Shown: one piece after another, positions 1 through 64,000 of the stretch
Position numbering within the stretch: position 1 is the stretch's first letter
Layout of the letters: each line of letters begins with the position of its first letter
Assembly (NCBI RefSeq): GCF_019656055.1
Contig: NZ_BPKY01000001.1
Coordinates: 310,001-374,000, forward strand
Direction: 5' to 3'
Length of the DNA stretch: 64,000 nt
Origin: Leuconostoc miyukkimchii
GTDB taxonomy: Bacteria; Bacillota; Bacilli; Lactobacillales; Lactobacillaceae
Notes under the pieces: model-generated
What the model saw: only the letters and a program-made list of their open reading frames with translations
Databases searched by the model: none
What the model was told of the DNA's origin: nothing
Made by a program: the position numbers and the translations under genes

Positions 1-244
1 TATGTCCGTCCCAAGTTATTGCGTAACAATCAATCAATACCAAGGTGTCGTTAACATATATAAATTTAATATTAATATATCCCGCTTCATCTAATTTTTG
101 CAAAGTATATATGATGTCATCAGGATTATAACTGACTAGTTCTTTACCGTTCATAAAATCGTTCTTCGTTAAATTTTCATTGATAGTGGATTTGTCTTCA
201 ATGAACAGTAGTGTCGAACGAACACAATCGTTATTTAATTTCAT
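1..244 (-). CDS. DUF2513 family phage protein (C-terminus outside window)
   Basis: Reading leftward from an ATG at 244, the frame is open to the window edge and gives 81 residues. The N-terminus starts MKLNNDCVRSTLLFIED and continues with a segment containing YTLQKLDEAGYINIKF. This matches my memory of the DUF2513 family of small prophage proteins, whose members begin with MKL-D-R-ILL-IE and contain a helix ending in LxxAGLI. A GAAAGGA ribosome-binding site precedes the ATG. It runs opposite to the following phage genes, as expected for the lysogeny side of a prophage. Its function is unknown. The 3' end is cut by the window, so completeness cannot be judged. Confidence 0.75.
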   Translation of the reverse strand, partial: MKLNNDCVRSTLLFIEDKSTINENLTKNDFMNGKELVSYNPDDIIYTLQKLDEAGYINIKFIYVNDTLVLIDCYAITWDGH

Positions 245-265
245 GGTTATTTTTTCCTTTCTCTT

Positions 266-304
266 ACTAGGCAAATGAGCTAGTAACTTAAGGATATCAC
301 TAGC
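266..304. promoter_or_regulatory. Possible operator between divergent phage genes
   Basis: The 92-base gap between the leftward DUF2513 gene and the rightward excisionase-like gene holds three related half-sites: ACTAG at 266-270, GCTAGT at 279-284 and ACTAGC at 299-304. The last two form an inverted repeat with 14 bases between the arms. Placement in a divergent phage control region suggests binding of a repressor or excisionase, but no protein can be assigned from sequence. Confidence 0.3.
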
Positions 305-336
305 ACCACATTAAAACATTAGAAAAGGAGGCACCT

Positions 337-534
337 ATGCCAATGTTTGAAAGCAGGAGTTACCTGCAAAAAGAAATTGTGGATAAAAATCATCTCGACA
401 TGCACTTGATGACATTTTACAAATATATCAAGCGCGAAAAAAATTTTCCAAAGCCGTTCTTTGTAAGCGGTAATCGAAAAAAATGGGATGGTACAGCGCT
501 TCAGTATTTTATTGACAAGAAGTCAGGGAGGTAG
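337..534 (+). CDS. Excisionase-like / small HTH DNA-binding phage protein
   Basis: A 65-residue basic protein with a strong AAGGAGG site five bases before the ATG. The segment around residues 24-50 (LMTFYKYIKREKNFPKPFF then GNRKKWDG) looks like the winged-helix fold of phage excisionases and AlpA/MerR-like regulators, where a short helix pair is followed by a proline-containing wing. Its place next to the lysogeny side of the prophage and ahead of the early genes supports a role in excision or early control. This is a fold-level inference; no specific family signature was recognised. Confidence 0.5.
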   Translation: MPMFESRSYLQKEIVDKNHLDMHLMTFYKYIKREKNFPKPFFVSGNRKKWDGTALQYFIDKKSGR

Positions 535-537
535 CGC

Positions 538-747
538 ATGATAATAGGCACAGTAGCAATCATCATTGGTGTCGTCTACTTCATGTATGCGGAAGACAAG
601 ATGAATCGTGAAGACGCAGAGAGTGATTATAAGAGCCGTGTTGCAATGGGCGAAGACCCAGCATATGTTGCATGGTCGATTAATCAGGCGGTAGATGATA
701 CAAGATCAATTGACAAAGCAAATCGTGTGTACAAGCAAGGTCGATAA
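538..747 (+). CDS. Small membrane-anchored phage protein of unknown function
   Basis: A 69-residue protein starts three bases after the preceding stop codon, so the two genes are probably co-transcribed. Residues 1-17 are a hydrophobic segment (MIIGTVAIIIGVVYFMY) that should insert in the membrane, and the rest is charged and soluble (DKMNREDAESDYKSR onward). No family was recognised. Such one-helix proteins are common among early genes of temperate Gram-positive phages. The start could also be slightly later, because no strong ribosome-binding site is visible inside the upstream gene. Confidence 0.55.
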   Translation: MIIGTVAIIIGVVYFMYAEDKMNREDAESDYKSRVAMGEDPAYVAWSINQAVDDTRSIDKANRVYKQGR

Positions 748-854
748 AAATAAAAAACGCCCAACTGTTAAGAACTGTTAGACGTAGATATGAAATGTTG
801 TTTTGACACGACATTTATGCTTTCAATTCTAACAAGAAAGAGAGAGGCAGTCAA

Positions 855-1820
855 ATGAACGAACTCACTAAACCTAGTATTGGTATTGACAATGGTCAAA
901 TTCATTTTAAAAATGTTGATGAATTTAAAACAGATTTTGAACAAGTTATCCAGCGAAATAGTCACTTTATAGTCACTGAAGAAACACTCAAAGGTTCAGC
1001 CAACGCTCGAGCAGAGTTGCGTAATGCGGCTAAAGAGTCAGCATCATGGCGAAGCAAAGTTAAAACTGAATTATTGAAACCATTTGATGATGTTTCTGAA
1101 ATAGCTATAGCCTATGAGAAACAAGTGAAAGCCGCTGCTGACGATATTGATAAAGATATTAAAGTGTTTGAAGAAGTGGAAAGGCAGAAGCGTCGTGACG
1201 GATTAACCAAGTGGATTGCTGAACGGGCAGCAGAGTTGGATGTTAATCCGGATATTACAATTAATGAAAAATGGTTCATTAAAGGGAACTTTAATGGCAC
1301 AGTTCCAAAGCAGGCGTTTGTTGATGATCATATTGAACCAGAACTTGAACGTTTAGTACAAGCCAAGGCACAGCGTGCAGCGGACACTATCGCTATTCGA
1401 AACTATGCGGAAAGCAAGTCGTTTGACCCTGAAGGTTATATTCACAGCTTAGATTTTAAAAGTCTTGCTGAAATTATGGGTGACATTGACGGTGATGTGA
1501 TTAAACGAGAGAAACGTGAAGAAGCTGCAGCAGCGGTTGCTGAGATGGAAGCAAACCAAGCGCGTGAACAGCACGTTGATGAAGTGACAGTAGCTAATAA
1601 GATTATTGACAAAAGCACTGGCGAGATTGTTAGTGAGACCCAACAAGAACCTGTTGATTTTAACCAACCAGTAATACAACCGACAGCTACACAAGAAACT
1701 ATTTCTCCGGAAAATCAAATATTTACAAGATTGTTGTATGTTACTGGAACTATTAAAGATATGCAGTCAGTGGCGACCTTTCTAAATGCTAACGGCATTG
1801 CGTTCAGAGGTGAGTCATGA
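855..1820 (+). CDS. DUF1351 family phage protein
   Basis: A 321-residue, highly charged protein. The central 60-130 region (KVKTELLKPFDDVSEIA, then long helices rich in K, E and A) should be mainly coiled-coil. The order DUF1351, RecA-like ATPase, DUF669 is a recurrent early block in phages of Lactobacillales, and the sequence fits DUF1351 as I know it. Its role is not established; its position suggests DNA recombination or replication. A GAGAGAGG site precedes the ATG. The end overlaps the next start by four bases (ATGA), which indicates translational coupling. Confidence 0.75.
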   Translation: MNELTKPSIGIDNGQIHFKNVDEFKTDFEQVIQRNSHFIVTEETLKGSANARAELRNAAKESASWRSKVKTELLKPFDDVSEIAIAYEKQVKAAADDIDKDIKVFEEVERQKRRDGLTKWIAERAAELDVNPDITINEKWFIKGNFNGTVPKQAFVDDHIEPELERLVQAKAQRAADTIAIRNYAESKSFDPEGYIHSLDFKSLAEIMGDIDGDVIKREKREEAAAAVAEMEANQAREQHVDEVTVANKIIDKSTGEIVSETQQEPVDFNQPVIQPTATQETISPENQIFTRLLYVTGTIKDMQSVATFLNANGIAFRGES

Positions 1821-2479
1821 GAGTGTATGAGCCAGGTCAAATTAAACCAATGGGTAATATGTATTTTATTTACGGTGAAGGTGGGACAGGTAAAACCACT
1901 TTGGCCAAACAATTAGTAGGCAACAAATTATTATTGAGTTTTGATGGTTCAACAAATGCATTAGTTGGGACCAATGATATTCGAGTCTTTGCATATGATC
2001 ATACGGATGCAGCAACATTGCAGAATCAAGTGAGTAGTCATCTTAATGAGGCGGTTATGAGCGGTATATATCGAGTGATTATCCTAGACAACATGACAGC
2101 ATTACAAAACTGGGTACTTGAAAATATTGATAATGCGAGCAAGGATAATCGTCAAAATTATCAAAAATTGCAGCTATGGTTCAGGGACTTAGGTATGTAT
2201 CTGAGAGCATCAGGATTAACAGTCATGGCCACAGCACATCAAATAGATAATGGGTCAACTGGTTTGGTGGGTGGCCGTCGCTATGGGGCGGATATGAACG
2301 CTAAGACCTTCAACGCATTTAGTGCACCGTTTGATGTTGTTGGACGCATATACAAAGAAAATGGCCAACGTCTGATTGATTTAGATACAGAAAAAGGCAA
2401 TCACGCCAAGAACAGAATTGATGATCGTCTGTTGATTAAGGCAGATGAACTCATTGAAATTAAGAAAGAGGAAAAGTAA
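1817..2479 (+). CDS. RecA-like AAA ATPase, Sak4-type recombination protein
   Basis: A 220-residue P-loop ATPase. The Walker A motif GEGGTGKTT lies at about residues 20-28 and a Walker B-like strand YRVIILDNM near residue 90. The compact single-domain size and genomic place match AAA_24/Sak4 proteins, which are RecA-derived single-strand annealing or strand-exchange factors in phages. It sits between DUF1351 and an SSB-like DUF669 protein and is coupled to both: a four-base overlap upstream, and a downstream ATG right after its stop. Annotation as a generic AAA ATPase would also be correct; the Sak4 assignment is from fold and context. Confidence 0.8.
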   Translation: MRVYEPGQIKPMGNMYFIYGEGGTGKTTLAKQLVGNKLLLSFDGSTNALVGTNDIRVFAYDHTDAATLQNQVSSHLNEAVMSGIYRVIILDNMTALQNWVLENIDNASKDNRQNYQKLQLWFRDLGMYLRASGLTVMATAHQIDNGSTGLVGGRRYGADMNAKTFNAFSAPFDVVGRIYKENGQRLIDLDTEKGNHAKNRIDDRLLIKADELIEIKKEEK

Positions 2480-3202
2480 ATGGCATTTGGATTCGTAGTA
2501 GATAGTAACAATGTTTTGGGGCAAATGGTAGAAGAGAGTGGTAAGTACAATGTACGTGTTTCAGACACGTCAGCAGTGACAATGTCTAAGACAAATAAGC
2601 AAATGGCTGTGCTAGATTTTGAAGTTATTGATGGCGACTACGCAGGGGGCAAAATTCGATACGATAACGTGGTTTGGGATGAAACATCATCTGAAGCTAT
2701 TGAACGTTCAAAGAAAAGTTTCAACACGATATTAGTCGCTATTGGCGTACCAGATGGCACACAGTTAACTGATATGATTCAATTTGTGAATGGCTTAGTT
2801 GGCAAGCAACTGAATGTGTCAACTGAGTGGGAAATGAATAACAAAGGGCAATACAACTTGGTCGTTAAATCTCATAACAAATTTGACACAACAGGAAGCA
2901 AGCCGAGTGGCGTTAAACGACCAGAAGGTGCTATGTTACCAAACACGAGTACAGGTACATCATTTGGCAACTCACAGGCAAATACATCAACCTTTGGCAC
3001 ACCAGGCACACAAGCATCCCCAGCTGCTAAACAAAATACAGGCTTTGCAGGTTTTGGATCGGGAGCACCGACGCCTCAACCACAACAAGGTGAATTTGAA
3101 CCTAACCAAATGTTTGGCCAAGGGTCTAAAGCGCCACAGGCAGCACCAGATCCATTTGCAGGGCAAATTGTGAATGTTGATCTTAATAATCTACCATTCT
3201 AA
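2480..3202 (+). CDS. DUF669 family phage protein, SSB-like
   Basis: A 240-residue protein. Residues 1-135 form the DUF669-type domain (start MAFGFVVDSNNVLGQM, then YNVRVSDTS and a beta-rich region). Residues 140-220 are a low-complexity linker rich in G, S, T, Q, P and N. The chain ends in VDLNNLPF, which resembles the acidic-hydrophobic tip of bacterial single-strand binding proteins. Domain, disordered linker and tip together mimic SSB architecture. Directly downstream of the Sak4-like ATPase with no gap, it is probably the single-strand DNA partner of that recombinase. DNA binding has not been shown here. Confidence 0.75.
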   Translation: MAFGFVVDSNNVLGQMVEESGKYNVRVSDTSAVTMSKTNKQMAVLDFEVIDGDYAGGKIRYDNVVWDETSSEAIERSKKSFNTILVAIGVPDGTQLTDMIQFVNGLVGKQLNVSTEWEMNNKGQYNLVVKSHNKFDTTGSKPSGVKRPEGAMLPNTSTGTSFGNSQANTSTFGTPGTQASPAAKQNTGFAGFGSGAPTPQPQQGEFEPNQMFGQGSKAPQAAPDPFAGQIVNVDLNNLPF

Positions 3203-3264
3203 AAATACTGACAAGTGATGTGGCGTAACCACACGAGAGGGTGAGAGGCCCAATGGAGGAACGC

Positions 3265-4332
3265 ATGGCAGACATTAAATATTTCACACAGATACCAGCA
3301 TGGGTTGATGAACTTGAAGACGTGTCCGACTTTCAAGTGCGTTTACTTGGTTTTATTTATACATTGGAAAATACAGTTGGCTCGGCATTTCCATCGAACG
3401 GTTTTCTTGCCAAGAAATATCGTAAGAAAGAAAATTCAGTTCAAAAAGCGCTGAGTGATCTTTACAAAAAAGGTTATGTCACAAGTAAAGTCAAATATAA
3501 AAATGGTACAAGTGAGGTTGAAAAAAGGTATTTAACTTTAAATCAACCACGTGATTTAAATCATAAAGGTGGTGGATTAAAATCCACTACCCTAGTGGAA
3601 ACAAATCACAGGGGTAGTGGATTAAAGTCCACAGATAGTAAATCATTTAGTAAATCAATGAGTATATCAATACCCCCTACCCCCAAAGGGGATGAAATGG
3701 GTGAGAATGATTTTTCAAATCAAAACCAAATCGATTCAGAATTGCACAACGAAACAAAGGGGAGCGAAGCGACACTTTTAGCAACCCGCGAAGCGAAAGA
3801 AGAAAGCATTGATTTGAATTTGAAGATGTTGCGTTATGCTCGTCTTGCTTTTGGTAAATCAGAAATTGAAGTACCAGATACAACCAAGGGCATGTTCTCT
3901 GGCATTGTGAATCGTAATATTGATTTTCAGAGCTTTATCGATGTGACAAACTATTTAGCAACCAAGTGGACACCAGAATTTATAGCCACCAAGCCCGTTA
4001 TTGCTTATCTGGTAAATATGTCAAAATGGGATGCGCGAGAAAATGAAGCACGGTCAGCTGGATTCATTAACTCAAAATCAGTCGTTGATAAACAAGCAGC
4101 AGTTGAGAATGAACAGGGCAAGCGAGCACGTGAACATGACTTGCAAAGTTTGGCCAATGAACGGTATCCAATTATTAAACGTTTGTATATTGAAAAATAT
4201 GGCCGTGAAAAAATGCCATTGCCGTCATTGCATATGCCAGCATTTGATAACTTGTCAGCTTGGGAAAAATTAGTTAGTGGCGATGAAAAAACTTTGGCGC
4301 ATCTCCACGAAATTGTTGAAGCAGAGGATTAA
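3265..4332 (+). CDS. Phage replication initiator with N-terminal helix-turn-helix
   Basis: The best start is the ATG at 3265, which has GGAGG five bases upstream and gives 355 residues (MADIKYFTQIPAW). An upstream GTG at 3241 is in frame but has a weaker site. Residues 5-90 form a winged-helix domain with FPSNGFLAKKYRKKENSVQKAL as recognition region, as in phage replisome organisers. Residues 95-150 are a repetitive linker. The C-terminal part ends in a conserved-looking segment (IKRLYIEKYGREKMPLP). It is followed six bases later by a DnaB-type helicase, so it is the likely origin-binding initiator and helicase loader. The linker-coding DNA contains the repeats noted at 3572-3632. Confidence 0.75.
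   Translation: MADIKYFTQIPAWVDELEDVSDFQVRLLGFIYTLENTVGSAFPSNGFLAKKYRKKENSVQKALSDLYKKGYVTSKVKYKNGTSEVEKRYLTLNQPRDLNHKGGGLKSTTLVETNHRGSGLKSTDSKSFSKSMSISIPPTPKGDEMGENDFSNQNQIDSELHNETKGSEATLLATREAKEESIDLNLKMLRYARLAFGKSEIEVPDTTKGMFSGIVNRNIDFQSFIDVTNYLATKWTPEFIATKPVIAYLVNMSKWDARENEARSAGFINSKSVVDKQAAVENEQGKRAREHDLQSLANERYPIIKRLYIEKYGREKMPLPSLHMPAFDNLSAWEKLVSGDEKTLAHLHEIVEAED
3572..3632. repeat. Palindromic direct repeats inside the initiator gene, possible phage origin
   Basis: A perfect palindrome GTGGATTAAAATCCAC lies at 3572-3587. A near copy, GTGGATTAAAGTCCAC, lies at 3617-3632, 45 bases further on. Between them CCACTA-CCC-TAGTGG (3584-3598) is a second inverted repeat. The surroundings are AT-rich. 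Many temperate phages keep their replication origin inside the initiator gene, so these could be initiator-binding iterons. They also encode a short peptide repeat (GLKST twice), so protein-level repetition is an alternative explanation. Confidence 0.5.
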
Positions 4333-4337
4333 ATTTT

Positions 4338-5666
4338 ATGTATGAAATACAGATGGAACATCAGTTATTAGGTGCTTTGATGGTATCAAGTGATATTAGT
4401 GGCACGGTGGCTGATATAAATGGACACGTTGTACCGGAAGACTTTTATGATCAACCGGCAAAAGAAATGTTCAGTCGTATTTTAGAACTGGTGGATGATG
4501 GCCACGAAATCAATCCAATTACTTTGGCCACCAAAAATGTGCCACTAGATTTTATTGCTGATATTTCAGTATTGGGTGTCTCATCACACATTGCGGTTAG
4601 TTTAGCTGATAAAGTGGCCAAGCAATCAGAGACACGTAATTTATACATGACAGCGCAACAAGTTATGAGCTATTTAGCAAATGGGGAAGATGTTGATTTG
4701 GTTAAGATGAATCTGATTGAGTATTTATCAGATGGTCGACATGACAAGTTAGAGACAACAAAACATATTAGTGAGGCAGTGGCACCGACACTTGAAAGTA
4801 TTGCAGAACAACGTGAGCAGGAAGGCGTGCCAGGTATCACAACAGGATTTAAGATGATTGACAAAGAGATTGGTGGCTTGTTACCGTCTTCACTGACAAT
4901 TATTGGTGCAAGACCGGCCATGGGAAAAACAGCATTCGCATTGAACATGGCCGAGGGTGCTGCACGTTTGGCCAATAAACCTGTCTTAGTTATTTCACTT
5001 GAAATGAGTAACGACATGTTGGTGAAACGCATGTTGTCAACACGTAGTTTAGTAGATGCTGAAAAAATACGTGATAGCAAACTAACTGATCAAGAATTCA
5101 ATGACTTGAGCTACAATGCGGAAAAACTAAGTCAATTACCTATCTGGTTTGACGACACACCAATTCAAAGTTTCACAGATATTCGTAGTCGTGTGCTTAA
5201 ATTAAAACGTCAACAAGGTGAAATAGGCATGGTGCTGATTGATTATCTTGGCTTGGTTGAAACTGGTAATAAAAAAAATAGTAGCAGAGTTAACGAAGTA
5301 GCAAAAATTAGTCGTGGTTTGAAAGTATTGAGTAAAGAAATTAAAGCGCCTGTGGTTGCTTTAGCACAGCTTAATCGTGGTGTTGAACAGCGAACAGATA
5401 AACGACCATTGCTGTCTGATTTGCGAGATAGCGGCTCTATTGAACAGGATGCCGACAATGTGGCGTTCTTGTATCGTGACGATTATTATCGCAATGAAGG
5501 TGAAGAAGAAAAGAGTGATGATGAAATTTCACAAGTAGAATTCATTGTGGCCAAGAATAGAAATGGTAAACGCGGAACTGTGCCATTGTCATTTGATAAA
5601 AAGCACAACCTCATGACTGATTGGCGACCAAGTCATCAGTCAACTAATACAGATCAAGGGTGGTAG
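4338..5666 (+). CDS. dnaB: Replicative DNA helicase, DnaB family (phage)
   Basis: A 442-residue protein with the N-terminal DnaB domain (EHQLLGALMVSSDIS, residues 6-100) and the C-terminal RecA-like motor. Walker A is GARPAMGKTAFA near residue 190, a Walker B-like strand MVLIDYLGLV is near 300, and DLRDSGSIEQDAD near 365 is the conserved DnaB segment. Length and both domains are complete. It directly follows the initiator gene, as helicase and loader often do in phage replication modules. The gene shows no sign of damage, in contrast to the packaging genes downstream. Confidence 0.92.
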   Translation: MYEIQMEHQLLGALMVSSDISGTVADINGHVVPEDFYDQPAKEMFSRILELVDDGHEINPITLATKNVPLDFIADISVLGVSSHIAVSLADKVAKQSETRNLYMTAQQVMSYLANGEDVDLVKMNLIEYLSDGRHDKLETTKHISEAVAPTLESIAEQREQEGVPGITTGFKMIDKEIGGLLPSSLTIIGARPAMGKTAFALNMAEGAARLANKPVLVISLEMSNDMLVKRMLSTRSLVDAEKIRDSKLTDQEFNDLSYNAEKLSQLPIWFDDTPIQSFTDIRSRVLKLKRQQGEIGMVLIDYLGLVETGNKKNSSRVNEVAKISRGLKVLSKEIKAPVVALAQLNRGVEQRTDKRPLLSDLRDSGSIEQDADNVAFLYRDDYYRNEGEEEKSDDEISQVEFIVAKNRNGKRGTVPLSFDKKHNLMTDWRPSHQSTNTDQGW

Positions 5667-5842
5667 AAAGCGTGTATACAGGAGATGAAAGTTTTGAAGA
5701 AGCAGATGCGAGCTACACCATCAATTTAATTAATGGTGTCACGCGTGATTATTGGACAGGTTCTCAAACTGCAGAAATGACGGTTAAGAAAATACTTGAA
5801 AAAATTAACATGCATAAGGATCGTGTCAGAATGGAAGGGTAA
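5660..5842 (+). CDS. Small acidic phage protein of unknown function
   Basis: A 60-residue frame begins with a GTG at 5660 inside the end of the helicase gene; a second GTG at 5672 is an alternative start. The protein (residues 7-45: TGDESFEEADASYTINLING and onward) contains a predicted amphipathic C-terminal helix (VKKILEKINMHKDR). It stops two bases before the next gene. Tight packing between two phage genes supports expression, but no family was recognised and the exact start is uncertain. Confidence 0.5.
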   Translation: MVESVYTGDESFEEADASYTINLINGVTRDYWTGSQTAEMTVKKILEKINMHKDRVRMEG

Positions 5843-5844
5843 GT

Positions 5845-6531
5845 ATGCCACGTGAATATTCTGGTAAGGCAGTTTCATATGACGGTGAGAACTTAGTAAT
5901 TAATGTTGGCCACATTGAAATTGATTGGCAAAAGTTATTACGATACAACAAAGGCGATGCCCCAAAAGTTGAATTAGTATTTGATGATCAGCAACGACGC
6001 TCATTATTACAGAATAAACACATGCATGCCATTATCAGTGATATTGCGAACTGGCAAGGAGAGGATCCAGAGGAAATTAAAATGTGGTTTAAATGGGCCT
6101 TTGCAAATGCATTTGAATTAGACGAAATCAAAACAAGCAGAATGTCAATGGAGCAAGCTAGTGCATTTATTAGTATGCTGATTACTTTTGCATTAAAACA
6201 TGGTGTGGCATTAGTAAACTACGCACCACTAGAAATGCTTGCGCCAGATGATGTTGCTGCATTTGAATACCAATGTCTTATTCACAAACGTTGTGTGATT
6301 TGTGGTAAACATCCAAGTGATTTACACCATCTAGATACAGTTGGCGCAAATGGCGGTAATCGTGGCCAGATGAATCATCTCAGATTACGTGCAGTGCAAT
6401 TATGTCGAGAGCATCATCAAATGGCTGGACAAATTGGCGTTGATACATTTTTAGCACGATATCATCTCACAGGCATCAAGATAGATGAAGACATTGCGAA
6501 GATACACAAATTGAATATGAGGTCGCTATGA
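5845..6531 (+). CDS. Putative HNH-type nuclease (phage, HNHc_6-like)
   Basis: A 228-residue protein. The N-terminal 140 residues match the helper domain seen in phage proteins called putative HNHc nuclease. The C-terminal third carries the zinc/HNH-like site: CVICGKHPSDLHHLD, then NHLRLRAVQLCREHHQ. Two cysteine pairs and the HH and HLD histidines give a plausible metal centre. In related phages such proteins sit between the helicase and the late regulator and are thought to process recombination or replication intermediates, somewhat like NinG/Rap. It overlaps the next small gene by four bases. Confidence 0.75.
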   Translation: MPREYSGKAVSYDGENLVINVGHIEIDWQKLLRYNKGDAPKVELVFDDQQRRSLLQNKHMHAIISDIANWQGEDPEEIKMWFKWAFANAFELDEIKTSRMSMEQASAFISMLITFALKHGVALVNYAPLEMLAPDDVAAFEYQCLIHKRCVICGKHPSDLHHLDTVGANGGNRGQMNHLRLRAVQLCREHHQMAGQIGVDTFLARYHLTGIKIDEDIAKIHKLNMRSL

Positions 6532-6683
6532 TTAAATATATCGTCAGTGAGGACAAGGTGCCACATAAAGAGACACTTGGGAGGATGTCATATCATCTTG
6601 CTGTGGCAGTTCAACAATTGATTGGCGGTGAAATTTATGCGATTGATGATGTCGCGCACACGATAAGGAAGATAGAACAATAA
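6528..6683 (+). CDS. Small phage protein, 51 residues
   Basis: The ATG at 6528 overlaps the stop of the nuclease gene (ATGA), giving translational coupling. The 51-residue product begins MIKYIVSEDKVPHKETLGRM and ends AIDDVAHTIRKIEQ. It is probably a small alpha/beta protein; no family was recognised. Codon use matches the neighbours. A GC-containing hairpin (GCAGG-TGTG-CCTGC, about 6733-6747) lies between it and the late regulator. Confidence 0.5.
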   Translation: MIKYIVSEDKVPHKETLGRMSYHLAVAVQQLIGGEIYAIDDVAHTIRKIEQ

Positions 6684-6775
6684 CACAACAAGCTCTATCT
6701 AATATGACTATTCATAAATTTTAGTCAAGATGGCAGGTGTGCCTGCTGTACATACAGTTAAGGAGAGATAGTAAT

Positions 6776-7219
6776 TTGGCTTATGATCGCGATAAAACAA
6801 TAAAAAGAGTATCTGAATTTTTTGGTGATCCAAATGCTGTGAATAAGCCATCTGATTTTAAAGATTTGCTTGATTTGGCCCACATCACTAACGTTGATTC
6901 ATTATATCGTTCTCCAACTATATCCGACATGCCTATGAATAGCTCATTTGGTAATCATATGGAAGAGTCAACAATTAACTATCTGTTTGGTGGAGATGTT
7001 GCAAAGTCAGAAGTCAACAAAATCGCAATGGCTTTGCGCAACATGGAGCACAGATTTAGCCACGTGATATTCTTGCGCCACTTTAAGGGGATGAACATTG
7101 AAAGTATAGCTGAGGCGATTGGCTATTCACCTAGCAACGTCCGTAAATTGTTGGATACGGCATATTACAAGTTTGCCCTTTGGACGGAAGAAAATCTCAA
7201 ACTTACAGTTTTAGTGTAG
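6776..7219 (+). CDS. ArpU-family phage late transcription regulator
   Basis: The likely start is a TTG at 6776, nine bases after AGGAGAG. This gives 147 residues beginning LAYDRDKTIKRVSEF; upstream in-frame codons have no ribosome-binding site. The C-terminal 55 residues (FLRHFKGMNIESIAEAIGYSP then VRKLLDTAYYKF) form a sigma-70 region 4-like helix-turn-helix, typical of ArpU-type activators. In related phages this protein is the last early gene and switches on packaging, structural and lysis genes. It sits right before the former packaging region, which fits. Confidence 0.8.
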   Translation: MAYDRDKTIKRVSEFFGDPNAVNKPSDFKDLLDLAHITNVDSLYRSPTISDMPMNSSFGNHMEESTINYLFGGDVAKSEVNKIAMALRNMEHRFSHVIFLRHFKGMNIESIAEAIGYSPSNVRKLLDTAYYKFALWTEENLKLTVLV

Positions 7220-7339
7220 ATTCGGTGTATATTGAGTGGCGGCAGAGTGTGATGAAATCGTGTATATTAGTATTATTGAAAGATTCGTAAATCAGCATTA
7301 CAGTTAATGTGTTTGTTTAATTAAAAATATTGAACAACG

Positions 7340-7369
7340 TTTAACATTTAGACAAAAAAGGTGTACTAT
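7340..7369 (+). promoter_or_regulatory. Promoter with extended -10 for a short transcript
   Basis: TTTAAC (7340-7345), an 18-base spacer and TACTAT (7364-7369) preceded by TG give a sigma-A promoter. It points at the structured region 7376-7490. No phage gene starts directly behind it. Confidence 0.6.
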
Positions 7370-7375
7370 GTAACT

Positions 7376-7490
7376 GTGGATGGAAACATCCATAATCTTC
7401 ATGATATCTCCCTATAAGGGAACAACTCCACAAAATACATCAATTGGAATATTGATGATGAAATAAGAACCCTAACCGGTTCTTATTTTG
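7376..7490 (+). ncRNA. Possible structured small RNA in the prophage
   Basis: Downstream of the promoter lies about 115 bases with no useful ORF but dense pairing. TGTGGA (7375-7380 region) can pair with TCCACA (7427-7432) to close a domain holding ATG-GAAA-CAT and TCCC-TATAA-GGGA (7409-7421). A separate hairpin CATCAAT-ATTGATG follows (7438-7457). An intrinsic terminator AATAAGAACC/GGTTCTTATT with T-run ends it (7462-7489). Promoter, compact folds and terminator argue for an independent small RNA. No Rfam family was recognised, and it could instead be an attenuated leader of the next gene, though that gene has its own promoter. Confidence 0.5.
7461..7490 (+). terminator. Intrinsic terminator
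   Basis: A ten-base stem AATAAGAACC (7462-7471) pairs with GGTTCTTATT (7478-7487) over a CTAACC loop, followed by TTG and TTT. It ends the putative small RNA. Confidence 0.75.
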
Positions 7491-7524
7491 TTTACGGTAT
7501 ATTTTGTTGAAAACAAACGTATTT

Positions 7525-7554
7525 TTGCAAATTATTCAACAGAAGGTGTAAAAT
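7525..7554 (+). promoter_or_regulatory. Promoter of the DUF308 gene
   Basis: TTGCAA (7525-7530), an 18-base spacer and TAAAAT (7549-7554). It lies between the upstream terminator and the DUF308 start at 7586, so the gene can be transcribed independently of the phage operons. Confidence 0.55.
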
Positions 7555-7585
7555 AGTTTGTATAAAAATTAGAGGGAGATATTAG

Positions 7586-8122
7586 ATGTCAGATGAGTTT
7601 TTTAACAAGTTACGTCGTACAATAGGGTTTGATGGGCTGATTTCAACTGTAATAGGCGCTTTGATAGTGTTTTTACCCAATCGTAGCGCTCGAGCAGCAG
7701 CTGGAATGATAGGAGCTGCTTTAATCGCTGTTGGATTATTCAAATTACTATCAGTATTTAAACGTGATTTGGAAAATGGAATGGCTAGATTAGGAAACTT
7801 GATTGTTTCAATCATATATCTTGTTGCCGGTATTTTCATTTTTATCGATATGCAATCAGCAGCTATTTCACTAATTCTGGTTGTAGGTATATTAACAGGT
7901 ATGACATGGTTGATTGAAGGTTTAGTTCAATTTACGATTGTTAATCGAATTAGCACGAATAAGACTTGGTCGATTGTTTCTGCGTTAGTTAGTATATTGG
8001 GAGGATTAAGCCTTCTGCTCAGTCCGGTATTTGGCGGACTGATTGTCTGGACATTTTTTGGAGCGTCATTATTAATTGTTGGTATTTTCAAGTTGATTCA
8101 ATATTTTACTTTGAAAAATTAA
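7586..8122 (+). CDS. DUF308 (HdeD-like) membrane protein, prophage cargo
   Basis: A 178-residue membrane protein with about six hydrophobic helices, for example LISTVIGALIVFLPN, MIGAALIAVGLFKLL and SALVSILGGLSLLL. Repeated G-rich helices, LIVGIFKLIQYF near the end and the overall length fit the DUF308/HdeD family. HdeD itself is linked to acid resistance in enterics; the function of Gram-positive members is not established. It has GAGGGAGAT as ribosome-binding site, its own promoter and its own terminator, and lies between early and packaging phage genes. That layout is typical of a moron, a gene carried for the benefit of the lysogen. Confidence 0.8.
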   Translation: MSDEFFNKLRRTIGFDGLISTVIGALIVFLPNRSARAAAGMIGAALIAVGLFKLLSVFKRDLENGMARLGNLIVSIIYLVAGIFIFIDMQSAAISLILVVGILTGMTWLIEGLVQFTIVNRISTNKTWSIVSALVSILGGLSLLLSPVFGGLIVWTFFGASLLIVGIFKLIQYFTLKN

Positions 8123-8132
8123 TCAGTATATG

Positions 8133-8167
8133 AAACCGCTAGTTAGTTAAATCTAACGGCGGTTTTT
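8133..8167 (+). terminator. Intrinsic terminator after DUF308 gene
   Basis: AAACCGC (8133-8139) pairs with GCGGTTT (8159-8165) with an inner GTTAG/CTAAC stem, followed by a T-run. Confidence 0.8.
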
Positions 8168-8181
8168 GTTTGGAGAAAATT

Positions 8182-8379
8182 ATGGAAGAAACGTTAAAAA
8201 CAATACGCAGACGTGCAAAGCACATTAAAATAGCCACACAAGTGAATAAGCAACATGCTGATAATTTGAAACGCGCGACGTTTGAACGGCATAAACGTTC
8301 CAAGCAACAAATTAAGACAGAAGTTGTGGACAATCGTGTGATAGATTATCGTAGGCACATGAAGTGGTTGAGGCGATGA
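8182..8379 (+). CDS. Small very basic phage protein
   Basis: The ATG at 8182, with TTGGAG eight bases upstream, gives a 65-residue protein very rich in K, R and H (METLK-type start MEETLKTIRRRAKHIKIATQ, end YRRHMKWLRR). The basic charge suggests nucleic-acid binding, but no family was recognised. The start and upstream 12 bases are nearly repeated at 10682-10792, where the copy is broken. It follows directly on the DUF308 terminator, whose T-run overlaps its leader. Confidence 0.5.
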   Translation: MEETLKTIRRRAKHIKIATQVNKQHADNLKRATFERHKRSKQQIKTEVVDNRVIDYRRHMKWLRR

Positions 8380-8443
8380 TAATAAAATCTTAAATAACGG
8401 TTCGGCCATCTGATGGTATGATTGTTGCTATTGGAGGTTGGAT

Positions 8444-8602
8444 ATGAAACGAAAACGTATAATTGCTATCTACACAGGGATAATAGCAGCCGTAGCTTTT
8501 TTGGTAACAGAACATTTAGGATTGGATTTAGGTAAGTCCATATTCATATCAGTTGTCGCTGTCGTTGTTGGAAGTGTATTACTGGAAAAGTTTATAAAGT
8601 GA
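8444..8602 (+). CDS. Small two-helix membrane protein
   Basis: The ATG at 8444 follows a TTGGAGG site and gives 52 residues: a basic start (MKRKR), a hydrophobic helix (IIAIYTGIIAAVAFLV), a short loop (TEHLGLDLGKS) and a second hydrophobic helix (IFISVVAVVVGSVLLEKF). It is followed directly by its own terminator. The topology resembles small phage membrane proteins of unknown function; holin activity is possible but nothing specific shows it. Confidence 0.6.
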   Translation: MKRKRIIAIYTGIIAAVAFLVTEHLGLDLGKSIFISVVAVVVGSVLLEKFIK

Positions 8603-8604
8603 TT

Positions 8605-8627
8605 AAGCGCATAAGCGCTTTTTATTT
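8605..8627 (+). terminator. Intrinsic terminator
   Basis: AAGCGC-ATAA-GCGCTT hairpin (8605-8620) followed by TTTATTTT. Confidence 0.75.
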
Positions 8628-8663
8628 TGAGCTAAATCATTGAAAGGAGGTACTTTAAATGAC

Positions 8664-9470
8664 ATGAAAAAGTATGAAGAAGCCGAGCAAGATTATTTAG
8701 CAGGCTCTAAGTATCAAGATATTGCCGATAAATACGATGTATCTCTTTCAACTGTTAAACAGTGGAAACGTAGATATTGGAAATCTGATAATGTAACCAC
8801 AGATAAAAAGGTTACAAAAAAAGTTACAAAGGTTACACAGAAAAAACCAACTAAAAAAGCTATTGAAGAGTTAAGTAACAGCGAGCTAACAGACAAGCAA
8901 AAAGCCTTCGTACTGTAGTATATTCGTATTTCTAATGCCATACAAGCGTACATAAATATTTACGATGTGCCATACAGAACTGCTAGGGTTAGTGGTTCTC
9001 GTATGTTGACAAATGATAACATTCAAAACGAAATAAAGCGTCTACACCAAGCTAAATTACAAGAGCTTAGTGTGGGCGTTTTTGATTTAATGGAAGACAT
9101 AGTGGTTGAAGCACGGGCTGATATTGGCGACTATGTTAAATTTGGTGCGTATGATGAAACGTTGTATGAATATAAAGATGGTAAGCCTGATAAAAATAAA
9201 CCAGTGTTGGATGATGAAGGCAATCCCATTAAGTTACACAAATCCTGGGCACAATTCAAAAATCAGGAATTTGTTGATAGTAAAGCAATTAAGTCTATAC
9301 GAATGGGTAAAGATGGTCCAGTAATTGAGTTGCACGATCGCAATAGAGCACGTGACAAATTACTGGAAATGATGGGTGATTATGTTAAGAATGATGAGGC
9401 AGAAGATGGCTTAATCAACGCAATTAAGCAGAGTCAAGTATTTGGAGAAAACGATGGCATCGAAACGTAA
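8664..9470 (+). pseudogene. terS: Phage terminase small subunit, split by an in-frame amber codon
   Basis: From the ATG at 8664 (GAAAGGAGG upstream) the frame encodes a DNA-binding N-terminus (YEEAEQDYLAGSKYQDIADK, a helix-turn-helix) and the conserved ELTDKQKAFVL. A TAG at 8916-8918 then stops it, after 84 residues. The same frame continues without shift as YYIRISNAIQAYINIYDVPY and on to 9470, matching the rest of terminase_2-type small subunits (ARADIGDYVKFG). So a single nonsense mutation disrupts an otherwise full gene of about 268 codons. Packaging initiation should be lost unless an amber suppressor exists. Confidence 0.8.
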
Positions 9471-10125
9471 AATTAATGCCAAATTTGATTTCAAACCTTT
9501 CTCAACAAGGCAAATGCAAGTAATGGCATGGTGGACAAATCCACTTTATCGGGATAAAGAAGCCATTATTGCTGATGGTTCGGTTCGTGCTGGTAAAACT
9601 GTTGTCATGTCATTGGGTTATATTGTGTGGTCCATGGCGGAGTTTAACGGTCACAACTTTGGAATGGCTGGTAAAACGATTGGCTCATATAGTGAGGAAC
9701 ATAAAAATGAAATTTATGTTGGATTAGCACCGGCAATACTACAATCTGCTGGCAGATACGGCACTAGTATTGTAACTAAATCAAGTTACTCCAAGAGGGT
9801 TGAAAAAGATGATACGGTTCAGCAGGCTCAAACTAATATTACAATTAGAATCAACTTTTATTTTACTGGAGATCCGTTAGTCCAATTACAAGTTTCAGAA
9901 CAAGAATTATCTCAATCACAAAATGTAATGCAAAAAATATGGAATGCTGCTGTGTGGTCAGAAGCAGAGGTTGCTCAAATGTTAATGTCTACTGTTGGAA
10001 TGATTCAAAATGGTGTAGAATCTCTGCAAGTTAGTGATGGAAATATTTCTGGAACCACTGCAGTGTTATCAGCTTCCACTGTGTTGTTGATTGTTTCAGT
10101 GTTTGTTGTTACCATTATCGTATAG
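9454..10125 (+). pseudogene. terL: Terminase large subunit N-terminus fused to unrelated sequence
   Basis: The ATG at 9454 follows TTTGGAG and overlaps the end of terS. Residues 1-78 are a normal large-terminase start, with FSTRQMQVMAWWTNPLYRDK and the Walker A-like motif DGSVRAGKT, up to FGMAGKTIGS. At about 9690 the expected terminase sequence stops. The frame continues for about 145 residues of unrelated protein that ends in a long hydrophobic stretch (STVLLIVSVFVVTIIV). The rest of the ATPase domain and the whole nuclease domain are gone, so no packaging motor can be made. The fused tail was not recognised. The junction probably marks a deletion or insertion breakpoint. Confidence 0.75.
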
Positions 10126-10156
10126 ATAAATAATTATTTTATGAAATGAGAAATGA

Positions 10157-10573
10157 ATGTTGACTCATACACTAGCGTCATTGTTTCTAGAAGGTATAAT
10201 TTTATACAGTGCAATAACGTTTTCTTTGTTAGTAGTTAAGCTTAGGAAAAATAAAATTATTCCAAGAAAAGTAATGCAGCAGGTTTATCAAAAAAACATA
10301 TATAAATGGCTTTTTACGTCAATATATAGTTCACAATTTATTTTTATTTTTTTAATATACTTCAGTAATATTCATATAGATAAAGGTAATATATATTTAC
10401 TTCAGCTTTTTACGATATTGATTTTGTTTTTACTTGAATTAGTAGCTTATGTTAGAGTAGTGAGAAATAGTATATTTTTCAAACAATCACTTGAAAGAAA
10501 ATTTGTAAAAAAAGTTTTTCAAATATTTTATATAGTGCAGTTTGTTTTTCTGTTAATGCCAATATTAAATTAA
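10157..10573 (+). CDS. Four-helix membrane protein of unknown function
   Basis: A 138-residue protein with four predicted membrane helices: about residues 6-28, 49-70, 79-99 and 117-136. Between helices 1 and 2 lies a basic loop (KLRKNKIIPRKVMQQVYQKN). It follows the hydrophobic tail of the terminase fusion by 31 bases, and the region is more AT-rich than the phage genes before it, which suggests inserted DNA. The ATG at 10157 has only a weak ribosome-binding site; an in-frame alternative was not seen. No family was recognised. An immunity or transport role would be a guess. Confidence 0.5.
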   Translation: MLTHTLASLFLEGIILYSAITFSLLVVKLRKNKIIPRKVMQQVYQKNIYKWLFTSIYSSQFIFIFLIYFSNIHIDKGNIYLLQLFTILILFLLELVAYVRVVRNSIFFKQSLERKFVKKVFQIFYIVQFVFLLMPILN

Positions 10574-10640
10574 TAGGCAATGTTGAAAAAAGATTATTTA
10601 AAATGAATTATAACTATACTTGAAAAAGTAAAAAATACAC

Positions 10641-10685
10641 GGTCCAATTTGCGAATCTGAAACCGATACGCAGATTGGATCTTTT
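10641..10685 (+). terminator. Intrinsic terminator after the membrane protein gene
   Basis: GGTCCAATTTGCG (10641 on) pairs with CGCAGATTGGATC (ending 10681), followed by TTTTG. The same placement, with a terminator T-run overlapping a TTTGGAGAAAATTA leader, occurs at 8133-8182. Confidence 0.65.
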
Positions 10686-10792
10686 GTTTGGAGAAAATTA
10701 GGGCAGGAACACTAAAAACAATACGTAGACATGTGACTCATATTACAATCACATGCAAGTGAACAGAAGACAGGTTGATAGCTTGGAACGCC
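10682..10792 (+). pseudogene. Degraded second copy of the small basic phage gene at 8182
   Basis: The leader TTTTGTTTGGAGAAAATTA is shared exactly with 8165-8183, and the following 90 bases align with the start of the 8182 gene without gaps (shared AAAAACAATACG and AGAC). The ATG has become AGG, and the frame contains stops. It joins directly to tail-fibre sequence at about 10790. This looks like a relic of duplication or recombination between two phage modules. Confidence 0.6.
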
Positions 10793-11564
10793 TGATGACA
10801 CTTTGTTTTGGGAGTTTAAAAATAACCGTTCATTAAGAACACCAACTAATAATCTTTTAACTGAAAACGGTGGTAAGTAGAATTTTAAAACAGATAATGG
10901 TGTAAAAATGATTATAGGTGCTGATTTAGATGGAATCGCATTAGGAGCCTCATCGCCTAAATCTAATGGCATACCAGTAAATACTAACCTTAACAATATA
11001 AAGACTGATGGATTTTACACGTTTCAATCTGGAAGCATAACTAATAGTCCAGTGTTATAATATTTTTCTCTAACCGTAGTAACAATCGGACAAAATAACG
11101 GGACACAAACTTTAATTGACAGCGATACTGGCGTTACATGGACTAGAGGTTGGAAAGTCAACGGTGTTTTCAGTGAGTGGACAAGCAATGTTCCAAAGTC
11201 TGCTAGTGTTTTAGTATACGGATTAGGTACATTATTTGATGCATCAACATATTTAACTTTCGTTAAATATGGGAATGTTGTTACAGTGTACGGTACTTTA
11301 GATGCTGCAAAAGATATAACGGGACTAGCTAGTTACAACGGAGAAAATCTAACACCAGTTGGATATCGGCCATTGCGAGAAGTTAAGTCACAAATTTCAC
11401 ATAATTCTTCTAATGGAGGAAACAAGGTAAGAGGAGACGTATCATATGGAGCTAGTGGTAACATCTCAATAGATGATGTTACCATTGGTGGTTCTGATGT
11501 CATGAATGGCACAATACTAAAGGGAATAACGTTGACATTCTCAGCTACTTGGGTCACGTCATGA
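10793..11564 (+). pseudogene. Tail fibre / receptor-binding protein C-terminus with two stop codons
   Basis: One frame reads continuously from about 10793 to the TGA at 11564 except for TAG at 10878-10880 and TAA at 11058-11060. The translation has typical phage fibre content: LRTPTNNLLTENGGK, then GADLDGIALGA, NLNNIKTDGFYTF, IGQNNGTQTLIDSDTGVTW and a beta-rich C-terminus (VTVYGTLDAAKDITG). The N-terminus of the fibre is absent. The last 92 codons are open from a GTG at 11286 but have no convincing ribosome-binding site. This is the only structural gene left, so tail assembly is not possible from this locus. Confidence 0.75.
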
Positions 11565-11592
11565 TAAAAAAATGGAAGGTACAAAAGTAAAC

Positions 11593-12051
11593 ATGGATCA
11601 ACTACTACAATATTTATTTGCCAACCTGAATGGGGCTACCGAAACGGCAGTCCTTTTTATTTTGGTTTTTTTTGACACGTTTTTAGGATCGCTGTGGCGA
11701 AAACGTCAAGGTGTTGCCAGAACTTCAGGAGGTGGGTTGGGCGGGTTAATTACATCAATACCATTGGCATTGATGCCTGTTGTTATATGGGCGTTTACAA
11801 TTTTGATTTCTTACGTACCAACCCATTTAGGTGGACGTGATTTTACGTTTCAACCACTCATTTTTGATGTTATTTCATTCGCGGTAACGTTAATAATTGG
11901 CAACTACATGCTGAAATCAGTTTACGCCAATATGCAACTAGCTGGCATGGATATTCCAAAATGGGCCATTAAATGGGTGGAAGACGAGTATCACGTTAAA
12001 TTACGAAAAATTGAAACAGAGCCAGGAGCGGTTAGTAAAAAGGAGAATTAG
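11593..12051 (+). CDS. Phage holin
   Basis: About 152 residues from the ATG at 11593, which has GGAAGG upstream; an in-frame ATG at 11572 would add seven residues but lacks a site. Three hydrophobic helices (TAVLFILVFFDTFLG, IPLALMPVVIWAFTILISYV and FDVISFAVTLIIGNYML) are followed by a charged C-terminal tail (VEDEYHVKLRKIETE). Topology, length and a place directly before the endolysin fit phage holins of the Lactobacillales type. It would permeabilise the membrane and release the lysin. It appears intact. Confidence 0.8.
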   Translation: MDQLLQYLFANLNGATETAVLFILVFFDTFLGSLWRKRQGVARTSGGGLGGLITSIPLALMPVVIWAFTILISYVPTHLGGRDFTFQPLIFDVISFAVTLIIGNYMLKSVYANMQLAGMDIPKWAIKWVEDEYHVKLRKIETEPGAVSKKEN

Positions 12052-12052
12052 T

Positions 12053-13030
12053 ATGGGATATATAATTGAACGCAATATCGTAGTGCCAGGTCGTCCAGCA
12101 TTGGACAACGGCCTTGCTGTTGGACCGTTTGGACAAACCCATTTACACTCCACAGCTAATGAAAATGCAACAATGGACGGTGAAGTTTCTTATTTAAGCC
12201 GGAATTGGCCAAACGGATATTATACACATTTAGTTGGTGGTGGCGGTCGTATTATTCAAGTCGCTGAAACAAACGGTGGTGCATTTGACGTTGGAGGCGA
12301 TTGGAACTGGGAAACATATGCTGCAATCGAATTCTCGGAGAACATTAAAAATCAAGCGGATTTCAATAAGTCATATCGCGCTTACATCTGGTTGGCTCGG
12401 AAATTGGCAGATGAATGTGGTGCAAACTATGATCTAGATGACAATGATTTAGTTGGTATCAAGACCCATAACTTTGCCAGTCGAACTGGACACGGTTCAG
12501 ATCATACTGACCCTATTGCATTTCTTGCTAAATGGGGAATTTCTTATCAACAACTCAAGAATGATTTGATTAATGGCTTTGACGAAGCGCCAGTTCCGGC
12601 TGCTAAGTTTAAGGTTGGCGACCAAATTGTGCTTACTAAAGAAGCTTATGCAACGCGTTGGGGAACTAAGTTTAACAATGCTGTTAAAACATCTTGGGGT
12701 ACGGTTAGAAAGGTTGATAGAGCTGCACAATCTAAGTCACAATACTCATACGGTATCGACTTTAGTGGTCGTATATGGAACGTGTTAGAACAAGATTTGA
12801 TTAAGCGACCATCTCAACCGGCTAAGAAAGTTGGAGGTTTCAAGGTTGGCCAAGTTGTGACTTTGAAGTCATCAGCAAGTCATTGGCAGACTGGACAGCC
12901 AATCAAGAATTTTGCTAAAAACAAACAATACAAAATTAAGAGTGTTAAGGCAGTTAATCAGTCAAATAGTAATCAAGCGGTATTACTTGAAGGTGTGATT
13001 AGTTGGGCATTGGCTCAAGATGTGAAATAA
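12053..13030 (+). CDS. lys: Endolysin: N-acetylmuramoyl-L-alanine amidase with C-terminal wall-binding repeats
   Basis: The ATG at 12053 has AAGGAG upstream and gives 325 residues. Residues 1-170 are an Amidase_2/PGRP domain with zinc-ligand histidines in GQTHLHSTAN and SDHTDPIAFL and the core YYTHLVGGGGRIIQ. Residues 180-325 contain two SH3-like repeats, each starting with FKVGD or FKVGQ plus IVLT or VVTL and a tryptophan motif. The enzyme cleaves the bond between muramic acid and L-alanine. No signal peptide is present, so export depends on the holin. It looks full-length and functional. Confidence 0.9.
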   Translation: MGYIIERNIVVPGRPALDNGLAVGPFGQTHLHSTANENATMDGEVSYLSRNWPNGYYTHLVGGGGRIIQVAETNGGAFDVGGDWNWETYAAIEFSENIKNQADFNKSYRAYIWLARKLADECGANYDLDDNDLVGIKTHNFASRTGHGSDHTDPIAFLAKWGISYQQLKNDLINGFDEAPVPAAKFKVGDQIVLTKEAYATRWGTKFNNAVKTSWGTVRKVDRAAQSKSQYSYGIDFSGRIWNVLEQDLIKRPSQPAKKVGGFKVGQVVTLKSSASHWQTGQPIKNFAKNKQYKIKSVKAVNQSNSNQAVLLEGVISWALAQDVK

Positions 13031-13042
13031 TTGAATAAACTT

Positions 13043-13085
13043 AAAAAGGCACTAACTTGCATTTATGCGAGCTAGTGCCTTTTTT
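13043..13085 (+). terminator. Strong terminator after the lysis genes
   Basis: AAAAAGGCACTA pairs with TAGTGCCTTTTTT with an inner CTTGC/GCGAG stem. It marks the end of the late operon. Confidence 0.9.
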
Positions 13086-13092
13086 GTATTTA

Positions 13093-13482
13093 TTAATGAT
13101 TAAAATTGCTCTGATTCAATGTCCAGCGTGATTCAGAAGTTGTAGGAAGTATCATCAAAATGAAGAACCAGATATTACCAATTAATGGAATTGCAGAAAT
13201 AAGTATCCAACCAGCACTACGGTTTGTATCATGCAAACGTCTTGCTTTCACAGTCAATGTCGCAATCCATACGAGTAAAGCGATTAATTTAGCCACTGTG
13301 TTTGTTGATAAATCGCTAAAATTGTAAATATCCTCAAGTGAATGTCCTTGTATTTTTTCAATAACATTTATTAAAATACCACCAATTAAATAGTTGACGA
13401 TAATAGGAATCCAGTATTGCGCTCTTGTTGCAGTTGCGTTCCACACAAACATCTTTGTCCAAAATTCTTTATAAGCATTCAT
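13093..13482 (-). CDS. DUF805 membrane protein
   Basis: A 129-residue protein on the minus strand with AGGGGGAAA before the ATG. It has four hydrophobic helices and the family signature ARRLHDTNRSAGW near residue 85, plus the start FWTKMFVWNATATRAQYW. DUF805 proteins are inner or cytoplasmic membrane proteins of unknown function, frequent in prophages and stress islands. Its orientation is opposite to the lysis genes and it follows their terminator, the usual location for lysogenic-conversion cargo. Confidence 0.85.
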   Translation of the reverse strand: MNAYKEFWTKMFVWNATATRAQYWIPIIVNYLIGGILINVIEKIQGHSLEDIYNFSDLSTNTVAKLIALLVWIATLTVKARRLHDTNRSAGWILISAIPLIGNIWFFILMILPTTSESRWTLNQSNFNH

Positions 13483-13550
13483 AGTTAATTTCCCCCTATA
13501 TAATAAGACTATGTATATTATGATACATAAGACCTATTTAAAACGCAAAT

Positions 13551-13579
13551 TTACTACTAATAAAATACTATGTTATAAT
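13551..13579 (+). promoter_or_regulatory. Promoter of the first csbD-like gene
   Basis: TTACTA (13551-13556), a 17-base spacer and TATAAT (13574-13579). The 5' UTR that follows (TTGTAACATCAAATAAGAAT and the ribosome-binding site) is repeated before the second csbD-like gene at 27546. Confidence 0.65.
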
Positions 13580-13619
13580 ACATTTGTAACATCAAATAAG
13601 AATCAAGGAGAACATCATT

Positions 13620-13838
13620 ATGTCAATTGAAGAAAAGTTTGATAGCGCCAAGGACAAAGTTGCGGGTAAGGCAAAAGAGGTAGAAGGCAAAGTTACCGGT
13701 GACAAGAGTCGCGAAGCAGAAGGTAAAGCACAAGGTGTTCTAGGTAAAGTGAAAGATACGGTCACAGACGTAAAAGACGCTGTTAAGGATGCTGTAGATG
13801 ATACTGTAAAAGATTTTAAAGACGACAGTAAAAAATAA
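13620..13838 (+). CDS. CsbD-like stress protein (copy 1)
   Basis: A 72-residue hydrophilic protein ([20 protein letters not shown], then [20 protein letters not shown]) of the CsbD family. These are small, natively flexible proteins induced by general stress in Bacillus (there under sigma B, absent from lactic bacteria). It is nearly identical over its first 50 residues to the protein at 27546; this copy has four extra residues in the C-terminal VKDAV repeat. The ribosome-binding site is CAAGGAG. Lying inside the likely prophage limits, it may be a cargo copy captured from, or donated to, the chromosome. Confidence 0.85.
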   Translation: MSIEEKFDSAKDKVAGKAKEVEGKVTGDKSREAEGKAQGVLGKVKDTVTDVKDAVKDAVDDTVKDFKDDSKK

Positions 13839-13912
13839 ATAGAAAAGTAAGTTCTTGGAAGTACATTATTATTTTGACTAGATATTATTCTAGTTTTTTT
13901 ATTTGCAAATAA

Positions 13913-13924
13913 AAACATTTGTTC
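13913..13924. promoter_or_regulatory. LexA-like box in the prophage right end
   Basis: AAACATTTGTTC differs by one base from the perfect box GAACATTTGTTC before yhaO and equals the box before lexA. It lies about 25 bases upstream of the broken small gene at 13949 and could put it under SOS control. Confidence 0.5.
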
Positions 13925-13948
13925 GATTAATGTCATAGAGTTGATATT

Positions 13949-14208
13949 ATGAACACGACGACAAATTAATCGAAGAAATCAAGAAGCGATTCACGAAAAA
14001 GAAAAACACATTGTATTGGGTGCGTATCGTGTACCAAAGATATTCCAAGCAGTTGAACGTGTTCTTTGAATATGCCAAAATAGGTATGGCCACACATTCT
14101 GAACAAATAGGCAGGTATGTTGAATCAGAAAAGGATCATATGCTAGAATTAGCGAAACGTATCAAAACAGAAACAAACGTAAGTGTGGAACTAGGTGATT
14201 TCGAGTAA
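13949..14208 (+). pseudogene. Small phage-type gene with a frameshift just after the start
   Basis: An ATG at 13949 leads to a stop after six codons (MNTTTN). One base shifted, an open frame runs from 13951 to 14208 (EHDDKLIEEIKKRFTKKKN, then VYQRYSKQLNVFFEYAKIG and ending SVELGDFE). Loss of one G after the ATG (ATGGAACAC to ATGAACAC) would explain both. A shorter product could still start at a TTG at 14011 (65 residues). The family was not recognised. It is followed by a strong terminator and preceded by a LexA-like box, so it was probably an SOS-induced phage gene. Confidence 0.5.
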
Positions 14209-14209
14209 A

Positions 14210-14243
14210 ACACCCAACCAGTGATTCGGTTGGGTGTTTTTGT
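14210..14243 (+). terminator. Intrinsic terminator
   Basis: ACACCCAACC pairs with GGTTGGGTGT over an AGTGATTC loop, followed by TTTT. Confidence 0.9.
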
Positions 14244-14306
14244 GTTGTTTTGTGTTGTTTTATGCTATAATCGAATAAGTTTTTTATCAAAATAAAAGGT
14301 AAGTTG

Positions 14307-15095
14307 ATGTTAAAAGTAAAAACAGTAGTTGAACAAATGAAAGTTGGCACGAGCAAACCATTTTTAGTAGTTTGTGATGATGATCAGCAATATGTCATGA
14401 AATATAGTGTACGACAAGCTGAAAATTCAAAGGCATTGTTCAATGAACTTTTAGGATACCACATTATTGACTTTTTAAAACTAAATCATCCAGAATTTCA
14501 ATGTGCAAAGTTAAGTCAAGATACGGTAAGTGAAAATGTTGATCTGTTTGATGCTGAACCAAAAGTTGGAACGGTTTTTGTTACAAAGTATCATAATTAT
14601 ACACCAGCTGCTGTTCCAAATATATTAAAAAGCGCTACTAACATAGACACATTTTTAGGAATCATTTTTTATGACCAATTTATTGTTAATATTGATAGAG
14701 GATTGAATAGAGGTAACTGGTTAATTGATAGGAAGGATATGAAATTAAATGTTGTTGATAATGACAGAATCTTAAAGCAACAACAATTTTGGACACCTGC
14801 TACGCTTAAAGAAATTAGTAAAATACCTCCTTTTGAAATTGAAGCATTAGAGGATGTAGAATATGAGTATCTACTAGAAGCGTATGGCGACACTCATGGT
14901 AAACATAGCTTTGATCATATTGTGCGAAAAGTAAAAAGCATTAGTCCTGATATTGTGGACGAATGGTTATCAGATATTCCCGTTGATTGGTTAATAACAG
15001 AAACCGATAAATTAGCAATTAAAGAGTTTATTTTATTTCAAGTGAGACATGTAGAAGAAATAGTTGATTATTTAGTTGTTAAATTCAGCATTTAG
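14307..15095 (+). CDS. HipA-like kinase domain protein
   Basis: The ATG at 14307 has AAAGG upstream and gives 262 residues. Visible kinase elements are a glycine/lysine N-lobe (GTSKPFLVVCDDDQQYVMKY, with K32 as candidate ATP-binding lysine), a catalytic-loop-like FIVNIDRGLNRGNWLI (D130, N137) and a metal-binding-like VVDNDRIL (D151-D153). This is the stand-alone HipA-like domain known to occur next to DUF3037 genes, which is the arrangement here (13 bases between the genes). Unlike HipA toxins it has no HipB-type HTH partner. A TATAAT with extended TG lies at 14266-14271. The substrate is unknown; all kinase residues appear intact. Confidence 0.75.
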   Translation: MLKVKTVVEQMKVGTSKPFLVVCDDDQQYVMKYSVRQAENSKALFNELLGYHIIDFLKLNHPEFQCAKLSQDTVSENVDLFDAEPKVGTVFVTKYHNYTPAAVPNILKSATNIDTFLGIIFYDQFIVNIDRGLNRGNWLIDRKDMKLNVVDNDRILKQQQFWTPATLKEISKIPPFEIEALEDVEYEYLLEAYGDTHGKHSFDHIVRKVKSISPDIVDEWLSDIPVDWLITETDKLAIKEFILFQVRHVEEIVDYLVVKFSI

Positions 15096-15108
15096 AAAGG
15101 AGAGAATT

Positions 15109-15930
15109 ATGGCAGAAGTAGAATTACTATATAGCGTCTTGGGCTATAGGCCAAGTTCAATAAGGCGTGAGTCTATGAATATCGGAATAGTTTTTCACAT
15201 ACCCCAAAAAGGATATTCAAAATTCATATCTTTAAAATCTAGAAAAAGACTAGAAACATTTGATGATGAGTATGATAAAAATTTCTTTAATATAGTAATG
15301 GAGTCTTTAAGATATCAGTTTGATTATCCCAGGGAAAACATAGCTGGAGAATATAGTAGGTTTGAGGACAAAGAATTTTCAAAAATCCGTGATAAAGATT
15401 TTTTGATTAGCAAGACGAAGTACTATGCTAATGAGTTTTATTTTTTCAATGTGCAAGGAATATCAGTTGAAGACAATCAAGAAGCACTCCAAAAAGAAAT
15501 GCATGGGCTAGAAAGAATATATTTATATTATGATCGCCCAAAAAATGAGCGTGTCACAAAAAGCGAAGTGAAAAAACTGCTATCTAAGCAGATAAAATAT
15601 AATAAAATTACTGGTATAAAACGGCTTCCAAAAGAATTTATTGGTAATTTTGATAAATCTCCAATATTTGATTATCAAATTGGGGACTCGGTTATCAAAA
15701 TTATTACATTTGACTATGCCAAAAAAGGTAATCTTTCAAAAGAATTAAAAAGTGTGCTCTATGACATTGAACATATAGATAATATGAATAAGACCTTATC
15801 ATTTATTATAAATGATGAGGCTGTTGATGAAAAAAATCAAGATTTAAAAGAATTTGAAGGACAACTTAAAAATATAACCAATAATTTTTCGATAATTGGC
15901 GTTTCTCGGTTCATGACGCAAAAGTTCTAA
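15109..15930 (+). CDS. DUF3037 domain protein, partner of the HipA-like kinase
   Basis: The start at 15109 is set by AAAGGAGAG and gives 273 residues. The N-terminus (LLYSVLGYRPSSIRRESMNI then GIVFHIP) matches DUF3037, whose members begin with a Y-S-V/RY-P strand and an E-x-x-N-x-G motif. The C-terminal half is charged and probably helical. DUF3037 genes are regularly adjacent to HipA-like kinase genes, and the two here form a small operon ending in a terminator. Function is not established. Position at the far end of a prophage suggests host takeover, exclusion or addiction, but that is inference. Confidence 0.75.
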   Translation: MAEVELLYSVLGYRPSSIRRESMNIGIVFHIPQKGYSKFISLKSRKRLETFDDEYDKNFFNIVMESLRYQFDYPRENIAGEYSRFEDKEFSKIRDKDFLISKTKYYANEFYFFNVQGISVEDNQEALQKEMHGLERIYLYYDRPKNERVTKSEVKKLLSKQIKYNKITGIKRLPKEFIGNFDKSPIFDYQIGDSVIKIITFDYAKKGNLSKELKSVLYDIEHIDNMNKTLSFIINDEAVDEKNQDLKEFEGQLKNITNNFSIIGVSRFMTQKF

Positions 15931-15983
15931 AAATTATATTAATGATATTCATTTTCCTATCAATCTGCATAATTAAACACATA

Positions 15984-16019
15984 AAAACTCGACTAGATTC
16001 ATCTCTAGTCGAGTTTTTA
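15984..16019 (+). terminator. Strong terminator after the HipA-like/DUF3037 operon
   Basis: AAAAACTCGACTAGA pairs with TCTAGTCGAGTTTTT over a short loop. Confidence 0.9.
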
Positions 16020-16046
16020 TGTGTGCGCCTATTATACAAATATTTT

Positions 16047-16068
16047 ATATGGAGCCGGATATGGAGCC
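16047..16068. repeat. Tandem repeat ATATGGAGCC near the prophage right end
   Basis: ATATGGAGCC at 16047-16056 is repeated at 16059-16068, a 12-base period. It lies just beyond the last phage-like operon. Paired short direct repeats of this kind are often integrase arm-binding sites beside an attachment site, so attR may be here. The left end is outside the window, so the core cannot be confirmed. Confidence 0.35.
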
Positions 16069-16146
16069 AGCAATTATTTTATGGTAAGTAAATACATGTG
16101 TATCAACTATTTTATTAAAAAGGTTCACGGTACGCTATCTCCTTAT

Positions 16147-16176
16147 TTGCTATTGTATCGCGAAAGCTGATATAAT
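16147..16176 (+). promoter_or_regulatory. Sigma-A promoter for a short transcript
   Basis: TTGCTA (16147-16152), an 18-base spacer and TATAAT (16171-16176). A cre-like palindrome TGTAAACGTTTATG (16189-16202) follows at the expected start of transcription. Confidence 0.6.
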
Positions 16177-16182
16177 AGCATT

Positions 16183-16276
16183 TTTGTTTGTAAACGTTTA
16201 TGTACTGCTGTTTTATTGATATATTTTAACTTAATTCAAACAAATAAAAAAATGTAGCACCTAGTGCTACATTTTG
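16183..16276 (+). ncRNA. Possible small RNA of about 95 bases
   Basis: Between the promoter at 16147-16176 and a perfect terminator hairpin ATGTAGCAC-CTA-GTGCTACAT with T-run (16253-16277 region) there is no ORF longer than nine codons. The 16085-16423 gap therefore appears to hold one short independent transcription unit. The cre-like palindrome at its start hints at catabolite control. The next gene (16424) is convergent. No RNA family was recognised. Confidence 0.45.
16246..16276 (+). terminator. Intrinsic terminator
   Basis: AAAATGTAGCAC pairs with GTGCTACATTTT, a near-perfect stem that can act in both directions. Confidence 0.8.
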
Positions 16277-16423
16277 TCAAGGATAGCTAAAGTTTTTAAA
16301 ATAGATATGAATATTATTAAATCAGTTTTTATTTTTTTATAACTTAAAAAATCGAAATGATTAATGTATTATGATTTTTCATCAATACCTAAATGCTGTT
16401 TATTATCTATTTTTTGAATTACT

Positions 16424-16816
16424 CTATTGTGTGGTTGATAATGTTTTATGAAGGCGTACAGCATTGCTTATGGTATAGTTTTTAATTAACCGTAAATTTG
16501 TACGTTTGGGTAATTTTGATTTATTGAACCAATAAACTTTTGCTAATCCGCTGCCCGTAACATAAACAGTTTGGTTTGAGCGAGCAAAACCAATAAATTT
16601 TTTATTGGTTTTAATAACTTTAACGCTATAAGTTTTTGACTGTTTATTTGAGAGAGTGACATTATTATAACGGAAAGTCGTCACAACAGGTGCGGCAACT
16701 TTGCGGACAGTTGGTTTGGCATTGTTTTTTGATGCAAAAACGTTCGACGTATTTACCAAACTAGTAACTGCCAATGCAATGATAACTGGAATACTAATAA
16801 CCTTTGTTTTATTCAT
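16424..16816 (-). CDS. Small secreted protein
   Basis: Start at 16816 with GGGAG upstream; 130 residues. Residues 1-29 are a classic signal peptide (MNKTKVISIPVIIALAVTSL, then a cleavage region NVFA-SK). The mature part is basic and beta-rich (TFRYNNVTLSNKQSKTYSVK, VTGSGLAKVYWFNKSKLPKR). No LPXTG motif or membrane anchor is present, so it should be released or bound to the wall by charge. The segment SKTYSVKVIKTNKK resembles the basic repeats in lactobacillar surface-layer-associated proteins, but no family is assigned with confidence. Confidence 0.65.
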   Translation of the reverse strand: MNKTKVISIPVIIALAVTSLVNTSNVFASKNNAKPTVRKVAAPVVTTFRYNNVTLSNKQSKTYSVKVIKTNKKFIGFARSNQTVYVTGSGLAKVYWFNKSKLPKRTNLRLIKNYTISNAVRLHKTLSTTQ

Positions 16817-17134
16817 AATGACTCCCGTGTTATTATGCTTTTTAACGTGGACGCTTGGCACGTATAGTGTAGTACATTTGGTGTGTTCATTTTGTGAAAT
16901 TTCAATATATATATATTATAATAAACTAAGTTAATTAGCTTCTAAATCAATTTTAATGTTTACCTTGTAATTATAGTATGAAACTGCCATATTGCAAAGT
17001 AAATATTTAAAGCAAAACTATTTAGAAATAATAAATTAGTGTTTTGAATATTACAAAATGTAATTAGGTTAATAGATTAATCAGAAATATGGAATTACAG
17101 ATGATAAACTATATAAAATTTGAAAGGAGTCAGT
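16817..17134. other. Gene-free AT-rich gap
   Basis: Apart from the promoter region of the leftward secreted protein and a run of TA repeats near 16906-16920, nothing recognisable was found here on either strand. Confidence 0.5.
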
Positions 17135-17185
17135 AAAAAACTCAGCCTATTGAATAGACAAACTGTCTAAATAATAAGCCGAGCT
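17135..17185 (-). terminator. Terminator of the lactonase gene
   Basis: On the minus strand, CTCGGCTTATT pairs with AATAGGCTGAG across a 17-21 base loop and is followed by TTTTTT. It lies 22 bases beyond the lactonase stop codon. Confidence 0.75.
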
Positions 17186-17206
17186 CAAGTACATAATAAT
17201 ATTTAA

Positions 17207-18238
17207 TTAATATTCAAATACAACACGAACACCTTCTGGAATTGCAAAATCTTTCTGTAGAAGAGATAATTCACCGGAATCACTGTCACGTGCGTATAAT
17301 GATACATTGTCCGTATCTTGATTGGCAACAACTAGAAATTCCTGTTTATTATCCCAATTCATATCACGAGGGAAGGCACCTTCTGTACTAATGAGTTGAA
17401 TACGTTCAATCTCTGATCCTTCATTGCCAATTTTGAAAACGGCAATTGAATTATGACCACGATTTGAAGCGTAAATAAATCGACCATCAGCACTTAAACG
17501 CAGAGCAGCAGAACCATTATGTTCAGTCCAATCACTTGGAATAGTTGATGCTGTCATGACATGTTCAAATGACCCATCTTCGGCATGATATTTTAAAACA
17601 CTGAGTAAACTAGACAATTCACCCAGAAGATAAGCATAGTGACCATCTGGAGAAAAACGGATATGTCGTGGTCCAAATCCTTCTTCTGTATGGAACCGTG
17701 AAACTTCACTTAAACCACCTTGAGCATCTACGTCAAACGTAATAACTTCATCTGCACCCAAATCAACAGCGACGAGTCTTTGATCAGGTGTAAGGTTAGA
17801 AAAATGGACGTGTGAAGATGTTTGTTCTGGGCGAGGACCAGAACCAGTATTTTGCCAAGTATCAGCGAGTACTAAATTACCGTCTGCTTGAATACTATAT
17901 GATTCAACTGTGCCACGATGATAGTAACCAGCAAAGACAAGTTGTCGTTCTTCATCAACACCAATATAAGCTGGAGCTGATCCTTCACTTAATTGTGCAT
18001 CTATTTCAGCAATTGGTCGTACTGAGTTGTCTAAGGTTACAACGCCACCTTGACCATCACGGTTTTCTACAGCATAGACTTTATTAGCTTTAGAAATAGC
18101 AAGGTAAGTAGGATTCTTTAATTCACCAATGAATGTTGGATTTTTGAGTTGTTTAGAATCTGTATCTAGTTCTGCTTCGTACAAGCCTTTTGAAATACGC
18201 TTAGTATATGTACCAAATAAAATTTTATATATTGCCAT
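17207..18238 (-). CDS. pgl: 6-phosphogluconolactonase, seven-bladed propeller type
   Basis: A 343-residue cytoplasmic protein of the lactonase (YkgB/Pgl) family. It has repeated blade motifs such as NPTYLAISKANKVYAVEN, GPRHIRFSPDGHYAYLLGE and LRLSADGRFIYASNRGHNS, and the family's HVHFSNLTPDQRLVAVDLG. It hydrolyses 6-phosphogluconolactone to 6-phosphogluconate. In heterofermentative lactic bacteria this step feeds the phosphoketolase route, which makes the gene central to metabolism. The ribosome-binding site is AAGGAGA, and an extended -10 (TGATATAAT) lies at 18260-18265. It is monocistronic, ending in its own terminator. Length is normal. Confidence 0.9.
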   Translation of the reverse strand: MAIYKILFGTYTKRISKGLYEAELDTDSKQLKNPTFIGELKNPTYLAISKANKVYAVENRDGQGGVVTLDNSVRPIAEIDAQLSEGSAPAYIGVDEERQLVFAGYYHRGTVESYSIQADGNLVLADTWQNTGSGPRPEQTSSHVHFSNLTPDQRLVAVDLGADEVITFDVDAQGGLSEVSRFHTEEGFGPRHIRFSPDGHYAYLLGELSSLLSVLKYHAEDGSFEHVMTASTIPSDWTEHNGSAALRLSADGRFIYASNRGHNSIAVFKIGNEGSEIERIQLISTEGAFPRDMNWDNKQEFLVVANQDTDNVSLYARDSDSGELSLLQKDFAIPEGVRVVFEY

Positions 18239-18318
18239 AATTGTCTCCTTATTGACCTTATTATATCATAGCATAAATGTAAGGGTTTTCACAAGTTGAG
18301 AAATGAGTAAAATTTCAG

Positions 18319-18346
18319 TATAATAAAATAAGCGAACATTTGTTCA
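18319..18346 (+). promoter_or_regulatory. Promoter -10 and perfect LexA box before yhaO
   Basis: TATAAT (18319-18324) is followed by CGAACATTTGTTCA (18333-18346), which contains the Gram-positive SOS consensus GAAC-N4-GTTC. The box spans the expected transcription start, a typical repressing position. LexA itself is encoded at 61416-62057. Confidence 0.8.
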
Positions 18347-18359
18347 AGAAGAGGATAAT

Positions 18360-19523
18360 ATGAAATTTATTCATGCAGCGGATATTCATCTCGGAAATCC
18401 ATTTATTGGTTTAGATCAAACATTACCAGCACACTTAAAAAAAGTTGTTCAAGAGTCAACGCTTACAGCTTTTATAGCACTCATTAACGCAGCGATATCT
18501 GAAAAAGTCGATTTTTTAATTATCGCGGGGGATTTATATAACGCAACTAAAACTAGCCCAAAAATTCAAGAAGTTGTGCACCATGAGTTTTTTAGACTAG
18601 ATGAAGTAGATATACCTGTATATCTCAGCTTTGGGAATCATGATTTTGAAGCCGATAAACAGAATCATTTACCCTGGACCACTAATGTTCATATTTTTAA
18701 TCAAAATGTGGAGACACAATATTTAACACTTACCAGTGGTGAAAAGATTGCCTTAACAGGATTCAGCTATCAAACACAAAGACAAACGAAGAAAGTTATT
18801 GATGAATTTCCTATAAAAAATCAAGAGGTAGACTATCATATCGGTGTCTATCATGGTGCAGTTGGCAATAATGGGGATCCATATGCACCATTTAATGTGA
18901 CTGATATGAATATGAAAAATTATGATTATTGGGCTTTAGGGCATATTCATAATCGACAAGTATTAAATACAGTACCATTTATTGGTTACTCAGGTGATTT
19001 ACAGGGACTCAATCGAAAAGAAACTGGGGAAAAAGGTTATTATCTTGTGAATAGTGTTAATCATGTATTAGTGCCGGACTTTCATGATGTTTCAATTATT
19101 GTTTGGCAAAATATATCTTTATCTGATGTCAATGATGAGCGAGACTTAATGGCACAAATCATGCGATTTGAAACAAAAAAAACAACTTTTTTGTCTGTTA
19201 ATCTTTCATCAGAAATTAATGAAGCGCTTTATCAGCGCATTGCTAATGGTATAACACTAGATAAAATTCGTGAGCAATTACCACCAAACCTATGGATAGT
19301 TAGATTAACAGTAAGCCGTGATGGTGCCACAATACTTGCAGAAGATAATATTGATCAAAGATACTGGCAAGAAGCATTAGAACAGGTATTTTCTGATTTT
19401 AATATATCTGATTATCTATCAAATCAAGCACCGCTATTTGTGCGTGAGTATTTTACCAGCGACGAGGGGAAACAGTTATTGCGAGAAAACATGCAACGAT
19501 TGATACAAGACAGAAAGGTGTAA
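18360..19523 (+). CDS. yhaO: DNA repair exonuclease, SbcD/Mre11-like (YhaO)
   Basis: A 387-residue metallophosphoesterase. It has the Mre11/SbcD motif series: DIHLGNPF near the start, GDLYNA near residue 60, FGNHD near 95, and GHIHNRQ near 195. YhaO and YhaN form an SbcCD-like pair; here the next gene is yhaN, seven bases downstream, followed by the nuclease yhaM. The likely action is processing of DNA ends or hairpins in the cytoplasm. A perfect LexA box overlaps the promoter, so the operon should be induced by DNA damage. Confidence 0.88.
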   Translation: MKFIHAADIHLGNPFIGLDQTLPAHLKKVVQESTLTAFIALINAAISEKVDFLIIAGDLYNATKTSPKIQEVVHHEFFRLDEVDIPVYLSFGNHDFEADKQNHLPWTTNVHIFNQNVETQYLTLTSGEKIALTGFSYQTQRQTKKVIDEFPIKNQEVDYHIGVYHGAVGNNGDPYAPFNVTDMNMKNYDYWALGHIHNRQVLNTVPFIGYSGDLQGLNRKETGEKGYYLVNSVNHVLVPDFHDVSIIVWQNISLSDVNDERDLMAQIMRFETKKTTFLSVNLSSEINEALYQRIANGITLDKIREQLPPNLWIVRLTVSRDGATILAEDNIDQRYWQEALEQVFSDFNISDYLSNQAPLFVREYFTSDEGKQLLRENMQRLIQDRKV

Positions 19524-19530
19524 AAATGTA

Positions 19531-21897
19531 ATGAAAATTAAGCGTGTGGAGATCATTGGTTTTGGTCGTTGGTCGCAAAAAAAATTTGACTTTGTTGATG
19601 ATTTACAAGTCATTGTTGGTCAAAATGAAGCTGGAAAATCGACACTGCGCGCGTTTATTGTGGGTATGCTATTTGGATTTCCCTCGAAAAAGGGTAATAA
19701 CATTAATGTTTATGATCCTAAAGCTGGTGGTAGCTATGGCGGTAGCCTGATTGTATTATTTAATAATGAGGAAGTCAAAATCACACGACTTGGTCGAACT
19801 AAATCGGAATTAACTATCACATATTTAGACAATAAAACAGTAATCACAAATCCCGAAAAATGGTTAGCAGAAAAATTAGCACCGCTTAATCGTGAGATGT
19901 TTGATAGCATTTTTAATTTTAGCCAGCAAGATTTGGCAAGGATCACACAGTTGAAAGCTGTTGATTTACAAAAGTTGTTACTAAATATTGGTGCAGTTGG
20001 CAGTACAGAATGGCTTGAGGTCAATAATGATATCGAAAAAAATGCGGATAAAAAATTTGCAAAACGGGCGACAGCAAAGAGACCGTTGAACACAGCAACT
20101 AAGCAATATACTGATCATGAGCAAAAATTAGAAGCTAGCAACATTCAGGTTGATGAGTACGTACTAGAAGAGAAAAATATTAAAAAACTCAAACAAACTT
20201 TGTCAAAACACCATGAGCATGTTCAGTTGTTATTGCGTGAAGTCCAAGATCTTCAAAAATTGATTGAACAGTATCAACTTTATCAGGATGCACAACAGGT
20301 TAAAGTCCAAGACAATACTTCAGTTCTCGTAATTTCAGATGATGATATTTTGAATTTACAACGCTTAAAAGTTAGTATTGACATGCAACAAGAAAATATT
20401 AATAAACTTAATACACAATTTGAAGAGAATAAATTGCAGGTTAAACCGTTTGAAGTATATAATCCTGCAGTAGAGTTGGCAAACCTAGAAGTTGCATATC
20501 GTAATTTAAATGAATTAATTTCGCAACAAAAAGTGTTACGAAATAATCAAGCACACTTAGATAGGCAGTTTTCTGAAGAAAAAATACCTGAACCTTTAAG
20601 TAAATCAGAACATGAAACAATAAATAATAAAAACAAAAGTTTGCTTTTACTGGTCATTTCTATTGTTGTAGGTATTGTATCATTTTATACAGTCAAACCC
20701 TTTGTTCTATTTGCGATAGGAATTGCTGTTTTGGCTGCTTATTTCTTTCAATCCAACTATAAGCAAATCGACCTGATTAAAAAGCGTTATGGGATGATGC
20801 CAGTTTCAGAAATTAAATCTCTTCAAGCAGATATTAAAAAAGCATTTGATTGGACACAACAATTAATTGAAATTGACGAAATGATTATTGATAAAAAATC
20901 TCAAATTGTAGAAAATCTTGATCCCATTGCGCAGTATTTTCAATTACAGGTTAATTCGGATGATTTGGAACTTTTAATTGTACAGCTCACACAACTTAAT
21001 AACCAACATCAATTACAAGTACAAAATGAGTTATTGATGTCGACACAAAAACAACAACAAATTTTAGCTGATATTAAACAAAATCGAGAATATCTTGCGC
21101 AAAATCTGTCTGAACAAGATGAAATTATGAAAAGGTACCATGTAACAAGTGAGGATGAATTGTTATATTGTAAACGCGAACAAGATAATCAAATTCGTAA
21201 GGCACAACGCTATCAAGACATTATGCAGCAAATCAGACCTGAAGCAATTAAGCGTTTGCAAAAGATAAATAATATTGTAGAATTAGATAATCAATTAGTT
21301 ATTAGCCAAAAAGCATTGGAACAGGAGCAACAAAATGTTTTAAGAACTCAGGCCAAATTATCTGATTTACAAGCAGATCAACATCGTAGAACAAATGATG
21401 ATCAATTTTTAGACTTACAGCAAAATTTGGCTGATGAACAAACAGTGTTATTAGATCAATTTACGGCGTATATGACAGAAAAGATGGTGGCTCAATGGAT
21501 TAGTAAAGCCTTACAGTTGGCTTCACAAAATCGTTTTCCAAAGATGCAGAAGATAGCCATAAAATATTTCGAACGTTTAACAAATGGAAAGTATGTAGCT
21601 ATTAAAATTGTAGAAGATAATTTAATTGTAATTAACCAAGATACTGAAACTTTCAAAATTCATGAACTATCAACGGGTACGCAAGAACAGCTGTATGTTG
21701 CTTTAAGATTGGCTCTGAGTCGTGTTGTCTCAGATATTGTCTCTGTTCCAATGTTAATTGATGATGGTTTTATTAATTTTGATGTCAATCGTTATCAAAC
21801 GATGGTGAATATTTTGCAAGAAGTTGCTAATCAACAAATTTTTTATTTTACGACATCTGTTTCATCTATATCGAAAGCGAATGTGATAAATTTGTAA
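19531..21897 (+). CDS. yhaN: SbcC/Rad50-like ATPase (YhaN)
   Basis: A 788-residue protein with an N-terminal P-loop (IVGQNEAGKSTLRAFI, residues 28-43), long coiled-coils and a C-terminal signature region (LSTGTQEQLYVALRLALSR) with Walker B VPMLIDDGFINFD. In the middle (about residues 370-405) are two hydrophobic helices (LLLLVISIVVGIVSFY and FVLFAIGIAVLAAYFF), a known peculiarity of YhaN that may tether it to the membrane. It is the ATPase partner of YhaO. RBS AAAGG lies just inside the end of yhaO. The gene appears intact. Confidence 0.88.
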   Translation: MKIKRVEIIGFGRWSQKKFDFVDDLQVIVGQNEAGKSTLRAFIVGMLFGFPSKKGNNINVYDPKAGGSYGGSLIVLFNNEEVKITRLGRTKSELTITYLDNKTVITNPEKWLAEKLAPLNREMFDSIFNFSQQDLARITQLKAVDLQKLLLNIGAVGSTEWLEVNNDIEKNADKKFAKRATAKRPLNTATKQYTDHEQKLEASNIQVDEYVLEEKNIKKLKQTLSKHHEHVQLLLREVQDLQKLIEQYQLYQDAQQVKVQDNTSVLVISDDDILNLQRLKVSIDMQQENINKLNTQFEENKLQVKPFEVYNPAVELANLEVAYRNLNELISQQKVLRNNQAHLDRQFSEEKIPEPLSKSEHETINNKNKSLLLLVISIVVGIVSFYTVKPFVLFAIGIAVLAAYFFQSNYKQIDLIKKRYGMMPVSEIKSLQADIKKAFDWTQQLIEIDEMIIDKKSQIVENLDPIAQYFQLQVNSDDLELLIVQLTQLNNQHQLQVQNELLMSTQKQQQILADIKQNREYLAQNLSEQDEIMKRYHVTSEDELLYCKREQDNQIRKAQRYQDIMQQIRPEAIKRLQKINNIVELDNQLVISQKALEQEQQNVLRTQAKLSDLQADQHRRTNDDQFLDLQQNLADEQTVLLDQFTAYMTEKMVAQWISKALQLASQNRFPKMQKIAIKYFERLTNGKYVAIKIVEDNLIVINQDTETFKIHELSTGTQEQLYVALRLALSRVVSDIVSVPMLIDDGFINFDVNRYQTMVNILQEVANQQIFYFTTSVSSISKANVINL

Positions 21898-21910
21898 AAA
21901 GGGGTAGAAA

Positions 21911-22855
21911 ATGGTTAAGTTATTAACGGAGTACCAAGATACGGAACATATTGATTCATTCTCTTTGATAAAAAGTGCTGATATTCGGCTTACAAAGACT
22001 GGAAAAACATATTTGAATTTAACTTTTTCCGATCGTTCTGGTGATTTGCCAGGTAATTTATGGGATGCAACGGATGAACAAATAAAATCATTTATCCCAG
22101 GAAAAATTGTGCGATTACAAGGTGTACGTGGTTCATACCAAGACAAGCCGCAAGTTCAAATTACGAGTGTGCGTTTATCAGGTCCCGGAGAACCTGATAA
22201 TTCAGCTGATTTCATGATTCATGCACCAATTAAAGAAGAAACAATGAATGAAGAGTTAAATGACTATATTTTAATGATTACAAATCCAACTTGGAATCGT
22301 TTAATTCGCAAGTTGTTCTCTTTATACCATGATCAATTTTTGCGTTACCCTGCCGCTAAGTCAAATCACCATGCTTTTTCTGGTGGTTTGGCTTTCCATT
22401 CATTATCAATTGCTAAATTGGCAAAAAATACTGCTGAGCAGTATCCGCAATTAAACTCAGAATTATTAATTGCAGGGGCATTATTGCACGATTTAGGGAA
22501 AGTAATTGAACTTTCTGGACCAATCGCAACGCAATACACGCTTGCTGGTAATCTGATAGGACATATCACGTTAATTGATGAACAAATTATTTTAGTGGCA
22601 AGTGAACTACATTTTGATCTTCAATCTGAAGATATGTTGTTAATTAGACATGTTGTTTTGGCGCATCATGGTATTTTGGAGTTTGGTTCCCCAGTTCGAC
22701 CAGCAATTATGGAAGCAGAAGTGTTACATCATTTAGATGAACTGGACGCTGGGATACAAATGATGACTGCTGCTTTAGATAAGACGGATTCAAATTCGTT
22801 TTCAGACCGCATATTTGGACTAGATAATCGCCGATTTTACAAATCTTCCAAATAA
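21911..22855 (+). CDS. yhaM: 3'-5' exoribonuclease YhaM
   Basis: A 314-residue protein with an N-terminal OB-fold (residues 15-110: SADIRLTKTGKTYLNLTFSD) and a C-terminal HD phosphohydrolase domain, with histidine/aspartate ligands in HHAFSGGLAFHSLS and LLHDLGKVIEL. YhaM proteins degrade RNA, and to some extent DNA, from the 3' end with manganese or cobalt. It is the last gene of the yhaO-yhaN-yhaM operon, 13 bases after yhaN, and thus shares the LexA-controlled promoter. A bidirectional terminator follows at once. Confidence 0.9.
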   Translation: MVKLLTEYQDTEHIDSFSLIKSADIRLTKTGKTYLNLTFSDRSGDLPGNLWDATDEQIKSFIPGKIVRLQGVRGSYQDKPQVQITSVRLSGPGEPDNSADFMIHAPIKEETMNEELNDYILMITNPTWNRLIRKLFSLYHDQFLRYPAAKSNHHAFSGGLAFHSLSIAKLAKNTAEQYPQLNSELLIAGALLHDLGKVIELSGPIATQYTLAGNLIGHITLIDEQIILVASELHFDLQSEDMLLIRHVVLAHHGILEFGSPVRPAIMEAEVLHHLDELDAGIQMMTAALDKTDSNSFSDRIFGLDNRRFYKSSK

Positions 22856-22904
22856 AAAATCCTCACTTTAGGTTCATTTGAACCGAGGGTGAGGATTTTT
22901 TATT
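22856..22904. terminator. Bidirectional terminator between yhaM and prsA
   Basis: AAAAAATCCTCAC pairs with GTGAGGATTTTTT, with inner pairing GGTTC/GAACC. It serves the two convergent genes. Confidence 0.85.
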
Positions 22905-22915
22905 TATTTGGATGT

Positions 22916-23812
22916 TTAGACACCAGCGGTCATGTATGCGTTCAAAGCATTTTTTAAGTCTGTGTCTTTAACGTTTACATTTTCCTTACGCAATATTTTA
23001 CCAATAATAGCTTGGATTTTTGCTGTATTTTTTTGATCATTTAAAAATGTTGTGACAATTTGGTCTGAGAGCTTATTACGTAAGCTATTCAAACTTGGCT
23101 TTTTCGTGATTTTGTTTAATTGTATAACATAGAAACCGCCATTTGAACCAGTGATAGGAGAGGTAGAATAATCACCTGTTTTATTTAATTTAAAAGCGGC
23201 AGCTTTAACTGCTTGATCTACATCAGTGTTTGTAGAGTCAAAAGCAGGTAATTGACCATTTTGTTTAGTATATGTTTTTTCAGTTGTATACTTTTTGTAG
23301 ACTGTATTCCAATCATCGCCTGAACGTAATGCATCAATTGCTTGTTTAGCTGCATTTTCGTCTTTAGCAGTAATCATGGATACCGTTGTATCTTGGTGAT
23401 AATTTTTATAAGCTTGGTTAATTTGGCTATCAGTTACTTTGTAATTATCTTTAACAGCGGCAGTCATTAACAAATTATTTTTAATGTTAACTTTTAATTG
23501 ATCTTCTGTTGTATTATTTGAAGCTAATACTTGCTTAAAAGAGTCGCCATATTGTGCTTTTTGTGTATCAAAGGCTGATTGGACATCTGATTTAGTAGCA
23601 CTACTACCGTATTTGTTAGCAAGAACCTTGTTAATTGTCATATTAGCAAATTCTTGCTGTCCAGCTGGTGATTTTTTGATATCGTTGAGGAATTGCTTTT
23701 CTGTAATTTTTCCTGAGTTTGAAGTCATCAAGGTTTTTGATGAATTGAGACTAAGAAAGACGATACCACCGATAAAAATAACGGTCAGTAATCCCCAAAT
23801 AAATTTACGCAT
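22916..23812 (-). CDS. prsA: Foldase PrsA, parvulin-type peptidyl-prolyl isomerase
   Basis: A 298-residue exported protein. Residues 5-25 form a membrane segment (FIWGLLTVIFIGGIVFL). A parvulin-like domain lies near residues 135-235, with TKQNGQLPAF and NGGFYVIQLNKITKK. PrsA helps secreted proteins fold outside the membrane. Unlike the usual lipoprotein form there is no cysteine in the signal region, so this copy should stay anchored by an uncleaved helix. Convergent with yhaM. The prsA-hit-ecs-yha cluster is conserved in Bacillus and relatives, which supports the assignment. Confidence 0.85.
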   Translation of the reverse strand: MRKFIWGLLTVIFIGGIVFLSLNSSKTLMTSNSGKITEKQFLNDIKKSPAGQQEFANMTINKVLANKYGSSATKSDVQSAFDTQKAQYGDSFKQVLASNNTTEDQLKVNIKNNLLMTAAVKDNYKVTDSQINQAYKNYHQDTTVSMITAKDENAAKQAIDALRSGDDWNTVYKKYTTEKTYTKQNGQLPAFDSTNTDVDQAVKAAAFKLNKTGDYSTSPITGSNGGFYVIQLNKITKKPSLNSLRNKLSDQIVTTFLNDQKNTAKIQAIIGKILRKENVNVKDTDLKNALNAYMTAGV

Positions 23813-23866
23813 GTTGTGTTTCCCTTTTCTAATTAGTATCTGAATATTTTACCACAAAAATAATTA

Positions 23867-24106
23867 TTAGGCTTTAAACTTTGATAGTTCAGTGAGAAGA
23901 TGTTGTTTAGTAACTTCAATGTTTTCCAAATGAGGTTTGTTTTTTAAATTCATATTGTCAATGTCCACTTGGATATCATCAGCAATTTTTTGAGCGTCAG
24001 ACAATTGCGTAGATAAGTTTTTTTGTTGTGTTTGTAATTTCTGAGTTAATTGCGCTAATGTTTTAATTTGTGTGATGAAGTGCTTGAAATTTTCAAAAAT
24101 TTTCAT
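23867..24106 (-). CDS. Small coiled-coil protein downstream of hit
   Basis: The start at 24106 is set by GGAAAGGA and yields 79 residues (MKIFENFKHFITQIKTLAQL). The rest is a heptad-patterned, glutamine-rich coiled-coil (TQKLQTQQKNLSTQLSDAQK). No signal peptide or membrane helix is present. It starts one base after the hit stop codon on the same strand, and so is co-transcribed with hit. A short coil protein occupies this place in several lactic bacteria; function is unknown. Confidence 0.65.
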   Translation of the reverse strand: MKIFENFKHFITQIKTLAQLTQKLQTQQKNLSTQLSDAQKIADDIQVDIDNMNLKNKPHLENIEVTKQHLLTELSKFKA

Positions 24107-24107
24107 A

Positions 24108-24539
24108 TTATTCCTTTCCGAATTGTGCCTTGATGGCATCAGCTATTTTTTGATAGCGCTCAGGCGAGAATTCAGCACTATTATCTATAGTAGGTGCCAG
24201 TGTGCCTGTTAAACCGTCGTTGTCAAAACGAGGAATGAGGTGCCAGTGAGAGTATAAAACACTTTGTCCAGCTGAAGGGCCATTGTTAGATTGGATATTA
24301 ATACCAGTGATGTCTGAATTACTGGCTTTAATTGCACGCGCAATAATGGGTAACTGTAATAGGACCTTTTGTGCTGTGTCAGTATCGTAACCAAAAATGT
24401 CATCAACGTGTTTTTTTGGTACGACAAGCGTATGACCTGGTGTAACTTGTGAAATATCCAAAAATGCTAAAACATCTTGATTTTCATATACTTTGTAACT
24501 TGGAATATCGCCATTAATAATTTTGTCAAAGATTGTCAT
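24108..24539 (-). CDS. hit: HIT family nucleotide hydrolase
   Basis: A 143-residue protein with the HIT fold (FDKIINGDIPSYKVYEN at the start, PGHTLVVPKKHV in the middle, SVLYSHWHLIPR at the active site). Family members hydrolyse nucleoside phosphoramidates or dinucleotides. The canonical H-x-H-x-H triad reads Y-S-H-W-H here: the first histidine is tyrosine, while the catalytic central and last histidines remain. It is divergent from ecsA, an order conserved across Bacilli. A TATAAT-type -10 lies in the shared intergenic region (24570-24576, minus strand). Confidence 0.88.
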   Translation of the reverse strand: MTIFDKIINGDIPSYKVYENQDVLAFLDISQVTPGHTLVVPKKHVDDIFGYDTDTAQKVLLQLPIIARAIKASNSDITGINIQSNNGPSAGQSVLYSHWHLIPRFDNDGLTGTLAPTIDNSAEFSPERYQKIADAIKAQFGKE

Positions 24540-24598
24540 ATTGTTAACCTCATTTTCGTTTATTACCTCTATTATAGCAAATAAACCATTTTGCCTGT

Positions 24599-24604
24599 TA
24601 TAAT
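24599..24604 (+). promoter_or_regulatory. -10 element immediately before ecsA
   Basis: TATAAT ends seven bases before the A of the ecsA start codon, so transcription should begin at or next to the ATG. No good -35 is seen, and no Shine-Dalgarno exists. Confidence 0.5.
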
Positions 24605-24611
24605 AGTTGAT

Positions 24612-25352
24612 ATGGGATTAAAAATAGAAAATTTAACAGGCGGATATGCTGGTAATATTGTACTAAAAGATGTCTCATTTAATGTAGACAATGGGAAAAT
24701 TGTGGCATTAATTGGTTTAAATGGTGCTGGAAAATCAACAACTATTAATCATATTATTGGTGAATTACAGCCAAAACAGGGATCAATCAGTTTAAATGGT
24801 ACTTTGTTAAGCAGTCAACCAACGGCTTTTAAATCACAAATTGCCTATATTCCAGAACAACCAATTTTGTACGATGAGTTAACTCTCTCTGAACATTTAC
24901 ATTTAATGCTGGCCACACATGGCAAAGATGATGTGACTTCGTGGACGTACACAATGGAATTACTGAAAATGTTTCGGTTACAAGATAAATTAAAGTGGTT
25001 ACCAATTCATTTTTCGAAAGGTATGCGTCAAAAGGTCATGTTGGTGGCGGCGTTTATGTTAAGATCACCATTGTTAATCATTGATGAACCTTTTTTAGGA
25101 TTGGATACACTCGCGCAAAAAAATGTCATTGGTTTAATTCGTGAGCAGGCAAATAATGGTAGTAGCGTTTTGATGACTACGCACTTGTTAGCTAGTTCTG
25201 CGCAGTTTGTCGATGAGTTCATTGTATTAGATCAGGGTAGTAAGTATTTTTCAGGAACGCCACAAAATTTGGCAGATAAACATGGTTTAACATTATCAAC
25301 TTTGGATAACTTTTTTGATTTAATACCAGAGGTAGCCAATGATAAATCCTGA
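24612..25352 (+). CDS. ecsA: ABC transporter ATP-binding protein EcsA
   Basis: The start at 24612 gives 246 residues beginning MGLKIENLTGGYAGNIVLKD, the expected N-terminus. Walker A is GLNGAGKSTT, the signature region HFSKGMRQKVMLV, and Walker B LLIIDEPFLGLD. EcsAB is a Firmicutes exporter that influences secretion, competence and regulated proteolysis. The end overlaps ecsB by 14 bases. There is no ribosome-binding site before the ATG, and the -10 hexamer is only seven bases upstream, so the message is probably leaderless. Confidence 0.9.
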   Translation: MGLKIENLTGGYAGNIVLKDVSFNVDNGKIVALIGLNGAGKSTTINHIIGELQPKQGSISLNGTLLSSQPTAFKSQIAYIPEQPILYDELTLSEHLHLMLATHGKDDVTSWTYTMELLKMFRLQDKLKWLPIHFSKGMRQKVMLVAAFMLRSPLLIIDEPFLGLDTLAQKNVIGLIREQANNGSSVLMTTHLLASSAQFVDEFIVLDQGSKYFSGTPQNLADKHGLTLSTLDNFFDLIPEVANDKS

Positions 25353-26601
25353 CAATATATTTATGAAACGTTTTGTTCGTGCACAAGGCACCAACATTAA
25401 ATATTTGAGATTGCTTTTCAATGATCATTTTATTATCTTTTTGTTGATTGCTTTTGGTGGCGCTATATTGGGATATCGACAGTTGCTTGTTTCACCGCAG
25501 TTTGAAGTGATGTGGCATTCGCAATGGTGGCAATTGGTTGATGTTTTATGGCTAGTTTTAGGTTTACAAATGGGCACCTTGGTGACTTATTTTAAACCAG
25601 CTGATCGCTTTTATTTTATGGCCATTGATCAGAAAATTGCACAAAAATATTTGTCTAAAAGTATCATTGTGAGTACTGTGTATGGATTTCTTTGGCAAGT
25701 AGCGTTTGCTGCTCTTTTGATACCAATTTTGTGGCAAACACAAATATTTTCTGTCTGGCGATTCATAATATTGATGAGTTTTATGATAAGTTATAAATGG
25801 TTATTATTGTTGTTAACCCGTGAGCAACTATTTTTAGTACCACGTTTCAGATTTTTAGCGGGACAGACTCGAGTTGAGCGATTATTTTTTAATTTTGTCA
25901 TCCCGGCAATCATCATAATATTGCTATTTCATTTGCCGGAACTCTTTACGTGGGTGATTATTGCTGTCTGGTCTGTTTTTGCTCTTTTAGTTGGTTATTT
26001 TTTCCGTATTAATCGTGTAAATTCGCAAATGTTAGCAATTGATTGGTTACGAGCCATACCTCAGTCTTTGGCTCACGAACAACATATTTTACATTTCTAT
26101 GCTACTTTTGCAGAAGTACCTAAACAATCTAGAACAATTAAAAGACGCCGTTATTTTGATTTTATTATTACAGGTTTGACAAAACATCAACCTGTCCTGT
26201 ATCGTTTATATTTGATACGCTTAGTACGTGACACAGAAATATTGCCATTACTTGTACGGCTAATATTGGTCGGGTCTGTCGTGATACATGCTTTACAGGG
26301 CATACCGATATACATGCTAGCCATTATTGCTGCGTTAATCATATACCTTATTATATTTCAGATGCTACCAATCTATAGTACTACACGTCAAGTCTTATGG
26401 ACTCGTATTGTCCCCCAAGATGAAAAAGTCAAACAACTAGCATTTAGAAAACTTATCAAGCAAGTCATTTTAGTAACAATACTCATGCTAACAATTTCTA
26501 GTATAGTACATGGATGGCTTGCGGTGATTAGTGTTTTGGCTATGACAGTAGTTGTTGGCATTGTTTTAGATAGCGTATATGTTCCCCAAAAATTAAAATA
26601 A
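25339..26601 (+). CDS. ecsB: ABC transporter permease EcsB
   Basis: A 420-residue integral membrane protein with about eight to ten hydrophobic helices (for example FIIFLLIAFGGAILGY and FVIPAIIIILLFHLP) and EcsB-type features such as the DRFYFMAIDQK loop after helix 2. It begins inside the end of ecsA, so the two are translationally coupled. Together they form the EcsAB transporter; the substrate is not known from sequence. Length is normal and the frame intact. Confidence 0.88.
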   Translation: MINPDNIFMKRFVRAQGTNIKYLRLLFNDHFIIFLLIAFGGAILGYRQLLVSPQFEVMWHSQWWQLVDVLWLVLGLQMGTLVTYFKPADRFYFMAIDQKIAQKYLSKSIIVSTVYGFLWQVAFAALLIPILWQTQIFSVWRFIILMSFMISYKWLLLLLTREQLFLVPRFRFLAGQTRVERLFFNFVIPAIIIILLFHLPELFTWVIIAVWSVFALLVGYFFRINRVNSQMLAIDWLRAIPQSLAHEQHILHFYATFAEVPKQSRTIKRRRYFDFIITGLTKHQPVLYRLYLIRLVRDTEILPLLVRLILVGSVVIHALQGIPIYMLAIIAALIIYLIIFQMLPIYSTTRQVLWTRIVPQDEKVKQLAFRKLIKQVILVTILMLTISSIVHGWLAVISVLAMTVVVGIVLDSVYVPQKLK

Positions 26602-26663
26602 AATATAGAAAGTAAATGTGATTGTATATATTTAATCTTATGTCAATCGCGTAGAGTAGTGGA

Positions 26664-27323
26664 ATGCATCTTCGAACAAAACCCTGGGCATCTGAATGGT
26701 TGGCAAAACATGATGATATCGTTATTAGTCAGGAACGTGCCACATCACAAATAGGTCAGTGGCAAAAATTATTTGATCAAAATAATCCTATTCATATTGA
26801 AATTGGTTCTGGTAAAGGCCAATTTATTCTCGGTATGGCATTAGCTCATCCAGAAATTAATTACATAGGGATGGAAATTCAAGAAACAGCAGTAGCGATT
26901 GCTGCACGTAAAAGTTTTGATCAGGTTGGTAAATTACCCAATTTGCGTTATATTTATGGAAATGGAAATGGTGTAGAAACTTATTTTGAAAAAGCTGAAG
27001 TTTCTAAACTATATTTGAATTTTTCGGATCCTTGGCCTAAAAAGCGTCATGAGTCAAGGCGCTTAACATATAAGTCATTCTTACAATCATATGAAGCGAT
27101 TTTACCCGATTATGGTGAAATAGAATTTAAAACGGACAATCGCCATTTGTTTGAATATTCTATGGTTAGTTTTATGGATTACGGCATGCGCTGGTCACCA
27201 GAAGATTATACGCTAGACCTGCATGACGATGAAGAAAAACTAATTGGGAATATAGAAACTGAGTACGAACAGAAATTCATGGCCAAAGGTCAGCCAATCT
27301 ACAAAATCAAAGCGCATTTTTAG
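26664..27323 (+). CDS. trmB: tRNA (guanine-N7-)-methyltransferase
   Basis: A 219-residue methyltransferase. It begins MHLRTKPWASEWL, which is the TrmB start, and has the SAM motif IEIGSGKGQFI near residue 45 and the family motif NFSDPWPKKRHESRRLTY near residue 115. TrmB makes m7G46 in tRNA using S-adenosylmethionine. It lies 62 bases after ecsB and is followed by a terminator. The ribosome-binding site (AGTGGA) is close to the ATG and weak. Confidence 0.93.
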   Translation: MHLRTKPWASEWLAKHDDIVISQERATSQIGQWQKLFDQNNPIHIEIGSGKGQFILGMALAHPEINYIGMEIQETAVAIAARKSFDQVGKLPNLRYIYGNGNGVETYFEKAEVSKLYLNFSDPWPKKRHESRRLTYKSFLQSYEAILPDYGEIEFKTDNRHLFEYSMVSFMDYGMRWSPEDYTLDLHDDEEKLIGNIETEYEQKFMAKGQPIYKIKAHF

Positions 27324-27354
27324 AGACACAATAGTTACGTGGGTTCATAAAAGT

Positions 27355-27381
27355 AAAAAACGCCTCAATCAGGCGTTTTTT
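27355..27381 (+). terminator. Terminator after trmB
   Basis: AAAAAACGCC-TCAATCA-GGCGTTTTTT, a perfect ten-base stem with T-run. Confidence 0.9.
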
Positions 27382-27545
27382 GTTTTTAATGCTGTTTTTA
27401 GTGTTTAGATAATTAATATGTTGTTACAAGTCAGAATTTTGAGATATAAATTTCTTAGATTCTTAATTTACAGGCATAGAATAGTGACCTTAAATATGTT
27501 AAAATTTTCTTGTAACATCAAATAAGAATCAAGGAGGACAGTAAT

Positions 27546-27752
27546 ATGTCAATTGAAGAAAAGTTTGATAGTGCCAAGGACAAGGTTGTCGGTAAGGCCA
27601 AAGAAGTTGAAGGTAAAATTACCGGTGATAAGTCACGTGAAGCAGAAGGTAAGGCGCAAGGTGTACTTGGAAAAGCAAAGGATGCCTTCACTGACGTTAA
27701 GGACGCTGTAAAAGATGCAGTTGAAGATTATAAAGAAGATAGCAAAAAATAA
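27546..27752 (+). CDS. CsbD-like stress protein (copy 2)
   Basis: A 68-residue CsbD-family protein ([36 protein letters not shown]). It is almost identical to the copy at 13620, and its 5' UTR is also shared: TTGTAACATCAAATAAGAAT followed by CAAGGAGGA. It ends with a strong terminator and stands alone between trmB and an exporter gene. The C-terminus has one fewer repeat than copy 1. A role in general stress tolerance is inferred from the family. Confidence 0.88.
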
Positions 27753-27764
27753 TTTTACGAGTAT

Positions 27765-27805
27765 AAAAAAAGCACCAACAATCGGAGATTGTTGGTGCTT
27801 TTTTT
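27765..27805 (+). terminator. Terminator after csbD copy 2
   Basis: AAAAAAGCACCAACAAT pairs with ATTGTTGGTGCTTTTTT over a CGGAG loop. Confidence 0.92.
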
Positions 27806-27904
27806 ATTGATGATTAGGACTTGTATGTATTGAAACTGACACTTTTTAAAAATTAGTGACTTATAATTGTCAAAGATCAGTATATTTTAATTTTAAAAAT
27901 ATAG

Positions 27905-27942
27905 TGTAAGCGCTTGCATTATACGCATACGCATGTTATACT
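27905..27942 (+). promoter_or_regulatory. Promoter overlapped by a cre-like site
   Basis: TGTAAGCGCTTGCA (27905-27918) matches the CcpA operator consensus at 13 of 14 positions. TTGCAT (27914-27919), a 17-base spacer and TATACT (27937-27942) form a promoter whose -35 overlaps it. The transcript would run rightward through a region without a clear sense ORF toward the exporter gene at 28357. Confidence 0.6.
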
Positions 27943-27966
27943 ATAGACATAGATTAGGAAGAGGTC

Positions 27967-28170
27967 CTAATAACGAGTTAGGTTATCGAAGTCACTTCGA
28001 CAATGTCGAACAAGGATTTCTTTCAATCCAGGAACAGTTTGCTTGATGATTAAACTACGAGTACGATGAATGCGTTTAGCAGTCATCTCACGAACAGTTT
28101 GAACGACATGGTAGTATTTATAGGGTTTAGGTCTTGTAGGTACAATCTGAGAGTAAGCTGTTTTTTGCAT
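27967..28170 (-). CDS. Uncertain small basic ORF
   Basis: A 67-residue open frame on the minus strand (MQKTAYSQIVPTRPKPYKYY, ending RSDFDNLTRY), rich in R and K. It has no ribosome-binding site; its ATG lies inside the long inverted repeat at 28169-28210. It is antisense to a likely transcript from the promoter at 27914-27942. Composition is protein-like, but no family was recognised. It may be a chance frame opposite a noncoding RNA, or a relic gene. Confidence 0.25.
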   Translation of the reverse strand: MQKTAYSQIVPTRPKPYKYYHVVQTVREMTAKRIHRTRSLIIKQTVPGLKEILVRHCRSDFDNLTRY

Positions 28171-28210
28171 GCAATATAATATTAAGAGATTAAATAATAT
28201 TATATTGCAT
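28169..28210. repeat. Perfect 16-base inverted repeat
   Basis: ATGCAATATAATATTA (28169-28184) and TAATATTATATTGCAT (28195-28210) are exact reverse complements around a ten-base loop. It is all AT-rich and not followed by a T-run, so it is not a standard terminator. It could be an operator or an end of a lost mobile element. Confidence 0.6.
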
Positions 28211-28356
28211 AATAACTATGTAGCGGTTTATTTCAACCAAAATTTGCAGGGTAAGAAAAGCCATGTTAACCTTGTAAGTGAGTATTCAAAGCACTAGTGA
28301 GATTTGTAAGTAGTGTAGAAAATTTGATACTTTAAATTATTAGGAGATTTTATGAC

Positions 28357-28677
28357 ATGGCGTGGATTTATTTGTTACTTGCAGGTTTATCAGAAGTATT
28401 GTGGGCAACTACTATGAAGTTAAGCGTTGGCTTTACAAAAATCGGTTGGGTGATTGTGACTATTATTGGACTCATTACGAGTATGGTATTTTTGTTACAA
28501 GCTGTAAAGACCTTACCGTTTAGTCTTGCGTACCCAATTTGGACTGGGATTGGTGCAGTTGGATCGGTCATTATTGGCGTGATCTTATTTCATGATCAAT
28601 TTTCACTGCTAACTTGGTTCTTTGTTACTTTATTGATTGTAGCAATTGTTGGTATTAAGATGACGGCTGGAGAATAA
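28357..28677 (+). CDS. sugE: Small multidrug resistance family exporter, SugE/Gdx type
   Basis: A 106-residue protein with four membrane helices. It begins MAWIYLLLAGLSEVLWATTM with the conserved glutamate E13, and contains LPFSLAYPIWTGIGAVGSV, the SMR signature in the form typical of SugE/Gdx. Such members export guanidinium or some quaternary ammonium compounds by proton antiport, as dual-topology dimers. The ribosome-binding site is TAGGAG. An ATG five bases upstream is out of frame. No guanidine riboswitch motif was recognised upstream. Confidence 0.9.
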   Translation: MAWIYLLLAGLSEVLWATTMKLSVGFTKIGWVIVTIIGLITSMVFLLQAVKTLPFSLAYPIWTGIGAVGSVIIGVILFHDQFSLLTWFFVTLLIVAIVGIKMTAGE

Positions 28678-28711
28678 GGTGAATTATTAATAATAAAATT
28701 ATGTTAGAAGT

Positions 28712-28858
28712 ATGAAAAAGGTAAATGATTATTTAACTGAAGATGATGTCATTAGACTAAGTCATGATTTTGGCATCGTGTTTGACGCTGAGATTGAGGT
28801 GAAGGATTCGCAAAAAATAAAAAACTTACTGAAATATCAGACTTTATTACAAAAATAA
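28712..28858 (+). CDS. Small uncertain ORF
   Basis: A 48-residue frame (MKKVNDYLTEDDVIRLSHDF, ending LKYQTLLQK) 34 bases after the exporter gene, with only a weak AGAAG site. It is charged and protein-like, but no family was recognised. It is followed by a terminator-like hairpin. It could be a truncated remnant. Confidence 0.35.
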   Translation: MKKVNDYLTEDDVIRLSHDFGIVFDAEIEVKDSQKIKNLLKYQTLLQK

Positions 28859-28887
28859 TAGCCTCTGAAAATTGGTGAATACGTAGA

Positions 28888-28911
28888 CAGTCACAAAAGT
28901 GATTGTTTTTT
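28888..28911 (+). terminator. Intrinsic terminator
   Basis: CAGTCAC-AAAA-GTGATTG followed by TTTTTT, likely ending the exporter transcript. Confidence 0.7.
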
Positions 28912-29068
28912 ATTCTCGTAAAAATAGTTTAGAGTTTTTATATCTACAATAATTTTTGGGTATGTATTGTCGTGAATCTAGCAATGATTCTTAGTGATAA
29001 AAAATAGGAGTTAATGCAACTTTGAATAATATGGAATCTATTGAAAGGGTTTCTGATTTAGTTGGATT

Positions 29069-29088
29069 TTGTAGCAAATTGTAGCAAA
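29069..29088. repeat. Adjacent tandem repeats beside tRNA-Arg
   Basis: TTGTAGCAAA occurs twice in tandem (29069-29078, 29079-29088), 126 bases beyond the 3' end of the tRNA-Arg gene. The 28912-29172 stretch has no genes. Such repeats next to a tRNA 3' end can be leftovers of integrase arm sites. Confidence 0.35.
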
Positions 29089-29172
29089 AAAGTTAATTAG
29101 AGTTACTTTTAATAACATTGAGTTACATTAAAAAGCAGTTGTAAACCCAGTAATACCAAGGTTTACAAACAA

Positions 29173-29207
29173 AAAGACCGCTCTACCAACAATGTTGATA
29201 AAACGGT
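29173..29207 (-). terminator. Terminator of tRNA-Arg
   Basis: On the minus strand ACCG...ATCAAC-ATT-GTTG...CGGT forms an imperfect hairpin followed by CTTTTTG, directly after the tRNA. Confidence 0.6.
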
Positions 29208-29213
29208 TAAAAT

Positions 29214-29286
29214 GCGTTGAGGGGGAGTCGAACCCTCGACCTGCCGGGTAGAAACCGGCTGCTCTATCCAGCTGAGCTACCAACGC
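29214..29286 (-). tRNA. tRNA-Arg (UCU)
   Basis: The reverse complement folds as a tRNA. The acceptor is GCGTTGG/TCAACGC, the D-arm is GCTC-AGCTGGATAGA-GC, the anticodon stem is GCCGG/CCGGC around TTTCTAC (anticodon TCT), and the T-arm is GAGGG-TTCGACT-CCCTC-like. CCA is not encoded. It reads AGA codons. Confidence 0.95.
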
Positions 29287-29402
29287 AGTACATTATATAT
29301 AGTAGCATAAAAAACTAAAATAGCAAATACGCAAATCACCTATTTTTAAAAGTTGTTATTAATAGTATACTATTAATAATGACAACATAAGGAAATTAGC
29401 AT

Positions 29403-29921
29403 ATGAGAAAAGCATTCATCGCCTTAGGCGTAATAATCATTGCATTATTAGTAGCCTTTGCAACATTTAATCAACAGCCGAAATATGCGGGAGTTTCAAT
29501 GCCGAAAACGGATTATCGCCATTTAGAACAGTCACGTAAAAGCATTAAGTCGTTTATTAAGTCACTAGATAATTTTGACTATAAAAAACCGTCAACAATG
29601 ACTGCTATTGAAAAATCTGGTAACCAAATTATCAAACAAAACAGTAATAATCTAAGTAATAGCGATGCGCAAGCTCTGCGTAATGCATTTTATGGAAAAG
29701 ATGGTATTATTACAATTGTTCAAGTAGCAAAAAAAGGCAACTATAATATAGATAGTAGCGTTGCATCAAGATTTCATGAAAAATTCGATACAATAATTAT
29801 CATGGTTGTGAATGCAATGAATAAAAGCTCTGCGCAGCGGGCTGAAATTGTAGATCAAATGAAGGTTGACTTAAATATTGAGGCAGCAATTTATAAAATC
29901 GGGGAAAAAAATGAAGAATAA
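29403..29921 (+). CDS. Membrane-anchored extracellular protein of unknown function
   Basis: A 172-residue protein with an N-terminal membrane helix (MRKAFIALGVIIIALLVAFA) and no cysteine after it, so it is an anchored or secreted protein rather than a lipoprotein. The remaining 145 residues are helical and charged (YRHLEQSRKSIKSFIKSLDN). It is followed 32 bases later by a TetR regulator on the same strand and may be controlled by it. No family was recognised. The ribosome-binding site is AAGGAAA. Confidence 0.65.
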   Translation: MRKAFIALGVIIIALLVAFATFNQQPKYAGVSMPKTDYRHLEQSRKSIKSFIKSLDNFDYKKPSTMTAIEKSGNQIIKQNSNNLSNSDAQALRNAFYGKDGIITIVQVAKKGNYNIDSSVASRFHEKFDTIIIMVVNAMNKSSAQRAEIVDQMKVDLNIEAAIYKIGEKNEE

Positions 29922-29953
29922 TAGATGAAATTATAGATATTTGTAGGAGTATT

Positions 29954-30529
29954 ATGGTAAAAAAAGAAGATGCACGTGTTGTACGAACCAAAAAAAATAT
30001 TGAAGAAACAGCAATTGTTTTATTAACTGCTCAGTCTGATTTTTCAATTAATGTTTTACTTGAACGTGCTGATGTGACACGAGGAACTTTTTACAAGTAC
30101 TACCAAAATAAAGAACATCTTATTTCTGAAGTGAACCATAAGTTAGTATTAGAATTTGTGAAGCATACTCAAGATAGCTTTCATATCGCAGGTATGATTC
30201 AGGCGGTGAGTGACCGTGCAGCGTTTTATAATGCAGTACTTAATTTGCATAAGGACACAACTTTCTTTTTAACACTCATGTCACATATGCGCACGCAGAT
30301 GCAATCACAGTTGGGTATCATTGAAGATGAGGATTTGTATCGTCGGCAAACGTTTCAATGGGAGATTATTACAGGTGGATTTTGGGCGCTGATTGCAAAA
30401 TGGTTACTGGATAATATGAATATAGAACAAACACGATTGTTACAAGAATTTGTAGAGGTAATACGTGTTAATACGGTAGGTTTGTCTCAAACGGGCTTGA
30501 ATCTATTTGATTTCAGCTCGATACAATAA
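29954..30529 (+). CDS. TetR/AcrR family transcriptional regulator
   Basis: A 191-residue protein with a TetR-type N-terminal HTH (residues 8-60: RTKKNIEETAIVLLTAQ, then VTRGTFYKYYQNKEHLI). The C-terminal ligand domain ends in a hydrophobic helix and resembles the TetR_C_7 group. It is preceded by a TAGGAGTATT site. It may regulate the membrane protein gene just upstream. The effector is unknown. Confidence 0.85.
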   Translation: MVKKEDARVVRTKKNIEETAIVLLTAQSDFSINVLLERADVTRGTFYKYYQNKEHLISEVNHKLVLEFVKHTQDSFHIAGMIQAVSDRAAFYNAVLNLHKDTTFFLTLMSHMRTQMQSQLGIIEDEDLYRRQTFQWEIITGGFWALIAKWLLDNMNIEQTRLLQEFVEVIRVNTVGLSQTGLNLFDFSSIQ

Positions 30530-30545
30530 ATAGTAGTAAGTAATA

Positions 30546-30574
30546 TTGACGTTCCTCACAAGATTTGTTATAAT
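30546..30574 (+). promoter_or_regulatory. Promoter of rplU-rpmA
   Basis: TTGACG (30546-30551), a 17-base spacer and TATAAT (30569-30574), near-consensus and fitting a ribosomal protein operon. Confidence 0.8.
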
Positions 30575-30588
30575 TATTAGGTTGTTAG

Positions 30589-30672
30589 CAAAGCTACAAC
30601 CACTCGGAACAGGTTGAAGTACGCGTCGGACTAGAGCCGACCCGCCTGGGATGGTGAGTCTAAGTATAAGGA
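30589..30672 (+). ncRNA. Ribosomal protein L21 leader
   Basis: The 5' UTR before rplU holds the structured L21 leader known from Bacilli: AAGCTACAACC, then ACAGGTTGAAGTACGCGTC and CGACCCGCCTGGGATGGTGA. It is thought to bind L21 and repress the operon. Position and motifs agree. Confidence 0.85.
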
Positions 30673-30682
30673 GAATTCAATA

Positions 30683-30982
30683 ATGGCATATGCAATTATT
30701 GTAACAGGCGGCAAACAATACAAAGTCGCTGAAGGCGACACAATCTTTGTCGAAAAATTAGATGCAGCAGTAGGTGAAACAGTTACGTTTGATCAAGTTG
30801 TTTTGATTGATGGCAAAGTTGGTACGCCTTTTGTTGAGGGTGCTAAAGTTGCTGGAACTATTGAAAAGCAAGGTAAGCAAAAGAAAGTAATTACTTTCAA
30901 ATATAAGGCCAAGAAGAATATGCATTCTAAGCAAGGCCACCGCCAACCATATACACGCGTGAAGATTGATTCAATCGCGTAA
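30683..30982 (+). CDS. rplU: 50S ribosomal protein L21
   Basis: A 99-residue protein with the L21 signature ([40 protein letters not shown]). It binds 23S rRNA in the large subunit. First gene of a two-gene operon with rpmA; expression is probably feedback-controlled through the leader upstream. The usual Firmicutes order rplU-prp-rpmA is not seen: the next gene is rpmA after only 28 bases. Confidence 0.97.
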
Positions 30983-31010
30983 TCATTACTTGTAAAGGAG
31001 AAATAGACTT

Positions 31011-31328
31011 ATGTTGATGAATCAAGAAAACTTACAAATGTTCGCCCACCACAAAGGTGGCGGATCTTCAGCCAACGGTCGTGACTCAGCTGGTCGTCGT
31101 CTAGGAACTAAAGTTGCTGATGGACAAGCTTTGACAGCAGGATCAATCATCTATCGCCAACGTGGCACACATATTTATCCAGGTGTTAACGTTAAAAAGG
31201 GTGGAGATGATACACTATTTGCACTAGCAGACGGTGTTGTTAAGTTTGAACGTAAAGGTCGTGAAAAGCGACAAGTTTCTGTTTATTCACGTGAACAGTA
31301 CAATGAAATTTTAGCTGCTGCAAAGTAA
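31011..31328 (+). CDS. rpmA: 50S ribosomal protein L27 with cleavable N-terminal extension
   Basis: 105 residues; the ATG at 31011 follows AAAGGAG, and a second in-frame ATG at 31017 is possible. The start [20 protein letters not shown] contains the extension and [10 protein letters not shown] site that the cysteine protease Prp cuts in Firmicutes. The body ([20 protein letters not shown]) is normal L27. The extension must be removed to free the glycine-rich N-terminus at the peptidyl transferase centre. Prp is not encoded beside it. A strong terminator follows. Confidence 0.96.
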
Positions 31329-31330
31329 GC

Positions 31331-31366
31331 AAAAAAGAAGAACAGTACACTGTTCTTCTTTTTTTA
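31331..31366 (+). terminator. Terminator after rpmA
   Basis: AAAAAAGAAGAACAGT pairs with ACTGTTCTTCTTTTTT. Confidence 0.9.
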
Positions 31367-31488
31367 TTGCTCTGAAAACGGGTTAACTCCAATTTTTTGT
31401 ACTAAATAGTATTTTAATCGAAGCTGAAATCATAGCCAGTAGGTTATGATATAATAAGAGTATTGATGAAATTAAGGACGTGTATGAT

Positions 31489-32583
31489 ATGACTAAACAT
31501 CTAGAATTAAGAATATCTAAATTACAAAAATTACTTAAAAAGCTCAACCTTGATGGTCTGATTGTGTATCAAGGCGCAAATATGAAATATTTAACAGAAT
31601 TTAATGGTGGTACAGGTGATGGCGTTGTAGTGGTCGGTGTTGATTCTGTCAGACTAATAACTGATGCACGGTATGAAGAAGATTATAAAACACGGTTACC
31701 AGAAGGTGTTGATTTAAAAATAACACGTGCATATTATGAAGAGGCAGTTGCTACAGTAGTCGCCTTTCAAATTAAAAAGTTAGCCTTTGAATCTGATTTG
31801 CCATACAATGTTTACGATTATATTGATGAGCTATTGCCCGCTGATATCTCATTTGATGCTTTACCTGCAGCAATTGAAGTGCTTCGTGAAGTAAAAGATG
31901 ACAGTGAATTGACTGCATTGCGTAAGGCAGCGAATGCATCAGTCAAGGCTTTTAACGATTTGCTACCATATATCAAAGCTGGAATAACTGAGCGACAAGT
32001 TGCAAACGAATTAGATCGTCTTCAAAAGCATTATGGTGCTGAGAAGGCGTCATTTGACACAATAGTGGCTTCGGGTTATCGCTCAGCATTGCCACATGGT
32101 GAGGCAACAGACAAAGTAATAGAAGACGGGGATGTTGTTACAATAGACTTTGGTTACTATGTTGATGGTTATACATCAGACATCACACGTACAATTGCTG
32201 TGGGAAATATAAGCGATGAGTTAAAAGAAGTGTATGCCATTGTTCATCAAGCTAATAAAAATGCCATTGAAGTCGTGAAGCCTGGCATATCTGGTAGTGA
32301 AGTTGACCGTGTTGCGCGTGATTACATTACAGAACATGGGTACGGAACGGCGTATAATCATTCAACAGGGCACGGTGTCGGTTTAGACATTCATGAAGGT
32401 CCGGCATTAAGTGCACGTTCAAGTGATGAACTACAAGAGGGACATCTTTTGACCATAGAACCTGGTGTGTATCTATCAGGATTAGGTGGTGTTCGCATTG
32501 AAGATGATATTATTGTGACAAAAGATGGCTACGAAAATCTAACGGATGGCATTACCAAAGATTTAATTATCATTGAGGCGTAG
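31489..32583 (+). CDS. pepP: Xaa-Pro aminopeptidase (M24B family)
   Basis: 364 residues from the ATG at 31489 (AAGGAC upstream). It has an N-terminal creatinase-like domain, then a pita-bread catalytic domain with metal ligands in VVTIDFGYYVDGYTSDITRT (two aspartates), STGHGVGLDIHE (histidine), LLTIEPGVY and GGVRIEDDI (glutamates). It removes N-terminal residues before proline in cytoplasmic peptides, important in proteolytic lactic bacteria. Upstream in-frame GTG/ATG codons are less well placed. The gene appears complete. Confidence 0.9.
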   Translation: MTKHLELRISKLQKLLKKLNLDGLIVYQGANMKYLTEFNGGTGDGVVVVGVDSVRLITDARYEEDYKTRLPEGVDLKITRAYYEEAVATVVAFQIKKLAFESDLPYNVYDYIDELLPADISFDALPAAIEVLREVKDDSELTALRKAANASVKAFNDLLPYIKAGITERQVANELDRLQKHYGAEKASFDTIVASGYRSALPHGEATDKVIEDGDVVTIDFGYYVDGYTSDITRTIAVGNISDELKEVYAIVHQANKNAIEVVKPGISGSEVDRVARDYITEHGYGTAYNHSTGHGVGLDIHEGPALSARSSDELQEGHLLTIEPGVYLSGLGGVRIEDDIIVTKDGYENLTDGITKDLIIIEA

Positions 32584-32584
32584 T

Positions 32585-33034
32585 ATGGGACAAGACCGAT
32601 TAGATTTTTTAGTATTCTATCGTGGAAATCTAGTAACTGGTTTTGACTATGTTTATGTCAAACGATATGAAGGTCACGCGTTTTGGCAACACGTTGGAAA
32701 AAACCAGGAACCCAAAGATATATTGGATGTTGATTTTGACTTTTATAACCCTCACTTCAATGAAAATGGTGAATCATTTAATTGGCGTTATCGCGAAAAT
32801 TGGGTGAATATGACAGCCGTTTGGGACGAGTTTGCAAAAACATCAATGAGTTATATTAACACATGGATGCCCGAATATCCTGGTCCGTCTCAATCTGATT
32901 CAAAGTTAAATGATGAATGGGGCGTTCGGTATAAGTCCCCAGGTGATAGTCATGAACGTATAATTTGGGGTCTAAATGCTTTCCCGGCTAATTTACAAGA
33001 TTTTATAACATTTTTGTATCAGTTTGGTAAGTGA
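32585..33034 (+). CDS. Conserved-looking hypothetical protein
   Basis: 149 residues from the ATG at 32585, one base after the pepP stop; GAGGCG lies just upstream. It is rich in aromatic residues (FRFY-type DFLVFYRGNLVTGFDYVYVK, WRYRENWVNMTAVWDEF, HERIIWGLNAFPANLQDF). No membrane segment or signal is present. It is a cytoplasmic protein probably co-transcribed with pepP. No family was recognised. Confidence 0.7.
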   Translation: MGQDRLDFLVFYRGNLVTGFDYVYVKRYEGHAFWQHVGKNQEPKDILDVDFDFYNPHFNENGESFNWRYRENWVNMTAVWDEFAKTSMSYINTWMPEYPGPSQSDSKLNDEWGVRYKSPGDSHERIIWGLNAFPANLQDFITFLYQFGK

Positions 33035-33132
33035 GGCGCTGCACATGTAGCGTCTTTTGTGTAGTTAATATCACATTCTTTTAAATATATATGATGGTGT
33101 ATTAAATCGTGACAAGTTTAGAAAGGGTTTAA

Positions 33133-34482
33133 ATGACAACTGAGACTATACATTTGATGCATACAAATGATATGCATTCGCATTTTGAAAACTGGCCACG
33201 AATTCAGCGATTTTTATTAGAAAAACAACGAAATTATACGCAAAGTTATACGTTTGATATTGGGGATGCAATTGACCGTTTAAACCCACTGACAGACGCT
33301 ACCATGGGTCAAGGTAATATTCATTTCATGAATGCTGTGCATTATGATGCAGTAACAATTGGAAATAATGAAGGTTTGGTGCTGCCGCATGATGATATGA
33401 ACCGATTATACGATCATGCTAATTTCGATGTTTTGTTAAGTAATCTGAAAGAATATCCAGATAAAAAGGATCCCAAATGGTCTAAAAACTATAAAATTAT
33501 AACTACCGATTTAGGAACTAAAATTGGGATTTTTGGTTTGACAGCACCATATGACTTAACATATCCTTCTCTGGGTTGGCAGCCAGTGGGTGTGGATGAT
33601 ACGATTGATAAATTGTTGCCATTTCTGCGAGAGAAATCTGATATAGTAATTTTGTTATCTCATTTGGGGCTTCCCACTGATGAACATATTGGTGAAATGT
33701 ATGATATTGATGTTATTATTGGCGCACATACACATCATTTGTTAGAGCATGGTAAAATGGTTAAAGGAACATTATTAGCTGCTGCAGGGCGCTACGGTGA
33801 TCATGTCGGTGATATTGAGTTGGACGTGTCAGATCATATTCTTGTCAACAAAACAGCCATCACGACACCAACATATGAGATGTCAGAAAATGATCGTGAC
33901 TATGATATCATTCGTGGCTCACTAAAAAAAGGGCAGCAACTACTTGAAGCGCAACACGTTGCGTTACTACCTCGCGATATTGGTGTTGATGAACAAAGCT
34001 ATGATGCCTTGCGTGCATTAAAAAACTATTTTGATGTACCCGCTGCAATGTTATCGACTGGCATGTTTGTTGAGGATTTACTACAAGGGCAATTAACTCG
34101 TTATGAATTATTAGAAAGTATGCCACATGCAATTAATCCGATGTTGATGACACTGACAGGAGCAGAACTTTCATCATTATTTGAGGAAATAGGCAAACAG
34201 CAGGCATGGTTAGCAACGCTGGCAATGAAGGGAAGTGGCTTTCGTGGTAAAGTATTTGGTTATATGCGTTTTGATGGTATCACTAAACAACATGATGGCC
34301 AAATATTTTATCAAGGTAAAGCAATAGAAGCACAGCAAACTTATCAAATTGCAACGCTTGATCATTATAAGTGGATACCTTTTTTCCCTGTTATACAAGA
34401 TGCATCAGTAAAAATTCAGTTGCATATTTTACTAAGAGAATTAATGGCAGATTATTATCATGAAAAATATGGTATGACTTAA
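33133..34482 (+). CDS. yunD: 5'-nucleotidase-like metallophosphoesterase (YunD)
   Basis: A 449-residue protein. The N-terminal metallophosphoesterase domain has LMHTNDMHSHFENW, FDIGDAIDR, IGNNEG, LSHLG and GAHTHHLLEHG. The C-terminal part (residues 280-440) is a 5'-nucleotidase C-like domain. No signal peptide is present, so the enzyme is cytoplasmic, as expected for YunD. YunD-like proteins hydrolyse nucleotides or UDP-sugars; the exact substrate is uncertain. It precedes yutD with 15 bases between, an order seen in Bacillus relatives. Confidence 0.87.
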   Translation: MTTETIHLMHTNDMHSHFENWPRIQRFLLEKQRNYTQSYTFDIGDAIDRLNPLTDATMGQGNIHFMNAVHYDAVTIGNNEGLVLPHDDMNRLYDHANFDVLLSNLKEYPDKKDPKWSKNYKIITTDLGTKIGIFGLTAPYDLTYPSLGWQPVGVDDTIDKLLPFLREKSDIVILLSHLGLPTDEHIGEMYDIDVIIGAHTHHLLEHGKMVKGTLLAAAGRYGDHVGDIELDVSDHILVNKTAITTPTYEMSENDRDYDIIRGSLKKGQQLLEAQHVALLPRDIGVDEQSYDALRALKNYFDVPAAMLSTGMFVEDLLQGQLTRYELLESMPHAINPMLMTLTGAELSSLFEEIGKQQAWLATLAMKGSGFRGKVFGYMRFDGITKQHDGQIFYQGKAIEAQQTYQIATLDHYKWIPFFPVIQDASVKIQLHILLRELMADYYHEKYGMT

Positions 34483-34497
34483 AAGAGAGGTGAATGA

Positions 34498-35031
34498 ATG
34501 GATCGTGAAACATTAAAAGCACAAACATTGTTACAACAAGAAGAACGTAAAACGGCGTATCAAATTACGCGGCATGGCGATGAAATAGAAATTGATAAAC
34601 TGACGCTTGAATTGGTTGAAAACTTTAAAAATGCATTTGATACGGAGAAATTAGCTGTACGATATACACCACTGTTGGCGCAATATGATTATATTGTGGG
34701 TGATATTTCAGCAGAACAGCTAAGAATGAAGGGCTTTTACCGTAATGAAAAAAATGTTGCTGGGCAAAATAAGATAGAAGCACTACAGGACTATTTGTAT
34801 GAATATGTTAACTTTGGTGCACCTTACTTTGTTCTAGAAAATGTTAATCCGCGAAAGTTGGAGCGAGAAGAACGCCCAAAAAATAATAACAAGCGTCCAC
34901 GTAAAAATGTTCGTAAACATTCTGAAAAGGACAAAAACAACAGTAAATCAAAAACAACGGTACAACCTAAAAAAGAGCAAGTAAATACTAAAAAGCCAAG
35001 TAAGCGGCCATTTGTTATTAAACAAAAATAG
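34498..35031 (+). CDS. yutD: YutD family protein
   Basis: 177 residues. The N-terminal 120 residues are the YutD/DUF1027 domain (FKNAFDTEKLAVRYTPLLAQ, YDYIVGDISAEQLRMKGFY). The C-terminal 55 residues are a lysine-, asparagine- and serine-rich tail (KNNNKRPRKNVRKHSEKDKN) that should be disordered and could bind RNA or DNA. The ribosome-binding site is GAGAGGTGA. The function of YutD is unknown. It ends at a terminator. Confidence 0.87.
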   Translation: MDRETLKAQTLLQQEERKTAYQITRHGDEIEIDKLTLELVENFKNAFDTEKLAVRYTPLLAQYDYIVGDISAEQLRMKGFYRNEKNVAGQNKIEALQDYLYEYVNFGAPYFVLENVNPRKLEREERPKNNNKRPRKNVRKHSEKDKNNSKSKTTVQPKKEQVNTKKPSKRPFVIKQK

Positions 35032-35065
35032 CAATCAAACTTTATAGTTGATTGCTATTTTTGTG
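35030..35065 (+). terminator. Terminator after yutD
   Basis: AATAGCAATCAA pairs with TTGATTGCTATT, followed by TTTG. Confidence 0.85.
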
Positions 35066-35070
35066 AACAT

Positions 35071-35099
35071 AAAAAGCCGCAACCGAAGTTGCGACTTGA
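35071..35099 (-). terminator. Terminator of tRNA-Glu
   Basis: On the minus strand AGTCGCAAC-TTCG-GTTGCGGC is followed by TTTTT. Confidence 0.85.
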
Positions 35100-35101
35100 T
35101 A

Positions 35102-35173
35102 TAGCTCGTGAGAGAATCGAACTCTCGATTCCGCCGTGAAAGGGCAGCGTCTTAGCCACTTGACCAACGAGCC
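35102..35173 (-). tRNA. tRNA-Glu (UUC)
   Basis: The reverse complement begins GGCTCGTTGGTCAAGTGG, has the anticodon arm TGCCC-TTTCACG-GCGG with anticodon TTC, and the T-arm CGAGAGTTCGATTCTCTC. This is the usual tRNA-Glu layout. CCA is not encoded. Confidence 0.95.
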
Positions 35174-35274
35174 ATGGTCAGTGATGTCTGATAAGTACCA
35201 GACAACTATATTAGTATAACAAAAACTAGTATAGGCGTCAACGCTTAAATCGTTTTAGAAAGAAGAATTATGAA

Positions 35275-36315
35275 TTAATCAAGTGGTACGTCGACTGCCC
35301 AACCTTCAGGTCCTTTTTCGTCCCCGTATTGAATAGCAGTTAAACGATCATATAATTTTTGTGTCCATGGGCCAACTTCAGTTTCTGAATAAAAGACATG
35401 TTTATTACCATTGTGTGTGATTGAACCAACTGGAGAAATCACAGCTGCTGTCCCCATAGCGCCAGCTTCAGAGAATTGATCAAGATCATTTATTGAAATA
35501 GTTGTTTCTTCGGCTTTAAGTCCCAATTCTTCAGCAACTTGAAGAAGAGAATATTTGGTAACTGAAGGCAAAATAGATGGTGATTTTGGTGTAAGGAAAC
35601 GACCATCTTTTGTAATACCAAAGAAATTGGCTGAGCCTAGCTCTTCAATGTTTTCATGCAAACGTGGATCTAAATACACAACATCAGAATATCCTGCCGC
35701 ATGTGCTTCATCACCAGCAAGCATAGATGCACCATAATTACCACCGGCTTTAGCTGCGCCAGTACCGCCATGAGCTGCACGATCATATTGATTTGTTACA
35801 TAAGCAGTTGGTGTTAAGCCACCCTTATAATATGCACCGACAGGCGTTGCATAAACCTCAAAAACATAGTTATCAGCTGGATGTACACCAACAACTGGTC
35901 CGCCACCAAACTCAAATGGTCGAAGATAAAGTGTAGCACCTGTGCCATATGGTGGGATGAAATCTTTGTTTGCCTTTGTTACTTCTCTCAAGCCACGAAG
36001 AAATAGTTCTTCAGGTACTGGAGCCAACATCAGACGATTAGCTGATGTTTGTAGGCGTTTGGCATTACGATCTGGTCTGAAAAAGTTAGCGCCACCATCC
36101 TTACGACCATAAACCTTCAAGCCTTCAAAAATATTTTGACCATAGTGTAGGCCGGTTGCAGCTTCGTTTACGGGGATATTTGAGTCAGTTTCTAGTCCAC
36201 CTTCGTTCCACTGACCGTCTTTATAGTAAGCACGGAAACGATATGGCAAATCATGGTATTCAAATCCAAGTTCGGACCAGTTAAAATCTGAGGGTTTTAC
36301 TTTTTCTTGTGTCAT
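35275..36315 (-). CDS. ilvE: Branched-chain amino acid aminotransferase
   Basis: A 346-residue class IV PLP enzyme with GLHYGQNIFEGLKVY, the lysine-containing GTGAAKAGGNYGASM and the C-terminal FSEAGAMGTAAVISP. It interconverts leucine, isoleucine and valine with their keto acids. In lactic bacteria it often works in catabolism and flavour formation. It lies on the minus strand after the EIIC-like gene, 57 bases downstream, so it may share its leader-controlled transcript. Length is normal. Confidence 0.93.
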   Translation of the reverse strand: MTQEKVKPSDFNWSELGFEYHDLPYRFRAYYKDGQWNEGGLETDSNIPVNEAATGLHYGQNIFEGLKVYGRKDGGANFFRPDRNAKRLQTSANRLMLAPVPEELFLRGLREVTKANKDFIPPYGTGATLYLRPFEFGGGPVVGVHPADNYVFEVYATPVGAYYKGGLTPTAYVTNQYDRAAHGGTGAAKAGGNYGASMLAGDEAHAAGYSDVVYLDPRLHENIEELGSANFFGITKDGRFLTPKSPSILPSVTKYSLLQVAEELGLKAEETTISINDLDQFSEAGAMGTAAVISPVGSITHNGNKHVFYSETEVGPWTQKLYDRLTAIQYGDEKGPEGWAVDVPLD

Positions 36316-36372
36316 AAATATTCTTCTTTCTTATCAAAATATAATAATTATACTATAACGCTTAAATTATAA

Positions 36373-37497
36373 TTAAACAACGTCTAAATGTAAATCGTTT
36401 ACCTTTGTTTTGCCAGCTTTTTTAAGGAAATAGTACATGACCATACTGCTTACAACTGGAATAACAACACCGAATACAGCTACTAGTACCAAGCCACGTG
36501 GATCTGTTGCGGCGAGGGTTAGTGGTGCAATAAAGCCATTCAAACCTAATCCAGCTATCGCAAATGGTACCTTCAAATGGAATACACCAACAGCAACCAT
36601 TGCTGACAATCCAGCAATAACTGCTGGGCCAACCATTAGTAACGGACTTTTAAGTAAATTAGGAAATTGTACTTTTGGTGTAACGATTGTTTGGGCAAAG
36701 TTAGCACCAAGATTATTTTGTGTCCATCCCATTGCTGTATAAACAACAAATCCAGCAGTAGTACCAACTAATGCAGCACCACCAGATAGTGGGTCTAACA
36801 TAACAGCAATTGCCAATGCAGCAGACGAAGCGGGTGTCATTAGGAATAGGAACCATACGACTGAAACAACAAATGCACCAAGAAATGGGTTAACGCTCAT
36901 TGTTGATGCCAATGATTCTGAAACCCAATTTAGAAACGGTGTTGTAACTGCAGCTGTGCCTAGTCCAAAAAATGTACCAGCTAATGTTGCACCGAAGGGC
37001 ACCAATATCATATCTAGTGGTGTTTTGCCGGTTAACCAATTACCAACAAATACGGCAAGCAATGCTGCTAAAACTGCAGATACAGGTTGACCAGATGTCA
37101 AAACCAGAGAGCCTGCAGCTTGATCAGCAACCCAACCTGTTGCAGTGTGGGTTGCTGGTGAAACAGCCGATGTGAAATAAACAGCGTTTGAGCCAACTGT
37201 TGCGGAAATAAGTGCGGCTCCTGTTGTTAAAATATTTGATCGCATCATAATCGCAATACCGACACCAAGAGCGGGGGCGAGCATTTTTTGTCCCATTAAT
37301 CCTGCTTGTACAAGCGGTGTATAATGAAGTATATTACCTAGTGATGCTAGTAGCAGTCCCATACCTAGCACTGCAAGAATAGCATTTGAGATGCCTGTTG
37401 AGACATCGAAAACGACCTCACGTGTAGTGCGTGGTTGTTCCTTTTTGTCCATTAATGTCATGTTGCTTTCAGACTCTGATGGTGTAGTTGTGCTCAT
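36373..37497 (-). CDS. PTS EIIC-like membrane permease (PTS_EIIC_2 / PfoR family)
   Basis: The start at 37497 is set by GGAGGAAATCATC; 374 residues. About ten hydrophobic helices are seen, with glycine/alanine-rich signatures such as GIAIMMRSNILTTGAALISA, VGNWLTGKTPLDMILVPFGA and GFIAPLTLAA. This is the stand-alone PTS_EIIC_2 family, which lacks EIIA/EIIB domains. Its substrate is not established. No PTS partner is nearby. A 285-base leader with an attenuator-like structure precedes it, and ilvE follows on the same strand, hinting at a link to amino acid or keto-acid metabolism rather than sugars. Confidence 0.85.
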   Translation of the reverse strand: MSTTTPSESESNMTLMDKKEQPRTTREVVFDVSTGISNAILAVLGMGLLLASLGNILHYTPLVQAGLMGQKMLAPALGVGIAIMMRSNILTTGAALISATVGSNAVYFTSAVSPATHTATGWVADQAAGSLVLTSGQPVSAVLAALLAVFVGNWLTGKTPLDMILVPFGATLAGTFFGLGTAAVTTPFLNWVSESLASTMSVNPFLGAFVVSVVWFLFLMTPASSAALAIAVMLDPLSGGAALVGTTAGFVVYTAMGWTQNNLGANFAQTIVTPKVQFPNLLKSPLLMVGPAVIAGLSAMVAVGVFHLKVPFAIAGLGLNGFIAPLTLAATDPRGLVLVAVFGVVIPVVSSMVMYYFLKKAGKTKVNDLHLDVV

Positions 37498-37586
37498 GAT
37501 GATTTCCTCCGTGTTCGCCTTGCAATACATATTACAAAGTCAGTAGTATGTTACGATACTGTGAATTTAAAAACTCAAAAGAAAAA

Positions 37587-37692
37587 GAGACGCTAGAATT
37601 CTAGCGTCTCCTGAAAATGTTAAATGCCAACATTTTGGACGCCAGTCGAAGTAACTTTCCGACTGGTGTGCAAAAACAGACCAGCGGAAAGT
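37587..37692 (-). promoter_or_regulatory. Structured leader with terminator/antiterminator, riboswitch-like
   Basis: Within the leader of the EIIC-like gene (minus strand) an extended stem ACTTTCCG(A)CTGGT/ACCAGCGGAAAGT spans 37654-37692. CCAGTCG (37642-37648) can instead pair with CGACTGG (37660-37666). A terminator GAGACGCTAGAA-TTCTAGCGTCTC (37587-37610) is followed on the minus strand by TTTTTC. The upstream CTGGCGTC (37638-37645) can pair with GACGCTAG of the terminator, giving an antiterminator. These exclusive folds are typical of riboswitches or protein-controlled attenuators. No known class was recognised. Confidence 0.6.
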
Positions 37693-37788
37693 CAAATAAT
37701 AATGACTACGTTGATCTTGACATTTTTTGTGAAGTTGTATGAACTTAACATGTGCATTGACATAATTTCCTTTGAGTTAATAAATAGT

Positions 37789-37817
37789 ATTATGGCATCT
37801 ACATGAAAAAATGTCAA
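37789..37817 (-). promoter_or_regulatory. Promoter of the EIIC-like gene
   Basis: On the minus strand TTGACA (37812-37817), a 17-base spacer and CATAAT (37789-37794). Transcription should start near 37782, 285 bases before the gene. Confidence 0.75.
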
Positions 37818-37863
37818 TACTTTCATTAAAAATTCATCTTGTGTCAATTGTATAATGATTTGC

Positions 37864-37869
37864 TATAAT
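37864..37869 (+). promoter_or_regulatory. Extended -10 promoter of the dehydrogenase gene
   Basis: TGCTATAAT (hexamer at 37864-37869) lies 26 bases before the ATG, divergent from the EIIC promoter. The ribosome-binding site TTGGAG follows. Confidence 0.6.
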
Positions 37870-37895
37870 GATAGAAAATAGATTGGAGCTAATAT

Positions 37896-38837
37896 ATGTT
37901 ACTTTTAGCTGTTAAAGCAATTAACGCCTCGAATCGTGAATTTTTATCCCAAAATGGTATTACTGTTGTAACGCCAGATACAATTACTGATGAACAAATT
38001 CCCAAAATTGTAATTAGTTATGCTTGGGATAATGATATTGGTGAAAAAATTTTGAGTGATCCAAATTCGAAATTGAAATGGATTCAAGCGCAATCTGCTG
38101 GTGTTGATTACTTACCTTTAGCGCAATTAAAGGAGCGCCATATTATTGTCACAAATGCCAGCGGTTTGAAAGCGACACCTATTGCACAAACGGTTTTAAG
38201 TTATATTTTATATTTCTCACGTGGCCTTAATGTTTATGCCACGCGACACCATTGGGAACCTTTTACAAATCAATATTTAATTAATGAATTACCTGTTTTA
38301 GTTTTTGGTACAGGAAAAATTGGACAACAGATTGCTGCACATATCAAAGCATTTGGGGGTACAGTGTATGGTGTCAATACGACGGGACATGATGTTCCAG
38401 GATTTGATGCAGTGTATTCAATGTCAAATTATCAAGAGGCTTTGGTAAAATCACGTGTCGTTGTTGATGGATTGCCAGGTACAAAGCATACTGAAAACTT
38501 TTTTGATAACCAATTTTTTGAGCAAGTTAATCAGCTATACTTATTTATTAATATTGGTCGTGGCACGACTTTAAATCAAAATGACTTACTTTCAGCTATT
38601 GATGATTCGCGAGTAAAATACGCAGCACTTGATGTGACAACACCTGAACCTTTACCAAAAAATCATCCGTTATTTGAGCGGCCACAGGTATTAATTACAC
38701 AACATACGAGTTGGGGTGAACATGTTAATGCCGGACGTACTGGTGGCCTTTTTCATTTGTTTGAACTAAACGTACCGTCTTTCGTTTCACAAGGCATAAT
38801 TGAACACAATGTTGTTAATCTTGAAAAAGGTTATTAG
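37896..38837 (+). CDS. D-2-hydroxyacid dehydrogenase family protein
   Basis: A 313-residue NAD(P)-dependent dehydrogenase. The nucleotide-binding motif is VLVFGTGKIGQQIAAH near residue 135, and the catalytic triad is arginine in INIGRG, glutamate in TPEPLP and histidine in ITQHTSWGEH. It is shorter than D-lactate dehydrogenase and resembles phosphoglycerate dehydrogenase-like or D-hydroxyisocaproate-type enzymes. Divergent from an EIIC gene followed by ilvE, it could reduce branched-chain keto acids, but that is inference from neighbours. Confidence 0.85.
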   Translation: MLLLAVKAINASNREFLSQNGITVVTPDTITDEQIPKIVISYAWDNDIGEKILSDPNSKLKWIQAQSAGVDYLPLAQLKERHIIVTNASGLKATPIAQTVLSYILYFSRGLNVYATRHHWEPFTNQYLINELPVLVFGTGKIGQQIAAHIKAFGGTVYGVNTTGHDVPGFDAVYSMSNYQEALVKSRVVVDGLPGTKHTENFFDNQFFEQVNQLYLFINIGRGTTLNQNDLLSAIDDSRVKYAALDVTTPEPLPKNHPLFERPQVLITQHTSWGEHVNAGRTGGLFHLFELNVPSFVSQGIIEHNVVNLEKGY

Positions 38838-38925
38838 CTGTGAAATTAGAAACATAAATCAAAATAAATATAAGTTAAGTAGTGGTAAAATTAGTTTTTG
38901 TAAATCAATGAGGGGATATTATTTT

Positions 38926-39642
38926 ATGAAAAAGATAGCACACCGTGGTATTTCAGCGCAAGCACCAGAAAATACGCGTGCGGCATTTGAAAAAATGATA
39001 GAGGTGGGGGCAAAGTGGCTTGAAACTGATATTGATATGACATCTGATGGTGAATTAGTTTTAATTCATGATGACAAAGTTGATCGTACATCGGATAGCC
39101 AGGGATTCATTAATGATATGACATTGGCTGAACTACAAGAAATTGATTTTGGTCAATGGTTTAGTAACGCATACGGAGATGAAAAAATAGTAACACTTAG
39201 TTGGTTGATTGATTTTATCAACAAGCATCATCTCAATGTTAATTTTGAATTGAAAACTGAATTAAAGGGCAAAAGACAAACTGACTATTTAACACGTGTT
39301 CATCAGGCTTTAAGTCATGTTACTACAGAAAGCAAAATGATTGTTTCCAGTTTTGATGTGGATTTATTGGCAAAATTTCATCAATTAATGCCTCAAATTG
39401 AAATAGGATTACTTTTTGAAGACAAGTTACCTGACAATTGCGTTGCTCTTGCTAATTTGGTTGGTGCAACATACATTCATCCTGATGTAACATACTTGAC
39501 ACAGGAACAAACTAAATATCTTATCAAAAATAATTTTGGTGTCAATGTGTGGACGGTTAATGAACGAACCACTTTTGATCGTCTAAAAAGATGGGGTGTT
39601 ACGGCTATTTTTAGCGATTTTCCAACGGAAAGTCCTAATTGA
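38926..39642 (+). CDS. glpQ: Glycerophosphodiester phosphodiesterase
   Basis: 238 residues from the ATG at 38926 (AGGGGATATT upstream). The GDPD motifs are KIAHRGISAQAPENTRAAFE at the start, WLETDIDMTSDGELVLIHDD (metal ligands E and D, catalytic histidine) and VNFELKTE. A C-terminal VNVWTVNE is also typical. There is no signal peptide, so it is cytoplasmic. It hydrolyses glycerophosphodiesters to glycerol-3-phosphate. It sits 88 bases after the dehydrogenase gene. Confidence 0.9.
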   Translation: MKKIAHRGISAQAPENTRAAFEKMIEVGAKWLETDIDMTSDGELVLIHDDKVDRTSDSQGFINDMTLAELQEIDFGQWFSNAYGDEKIVTLSWLIDFINKHHLNVNFELKTELKGKRQTDYLTRVHQALSHVTTESKMIVSSFDVDLLAKFHQLMPQIEIGLLFEDKLPDNCVALANLVGATYIHPDVTYLTQEQTKYLIKNNFGVNVWTVNERTTFDRLKRWGVTAIFSDFPTESPN

Positions 39643-39673
39643 ATGATGGTGTTTTACTTGTTTGGAGAAGAAA

Positions 39674-40999
39674 ATGGCAAAGTTAGTAGAGAAACGTGAA
39701 GCACATATATCAGCACGTTATAAAAGCATCCTGAAAAGTTTAGATAATACATGGCATCCTCTTGACGATTCGCGTGTAAAAATTGTGCGCGAAGTACTAG
39801 AATGGTTGGAACACCCTGATGAGAAGTTAAAGATAATACATATTGCTGGAACAAATGGTAAAACGTCCACAGGTGCGATGTTGGGATCGATTTTAAAAGC
39901 AAATGGTTATTCTTATGGTCATTTTTCGAGTCCATTTATCATATCGTCACGTGAACAAATTTGTATCGATGACGTCATGATTACGAAAAGTGAATTTATT
40001 GTTTATTATGAAAAATTAGTCACATGTTTTAAATTACATGGTGTTACAGCCAATCATCTATCTTATTTTGAATATTTTACTGTCATCTCGTTACTTTATT
40101 TTGCTGACCATCAAGTTGACTTTGTTTTATTTGAGGCTGGTTTAGGTGGTCTTCGTGATGCAACAAATGCGATTGCATCACCATTATTAACAGTGTTTAC
40201 AAAAGTTAGTATTGATCATCAAGGTTTAATAGGACGTAATTTAACGGAAATAGCTGAAAATAAGGCAGCCATTATCAAACAAGGAACATGGGTGATAGAT
40301 TATCCAGGACAAGAATTAGCGGTTCGTCAAGTATTAAAAGCGCGTACAGCAGCCGTAAATGCTAAATGGTGTGAATATCAGCCAGATCAAATAATTATTG
40401 CCAAAACAACGCTTTTGGGTTTGGATCTGATTATTAATGGCACACCTGGGTATTTTTTAAGTATGCCGGGGGCATTTCAGGTTCATAATTTTAGTATTGT
40501 GTTAAAAGTAAAAACAGCACTAGAAGAGATGGGATATAAATTTGAACAGGACAAAACACGTGAAGGTTTAACCAATGTACATCTATTAGGTCGCATGGAT
40601 TATCATAAGGATTCAAATATTTTGTTTGATGCCGCTCATAATGTTGACGGTGTTACTGCTTTGGTGTCGGCAATTAATGCTTGGCACTTAAAAATTAAAC
40701 CAACTTTGATTTTGGGTGTGTTAAAAGATAAAGATTATCATGGTATGTTGGACACAATTGTTCCCATTGTACAACGTATTATTACAATTACACCAAGTAA
40801 TAAAACGCGTGCTTTGTCGGCAGAAGAATTGGCTGCAGAATTACTTGCAGATTATCCAAATATTGATGTTGAAATTGCAAGCGATGCTTCTGCAGCTATC
40901 TCACTTGCAATGCGTGTGCGTGAATCTTCTCAAGCTTTGATTGTTGTTACAGGTTCTTTTTATACATTGAGCGCAATACAAGCGGACTATAGAATCTAA
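39674..40999 (+). CDS. folC: Folylpolyglutamate synthase / dihydrofolate synthase
   Basis: 441 residues from the ATG at 39674, which follows TTTGGAGAAG. It is a Mur-ligase family protein: IIHIAGTNGKTSTGAMLGSI (ATP site), FEAGLGGLRDATNAI, and LFDAAHNVDG in the C-terminal domain. It adds glutamate to folates, and perhaps to dihydropteroate. An upstream in-frame TTG at 39662 is less likely. No other folate genes are nearby. Confidence 0.92.
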   Translation: MAKLVEKREAHISARYKSILKSLDNTWHPLDDSRVKIVREVLEWLEHPDEKLKIIHIAGTNGKTSTGAMLGSILKANGYSYGHFSSPFIISSREQICIDDVMITKSEFIVYYEKLVTCFKLHGVTANHLSYFEYFTVISLLYFADHQVDFVLFEAGLGGLRDATNAIASPLLTVFTKVSIDHQGLIGRNLTEIAENKAAIIKQGTWVIDYPGQELAVRQVLKARTAAVNAKWCEYQPDQIIIAKTTLLGLDLIINGTPGYFLSMPGAFQVHNFSIVLKVKTALEEMGYKFEQDKTREGLTNVHLLGRMDYHKDSNILFDAAHNVDGVTALVSAINAWHLKIKPTLILGVLKDKDYHGMLDTIVPIVQRIITITPSNKTRALSAEELAAELLADYPNIDVEIASDASAAISLAMRVRESSQALIVVTGSFYTLSAIQADYRI

Positions 41000-41088
41000 T
41001 TTTTTTATTTTTAGTTGTCTTAATAGTATGCGAAAATAATAAAAATATGTTATGGTTTATTTACTTACAAAAAACAAGGAGAATGTAT

Positions 41089-42207
41089 ATGACTTTAGAG
41101 TCTCCTCAAAATACTTTCTGGGATAATGTTGTTCAAACAGCGCAAGCCGGGCATAATAGCCTTGATAAACAGCCATTTTTTAGTATGGCACCAATGGAAG
41201 CAGTGACAGACACAGTTTTCCGACGTGTCATAGCGCAAGCTGGGGCACCAGATGTCTACTATACTGAGTTTACTAATGCTAGTTCAATGGTTCATCCACA
41301 AGCTAAATTTTCTGTTCAAGGTCGTTTGGCTGTCGCTGAAGATGAAACACAACCAGTAGCACAAATATGGGGTTCAAGGCCAGCTGAAATAGCAGGATCT
41401 GCTAAAATTCTAGCAACAATGGGTTATCATGCCGTTGATATCAACATGGGTTGTCCAGATAACACAGTGATTAAAAATAGTTCTGGTTCAGATTTAATTC
41501 GTCATCCAGAATTAGCAAGAGAAATCATAACTGCAGCTAAAACTTCCGGTCTGCCAGTATCTGTTAAAACACGTTTAGGTTTTTACAAGGCTGAAGAGTT
41601 TCGCGAATGGTTACCAATTATCCTACGTGAGCAGGTGGCTGTGTTAACAATTCATTTACGGTCACGAAAAGAGATGTCAAAAGCGCCGGCGCATGTCGAG
41701 TATATAGATGAAATATTGTCTATGCGTGACGAATTAGCACCTAAAACTTTAATCCAAATAAATGGTGACATTAAAACTCGCGAAGCGGGAATACGTCTTG
41801 TAAAAGAGCATCCTGGTGTAGATGGTATCATGATTGGGCGTGGTGTATTTGAGAATCCGTACGCTTTTGAAAAAATACCGCAACAACATACATTGGAAGA
41901 GTCAATTGCACTATTGAGATTGCAATTGGACTTATTTGATGACGTCAATAAAAATGTTGTGCCTAAGCATTTTGAAGCTTTGAAACGATACTTTAAAATC
42001 TATCTACGAGGTTTTGCGCATGCATCGGCATTACGACAAATGTTAATGGAAACGCATGCCACTAACGAAGTACGTGACATATTAAACCGTGAATTAGCAA
42101 AAGTCTACGCAACAGTTGCCTCAGATGAGCATATATATCGAGATAATAGTGCAGCGAGTGAAGATATGGCTGCTGCTAATGCATTGAAATTAGTGCGCAA
42201 TGTCTAA
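41089..42207 (+). CDS. dus: tRNA-dihydrouridine synthase
   Basis: 372 residues from the ATG at 41089 (CAAGGAG at 41075-41081). It is a flavoenzyme with SMAPMEAVTDTVFRRVIAQA at the start, DINMGCPDNTVIKNSSGSDL with the catalytic cysteine, VSVKTRLGF and GIMIGRGVFENPYAF. It reduces uridine in tRNA to dihydrouridine. The start MEAVTD matches the DusC/DusB-like subgroup rather than classic DusA. A terminator follows. Confidence 0.9.
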   Translation: MTLESPQNTFWDNVVQTAQAGHNSLDKQPFFSMAPMEAVTDTVFRRVIAQAGAPDVYYTEFTNASSMVHPQAKFSVQGRLAVAEDETQPVAQIWGSRPAEIAGSAKILATMGYHAVDINMGCPDNTVIKNSSGSDLIRHPELAREIITAAKTSGLPVSVKTRLGFYKAEEFREWLPIILREQVAVLTIHLRSRKEMSKAPAHVEYIDEILSMRDELAPKTLIQINGDIKTREAGIRLVKEHPGVDGIMIGRGVFENPYAFEKIPQQHTLEESIALLRLQLDLFDDVNKNVVPKHFEALKRYFKIYLRGFAHASALRQMLMETHATNEVRDILNRELAKVYATVASDEHIYRDNSAASEDMAAANALKLVRNV

Positions 42208-42268
42208 TGGACTAAAGTGGTATTTTCGTATATCAATGGGATAAGCGTCTGATCTTTCAAGTTGAGCA

Positions 42269-42304
42269 AAAAAACAACATTTTATTTAAAATGTTGTTTT
42301 TTTT
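42269..42304 (+). terminator. Terminator after dus
   Basis: AAAACAACATTTT pairs with AAAATGTTGTTTT, followed by a T-run. Confidence 0.85.
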
Positions 42305-42356
42305 GCTAGTTTGGTAGACACTGTAAATTTATTCCCACAGCGTTGCAACTTTTTTG

Positions 42357-42362
42357 TATAAT
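42357..42362 (+). promoter_or_regulatory. -10 element directly before murE
   Basis: TATAAT ends six bases before the ATG at 42369, implying transcription from the start codon itself. No Shine-Dalgarno is present. Confidence 0.5.
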
Positions 42363-42368
42363 AATACT

Positions 42369-43844
42369 ATGAAACTCACCAGTAAAACAATTGAACAGTT
42401 ATTAACAGAGCATGATTTATTAATATCAAAACCAGATATTGATCTGACTTTTGATTTTTTGCACTATGACACACGTCAAGTTAAAAAAAATACTTTATTT
42501 GTTGTTAAAGGGGCATTTCGAATAGAATACTTGCAATCAGCAACTGGCATAACAGGTCTGATTACAGCTGATTTATTAGCTGTAGACATACCGCAATGGC
42601 AAGTAACCGATGTTCAAAAGGCTTTATCTATCCTGTCAATGGCTTTCTTTGATGACCCACAAAACCTTTTGTGGATTGGTGCGTTCACAGGAACAAAAGG
42701 GAAAACCACTGCAGCATATATGGCTTACAATATTTTAAAAGATGCTACTCAAAATCATACCGCGTTATTTTCTACAGTTGATCGGATTACTGGTCCTAAA
42801 CCAGCAGATAAGAAAAAATCAGATTTGACAACGCCAGAATCATATGAATTGTTTAAAGACATGCGTAGAGCGGTAGATAATGGGATGACACATTTAATTA
42901 TGGAAGTCAGTTCTCAAGCTTATTTAAAACAACGGGTTTATGGCTTACGATATAATGTTGGCGCTTTTTTGAATATTTCTCCAGATCACATTGGTCCTAA
43001 TGAACATCCCACGTTTCAAGATTACCTAGCGCATAAAATGATGCTCTTTGACCATTCAGACCAAGTGATTATTAATGCTCAAACTGATCATCTGGCCGAT
43101 ATCATTGCACATGCTCGTCAAACGCATGATAAGATATATACCTACAGTACAACTGGTAATGGCGGTCATTACACTTATGTTTCAAAAGAAAGTGCGATTC
43201 ATGAAAGTCGGTTAGTTGTTGCACCCAGTGATTTGGAAGAACTGACTGGCAATTATCGCTTAAATTTGCCTGGTGACTTTAATGAATCAAATGCCATGGC
43301 TGCTTTGATTATGTCGTCATTTGCTGGTGCAAAACACAAAAGTATGGTTCATGGTTTAGATGTTGTGTTTATACCTGGTCGAATGCTAAGTTTACCAATT
43401 GCAGGACATGGTGTTGCGTTTGTCGACTATGCACATAACTATGCGTCAATGCACGCACTGCTTAGTTTTGCTCAAACACAGTATCCTGAAGGCAGAGTAT
43501 TGGTTGTTATTGGCTCTCCTGGTAATAAAGGTGTATCACGGCGGGCGGATTTTGGTAAAGTAGTGTCTGAGCTTGCTGATGTTGTTTATTTAACAGCTGA
43601 TGATCCACAATATGAATCACCGCTGGCGATTGCCAAGGAAATTGCTCAAAATATTACTAACGAAAACCTTGAAGTGCATTTTGAAATGGACCGTATTCAA
43701 GCAATAAATGCGGCTATCAAAGAAGCAGGTGAAAGTGATATTGTCATAGTTGCTGGTAAAGGTGAAGACCCTTATCAAAAAATTAATGGTATTGATGAAC
43801 CGTATATTGGTGATTATGCTGTTGTAAAAAATTATCAAGATTAA
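42369..43844 (+). CDS. murE: UDP-N-acetylmuramoyl-tripeptide synthetase MurE
   Basis: 491 residues from the ATG at 42369. The ATP motif is GAFTGTKGKTTAAYMAYNIL, the Mur histidine region MEVSSQAYLKQRVYGL, and the C-terminal domain has FVDYAHNYAS and YLTADDPQYESPL. The DDP motif is of the type seen in L-lysine-adding MurE rather than the DNPR of diaminopimelate enzymes, which fits Lactobacillales peptidoglycan. It adds the third residue of the stem peptide in the cytoplasm. The gene has no ribosome-binding site and seems leaderless. Confidence 0.93.
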   Translation: MKLTSKTIEQLLTEHDLLISKPDIDLTFDFLHYDTRQVKKNTLFVVKGAFRIEYLQSATGITGLITADLLAVDIPQWQVTDVQKALSILSMAFFDDPQNLLWIGAFTGTKGKTTAAYMAYNILKDATQNHTALFSTVDRITGPKPADKKKSDLTTPESYELFKDMRRAVDNGMTHLIMEVSSQAYLKQRVYGLRYNVGAFLNISPDHIGPNEHPTFQDYLAHKMMLFDHSDQVIINAQTDHLADIIAHARQTHDKIYTYSTTGNGGHYTYVSKESAIHESRLVVAPSDLEELTGNYRLNLPGDFNESNAMAALIMSSFAGAKHKSMVHGLDVVFIPGRMLSLPIAGHGVAFVDYAHNYASMHALLSFAQTQYPEGRVLVVIGSPGNKGVSRRADFGKVVSELADVVYLTADDPQYESPLAIAKEIAQNITNENLEVHFEMDRIQAINAAIKEAGESDIVIVAGKGEDPYQKINGIDEPYIGDYAVVKNYQD

Positions 43845-43877
43845 GAAACCTAGAACGGAGTATGATATCATTAAGAT

Positions 43878-44225
43878 ATGAAAAAAAAGATAGTATCAAA
43901 TAGTAAATCGGGGAAAATTCCTTTGCGAATTAAACCAGAATTACATGAAATGCTTGTTGAACGGGCAGATAAAGAGGGGCGCTCTCTCAATAGTTACTTG
44001 ACAAAAATATTAGAGGCAGGTATACAGCCAAAAACTTTTGAGGATCGTCAATTTGTTGGACAAGTGATATTGGGCGAAAATTTTGACCTGTCTAGTCGAT
44101 TAGTGTCAGTGTCAGGTATATATTATCGATATTTAATTGATAATGCTGACATTGCAAAAGCGGATGCACAATACGTTGTGATTGAAGCAAATGGAAATAT
44201 TTTAACATTGCGAGAACTAAAATAA
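43878..44225 (+). CDS. Ribbon-helix-helix (HicB/Arc-like) protein
   Basis: A 115-residue protein with an RHH DNA-binding motif near residues 14-48 (IPLRIKPELHEMLVERADKE then GRSLNSYLTKILEAG), as in HicB antitoxin C-termini and Arc repressors. The second half (VILGENFDLSSRLVSVSG) is an unknown beta-rich domain. There is no HicA-like toxin beside it, so it is probably a solitary regulator. It starts 33 bases after murE; a GGAG lies rather far upstream of the ATG. Confidence 0.7.
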   Translation: MKKKIVSNSKSGKIPLRIKPELHEMLVERADKEGRSLNSYLTKILEAGIQPKTFEDRQFVGQVILGENFDLSSRLVSVSGIYYRYLIDNADIAKADAQYVVIEANGNILTLRELK

Positions 44226-44258
44226 ATAGTTGTTTTAGTTCAAATAAGGGAGAATGAT

Positions 44259-45074
44259 ATGCTTTTTTTTAGAATTGTACCGCAAAATAATGCAGGATTA
44301 GTTGAAACGTTGGGTAAGTACAGTCGTCGTAAAGAGGCTGGTTTGCACTTTTACATACCGTTCTTTCAAACAATTCGAAATGTTAGTTTGGCCATGAGAC
44401 CATTACGTTTGCCAGATTATTCAGTCATTACCGCAGATAATGCTGATATTAAAGCAAGTGTTACATTGAATTACCATGTTACAGATGCTATAAAGTATAT
44501 GTATGAAAATACTGATTCAGTTGAATCGATGGCACAATTGGTGCGTGGGCATTTACGTGATATTATTGGGCGTATGGAACTCAATGAGGCCTTAGGTTCA
44601 ACGACAAAAATAAACGTTCAATTGGCTGAAGCAATAGGTGATTTGACAAATACCTATGGAATTAATGTTGACCGTATTAATATTGATGAGCTAAGACCTT
44701 CAGCGTCCATTCAAGAAGCAATGGATAAACAATTAACAGCTGATCGTGAACGTGTTGCCACAATTGCTAGAGCTGAGGGGCAGGCACGATCCATTGAGTT
44801 AACAACAAAAGCAACTAATGACGCCTTAATGGCTACAGCAAAAGCTGAAGCTGATGCAACTAAGACAAGAGCTGATGCAGAACGTTACCGTATTGATACT
44901 GTTCAAGCTGGTTTGGCTGGAGCCGATGATAAGTACTTTCAAAATCAGTCAATTAATGCCTTCTCTACCTTAGCTGGTTCTGCAGCTAACTTAGTGGTTG
45001 TTGATGGAAAAGATGTATCTCAATTAGGTCAACTACCAGTTGTTGGAAAGTTACTTGAAAAAGGATCAAAATAA
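44259..45074 (+). CDS. SPFH/prohibitin-family membrane protein
   Basis: A 271-residue protein with an SPFH (band 7) domain at residues 1-160: VPQNNAGLVETLGKYSRRKE, AGLHFYIPFFQTIRNVS and the conserved RGHLRDIIGRMELNEALGS. A helical region with repeated AEA/ATA follows (about 165-220). Stomatin/prohibitin proteins form oligomers on the membrane and support membrane domains or proteases. A usual N-terminal transmembrane helix is not obvious, only a short hydrophobic start. AGGGAGAATG gives the ribosome-binding site. Confidence 0.88.
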   Translation: MLFFRIVPQNNAGLVETLGKYSRRKEAGLHFYIPFFQTIRNVSLAMRPLRLPDYSVITADNADIKASVTLNYHVTDAIKYMYENTDSVESMAQLVRGHLRDIIGRMELNEALGSTTKINVQLAEAIGDLTNTYGINVDRINIDELRPSASIQEAMDKQLTADRERVATIARAEGQARSIELTTKATNDALMATAKAEADATKTRADAERYRIDTVQAGLAGADDKYFQNQSINAFSTLAGSAANLVVVDGKDVSQLGQLPVVGKLLEKGSK

Positions 45075-45188
45075 TCAAAATATTGAGCTAATCTATAAAA
45101 AACAAATGTGGCTCATGTTGTAGTTGTTTTGTTAAGATAACATTTGCTTATCGTGATAGTAGCATAATAAATCTGTAATTGTGGTGGA

Positions 45189-46385
45189 ATGATGTTTAAA
45201 GGAAAAAATGTTTTAGTAATGGTTACAGGAAGCATAGCAGCCTATAAGGCTACGACACTTGTACGCCTTTTAATTAAATCTGGTGCGCAGGTTCGAGTTG
45301 GTATGACTACATCGGCACAAGAATTTATTACTAGCAAAACCTTGTCAATTTTATCTGGACAAGATGTGTTAACAGATTTATTTATTGGACACACATCACA
45401 AGTGATACATATTGAGTGGGCGAGATGGGCAGATGTTATTTTTGTTGTACCAGCTACTGCTAATATTATTGGTAAAATAGCAAATGGCATAGCAGATGAC
45501 GCGGTCAGTGCAACAATTATTGCATCATCTGCAGACAAAGTCATTGCTCCGGCGATGAACGATGTGATGTTTCATAATCCAGCTGTTGAAAGAAATTTAG
45601 AGATACTTAAACAAGACGGTTGGTTAGTTGTTGAACCAGTTGTTGGTTATCTAGCTGAAGGCTATGAAGCATCTGGTAGGTTACCTGAACCAATCGATAT
45701 TTTACAACAGGCTGATATTCGTTTAAGGGCAAAAAAAGGTCAGTTAATTGGTAAGAAGGTGGTCATCACAGCTGGTGGCACAAAAGAAGCTTTAGATCCA
45801 GTTCGTTATTTGACAAATCGTTCTAGTGGAAAAATGGGCTATGCATTGGCACGAGCTGCTGTTGAAAAAGGTGCAGAAGTTAAATTGGTTACAACAATAG
45901 ATCGAGAAAATATTTTTGGTGTTGAAAAAATTATTGTCAGCTCAACGCAAGAAATGTTTGATGTGGCAACGCATGAGTTTACGGATGCTGATATTTTTAT
46001 TGGGGCAGCAGCAGTCTCTGATTTTAAACCGGCTAAATTAGCTGAACATAAAATTAAAAAACAAGCGGATGGCGGATTACAGTTGACACTTGTGCAGAAT
46101 CCAGATATCTTGAAAACAATTGGTTTTTCGAAGAAGGATCATCAAATTGTAGTAGGATTTGCGGCAGAAACAAAAGAAGTGATAGCATACGGTACAGATA
46201 AACTTGTTAAAAAGCATGCAGACATGCTAATTACAAATGATGTTAGTAACTCTGATACAGGTTTTTCATCCGATGACAATGCGGTCACAATTTTAGTGCC
46301 AGACCAATTACCTGAAGCATTACCAAAAACAACTAAAATAGAAATTGCGCGCGCAATTATAACCCGGATTATAACATTGAAATAA
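45189..46385 (+). CDS. coaBC: Bifunctional phosphopantothenoylcysteine decarboxylase/synthetase
   Basis: A 398-residue protein. The N-terminal CoaC flavoprotein domain contains VMVTGSIAAYKATTLVR, HIEWARWADVIFVVPATANI and IAPAMNDVMFHNP. The C-terminal CoaB domain contains VVITAGGTKEALDPVRYLTN, RSSGKMGYALA and AAVSDFKPA. Together they make 4'-phosphopantetheine for coenzyme A. The flexible flap of CoaC reads GYLAEGYEASGR, with glutamate where E. coli CoaBC has its catalytic cysteine. Two adjacent ATGs (45189, 45192) are possible starts. Confidence 0.92.
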   Translation: MMFKGKNVLVMVTGSIAAYKATTLVRLLIKSGAQVRVGMTTSAQEFITSKTLSILSGQDVLTDLFIGHTSQVIHIEWARWADVIFVVPATANIIGKIANGIADDAVSATIIASSADKVIAPAMNDVMFHNPAVERNLEILKQDGWLVVEPVVGYLAEGYEASGRLPEPIDILQQADIRLRAKKGQLIGKKVVITAGGTKEALDPVRYLTNRSSGKMGYALARAAVEKGAEVKLVTTIDRENIFGVEKIIVSSTQEMFDVATHEFTDADIFIGAAAVSDFKPAKLAEHKIKKQADGGLQLTLVQNPDILKTIGFSKKDHQIVVGFAAETKEVIAYGTDKLVKKHADMLITNDVSNSDTGFSSDDNAVTILVPDQLPEALPKTTKIEIARAIITRIITLK

Positions 46386-46436
46386 AGCACTATTTGTGAT
46401 AGAGTAAGATGTTAGATATTGTTTACAGGAGGAAAT

Positions 46437-46754
46437 GTGTTAAGGTTATCGCGATGGCGAAAGACACCTTTGCATACTAAAAAAATGGCAGACGAAGAAG
46501 AAAGCAAGGCTTCAAAATACAGCGTTGGCGACATTTTACTTGCACCAGCATATGGTAATTTGGAAAAGCCATTTACTGGACAAGTAGAAAAAGTATATGA
46601 AAATGCATTATTAGTTGAAATTACTGAAAATGATCCTGCAGATCAACCAGCAGTTAATGAAATGAATCATCGAGCAGTTGTTCGAATGGATGAAGTTGAA
46701 GTGATTAAGCATGCACCGAAGCCTGAAAAGGCTGATGAAGACGTTGAAGAGTAA
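46437..46754 (+). CDS. DUF2187-like small protein
   Basis: A GTG at 46437, four bases after AGGAGG, opens a 105-residue frame. An ATG at 46484 (MADEEESKASKYSVGDIL) lacks a ribosome-binding site but gives the more typical start. The core YSVGDILLAPAYG, then FTGQVEKVYENALLVEIT and the final VVRMDEVEVIKH, resembles the KOW/Tudor-like DUF2187 family of Bacilli. Acidic ends flank it. Function is unknown. It precedes the argS leader. Confidence 0.65.
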   Translation: MLRLSRWRKTPLHTKKMADEEESKASKYSVGDILLAPAYGNLEKPFTGQVEKVYENALLVEITENDPADQPAVNEMNHRAVVRMDEVEVIKHAPKPEKADEDVEE

Positions 46755-46774
46755 ATAGTTTCACAAAAATTCAT

Positions 46775-46932
46775 GTTAAGCGAATCTGAGAAGGTGAGAG
46801 TCAGATGATGAATGAAACAGCGCGTACTCGGAGTTTACAATATTATATAGAGTGGCGAAAGCTATTAGAGTGGTACCGCGGGTGATAGCTCGTCTCTTGT
46901 TATTTTGTGACAAGGGGCGATTTTTTTATTCA
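46775..46932 (+). promoter_or_regulatory. T-box leader of argS
   Basis: The leader contains the T-box sequence AGAGTGGTACCGCGGG (46868-46884 region), a stem I remnant with AAGGTGAGAGTCAGATGATG, and a terminator GTCTCTTGT...ACAAGGGGC with T-run (46893-46928). CGC or CGT in ACAGCGCGTACTC could be the arginine specifier codon. Uncharged tRNA-Arg would stabilise the antiterminator and allow argS transcription. Confidence 0.88.
46893..46928 (+). terminator. T-box-controlled terminator before argS
   Basis: CGTCTCTTGT pairs with ACAAGGGGCG across a short loop, followed by seven T. It is mutually exclusive with the T-box antiterminator. Confidence 0.8.
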
Positions 46933-46979
46933 ATTAATCAAAGTAAGGTATAATGATAGTCAGAAAAGGTATAGGAAAT

Positions 46980-48671
46980 ATGGTAAATAATGAATTAATC
47001 GTTTTAACACTGGCACATGTGTTGCCTGATTTAACGCCAGAACAAATTTCAGAGAAACTTGAGTCACCAAAATCATCAGATTTAGGTGACGTAGCTTTCC
47101 CAACATTTTCATTAGCAAAGTTATTACATCAAGCACCACAAAAAATAGCAACAGATATTGTTTCAAAAATTGATCAAACCAAATTTGAAAAAATAGTTGC
47201 CACAGGTCCATATGTAAACTTTTTCTTAGATAAAAATGAAACAACGCGGACAGTTTTAAGTACAATTCTTAAAGAAGAATCTGATTTTGGTAGAAATACA
47301 GATGGTGATGGTCATAATGTTACAATCGATATGTCTTCACCAAATATTGCAAAGCCGATGTCTATGGGCCATTTACGATCGACGGTTATTGGGAATGCTT
47401 TGGCTAACATTACTCAAAAAAATGGCTATGTTCCTGTTAAAATTAACCATTTAGGTGATTGGGGAACACAGTTTGGTAAGTTGATTTACGCGTATAAAAC
47501 GTGGGGATCAGAGGATGAAGTTAAAGCAGACCCAATTGCAACGCTTTTACGCTACTATGTTGAGTTTCATGAAAAGGCTAGTATTGATGAGACGCTAAAC
47601 GATGAAGGGCGCGCTTGGTTTAAGAAACTAGAAGATGGTGATTTAGAAGCACATGAATTGTGGCAATGGTTCCGTGAAGAATCTTTAAATGAATTCACAA
47701 CAATTTATGAACGTTTGAATATTGAATTTGATTCATTTAATGGCGAAGCCTTTTATAATGATAAAATGGATAAAGTTATTGATATCTTGAAAGAAAAAGA
47801 ATTATTGGTAACTTCACAAGGGGCTCAAATTGTTGATTTATCTGATGTTAATCCTAATCTAACACCAGCTATGATTAAACGTTCAGATGGCGCAACATTA
47901 TATATGACGCGAGATTTAGCAGCGGCTATTTATCGTAAAGAGACGTATGATTTTTCAAAATCTTTGTATGTAGTTGGTGGTGAACAGCGCGAGCACTTTG
48001 TGCAAATGAAAAGTGTTTTGTCACTGATGGGATTTGACTGGGCAACAGATGTTGAGCATATCTCATTTGGTTTAATTACATTTAATGGTAAGAAAATGTC
48101 AACACGTAAGGGCGATGTTGTCTTGCTAAAAGATGTTTTGGACGATGCGCATGATTTGGCGTTAAAACAAATTCAAGAAAAAAATCCAGCACTTGGTAAT
48201 AAAGATGTTGTTGCGGAACAAGTTGGCGCTGGTGCGGTTGTGTTCCATGATCTCATGAATGATCGCACAAATAATTTTGATTTTAATTTGGAAGAAGTGG
48301 TACGTTTTGAAGGTGATACAGGACCTTATGTACAATACACTAACGCGCGTGCCAAATCAATTTTGCGTAAATCAAATCACGACGTAATAGGAAATTATTT
48401 AGTCCTAGATGATAATGACACATGGGATATTATTACGACGCTGAATGCCTTTCCAAGTACTGTTCAACGCGCATGGCAACAACGTGAAGCTAGCATTATC
48501 GCTAAATACTCACTTAATTTAGCTCGCGCCTTTAACAAATATTATGCAAATTCAAAGATTTTGACAGATGATGCACATTTAAATGCACGTTTGGGTCTTG
48601 TCAAATCAGTGACAATTGTTTTAACTGAAAGTTTACGTTTGTTAGGTGTTCAATCACCAGAAGAAATGTAA
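46980..48671 (+). CDS. argS: Arginyl-tRNA synthetase
   Basis: 563 residues from the ATG at 46980. It is a class I enzyme: the ArgRS N-terminal domain (SSDLGDVAFPTFSLAKLL), the HIGH-like motif SPNIAKPMSMGHLRSTVIG, and the KMSKS-like KKMSTRKGDVVLL. The C-terminal DALR domain (ENVVR-type FEGDTGPYVQYTNARAKSI) is complete. It charges tRNA-Arg; one substrate, tRNA-Arg(UCU), is encoded at 29214. Expression is controlled by the T-box leader, and argR follows. Confidence 0.96.
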   Translation: MVNNELIVLTLAHVLPDLTPEQISEKLESPKSSDLGDVAFPTFSLAKLLHQAPQKIATDIVSKIDQTKFEKIVATGPYVNFFLDKNETTRTVLSTILKEESDFGRNTDGDGHNVTIDMSSPNIAKPMSMGHLRSTVIGNALANITQKNGYVPVKINHLGDWGTQFGKLIYAYKTWGSEDEVKADPIATLLRYYVEFHEKASIDETLNDEGRAWFKKLEDGDLEAHELWQWFREESLNEFTTIYERLNIEFDSFNGEAFYNDKMDKVIDILKEKELLVTSQGAQIVDLSDVNPNLTPAMIKRSDGATLYMTRDLAAAIYRKETYDFSKSLYVVGGEQREHFVQMKSVLSLMGFDWATDVEHISFGLITFNGKKMSTRKGDVVLLKDVLDDAHDLALKQIQEKNPALGNKDVVAEQVGAGAVVFHDLMNDRTNNFDFNLEEVVRFEGDTGPYVQYTNARAKSILRKSNHDVIGNYLVLDDNDTWDIITTLNAFPSTVQRAWQQREASIIAKYSLNLARAFNKYYANSKILTDDAHLNARLGLVKSVTIVLTESLRLLGVQSPEEM

Positions 48672-48739
48672 TGTTGAAGTATGCAACACGATTACTGTAT
48701 AAAATTTGAATATGGCAATTCTTCAATTAGGAGAAATAT

Positions 48740-49210
48740 ATGATTTCAAAACAACAACGTCAAGAATTGATTCTTGATATTATTCAAAATACACCAATTG
48801 CTAGTCAAGAAGATTTGCTTGAAGAACTTTTAAAACATCAGATTGAGACGACACAAACAACTGTTTCTCGTGATATTAGAGCACTTGGAATTGTGCGGAT
48901 TAAAGACATGAATGGTGATTTACGTTATCAACAACTAAAAGAGCCAGTTCAGTCACCAGAATTAGTTACCACAAAAAATGCAATTGATGCTGCGATTATA
49001 GAATACGCAGTTACCGTACAACGTGTGCAATTTATGACGATTATTAAAACAACTGATTCTAGTGGCAATGCTGTTGCAGGAATTATTGATGATGCTAATT
49101 TACCAGAAGTTATTGCAACATTAGCTGGGTTTGATACAATTTACGTGGCGAGTCCAGATGAAGCGAGTGCAGAAGCGTTAACAAAACGTTGGTCAGCATT
49201 GATAGGGTAG
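48740..49210 (+). CDS. argR: Arginine repressor
   Basis: 156 residues. The N-terminal winged helix is MISKQQRQELILDIIQNTPI, then TQTTVSRDIRALGIVRIK. The C-terminal arginine-binding domain has TDSSGNAVAGIIDDANLPE and the DD pair that contacts arginine. It represses or activates arginine genes as a hexamer. It sits between argS and pbp1a, and TAGGAGAAAT precedes the ATG. The lineage often carries two ArgR-type regulators, so the exact role (ArgR versus AhrC) is open. Confidence 0.93.
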   Translation: MISKQQRQELILDIIQNTPIASQEDLLEELLKHQIETTQTTVSRDIRALGIVRIKDMNGDLRYQQLKEPVQSPELVTTKNAIDAAIIEYAVTVQRVQFMTIIKTTDSSGNAVAGIIDDANLPEVIATLAGFDTIYVASPDEASAEALTKRWSALIG

Positions 49211-49213
49211 TCT

Positions 49214-51277
49214 ATGAATTGGTTGAAAAGTATCTTTAAAAATATTCGTGAAAAATTAGGCCCTATCGCAAAACGATGGCAAATTGGTCGCTTAGTGATT
49301 GTTATTTTTTTGACCGTATTTTTATTTATGAGTGTTTATTTAGTTGGTTTAGCTAAAACGGCTCACGTCAAGAGCTTACAAGCAACACTAGCTCAAACAC
49401 CTACAGTTTATGATGATTCTGGTGCAAAAGCTGGAGAATTGTATTCACAAAAAGGGACGTACGTGAAGTATAGCAAAATATCTCAGAACATGAGAGATGC
49501 TGTAATTTCTAGTGAGGATCGTAATTTTTATCATGAATATGGTTTTTCAGTAAAAGGCATTATGCGTTCAGCAGTTCTGAATCTCCGAAATAAGTTGTTA
49601 GGTTCATCTGCAATTGCTGGAGGGGGTTCAACCTTAACACAGCAGCTTGTTAAGAATGCTTATTTAACACAAGAGCAAACAATAACACGTAAAGCTAAAG
49701 AAATTTTTTTATCCATGCAAGTTGAGCAAGATTACACCAAAAATCAAATTCTCACAATGTATTTGAATAATGCCTGGTTTGGTCATGGCGTTTGGGGTGT
49801 TGAAGATGCAGCGCAAAAATATTTTGGTGTTCATGCTAGTGAATTAACAACATCACAGGCTGCAACGTTAACTGCAATGCTACCCAATCCAACATTATAT
49901 AATCCAATTGATCATCCCAAAACCTCGAAAATCCGTCGAAACGTCGTATTGGGTACGATGGTTGAAACTAAACGTCTATCAGAATCCCAACTAAAGGTAG
50001 CGCAAGCTGCACCGATGATTTTAAATGATACTTATGATAGTTCCAATAAGTATCAGTATCCTTGGTTTTTTGATGCCGTTATCAGTGAAGCGATTAAAAC
50101 ATATGGTTTATCAGAGTCTGATGTTATGAACCGAGGATATAAGATATACACCACGTTAAATCAACAGGATCAAACTAATTTACAACAAGACTTTAATGAT
50201 AGTGCGATGTTTAACTATAACACGGATGCACAAGCAGCCAGCGTGGTACTAAATGCTAAAACAGGTGGGGTACGGGCATTAGTTGGCGGTCGTGAACAGA
50301 GTCACACTTTCCGTGGCTTTAATTTTGCAACACAATCAAAATTGTCACCAGGATCTGCAATTAAACCAATTGCCGTTTATGCGCCGGCCTTGGAACGCGG
50401 TTATAGTATTGATACGAGTTTACCGAATACGACACGTACGTTTGGTACCAACGACTGGGAGGTTCACAATGCTTTGAACGTGGAAACTGACAATGTACCT
50501 ATGTACGCTGCTTTAGAACACTCATATAATGTGCCAGCCGTTTACTTATTAAACAAAATTGGTGTCAATGCTGGATATGCTAGTGCTGAAAAGTTTGGTT
50601 TACCCTTGTCAAGCAAAGATAAAAATTTGGCTTTAGCTTTAGGTGGTCTAACTTCAGGTGTTTCACCTATACAAATGGCGCAAGCATACACAGCCTTTGC
50701 TAACGATGGTGTGATGAGTGATTCACATTTTATCACGAAAATTGTGGATGCAACGGGAAAAGTCATTGTTAGTCGTCCTAAAGCCAAGCAAAAACGTGTT
50801 ATTAGCTCTCGTGTCGCAGATAACATGACGCGTATGATGTTAGGCACTTATACAAATGGTACGGGACTAGGTGCAGCACCCGTTGGCTTTACCATTGCTG
50901 GTAAAACTGGTACAACGGAAAATCCTAATGATACAGCTAATACGCAATCATCAAAAGATTCCTGGGCATTAGCCTATACAAAAGATGTTGTGCAAGCCAC
51001 GTGGATGGGACTAGATTCAAAAAGTGAAAACAATAGTTTACCACTTGGTCTAACAGCGACAATGGGACCATTGGTGAAAACATCATTAGAGCAAATTTTG
51101 CCTAATACGCCAGGCACTGATTTCACTGTAACTAATCCTAACGAAAGTGTTAAAACGTCGAACAAGCCTTTTGACTGGTCAAATATAGGTTCTGATTTCT
51201 CAAACGGTGTTAATAGTGTCGTAAAGGGCGCTAATAAAACTTGGCAGACAGTTAAAGGATTGTTTGGTGGTAATTAG
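49214..51277 (+). CDS. pbp1A: Penicillin-binding protein 1A, bifunctional
   Basis: 687 residues. A short cytoplasmic tail is followed by a membrane helix (LVIVIFLTVFLFMSVYLVGL). The glycosyltransferase domain has ISSEDRNFYHEYGFSVKGIM, GGGSTLTQQLVKN and MYLNNAWFGHGVWG. The transpeptidase domain has SPGSAIKP (SXXK), HSYNVP (SXN) and AGKTGTTE (KTG). A low-complexity C-tail follows. It polymerises and cross-links peptidoglycan outside the membrane. The gene starts four bases after argR and is complete. Confidence 0.94.
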   Translation: MNWLKSIFKNIREKLGPIAKRWQIGRLVIVIFLTVFLFMSVYLVGLAKTAHVKSLQATLAQTPTVYDDSGAKAGELYSQKGTYVKYSKISQNMRDAVISSEDRNFYHEYGFSVKGIMRSAVLNLRNKLLGSSAIAGGGSTLTQQLVKNAYLTQEQTITRKAKEIFLSMQVEQDYTKNQILTMYLNNAWFGHGVWGVEDAAQKYFGVHASELTTSQAATLTAMLPNPTLYNPIDHPKTSKIRRNVVLGTMVETKRLSESQLKVAQAAPMILNDTYDSSNKYQYPWFFDAVISEAIKTYGLSESDVMNRGYKIYTTLNQQDQTNLQQDFNDSAMFNYNTDAQAASVVLNAKTGGVRALVGGREQSHTFRGFNFATQSKLSPGSAIKPIAVYAPALERGYSIDTSLPNTTRTFGTNDWEVHNALNVETDNVPMYAALEHSYNVPAVYLLNKIGVNAGYASAEKFGLPLSSKDKNLALALGGLTSGVSPIQMAQAYTAFANDGVMSDSHFITKIVDATGKVIVSRPKAKQKRVISSRVADNMTRMMLGTYTNGTGLGAAPVGFTIAGKTGTTENPNDTANTQSSKDSWALAYTKDVVQATWMGLDSKSENNSLPLGLTATMGPLVKTSLEQILPNTPGTDFTVTNPNESVKTSNKPFDWSNIGSDFSNGVNSVVKGANKTWQTVKGLFGGN

Positions 51278-51327
51278 TATTTACAGATTAAAAAGTAGTA
51301 TAGAAAAAGAAAACAGAGGAAAAAAAC

Positions 51328-51681
51328 ATGACAGTTAATATTTACGATAATGCCAACGAGATGAGCAATGTGCTTAAGGAAACACAACAATATACAGCTT
51401 GGCAAGCAGCTTTTGATAATATTCAAAATGATGAGACAGCTAAAAACCTGTTTGGTCAATTTCAAGAAATCCAAATTGCAGTACAACAAATGATGCAATC
51501 TCAACAGCAGCCAAAGCCTGAACAGGAAAAAGAATGGGATGCAATCGCTGCTGAAGTTCAGAAAAATGAATTAATTACAGTCCTTTTGACAGCCGAACAA
51601 GCGTTGAACACATTGTTGACAGAGTTAAACGATATTATTACTAAACCGGTTGCCGATTCTTACGCAAAATTGCGAAATTAA
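51328..51681 (+). CDS. YlbF/YheA family protein
   Basis: A 117-residue helical protein (MTVNIYDNANEMSNVLKETQ, ENLFGQFQ-type KNLFGQFQEIQIAVQQMMQS, LTAEQALNTLLTELNDIITK) of the YlbF/YmcA/YheA (UPF0342) family. Family members in Bacillus take part in RNA processing (the Y-complex with RNase Y) or have unknown roles; the length fits YheA. AGAGGAAAAAAAC supplies the ribosome-binding site. It lies between pbp1A and lepB. Confidence 0.87.
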   Translation: MTVNIYDNANEMSNVLKETQQYTAWQAAFDNIQNDETAKNLFGQFQEIQIAVQQMMQSQQQPKPEQEKEWDAIAAEVQKNELITVLLTAEQALNTLLTELNDIITKPVADSYAKLRN

Positions 51682-51733
51682 GTGTTGAAACAACTGTTTT
51701 GATGAATTATATCACGTAAAAGAAAGAAATCTT

Positions 51734-52366
51734 ATGCAGAATAAATTTATTCAGTTTCTAAAAGAATGGGTATTGCCAGTCGTAGTGGCTTTTATTGCAG
51801 TGACCTTGGTTCGTACCTTCCTATTTTCATTTGTATTAGTGAATGGCTCGTCAATGGCACCCAATTTACAAAATAAGGAACTTGTTGTTCTCAGTAAAAT
51901 TTCAAAGTATCAGCATGGTGATGTTATTGTTTTTAATGCAAAACATGAGGATCCTCGAATTAGAGCCGGTGAAAAAGATTACGTTAAGCGTATTATTGGT
52001 ATGCCAGGTGATACAGTATCGTATAAAAATTCTAATTTGTATGTTAATGATAAAATCATCAATCAAGACTATATTGGTATCAATGAGCGGACACAAGGAA
52101 CAGAAATGTCTTTTGGAAATGATTGGTCATTGAAAAGTTTATCATCGACTAATCAATGGCAAAAAAAGGATCGTAACCAAACCAAAGTACCAGCCGGTGA
52201 ATATTTTGTCATGGGGGATCATCGCTCAGTATCTAATGATGGTCGATACTTCGGATTTGTTGATAAAAAACATGTTACTGGTAAAGTGATTGTCCCATTT
52301 TGGAGCTCTAATCAAGAAGCCAAACAAAATATTAATGGACAAAATAAGAAGTTCTATGCAAAGTAA
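51734..52366 (+). CDS. lepB: Signal peptidase I
   Basis: 210 residues with one N-terminal membrane anchor (VLPVVVAFIAVTLVRTFLFS). The catalytic serine is in VNGSSMAPNL and the catalytic lysine in DYVKRIIGMPGDTV; the C-terminal box is GEYFVMGDHRSVSNDGRYFG. It removes signal peptides from exported proteins. The spacing between catalytic motifs is normal. A hairpin follows the stop codon (TATGCAA/TTGCATA), but without a T-run. Confidence 0.95.
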   Translation: MQNKFIQFLKEWVLPVVVAFIAVTLVRTFLFSFVLVNGSSMAPNLQNKELVVLSKISKYQHGDVIVFNAKHEDPRIRAGEKDYVKRIIGMPGDTVSYKNSNLYVNDKIINQDYIGINERTQGTEMSFGNDWSLKSLSSTNQWQKKDRNQTKVPAGEYFVMGDHRSVSNDGRYFGFVDKKHVTGKVIVPFWSSNQEAKQNINGQNKKFYAK

Positions 52367-52399
52367 ACGTTGCATAGTTAAAAAAAAAATGATAGTATA

Positions 52400-52530
52400 T
52401 GAGAAACGATAAAAACCTTTAATTAAGTCCAGAGAGACTTGCAAGGCCTTTAGATACTCTGAGTTAAAGTCTATACTTTAACCATAATTTTCTAGAACCG
52501 CGTAAGTCATCTGACTTCGCGGTTTTTTGT
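52400..52530 (+). promoter_or_regulatory. PyrR-type attenuator leader of the pyr operon
   Basis: The leader has AAGTCCAGAGAGACTTGCAAGG, the conserved anti-antiterminator bound by PyrR, then a terminator AACCGCGTAAGTCA...TGACTTCGCGGTTTTTT (52497-52529). With UMP, PyrR binds and allows termination. The pyrR gene itself is not in the operon and must lie elsewhere. Confidence 0.9.
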
Positions 52531-52545
52531 ATATAAAGGAGTATT

Positions 52546-53457
52546 ATGCGACATTTTTTGAATATAAATGCACTCAACAAAATTGATGTGCTAGAATTAA
52601 TTCAGCGGGCGTTAGAGCTTAAGGCAGGTGCTAAACCTAACTACAAGAGTTTGACGGTCAGTAATTTATTTTTTGAAAATTCTACCCGCACGCATAGTAG
52701 TTTCCAAATGGCAGAAAACAAATTGGGATTGCAACAAATTAAAATAGATCCACAAAGCAGCTCAATGTCAAAAGGTGAGAGTTTGATTGATACGCTAAAA
52801 ACCTTGAAGGCAATTGGAGTTGATATTGCAGTGATAAGGCATAGTGTAACGAGTTGGTATGATGATGTTTTGAACTTAGAGGGGCATGCGATACCTCAAC
52901 TTGTAAATGCTGGAGATGGTAGTGGCCAACACCCTTCACAAAGTTTGTTAGACTTAGTCACTATTTATGAACAATTTGGACATTTTAGTGGCTTGAACAT
53001 TAGAATTGTCGGTGATCTCAAACACTCTCGAGTAGCAAGATCAAATGCAGAGGTATTAAAAAACTTAGGGGCAAAGATGACGTTTTCAGGGCCAGAAAGT
53101 TGGCGTCCAAAAGATTTTGAACAGTTTGGTGAATTTGTCGGAATTGATCAGGACTGGTCTCAACTTGATGTTGTCATGTTTCTGCGCGTACAGCACGAAC
53201 GCATCACTCAAACTGAAAATCAAACATTTTTAGCTAGGCAATATCATGAACAATATGGGCTTAATATAGCCCGTTATGAACAATTAAAAGAGCATGCCAT
53301 TATCATGCATCCTGCACCAGTCAATCGAGATGTAGAAATCGCTGATGAACTTGTGGAATCAGATAAATCAAGGATTTTTGAGCAAATAACTAATGGTGTT
53401 TTTGCCCGAATGGCAATACTAGAATACGTAATGGAGGCAGATAATGCAACTGATTAA
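52546..53457 (+). CDS. pyrB: Aspartate carbamoyltransferase catalytic chain
   Basis: 303 residues. The carbamoyl-phosphate motif is FFENSTRTHSSFQMAENKLG, and the aspartate-binding part HPAPVNRDVEIA. It is the second step of pyrimidine synthesis. Here it is the first gene of the operon; pyrR and pyrP, which often precede it in Firmicutes, are missing. Overlaps pyrC by 14 bases. Confidence 0.96.
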   Translation: MRHFLNINALNKIDVLELIQRALELKAGAKPNYKSLTVSNLFFENSTRTHSSFQMAENKLGLQQIKIDPQSSSMSKGESLIDTLKTLKAIGVDIAVIRHSVTSWYDDVLNLEGHAIPQLVNAGDGSGQHPSQSLLDLVTIYEQFGHFSGLNIRIVGDLKHSRVARSNAEVLKNLGAKMTFSGPESWRPKDFEQFGEFVGIDQDWSQLDVVMFLRVQHERITQTENQTFLARQYHEQYGLNIARYEQLKEHAIIMHPAPVNRDVEIADELVESDKSRIFEQITNGVFARMAILEYVMEADNATD

Positions 53458-54724
53458 AAACGCCAAGATTCTGGAACATGGCAATCTGGTCAAACGTGAT
53501 GTGTTAATTGAAGCAAAAAAAATTATTCAAGTAGCTGAAAATGTTACTCAAGAAGATGCCGATATTTTTGATGCTAAAGGTGCATTTTTATCCAGTGGCC
53601 TTGTTGATGTACATGTCCACTTTAGAGAACCAGGTTTTAATTATAAAGAGACAATTGAAACGGGTTCAAAAGCGGCCGCGCACGGTGGCTTTACTACAGT
53701 TTTGGCAATGCCAAATCTTAATCCGGTTCCTGACACTGCGGCGCGTGTCGCATCACAAATTAAATTAAACAATAAAAGTAGTAATATACATATTGCACAA
53801 TATGGCGCAATTTCAGCAAACTTAACACATCAAAATATTTCAGATATTGTAGGCATGTCAGAAGCTGGAGCAGTTGCATTTAGTAACGATGGCAAAGGTG
53901 TGCAAACAGCAGATACTATGCTTCAAGCAATGATTGCGGCAGCTAAAGTTGACAAACCATTGGCTGCTCACTTAGAAGATGATAGTTTATTACATCACGG
54001 TGTTATGAATGCTGGCAAGCAATCTGAAAAATTAAATTTACCAGGAATTACTGGTTTGGCGGAAAGCTCGCAGCTCGCTCGTGATTTGGTATTAGCCAAG
54101 GCAACAGGCGTACATTATCATGTAGCTCATATTTCTACAAAGACATCAGTTGAATTAGTTAGGATTGCAAAACAGCAAGGCATAAATGTTACAGCTGAGG
54201 TCTCGCCACACCATATATTACTTGCAGATACGGACATTACCAATGACAATGCTTTGTATAAAATGAATCCACCATTGCGATCACAAGCGGATCGGCAAGC
54301 GGTTGTTGCAGGTCTATTGGATGGTACGATTGACATGATTGCAACGGATCACGCACCACACGGATTAGATGAAAAAAGCAAATCATTTGTAGAAGCGCCA
54401 TTTGGAATTACGGGCATTGAAACTAGTTTTCAATTGCTTTACACACATTTAGTTAAATCAGGTATCATGACACTAGAAACGCTCTTGGATCGTATGATTA
54501 CTGCACCAATAACAGCTTTCCATCTTAATGCACCTAAAGTGATTAAATCAGGGAATACAGCGGATTTGGCACTGTTTGATTTAGATCACACCGTCACCAT
54601 TGCTACTGAGGATTTCGAATCAAAAGGAAAAAACACGCCGTTTATTGGGTGGCAAATTTATGGTCAAACGATCGCAACTTGGGTTGATGGCGTAATAGTA
54701 TATACCAATAACTTTGAACTATAA
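53444..54724 (+). CDS. pyrC: Dihydroorotase
   Basis: 426 residues of the amidohydrolase family. Zinc ligands are in DVHVHFREPG, and later HISTKTSVELVR and ATDHAPHGLDEK. The sequence FREPG identifies a type I dihydroorotase. It cyclises carbamoyl aspartate to dihydroorotate. It begins within the end of pyrB, so translation is coupled. Length is normal. Confidence 0.96.
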   Translation: MQLIKNAKILEHGNLVKRDVLIEAKKIIQVAENVTQEDADIFDAKGAFLSSGLVDVHVHFREPGFNYKETIETGSKAAAHGGFTTVLAMPNLNPVPDTAARVASQIKLNNKSSNIHIAQYGAISANLTHQNISDIVGMSEAGAVAFSNDGKGVQTADTMLQAMIAAAKVDKPLAAHLEDDSLLHHGVMNAGKQSEKLNLPGITGLAESSQLARDLVLAKATGVHYHVAHISTKTSVELVRIAKQQGINVTAEVSPHHILLADTDITNDNALYKMNPPLRSQADRQAVVAGLLDGTIDMIATDHAPHGLDEKSKSFVEAPFGITGIETSFQLLYTHLVKSGIMTLETLLDRMITAPITAFHLNAPKVIKSGNTADLALFDLDHTVTIATEDFESKGKNTPFIGWQIYGQTIATWVDGVIVYTNNFEL

Positions 54725-54747
54725 TACATGAATGAGGATAATGAGAC

Positions 54748-55836
54748 ATGAAAAAACGCTACTTAGTACTTGAAAATGGTTCGGTATATGAAGGGGAGTC
54801 TTTCGGATCTGATACGGACGTTATGGCAGAACTAGTTTTTAATACGGGAATGTCAGGTTATCAAGAATCAATTACAGATTTGTCTTACCGTGGGGAAATG
54901 ATTGTCTTTACTTATCCACTCATTGGAAATTACGGCATTAATCGTGATGATTTTGAAAGTTTGAGACCAGCTGCTTCTGCAATTATTGTTCACGAATTAG
55001 CACGTCGGCCAAGTAACTGGCGTAAAATGATGAGTTTAGGAGAATGGGCTGAACGCACTAACATGCCAGGTATAACAGGCGTTGACACCCGTGAATTAAC
55101 ACGTGAATTACGTGATAATGGGGTTATGAAGGCTGCTATAGTGAGTGAAGTAACTGATGGCATTATTGATGACATTAAAAACTTTGAACCTTCAAAAGAT
55201 ATGGTTATCAATGCAACTACAAAAACACAATATCAAAATCCTACGGATGGTGTTTCAATTGCATTAATAGATTTTGGTCTCAAAAATTCTATTTTACGAT
55301 CACTAGCAAAACGTGGTGTAAACGTTATGGTATTTCCTGCAAATGTTGATGCTGAGACAATTTTGGCAGCTAATCCTGATGGTATTTTGTTATCTAACGG
55401 TCCAGGTAATCCACAAGATGCGGCGTACGCTATTCCCACAATACAAACATTGCAAGAAAAGTTGCCACTCATGGGTATTTGCTTAGGTCATCAACTATTT
55501 GCTATAGCTAATGGCGCAAAAACGTACAAATTAAAATTTGGTCATCGTGGTTTTAATCACGCTGTACGTCATTTGTCAAAAGAACGATTAGACTTTACAT
55601 CACAAAATCATGGTTATGCTGTGGATCGTGACAGTTTGTCACAAACATCCTTAGTTGTAACGCATGAAGAAATTAATGATCATACTGTTGAAGGTGTACG
55701 ATTAAAGAATCATCATGCCTTCTCTGTACAATTTCATCCAGATGCAGCGCCTGGACCACATGATGCTGAGTACCTATTTGATGACTTTTTGAATATGGTT
55801 GCAGACTCAAAAAAGGAGACAACACAAAATGCCTAA
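54748..55836 (+). CDS. carA: Carbamoyl-phosphate synthase small chain
   Basis: 362 residues. The N-terminal half is the CPSase domain ([20 protein letters not shown]), and the C-terminal half the glutamine amidotransferase with catalytic cysteine in [15 protein letters not shown] and histidine/glutamate in [15 protein letters not shown]. It supplies ammonia from glutamine to CarB. It overlaps the carB start by eight bases. GAGGATAATG supplies a modest ribosome-binding site. Confidence 0.96.
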
Positions 55837-58800
55837 ACGTAGTGACATCAAAAAAATATTAGTGATTGGTTCAGGTCCGATTATTATTGGACAAGCAGCG
55901 GAATTTGATTATTCTGGCACACAAGCAGCACTCAGTTTAAAAGAAGAAGGCTATTATGTCATTTTAGTTAATTCTAATCCAGCGACAATTATGACAGATG
56001 CTGAAATTGCCGATAAAGTTTATATTGAGCCACTATCAATCAGTTTTATTGAACGCATTTTGCGTAAAGAAAGACCAGATGCTATTTTACCAACGCTAGG
56101 TGGACAAACTGGTTTAAACATGGCTAAAGATCTATCTGAGGCGGGCATTTTAGATGACTTAAACATTGAATTGTTAGGAACTAAATTGTCAGCTATTGAA
56201 GAGGCTGAGGATCGTGAAGAATTCAAATCTCTCATGGAGCGTTTAGATGAACCAGTGCCAGAGTCACGAATTGCAACAACTTTGTCTGAAGCTTTAGATT
56301 TTGCTGATACACATGGCTATCCTGTAATTGTCCGACCTGCCTATACGCTGGGTGGAACTGGTGGTGGTATCGCTGAAACGCATGCAGAATTGATTGAAAT
56401 TGCAACGAACGGCTTAGATTTGTCTCCAGTAACACAAGTGTTAATTGAACGTTCAATTGCAGGGTATAAGGAAATAGAGTTTGAAGTGATGCGCGATGCA
56501 CATGATAATGCATTAGTGGTTGCATCGATGGAAAACTTTGACCCAGTAGGAATCCATACTGGGGACTCAATTGTTACTGCACCTGTACAAACTTTATCAG
56601 ATCGTGAAGTTCAGATGATGCGCGATGCTGCCTTGAAAATAATACGTGCCTTGAAAATTGAGGGTGGTGTTAATATTCAAATGGCGTTAGATCCAGAATC
56701 ATATAAGTATTATATTATTGAAGTGAATCCGCGAGTCTCTCGATCCTCTGCTTTGGCATCCAAAGCAACAGGATATCCGATTGCTAAAATGGCAGCAAAA
56801 ATTGCTGTTGGTTTGACCCTAGACGAAATTATTAATCCAGTAACTGGAACGACTAAGGCTGAATTTGAACCCGCATTGGATTATGTTGTCTTTAAGATAC
56901 CACGTTGGCCTTTTGATAAATTTGCCACAGCGGACCGCCATTTAGGAACACAAATGAAGGCGACGGGGGAGGTAATGGCAATCGGTCGTAACATGGAAGA
57001 AGCATTGCTGAAGGCTGTGCGATCATTGGAAATCGGCGCCATTGGTTTAGATGATATCACTTTTGATGAGATGTCCAATGAGGAATTACTACAAGCCTTA
57101 ATGCCTGCTCGAGATGATCGTTTATTCATGATTGCTGACTTGTTACGCCGAGGGGTAACGATAGAAACCATCCACGATAAAACTTTGATTGATGAATTCT
57201 TTTTAGATAAATTACTTCACATTATCGAAATTGAAAAAGCATTGGCACAACACGTCGGGGAAATAGATTATCTAACATATGCTAAAAAGAATGGTTTCGC
57301 TGATGAAACAATTGCTAATATTTGGCAACAAACGACTGCTGATGTTCGCGCGTTAAGAAAACGTTCTAAAATTCTGCCAGTTTATAAAATGGTAGATACA
57401 GTTGCTGCTGAATTTGAGTCACAAACACCATATTATTATGCTACCTACGAACGCGAAAATGAATCCAAAAAATCTGATAAAAAATCAGTTATTGTGTTAG
57501 GATCAGGTCCAATTCGTATTGGGCAAGGTGTCGAATTTGATTATGCTACCGTTCATGCTGTAAAAGCGATTCAAAGAGCAGGTTATGAGGCGATTATTAT
57601 GAACTCAAATCCTGAGACAGTTTCAACTGATTTTTCAATTTCTGATAAGTTGTATTTTGAGCCATTGACTTTAGAAGATGTTTTAAATGTGGTTGATTTA
57701 GAGCAACCCATTGGCATTGTTGTGCAATTTGGTGGTCAAACAGCAATTAATTTAGCACAACCTTTAGTCGAAAATGGCGTTCATATACTAGGTACGACTG
57801 TTGAAGATTTGAATCGTGCAGAAGACCGTGAAGCATTTGATCAAGTTATTAAGCAATTACAGCTACCACAACCTCTTGGCCGAACTGCAACAACAGTTGA
57901 GGGTGCATTAGCAGCTGCACAAGAGGTAGGCTATCCTGTCTTAATTCGCCCATCTTATGTTCTTGGTGGACGTGCTATGGAAATTGTTGCCTCAGATGAC
58001 GAGTTGAAGGATTACATGCAACGAGCTGTTAAAGTATCAAATGATCATCCTGTATTAATTGACTCATATTTGGTGGGACAAGAAGCAGAAGTCGATGTGT
58101 TATCAGATGGACATACTGCAGTGATTCCTGGAATAATGGAACATATTGAGCGAGCAGGTGTTCATTCAGGAGACTCAATGTCTGTGTATCCACCACAATA
58201 TTTGTCACAAAAAGTGCAAGATGAAATGACACAAGCAGCTATTAGTTTGGCGCAGGCCATGCACACTGTTGGTTTGATGAATGTGCAGTTTGTCATTCAT
58301 GAAAATACGGCCTATGTCATTGAAGTAAATCCACGTGCATCGCGTACAGTACCATTTATTTCTAAGGTGACACATCTGCCATTAGCGCAATTAGCTACGC
58401 GTGTGATGTTAGGTGAAAAATTAGCAGACATGGGATTTGAGACAGGACTTGTACCTGCAGATGATATGGTGCATGTTAAGGCACCTATCTTCTCATTTAC
58501 AAAGCTACCCGACGTTGACTCACTGCTTGGTCCCGAGATGAAATCAACAGGTGAGGTTATGGGGTCAGATACAACGTTACCCAAAGCACTTTATAAAGCT
58601 TTCGTCGCTTCAAATATTAAAGTACCTGAGTATGGCAATGTATTATTCACAGTAGCCGATGATGATAAGGATGAAGCGCTAATTTTGGCAAAACGTTTCA
58701 GTGATCTAGGCTTTGCATTATTTGCTACATCGGGCACTGGTGCATATTTTGAGTCACAAGACATGTCTGTTGAAATTTTAGATAAAATTTCTGAATCAAA

Positions 58801-59008
58801 TAATAACTCCGTGGAAGCACTGCGTTTGCAAAAGTTACAAGTTGTAATCAATACAACACAAGCAGATGATCGTGCGGAGTCAGATGGTCGCTTAATTCGT
58901 AATGCTGCAATTGAAAATGCGGTACCATTATTTACAGCATTAGATACTGTTAATGCTTTCTTGGATGTTCTTGAAAGTCGAAGCTTTACTGTAAATGAGA
59001 TGAAGTAA
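55829..59008 (+). CDS. carB: Carbamoyl-phosphate synthase large chain
   Basis: 1059 residues from the ATG at 55829, with GGAGAC upstream. Two homologous ATP-grasp halves are visible: the first starts [20 protein letters not shown], the second [20 protein letters not shown] near residue 560. Both halves have the GGQT motif. The C-terminal allosteric domain ([15 protein letters not shown]) is present. The enzyme makes carbamoyl phosphate for pyrimidines and arginine. The gene is full length and unbroken. Confidence 0.97.
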
Positions 59009-59077
59009 GATTTATCACATTTATTATTCTATGTTCATGCTAATAAAATTGTCCAGTGAGATAAATTAGGAGAAAAA

Positions 59078-60004
59078 ATGAAAACAAAAAACCGCCTAGC
59101 AGTTAACTTACCGGGTTTAAATTTGAAAAACCCAGTGATGAATTCATCAGGATCTGTTTACTTTGGGCTGGATGAAGCAGGTTATAGTATAGAAAAAGCA
59201 GGGGCATTAGTTACAAAAACTGTGACGATGTCATCACGTGCTGGTAATCCACAACCGTGGATAGTTGACACACCAAGTGGTCGTCTTAACTCCGTTGGTT
59301 TGTCGAACCCAGGCATTGAAAAAGTATTGTCCGATTTTTTGCCGGCTATTCATAACAAGTATGGATCTGGTTTTCCTGTGATGGTTTCAATAGCTGGTGA
59401 AACTGTACAGGAATATGTTGAATTAGCTCGATTATTAACGCGTGTAGATTATGTGACAGCGCTAGAAATAAATTTATCGTGTCCAAATGTTGATCGTGGC
59501 GGTATTGCTTTTGGCGTTGATGCGCAGTTAGCTTCAGAAGTCATTTCGGCAATCCGTTTGGCAACAACACTACCAATCTACGCGAAGTTGTCACCAAATG
59601 TTAGTGACATCAAACCCATTGCCAAAGCAGTGGCACAAGCTGGTGCGGATGGCATTGTACTGATTAATACAGTTATGGGGATGAGCCTAGACTTAGAGAA
59701 ACGGCGACCCCACTTGGTTCGTGGTGTTGGTGGTATGTCTGGTCGTGCAGTTCATCCAATTGCTGTTCGATTTGTTTATGAGGCCGCTCAAACAGTTGAT
59801 ATTCCAATCATTGGTGTTGGTGGCATTAATACAATAGAAGATGCCTTAGAACTCCTGATGGCTGGTGCGAGTGCTGTGCAAGTTGGCGAGGCATTAGCTC
59901 ATGAGCCAAACACTATGTTAAATATCATCAATGCACTACCAGATGCTTTAGATAATTATAATTTTGAAAATGTTGACGAGGTTACCCAAACATTTAAAAA
60001 GTAG
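59078..60004 (+). CDS. pyrD: Dihydroorotate dehydrogenase, class 1B type
   Basis: 308 residues. FMN/active-site segment EINLSCPNVDRGGIAFG contains the catalytic cysteine, and TVMGMSLDLEKRRPHLVRGV and GVGGINTIEDALELLMAGAS are class 1B-like. Class 1B enzymes normally pair with the iron-sulfur flavoprotein PyrK to pass electrons to NAD. No pyrK gene lies in the 69-base gap after carB or elsewhere in the operon. TAGGAG precedes the ATG. Confidence 0.94.
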   Translation: MKTKNRLAVNLPGLNLKNPVMNSSGSVYFGLDEAGYSIEKAGALVTKTVTMSSRAGNPQPWIVDTPSGRLNSVGLSNPGIEKVLSDFLPAIHNKYGSGFPVMVSIAGETVQEYVELARLLTRVDYVTALEINLSCPNVDRGGIAFGVDAQLASEVISAIRLATTLPIYAKLSPNVSDIKPIAKAVAQAGADGIVLINTVMGMSLDLEKRRPHLVRGVGGMSGRAVHPIAVRFVYEAAQTVDIPIIGVGGINTIEDALELLMAGASAVQVGEALAHEPNTMLNIINALPDALDNYNFENVDEVTQTFKK

Positions 60005-60038
60005 TCGTTATTGCTGTTATAAAGTAGAGAGGATTATT

Positions 60039-60731
60039 ATGTCAAGACCAGTATTTATAGCTTTAGATTTTCCTGATGCAAAAACAACAATGTCTTTTTT
60101 AGAGAAGTTTAATGACTTGTCGGAAAAGCCTGCTTTAAAAGTTGGCATGGAATTATATTATTCAGAAGGTGCAGATTTTGTTCGTGAACTGCGTAAACAA
60201 GGTTTTACAATATTCTTAGATCTAAAATTATATGATATTCCCACAACTGTTGGGCATGCAGTTGCTAGTATTGCAAAATTAGATGTGCAATACTTAACTG
60301 TGCACGCAATTGGTGGTTCAGTTATGTTACAGCAAGCCGTTAAAAATAAGGGACAAAAGATGAAATTGCTTGCAGTAACGCAGCTAACTTCATTTTCAGA
60401 AATAGATATACAAAAAACACAGCTTACTACGGCTACCATGCAAGAAAGTGTACTTCATTTAGCTGACATAGCTTACCAAACTGGCATTGATGGTACTATT
60501 AGTTCAGCACAAGAAGCCGAACTAATACGGCAAAAGATTAATGATACATTTTTACGTGTAACACCAGGTATTCGGTTGACAGGTGATTCGGCTGATGATC
60601 AAGCGCGTATTACAACGCCTTTAAAGGCAAAACAAATGGGAGCAACCGGATTGGTTGTTGGACGATCAATTACAAAATCTGATAACCCAGTACAAGCATA
60701 CCAACGTATTTTAACAGAATGGGGTAATTAA
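60039..60731 (+). CDS. pyrF: Orotidine 5'-phosphate decarboxylase
   Basis: 230 residues from the ATG at 60039 (AGAGAGGATT upstream). The start is SRPVFIALDFPDAKTTMSFL; the active site is IFLDLKLYDIPTTVGHAV with the D-K-D series, and VTPGIRLTGDSADDQ binds phosphate. It forms UMP. It ends directly before the pyrE start codon. Confidence 0.95.
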   Translation: MSRPVFIALDFPDAKTTMSFLEKFNDLSEKPALKVGMELYYSEGADFVRELRKQGFTIFLDLKLYDIPTTVGHAVASIAKLDVQYLTVHAIGGSVMLQQAVKNKGQKMKLLAVTQLTSFSEIDIQKTQLTTATMQESVLHLADIAYQTGIDGTISSAQEAELIRQKINDTFLRVTPGIRLTGDSADDQARITTPLKAKQMGATGLVVGRSITKSDNPVQAYQRILTEWGN

Positions 60732-61364
60732 ATGTCAGACTATGCAAAAAAAGTAGCTAACGATTTATTAGCAATTGGAGCAGTTAAGTTTTCGCCTGAT
60801 TCACCTTTTACTTGGGCATCAGGAATTAAAAGCCCTATTTATACGGATAATCGCATGACAATTGGCCATCCAAAAGTTCGTAAAAATATCTATAACGGCT
60901 TATCTGAGTTAATTCAATCTGAATATGGTGAGGTTGAAATTATTGGTGGGGTTGCCACAGCTGGTATTCCTCATGCTGCATGGGTTGCTGAAAAATTAGA
61001 TAAGCCGATGATTTATGTGCGATCTAAACCTAAAGACCATGGTGCAGGACGCCAGACGGAAGGTGCAGATATTGTCAATAAAAAGGTTGTACTTATCGAT
61101 GATCTTATTTCAACTGGAGGTTCAGTGCTAGGCGCCGTTGAAGCAATTCGGAAGGAAGGCGCTGATGTATTGGGCGTTGTCTCGATTTTTTCATATGAAT
61201 TACCAGCTGGTGTTTTAAATTTTAAGCAAGCACAGTTGACTTTCAAGTCGTTAACTACATATTCTCAGTTGATAGATGCAGCGATTCAACGAGGAGATTT
61301 GAATATATCGCAAGTATCAACATTGCAAGAATGGCAGGAGAATCCAACGCAATGGTCACTGTAG
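60732..61364 (+). CDS. pyrE: Orotate phosphoribosyltransferase
   Basis: 210 residues. The PRPP motif is VVLIDDLISTGGSVLGAVEA and the start has FTWASGIKSPIYTDNRM. It converts orotate and PRPP to OMP. It is the final gene of the operon: its ATG follows the pyrF stop with no gap, and the strong bidirectional terminator follows. Confidence 0.96.
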   Translation: MSDYAKKVANDLLAIGAVKFSPDSPFTWASGIKSPIYTDNRMTIGHPKVRKNIYNGLSELIQSEYGEVEIIGGVATAGIPHAAWVAEKLDKPMIYVRSKPKDHGAGRQTEGADIVNKKVVLIDDLISTGGSVLGAVEAIRKEGADVLGVVSIFSYELPAGVLNFKQAQLTFKSLTTYSQLIDAAIQRGDLNISQVSTLQEWQENPTQWSL

Positions 61365-61365
61365 A

Positions 61366-61420
61366 TTAAAGCATAAAAGCAGCTCCGGATTTTTATCCGG
61401 AGCTGCTTTTATGCTTTAAT
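61366..61420. terminator. Long bidirectional terminator between pyrE and lexA
   Basis: AAAGCATAAAAGCAGCTCCG and its exact reverse complement form a stem of about 22 bases with a short T loop. A- and T-runs on both sides allow it to end both convergent transcripts; it overlaps the lexA stop. Confidence 0.95.
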
Positions 61421-62057
61421 AAATTGCATCTCGATACAGACCAATAACTTTGCCCAAAATGGTAACATTCTTGAGAATAATTGGTGCCATTGCATCATTT
61501 TCTGGCTGTAGTCGAAAATGATCTGACTCTCGAAAAAATCGTTTAACTGTTGCTTCATTGTCATCGTTCATTGCAACAACAACATCGCCGTTATCAGCAT
61601 TATCTTGTTTACGGACGATAACCTTATCGCCATCCAAGATGCCAATATTGACCATAGAATTCCCCCGCACATTTAACATGAACATATCACCATCAAATTG
61701 CATTAAATTATCTGGAATTGGAAAAAATTCAGTTGCTTCTTCTTCAACAGCTAGAATAGGTGTACCTGCTGTTACAAGTCCTAATACAGGAATACGGCCT
61801 GGTGTAGTAGCCACACCTAATGCTTCTAAGCCTGAATCCGTGACTTCAATAGCACGTGCCCGTGGTTTAGATGCGTCCTTTAAAAGGTATCCTTTTTTAA
61901 CTAATCGTTCAATATGACCGTGAATTGTGGATGATGAAGACAAGCCAACCGCTTCACCAACTTCACGAACTGTTGGTGGATAACCATTTGTTACTTGGGC
62001 ATCGTGAATAAATCGTAAAACTTGTAATTGTTTACTTTCTTGAATTTTAATTGTCAT
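61416..62057 (-). CDS. lexA: LexA repressor
   Basis: 213 residues. The N-terminal winged helix (residues 1-70) contains [20 protein letters not shown]. The self-cleavage site is VTAGTPI (A97-G98), the catalytic serine is S134 in [10 protein letters not shown] and the lysine K172 in ATVKRFF. It represses SOS genes until activated RecA triggers cleavage. A box CAAACATTTGTTCG (62127-62140) lies upstream, giving autoregulation. yhaO carries a perfect box. Confidence 0.95.
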
Positions 62058-62126
62058 GGTGGGTTTAAGTCCTTAATACTACTCAATTTATTATAGTTTA
62101 ATTGTAACTAAATATAAGTCATAAAT

Positions 62127-62140
62127 CAAACATTTGTTCG
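62127..62140. promoter_or_regulatory. LexA box upstream of lexA
   Basis: CAAACATTTGTTCG has one mismatch from the SOS consensus. It lies upstream of the lexA -10 (TATAAT, minus strand, 62090-62095). A weaker match ATACATTTGTTC (62273-62284) lies in the yneF promoter. Confidence 0.7.
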
Positions 62141-62327
62141 TTTTTTATATTTTAATAAGTTATCAAATGATAATGTTTATTAAATCTTTAATTTTCCGTC
62201 AAATTCATGAGAAAAGCTGTGGATAATTGTATTAAAAAGTATGTCTTAGTATTAGCGTTAAAATTGGACGTCATACATTTGTTCTTTATGCTATAATTAA
62301 TTTTAGAAATTTATTAAGGGGAATGCT

Positions 62328-62567
62328 ATGAATATAGGTATCGGATACGTTATCTTGATTGCAGTTTTGGCCTTGGTTATCGGATTGGCAGGCGGATTTT
62401 TCTTAGCGCGCAACTCAATGAAGAGTTATTTAGCAAAGAACCCACCTATTTCAGAAGAAATGATGAAGTCAATGATGATGTCAATGGGTCAAAAGCCATC
62501 ACAAAAGAAATTAAATCAGATGATGGCTCAAATGAAGCAACAAAGCGAACAAGCGCAAAAAAAATAA
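62328..62567 (+). CDS. yneF: YneF family (UPF0154) membrane protein
   Basis: 79 residues: one N-terminal membrane helix ([20 protein letters not shown]) and a methionine- and lysine-rich cytoplasmic part ([20 protein letters not shown]). This is the UPF0154/YneF pattern. Its promoter has an extended -10 (TGCTATAAT, hexamer 62292-62297) with a weak LexA-like box. Divergent from lexA, as in several Bacilli. Function is unknown. Confidence 0.9.
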
Positions 62568-62588
62568 GCCAGTGGCTTATTTTTTTTC
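62556..62588. terminator. Bidirectional terminator overlapping yneF and plsC stop codons
   Basis: AAAAAAAATAAGCC-AGT-GGCTTATTTTTTTT. Each arm contains the TAA stop of one gene, so the terminator is part of both reading frames' ends. Confidence 0.9.
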
Positions 62589-63212
62589 ACGTTTTGGATC
62601 TGTATAGACCCAATCAGGATTGACTTCGTAATCTAGTTGATCAAAGGCATCTTGAATCATTTGTGTATATTTTGCGATATTGTCTTTGTTTAATCTGTCT
62701 TTACGATCGATTATGATAGGATCACCAAAATTAATAACAGTATTATTTCTTTTAAATAACTGACCAAAAGTAACAGGACCTTGATAAACTGTAGGTACAA
62801 TTACTTTACCAGACATTTTTGCTATTAATAATGATCCTGATTTTAATTCGTCACTGTGACGAGAACCAGACGGGAACATAATTAAAGAGCGTTTGCCGTT
62901 TTTTAATTCGTCAACCGGTATTTTGATGACACTGGGACCAACGTTTTCTCTGTCTACGGGAAAAGCACCGGCAGATTTGACTAGCCAAGCTAATGGCGGA
63001 AACTTGAAAAGTTCAATTTTAGCCATAAATATAAAATGCTTGGGATAGGCAGCAATCGCATACCAAACCGGATCCCACCATGTACGATGTGGCCCAACCA
63101 AAATATAGTTGTCGTCAACAGGAATACGATCACGATTCATATATTTGATACGACCATTGATTGACCATATAATGCCTACAGCGATAACGCGTAGGAAATC
63201 ATAAAATTTCAT
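62577..63212 (-). CDS. plsC: 1-acyl-sn-glycerol-3-phosphate acyltransferase
   Basis: 211 residues from the ATG at 63212 (GAGGTG upstream). The acyltransferase motif is VGPHRTWWDPVWYA (HX4D), followed by AGAFPVDRENVG and MFPSGSRHSDELKSG. It transfers the second acyl chain in phospholipid synthesis. A short hydrophobic N-terminal segment associates it with the membrane. Convergent with yneF and divergent from trmN6. Confidence 0.9.
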   Translation of the reverse strand: MKFYDFLRVIAVGIIWSINGRIKYMNRDRIPVDDNYILVGPHRTWWDPVWYAIAAYPKHFIFMAKIELFKFPPLAWLVKSAGAFPVDRENVGPSVIKIPVDELKNGKRSLIMFPSGSRHSDELKSGSLLIAKMSGKVIVPTVYQGPVTFGQLFKRNNTVINFGDPIIIDRKDRLNKDNIAKYTQMIQDAFDQLDYEVNPDWVYTDPKREKK

Positions 63213-63269
63213 TTTATTCACCTCATAAACTACCCTAACTATTTTACACGATAAAGCGAGAAAAACACA

Positions 63270-64000
63270 ATGAATGAAGTAATTCTTAAAGAAGGTGAGC
63301 GTATTGATGGGTTGCCTTCTCAAAATATTAATATTATCCAAAATCCAGATATGTTTTCATATTCACTGGATGCGATACTTTTAGCACATTTTGCTGGTGT
63401 GAAAGGTAAGGGACAGGGCCTGACAGTTGATTTAGGAGCTGGAACAGGCGCTGTAGGATTATTTTACGCGCCCAAAGTAGCGGGGCCTGTCACATTAGTT
63501 GAAATTCAGCCCGAATTAGCTGATATGGCAGTGCGGAGCATCGCCATGAATAACTTAGAAATGCGTGTGAATGTTTTACGTTCAGATATGAAAGCAATTT
63601 TTGATGACATTCGGCCGGGCTCGGTAGAAACGGTGTTGTCTAATCCACCTTATTTTCCATTACATGAAACAACTAAAACGAATCATGACGAGCATTATGA
63701 GCTTGCACGACATGAGCTAACAATTGATTTGCCAGGTTTGGCGCAAGTGGCTAATAAATTACTGAAAAACAATGGTAAATTTTATATGGTACATAGACCT
63801 GAACGACTGACTGATATTTTTTCTGCTTTCGCTGCACGAAAATTAATGATTAAGCGTATTCAATTTGTTTATGGAAAAGCGAATCGCGAGGCTAATATGG
63901 TACTTATCGAAGCAATCAAGTCAGGTCGTCCAGGTGGTGTTCGTGTGATGCCGCCAATTGTTGCCTATGAACAGTCTAACGAATACACAGCGCAGGTACA
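63270..64000 (+). CDS. trmN6: tRNA1(Val) (adenine(37)-N6)-methyltransferase, 3' end outside window
   Basis: The ATG at 63270 opens a frame still open at the window end (243 residues). It contains the SAM motif TVDLGAGTGAVGLF and the amino-methyltransferase motif VLSNPPYFPLHETT, as in YabB/YfiC (TrmN6). The start MNEVILKEGERIDGLPSQNI is the expected one. Probably only a few residues are missing. A GIY-YIG nuclease gene often follows in this order, but that lies outside. Confidence 0.9.
   Translation, partial: MNEVILKEGERIDGLPSQNINIIQNPDMFSYSLDAILLAHFAGVKGKGQGLTVDLGAGTGAVGLFYAPKVAGPVTLVEIQPELADMAVRSIAMNNLEMRVNVLRSDMKAIFDDIRPGSVETVLSNPPYFPLHETTKTNHDEHYELARHELTIDLPGLAQVANKLLKNNGKFYMVHRPERLTDIFSAFAARKLMIKRIQFVYGKANREANMVLIEAIKSGRPGGVRVMPPIVAYEQSNEYTAQV

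What the first reader, a model, noticed from the sequence alone, without database searches (positions are those of the whole stretch)
14307..15930. Intact HipA-like kinase plus DUF3037 pair at a prophage end
While the surrounding phage genes are broken, this two-gene operon is complete, with candidate kinase residues K32, D130, N137 and D151-D153 and its own promoter and terminator. It sits where temperate phages carry exclusion or addiction genes. The pairing of HipA-like and DUF3037 genes is known as a neighbourhood, but its function is not settled. Retention in a decaying prophage suggests selection, or an addiction effect.
Basis: partly seen in the sequence, partly recalled or inferred. 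Interest (0 to 1): 0.75.

Follow-up and report, generated by a model that had tools for sequence, protein, structure and literature searches.

The report
Prophage HipA-kinase/DUF3037 phage-defence pair
Near one end of a decaying prophage in a bacterium related to lactobacilli lies an intact two-gene module, a HipA-like kinase and its DUF3037 partner, of a kind recently shown in other bacteria to defend against phages; it is a new member of that known kind, and in many different phages such pairs sit next to the cell-lysis genes.

Summary
Window 14307-15095 encodes a HipA_2 kinase and 15109-15930 a DUF3037 protein, both open, with a -10-like element and a closing hairpin. The prophage runs from a tRNA-Ser(cga) gene to window 16144, 20.5 kb; the pair ends 202 bp inside attR. 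PADLOC models call it PDC-M66A/B. The function of the kind is no longer open: a HipA/DUF3037 pair found beside Retron-Sda1 blocks phage Bas51, with kinase as toxin and DUF3037 as neutraliser (PMC12548924); DS-6, renamed HipAD, needs a catalytic residue (PMC13092281). K32, D130, N137 and D151 are invariant in 19 of 19 aligned kinases; D153 is not. In 395 genomes of the order, 7 have DUF3037, each with the kinase beside it. In 12 of 19 kinase lineages a lysis gene of one of several types lies within 2.3 kb. DUF1829, present in DS-6B, was not detected; the C-terminal half weakly resembles PD-(D/E)XK folds. Verdict: a new Gram-positive prophage member of a known toxin-antitoxin-like defence kind. 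This copy was not tested.

The parts
14307..15095 (+). HipA_2-type kinase (262 aa), predicted toxin/effector; G14-x-S16-x-P18 turn, K32, E47, D123, N128, D130, N137, D151
   Evidence: Pfam HipA_2 57.5 bits, PDC-M66A 48.9 bits, phrog_3162; invariant residues; model pLDDT 88.6, structural matches CtkA Z 16.6, HipT 12.1, HipA 11.5; D130 and N137 align with E. coli HipA D309 and N314
15109..15930 (+). DUF3037 protein (273 aa), predicted neutralising partner; N-terminal DUF3037 domain plus C-terminal alpha/beta part
   Evidence: Pfam DUF3037 31.1 bits over residues 8-68, PDC-M66B 20.2 bits, phrog_7610; model pLDDT 83.1
15535..15927 (+). C-terminal region of the DUF3037 protein (residue 143 onward): DUF1829 not detected; weak fold resemblance to PD-(D/E)XK proteins, with the middle acid position non-acidic
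14263..14271 (+). extended -10 element (TGCTATAAT) of a proposed promoter for the pair
   Evidence: sequence; same element in L026, TATAAT at -41 in both; not listed by the scan
14207..14240 (+). terminator-like hairpin between the upstream ORF and the pair
   Evidence: a hairpin of other sequence stands at this place in L026, read by eye in the output
15977..16024 (.). perfect inverted repeat (21-nt arms, 6-nt loop) that closes the operon
16133..16144 (.). attR core, identical to the 3' end of tRNA-Ser(cga) at attL (G000:C1:305618-305629)
12047..13030 (+). endolysin (Amidase_2) of the prophage, 1276 bp before the kinase gene
   Evidence: Pfam Amidase_2 33.8 bits; phrog_1110 endolysin; distance
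13954..14208 (+). companion ORF of no known family; its start region is out of frame here, and in L026 its relative lies downstream of the pair

Best explanation
The pair is a prophage-borne member of the HipAD / DS-6 / PDC-M66 kind, a toxin-antitoxin-like abortive-infection cassette. By homology, the kinase would phosphorylate a host target and stop growth; the DUF3037 protein holds it inactive in the lysogen and may also bind DNA; infection by another phage upsets the complex, frees the kinase and aborts the infection. Shown here: both genes open, catalytic residues conserved, pairing conserved, a place just inside attR, and near-identical pairs beside different lysis genes. Inferred from tested relatives: neutralisation, defence, need for kinase activity. 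Not known: target, trigger, and whether this copy is active.
For: PDC-M66A/B on both genes. Tested relatives: in the operon of Retron-Sda1 (Sphingobacterium, tested in E. coli) kinase deletion ends defence and DUF3037 deletion is toxic (PMC12548924, passages); mutating a key predicted catalytic residue of DS-6A loses defence, and AlphaFold3 predicts a DS-6A/DS-6B complex at ipTM 0.76-0.79 (PMC13092281, passages). Kinase residues invariant in 19 of 19 rows. DUF3037 in 7 of 395 genomes of the order, the window's own included, with the kinase beside it in 7 of 7. 17 of 18 kinase-retrieved viral loci carry DUF3037; the 18th ends at its contig edge, and a genome with the same sequence over 7,478 bp carries it. 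Kinase fold near CtkA, PI4K type II, HipT and HipA. Low dN/dS between two alleles. Similar pairs beside different lysis genes in two cases.
Against: No activity was measured. The DUF3037 and PDC-M66B scores are modest; at E 0.001 PDC-M66B misses 3 of 5 and PDC-M66A 1 of 5 related proteins scanned. DUF1829 of DS-6B is not detected. 4 of 19 lineages show no phage context in view. 3 of 10 genomes with a kinase match lack DUF3037 and were not examined. The sigma-70 scan did not list the proposed promoter.
Confidence: 0.77

Rival explanations
1. Addiction module: the pair mainly harms cells that lose the prophage, and phage defence is a side effect. This would explain its survival in a prophage that lacks structural genes.
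For: Other genes decay while the pair stays open; toxin-neutraliser logic in a tested relative.
Against: Tested relatives act in phage challenge. One chromosomal lineage adjoins Vsr/McrBC restriction genes. No data on stability of the partner or on prophage loss.
Confidence: 0.12
2. Neutral passenger: an open but functionless remnant that has not yet decayed.
For: The prophage is degraded; the start region of the neighbouring companion ORF is out of frame.
Against: dN/dS of 0.10 and 0.07 against the L026 allele; conserved catalytic residues and -10 element.
Confidence: 0.08
3. Non-toxin regulator: a PI4K/CtkA-like kinase that modifies a phage or host protein to tune lysis or lysogeny, with DUF3037 as its adaptor; this would explain the place beside lysis genes.
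For: The best structural match is CtkA, then PI4K type II and actin-fragmin kinase, ahead of HipA; a lysis gene within 2.3 kb in 12 of 19 lineages.
Against: The pair seems to have its own transcription signals; some chromosomal members show no lysis genes in view; a tested relative is toxic without DUF3037.
Confidence: 0.03

Closest known systems
HipAD / DS-6 (DefensePredictor, PMC13092281; source paper Brenes and Laub 2025 seen only as a reference entry)
   Same: HipA-like kinase plus DUF3037 protein; the title of the source paper places it in E. coli prophages
   Different: DS-6B carries DUF3037 plus DUF1829; DUF1829 is not detected here. I had no DS-6 sequence to align.
PDC-M66 (PADLOC) and the HipA/DUF3037 pair beside Retron-Sda1 (PMC12548924)
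   Same: Both genes hit the PDC-M66A/B models; the paper reports the kinase as toxin and DUF3037 as its neutraliser
   Different: The Sda1 pair lies with a retron RT, and its DUF3037 C-terminus resembles a type III-A1 retron DNA-binding protein; I saw no retron part among the ORFs near 14307-15930, by eye
HipBA / HipBST toxin-antitoxin systems
   Same: Kinase fold (HipT Z 12.1, HipA Z 11.5); D130 and N137 align with HipA D309 and N314; S or T at residue 16 in 19 of 19 rows, which may correspond to the Gly-rich-loop Ser150 of HipA (PMC10627512, passages; the correspondence is inference)
   Different: The partner is DUF3037, not a HipB-type HTH protein or HipS; the kinase aligns with HipA from about residue 125 on, so the N-terminal subdomain of HipA is absent
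PDC-M03A (PADLOC)
   Same: Weak kinase match over part of the protein (24.5 bits)
   Different: PDC-M66A scores 48.9 bits over nearly the whole protein

Membership tests
HipAD / DS-6 / PDC-M66 | HipA-like kinase with catalytic residues | tested here: met
HipAD / DS-6 / PDC-M66 | DUF3037 partner gene directly adjacent on the same strand | tested here: met
   13 bp between the ORFs
HipAD / DS-6 | DUF1829 domain in the DUF3037 protein, as in DS-6B | tested here: inconclusive
   A Pfam scan at E up to 1 did not list DUF1829; hhalign against 9 DUF1829 proteins gave 5% probability, E 0.007, colinear, for the full-length profile and 0.3% for the C-terminal part. Whether DUF1829 is required for the kind is not established; the Sda1 protein has another C-terminus.
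HipAD / DS-6 / PDC-M66 | Kinase toxicity neutralised by DUF3037, and phage defence | not testable with these tools
   needs expression and plaque assays
HipBA | HipB-type helix-turn-helix antitoxin gene next to the kinase | tested here: not met
   The adjacent downstream gene is DUF3037; the ORFs of 60 aa or more upstream to 13093 are CsbD, DUF805 and a no-match ORF. ORFs under 60 aa were not listed.
HipBST | separate HipS subunit in the operon | tested here: not met
   Two genes lie between the hairpins at 14207-14240 and 15977-16024; the partner is DUF3037
PD-(D/E)XK fold (C-terminal part of the DUF3037 protein) | alpha/beta core with D and (D/E)xK in place | tested here: inconclusive
   Many names that I recall as PD-(D/E)XK-type are among the top structural matches, but Z is at most 8.0 and GTPases, ACLY and CD38 follow at 5-6; no Foldseek match at E 0.001. 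In 17 rows D188 is D in 17, residue 197 is K in 16 and R in 1, and residue 195, where the middle acid would stand, is acidic in none.

The most novel reading that the evidence does not exclude
The DUF3037 protein is a two-part sensor-antitoxin: its N-terminal domain holds the kinase, and its C-terminal part is an exchangeable nucleic-acid module (a degenerate, catalytically dead PD-(D/E)XK-like domain in these Gram-positive phages, DUF1829 in DS-6B, a retron DNA-binding-protein-like part in Sda1) that reads phage DNA or its processing and releases the kinase. The whole cassette moves between phages as cargo beside the lysis genes.
Probability: 0.22. Interest if true: 0.6.

Novelty: new member of a known kind. 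Interest (0 to 1): 0.36.

Why it matters
The tested members come from E. coli and Sphingobacterium and were tested in E. coli. This one carries the kind into prophages of Gram-positive hosts and shows a repeated location, next to lysis genes of several types. That gives a place to look for more cargo, and a compact pair in which the trigger-sensing part of a kinase-based defence could be worked out.

Tried and rejected
Retron association: none seen by eye among the ORFs near the pair, and the three Rfam matches of the window at gathering score are two tRNAs and an L21 leader. Plasmids: no match for either protein or for the DNA. Phage records: 1 of 50,697 matched the kinase and none the DUF3037 protein at E 1e-5; that one record does hold a DUF3037 gene downstream, seen when its stretch was searched in a small set. 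NCBIfam: no match. With the phylum sample, 1 of 398 genomes matched phrog_7610, the window's own; with 150 relatives, 3 matched PF11236, the window's own included, and the control genome Bacteroides ihuae rang in both searches.

DUF3037 as a known fold: no Foldseek hit at E 0.001; sequence profiles against solved structures gave only weak hits (best E 0.031 and 0.16). The kinase profile gave PI4K type II first, at E 0.025. DUF1829 as the C-terminal domain: weak, not accepted. The HipAD source paper is not held. What I say of print rests on searches of an open-licence library; listings of 18 and 111 gave nothing that I used beyond PMC13092281.

Rows left out: the lysis-gene count used 21 loci (19 lineages). 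Left out as copies: L006, L018-L024, L002, L003, L034, L041, L042 and L088 (98% or more identical over the best stretch to a kept row; L005 and L007 are the same contig as L026 by name); L030 and L031 (95% to L028); L040 and L025 (88% to L039 over 3.1 kb, same record, with the same kinase match figures as L009); L009 (clusters with L039). The lysin type of L039 was read from its relative L009. The kinase start of L028 was set by alignment, not at a start codon, so its distances are approximate. In L032 and L033 I looked at neighbours by eye plus one Pfam scan each, so a lysis gene further off is not excluded.

Full report
What is there. The two ORFs are open and lie on the plus strand, 14307-15095 and 15109-15930, 13 bp apart. 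The first is a HipA_2 kinase (57.5 bits, cut-off 27), the second a DUF3037 protein (31.1 bits, cut-off 22.6). PADLOC models name them PDC-M66A (48.9 bits) and PDC-M66B (20.2 bits); PHROGs match families of unknown function; NCBIfam is silent. The pair is 30.2% G+C, against 37.6% for window 1-13000 (prophage) and 36.6% for 20001-60000.

Host. No tool named the organism. A same-family genome, G040, holds a 34,129-base contig with a pair, which fits the named contig of Apilactobacillus xinyiensis of the same length; so the family is that of Apilactobacillus, by inference.

Where it lies. The integrase (phrog_1) is at L010:15777-16955 on the minus strand; L010 is G000:C1:290001-310000. A tRNA-Ser(cga) ends at L010:15628. 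A 12-bp core is shared by L010:15618-15629 and window 16133-16144 and occurs twice in the 84 kb examined, both strands counted. Of 20 relatives searched with the right flank, three matched its first bases and were fetched. In two of them, G010 and G011, about 1 kb of left flank (88% identical) runs to the end of the tRNA-Ser and the right flank follows at the next base; the right-flank match there is short, 66 and 55 bp at 76% and 80%, and the next match comes about 2 kb on. This is the empty site. The third, G006, has that stretch behind a tRNA-Glu. So the prophage spans G000:C1:305618-326144, 20,527 bp, and 202 bp lie between the pair and the attR core.

State of the prophage. The small terminase is split over two ORFs that match successive parts of phrog_2606. 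A 227-aa ORF at 9442 looks to me like the start of a large terminase but matched no Pfam or PHROG family. The ORFs scanned at 10157, 11286 and 11572 matched none either, and only 1.4 kb lies between 10125 and 11572, so most head and tail genes are absent. Sak4-like, SSB, replication-initiation and DnaB-like genes and the Amidase_2 endolysin are open. 'Broken' is therefore partly right.

Expression signals. TGCTATAAT lies at 14263-14271; the same element is in L026. The scan did not list it, since the -35 is poor; that scan found 24 promoter-like sites against 13.1 in shuffles, so single sites mean little. Exact TATAAT within 45 nt of the kinase start occurs in 8 of 20 loci read (window, L026, L027, L087, L028, L038, L039, L009); these include related pairs of loci, and the L028 start is approximate. 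A terminator-like hairpin at 14207-14240 stands before the pair, and an inverted repeat with 21-nt arms closes it at 15977-16024.

Kinase. In 19 aligned kinases (17 lineages at 90% identity) G14, P18, K32, L44, N46, E47, D123, N128, D130, R131, N137, D151 and W162 are invariant. Residue 16 is S in 2 and T in 17 of 19. D153 is not conserved. Profile alignment with E. coli HipA (E 1.1e-4, probability 57%) pairs D130 with D309 and N137 with N314; K32 and D151 lie outside that alignment. The model (pLDDT 88.6) matches CtkA (Z 16.6, 221 residues, 3.8 A), PI4K type II (13.7), actin-fragmin kinase (13.5), HipT (12.1) and HipA (11.5). Auto-phosphorylation of a Gly-rich-loop serine regulates HipA (PMC10627512, passages); a like role for residue 16 is inference.

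DUF3037 protein. Y13, G26, F51, D52, D53, E54, N108, F112, L139, K145, R148 and D188 are invariant in 17 rows. The model (pLDDT 83.1) has a C-terminal alpha/beta part whose structural matches include BstEII (Z 8.0), an ASFV polymerase subunit (7.5), an XPB-Bax1 chain (7.4), Upx (7.1), Cdn1 (7.0), BglII (6.8), XisH-type proteins (6.5, 6.1), Can2 (6.4) and Vsr (5.9), but also ACLY, GTPases and CD38 at 5-6. The tool warns that Z under 8 may be a common arrangement, so a PD-(D/E)XK relation is a lead only. If it holds, the domain is probably inactive: D188 is kept in 17 of 17 rows and K197 in 16, but residue 195 is never acidic. DUF1829 is not found by Pfam and only weakly by profile comparison.

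Relatives. In viral contigs the kinase profile found 18 loci; 17 have DUF3037 downstream, and the 18th, L037, stops at its contig end. A genome with the same sequence, 100% over 7,478 bp, has the DUF3037 gene. Of 395 genomes of the order, the window's own included, 10 had a kinase match and 7 a DUF3037 match; all 7 have the two side by side. So the pair is rare, and DUF3037 is not seen there without the kinase, while 3 of 10 genomes with a kinase match lack DUF3037.

Neighbourhood. For 21 loci (19 kinase lineages at 90% identity) I looked for an endolysin near the pair. 12 of 19 have one within 2.3 kb: in 10 it is upstream on the same strand, in 2 convergent downstream. The types are Amidase_2, GH25, Amidase_5, Amidase_3, Peptidase_M15/VanY and, in L043, only a cell-wall-binding part. 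Two of 19 (L032, L033) are viral contigs with the pair near regulator-like genes, in L033 also a recombinase; L090 has terminase and portal domains 2.3 kb upstream; four (L014, L015, L016, L089) show no phage context in view. Of these, L015 lies beside Vsr and McrBC, L016 near a SIR2_2 match below its cut-off, and L089 beside a Wzz gene. Viral contigs are phage by selection, so the phage share is biased; I had no null model for the lysis adjacency, and this end of such phages is a known cargo region (recalled).

Mobility. The window's pair and that of L026 are 96% identical in both proteins, while their endolysins share no BLASTP match at E 1. DNA similarity runs over window 14228-16023 (93.5%); a second block, 13895-14208 (87%), lies on the other side of the pair in L026. 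In a second case L029 and L087 have identical kinase and DUF3037 proteins behind endolysins that share a 139-residue stretch (94%) but have different catalytic domains, Amidase_3 and Amidase_2. dN and dS between the window and L026 alleles are 0.018 and 0.168 for the kinase, 0.020 and 0.287 for DUF3037 (NG86).

What is known. PMC12548924 (passages) reports that the HipA/DUF3037 pair beside Retron-Sda1 of Sphingobacterium daejeonense, called PDC-M66 by PADLOC, gives defence against Bas51 in an E. coli strain without need of the RT or ncRNA; deleting the kinase ends defence and deleting DUF3037 is toxic. PMC13092281 (passages and part of the reference list) reports DS-6, renamed HipAD, from a screen of 69 E. 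coli strains: DUF3037 and DUF1829 in DS-6B, a predicted complex, and loss of defence on mutation of a catalytic residue. Its source is a paper on E. coli prophages that I could not read. Hence this is a new member of a known kind. I did not see the Gram-positive prophage setting or the lysis-gene location in those passages; my searches for print were few.

Limits. No complex was folded. Nothing here shows that this copy is active.

Noticed in passing
window 13895-14208 and L026:9705-10018: A companion ORF flanks the pair on opposite sides in two phages; the start region of the window copy is out of frame. It matches no Pfam or PHROG family.
   Followed up: partly
window 7586-8122, 13093-13482 (-), 13620-13838: DUF308, DUF805 and CsbD genes lie inside the prophage bounds; the DUF805 one matches a PHROG filed under moron and host takeover.
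   Followed up: partly
L090:1801-3462: One 553-aa frame holds large-terminase domains and the start of an SPP1-type portal protein, as if a deletion had fused them, near another HipA_2/DUF3037 pair.
   Followed up: no
L043:7974-8803: The kinase reading frame is cut short (218 aa, then a 63-aa ORF) while its DUF3037 gene is open.
   Followed up: no
L015:9481-14532: A HipA_2/DUF3037 pair in a bacterial genome lies beside Vsr, McrBC and AAA genes, a defence-island setting.
   Followed up: partly
G602, G729, G110 (L076-L078): Kinase-like matches in genomes without a DUF3037 match; the one in G602 holds a stop codon.
   Followed up: no
window 30588-30671: Ribosomal protein L21 leader (Rfam RF00559).
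   Followed up: no
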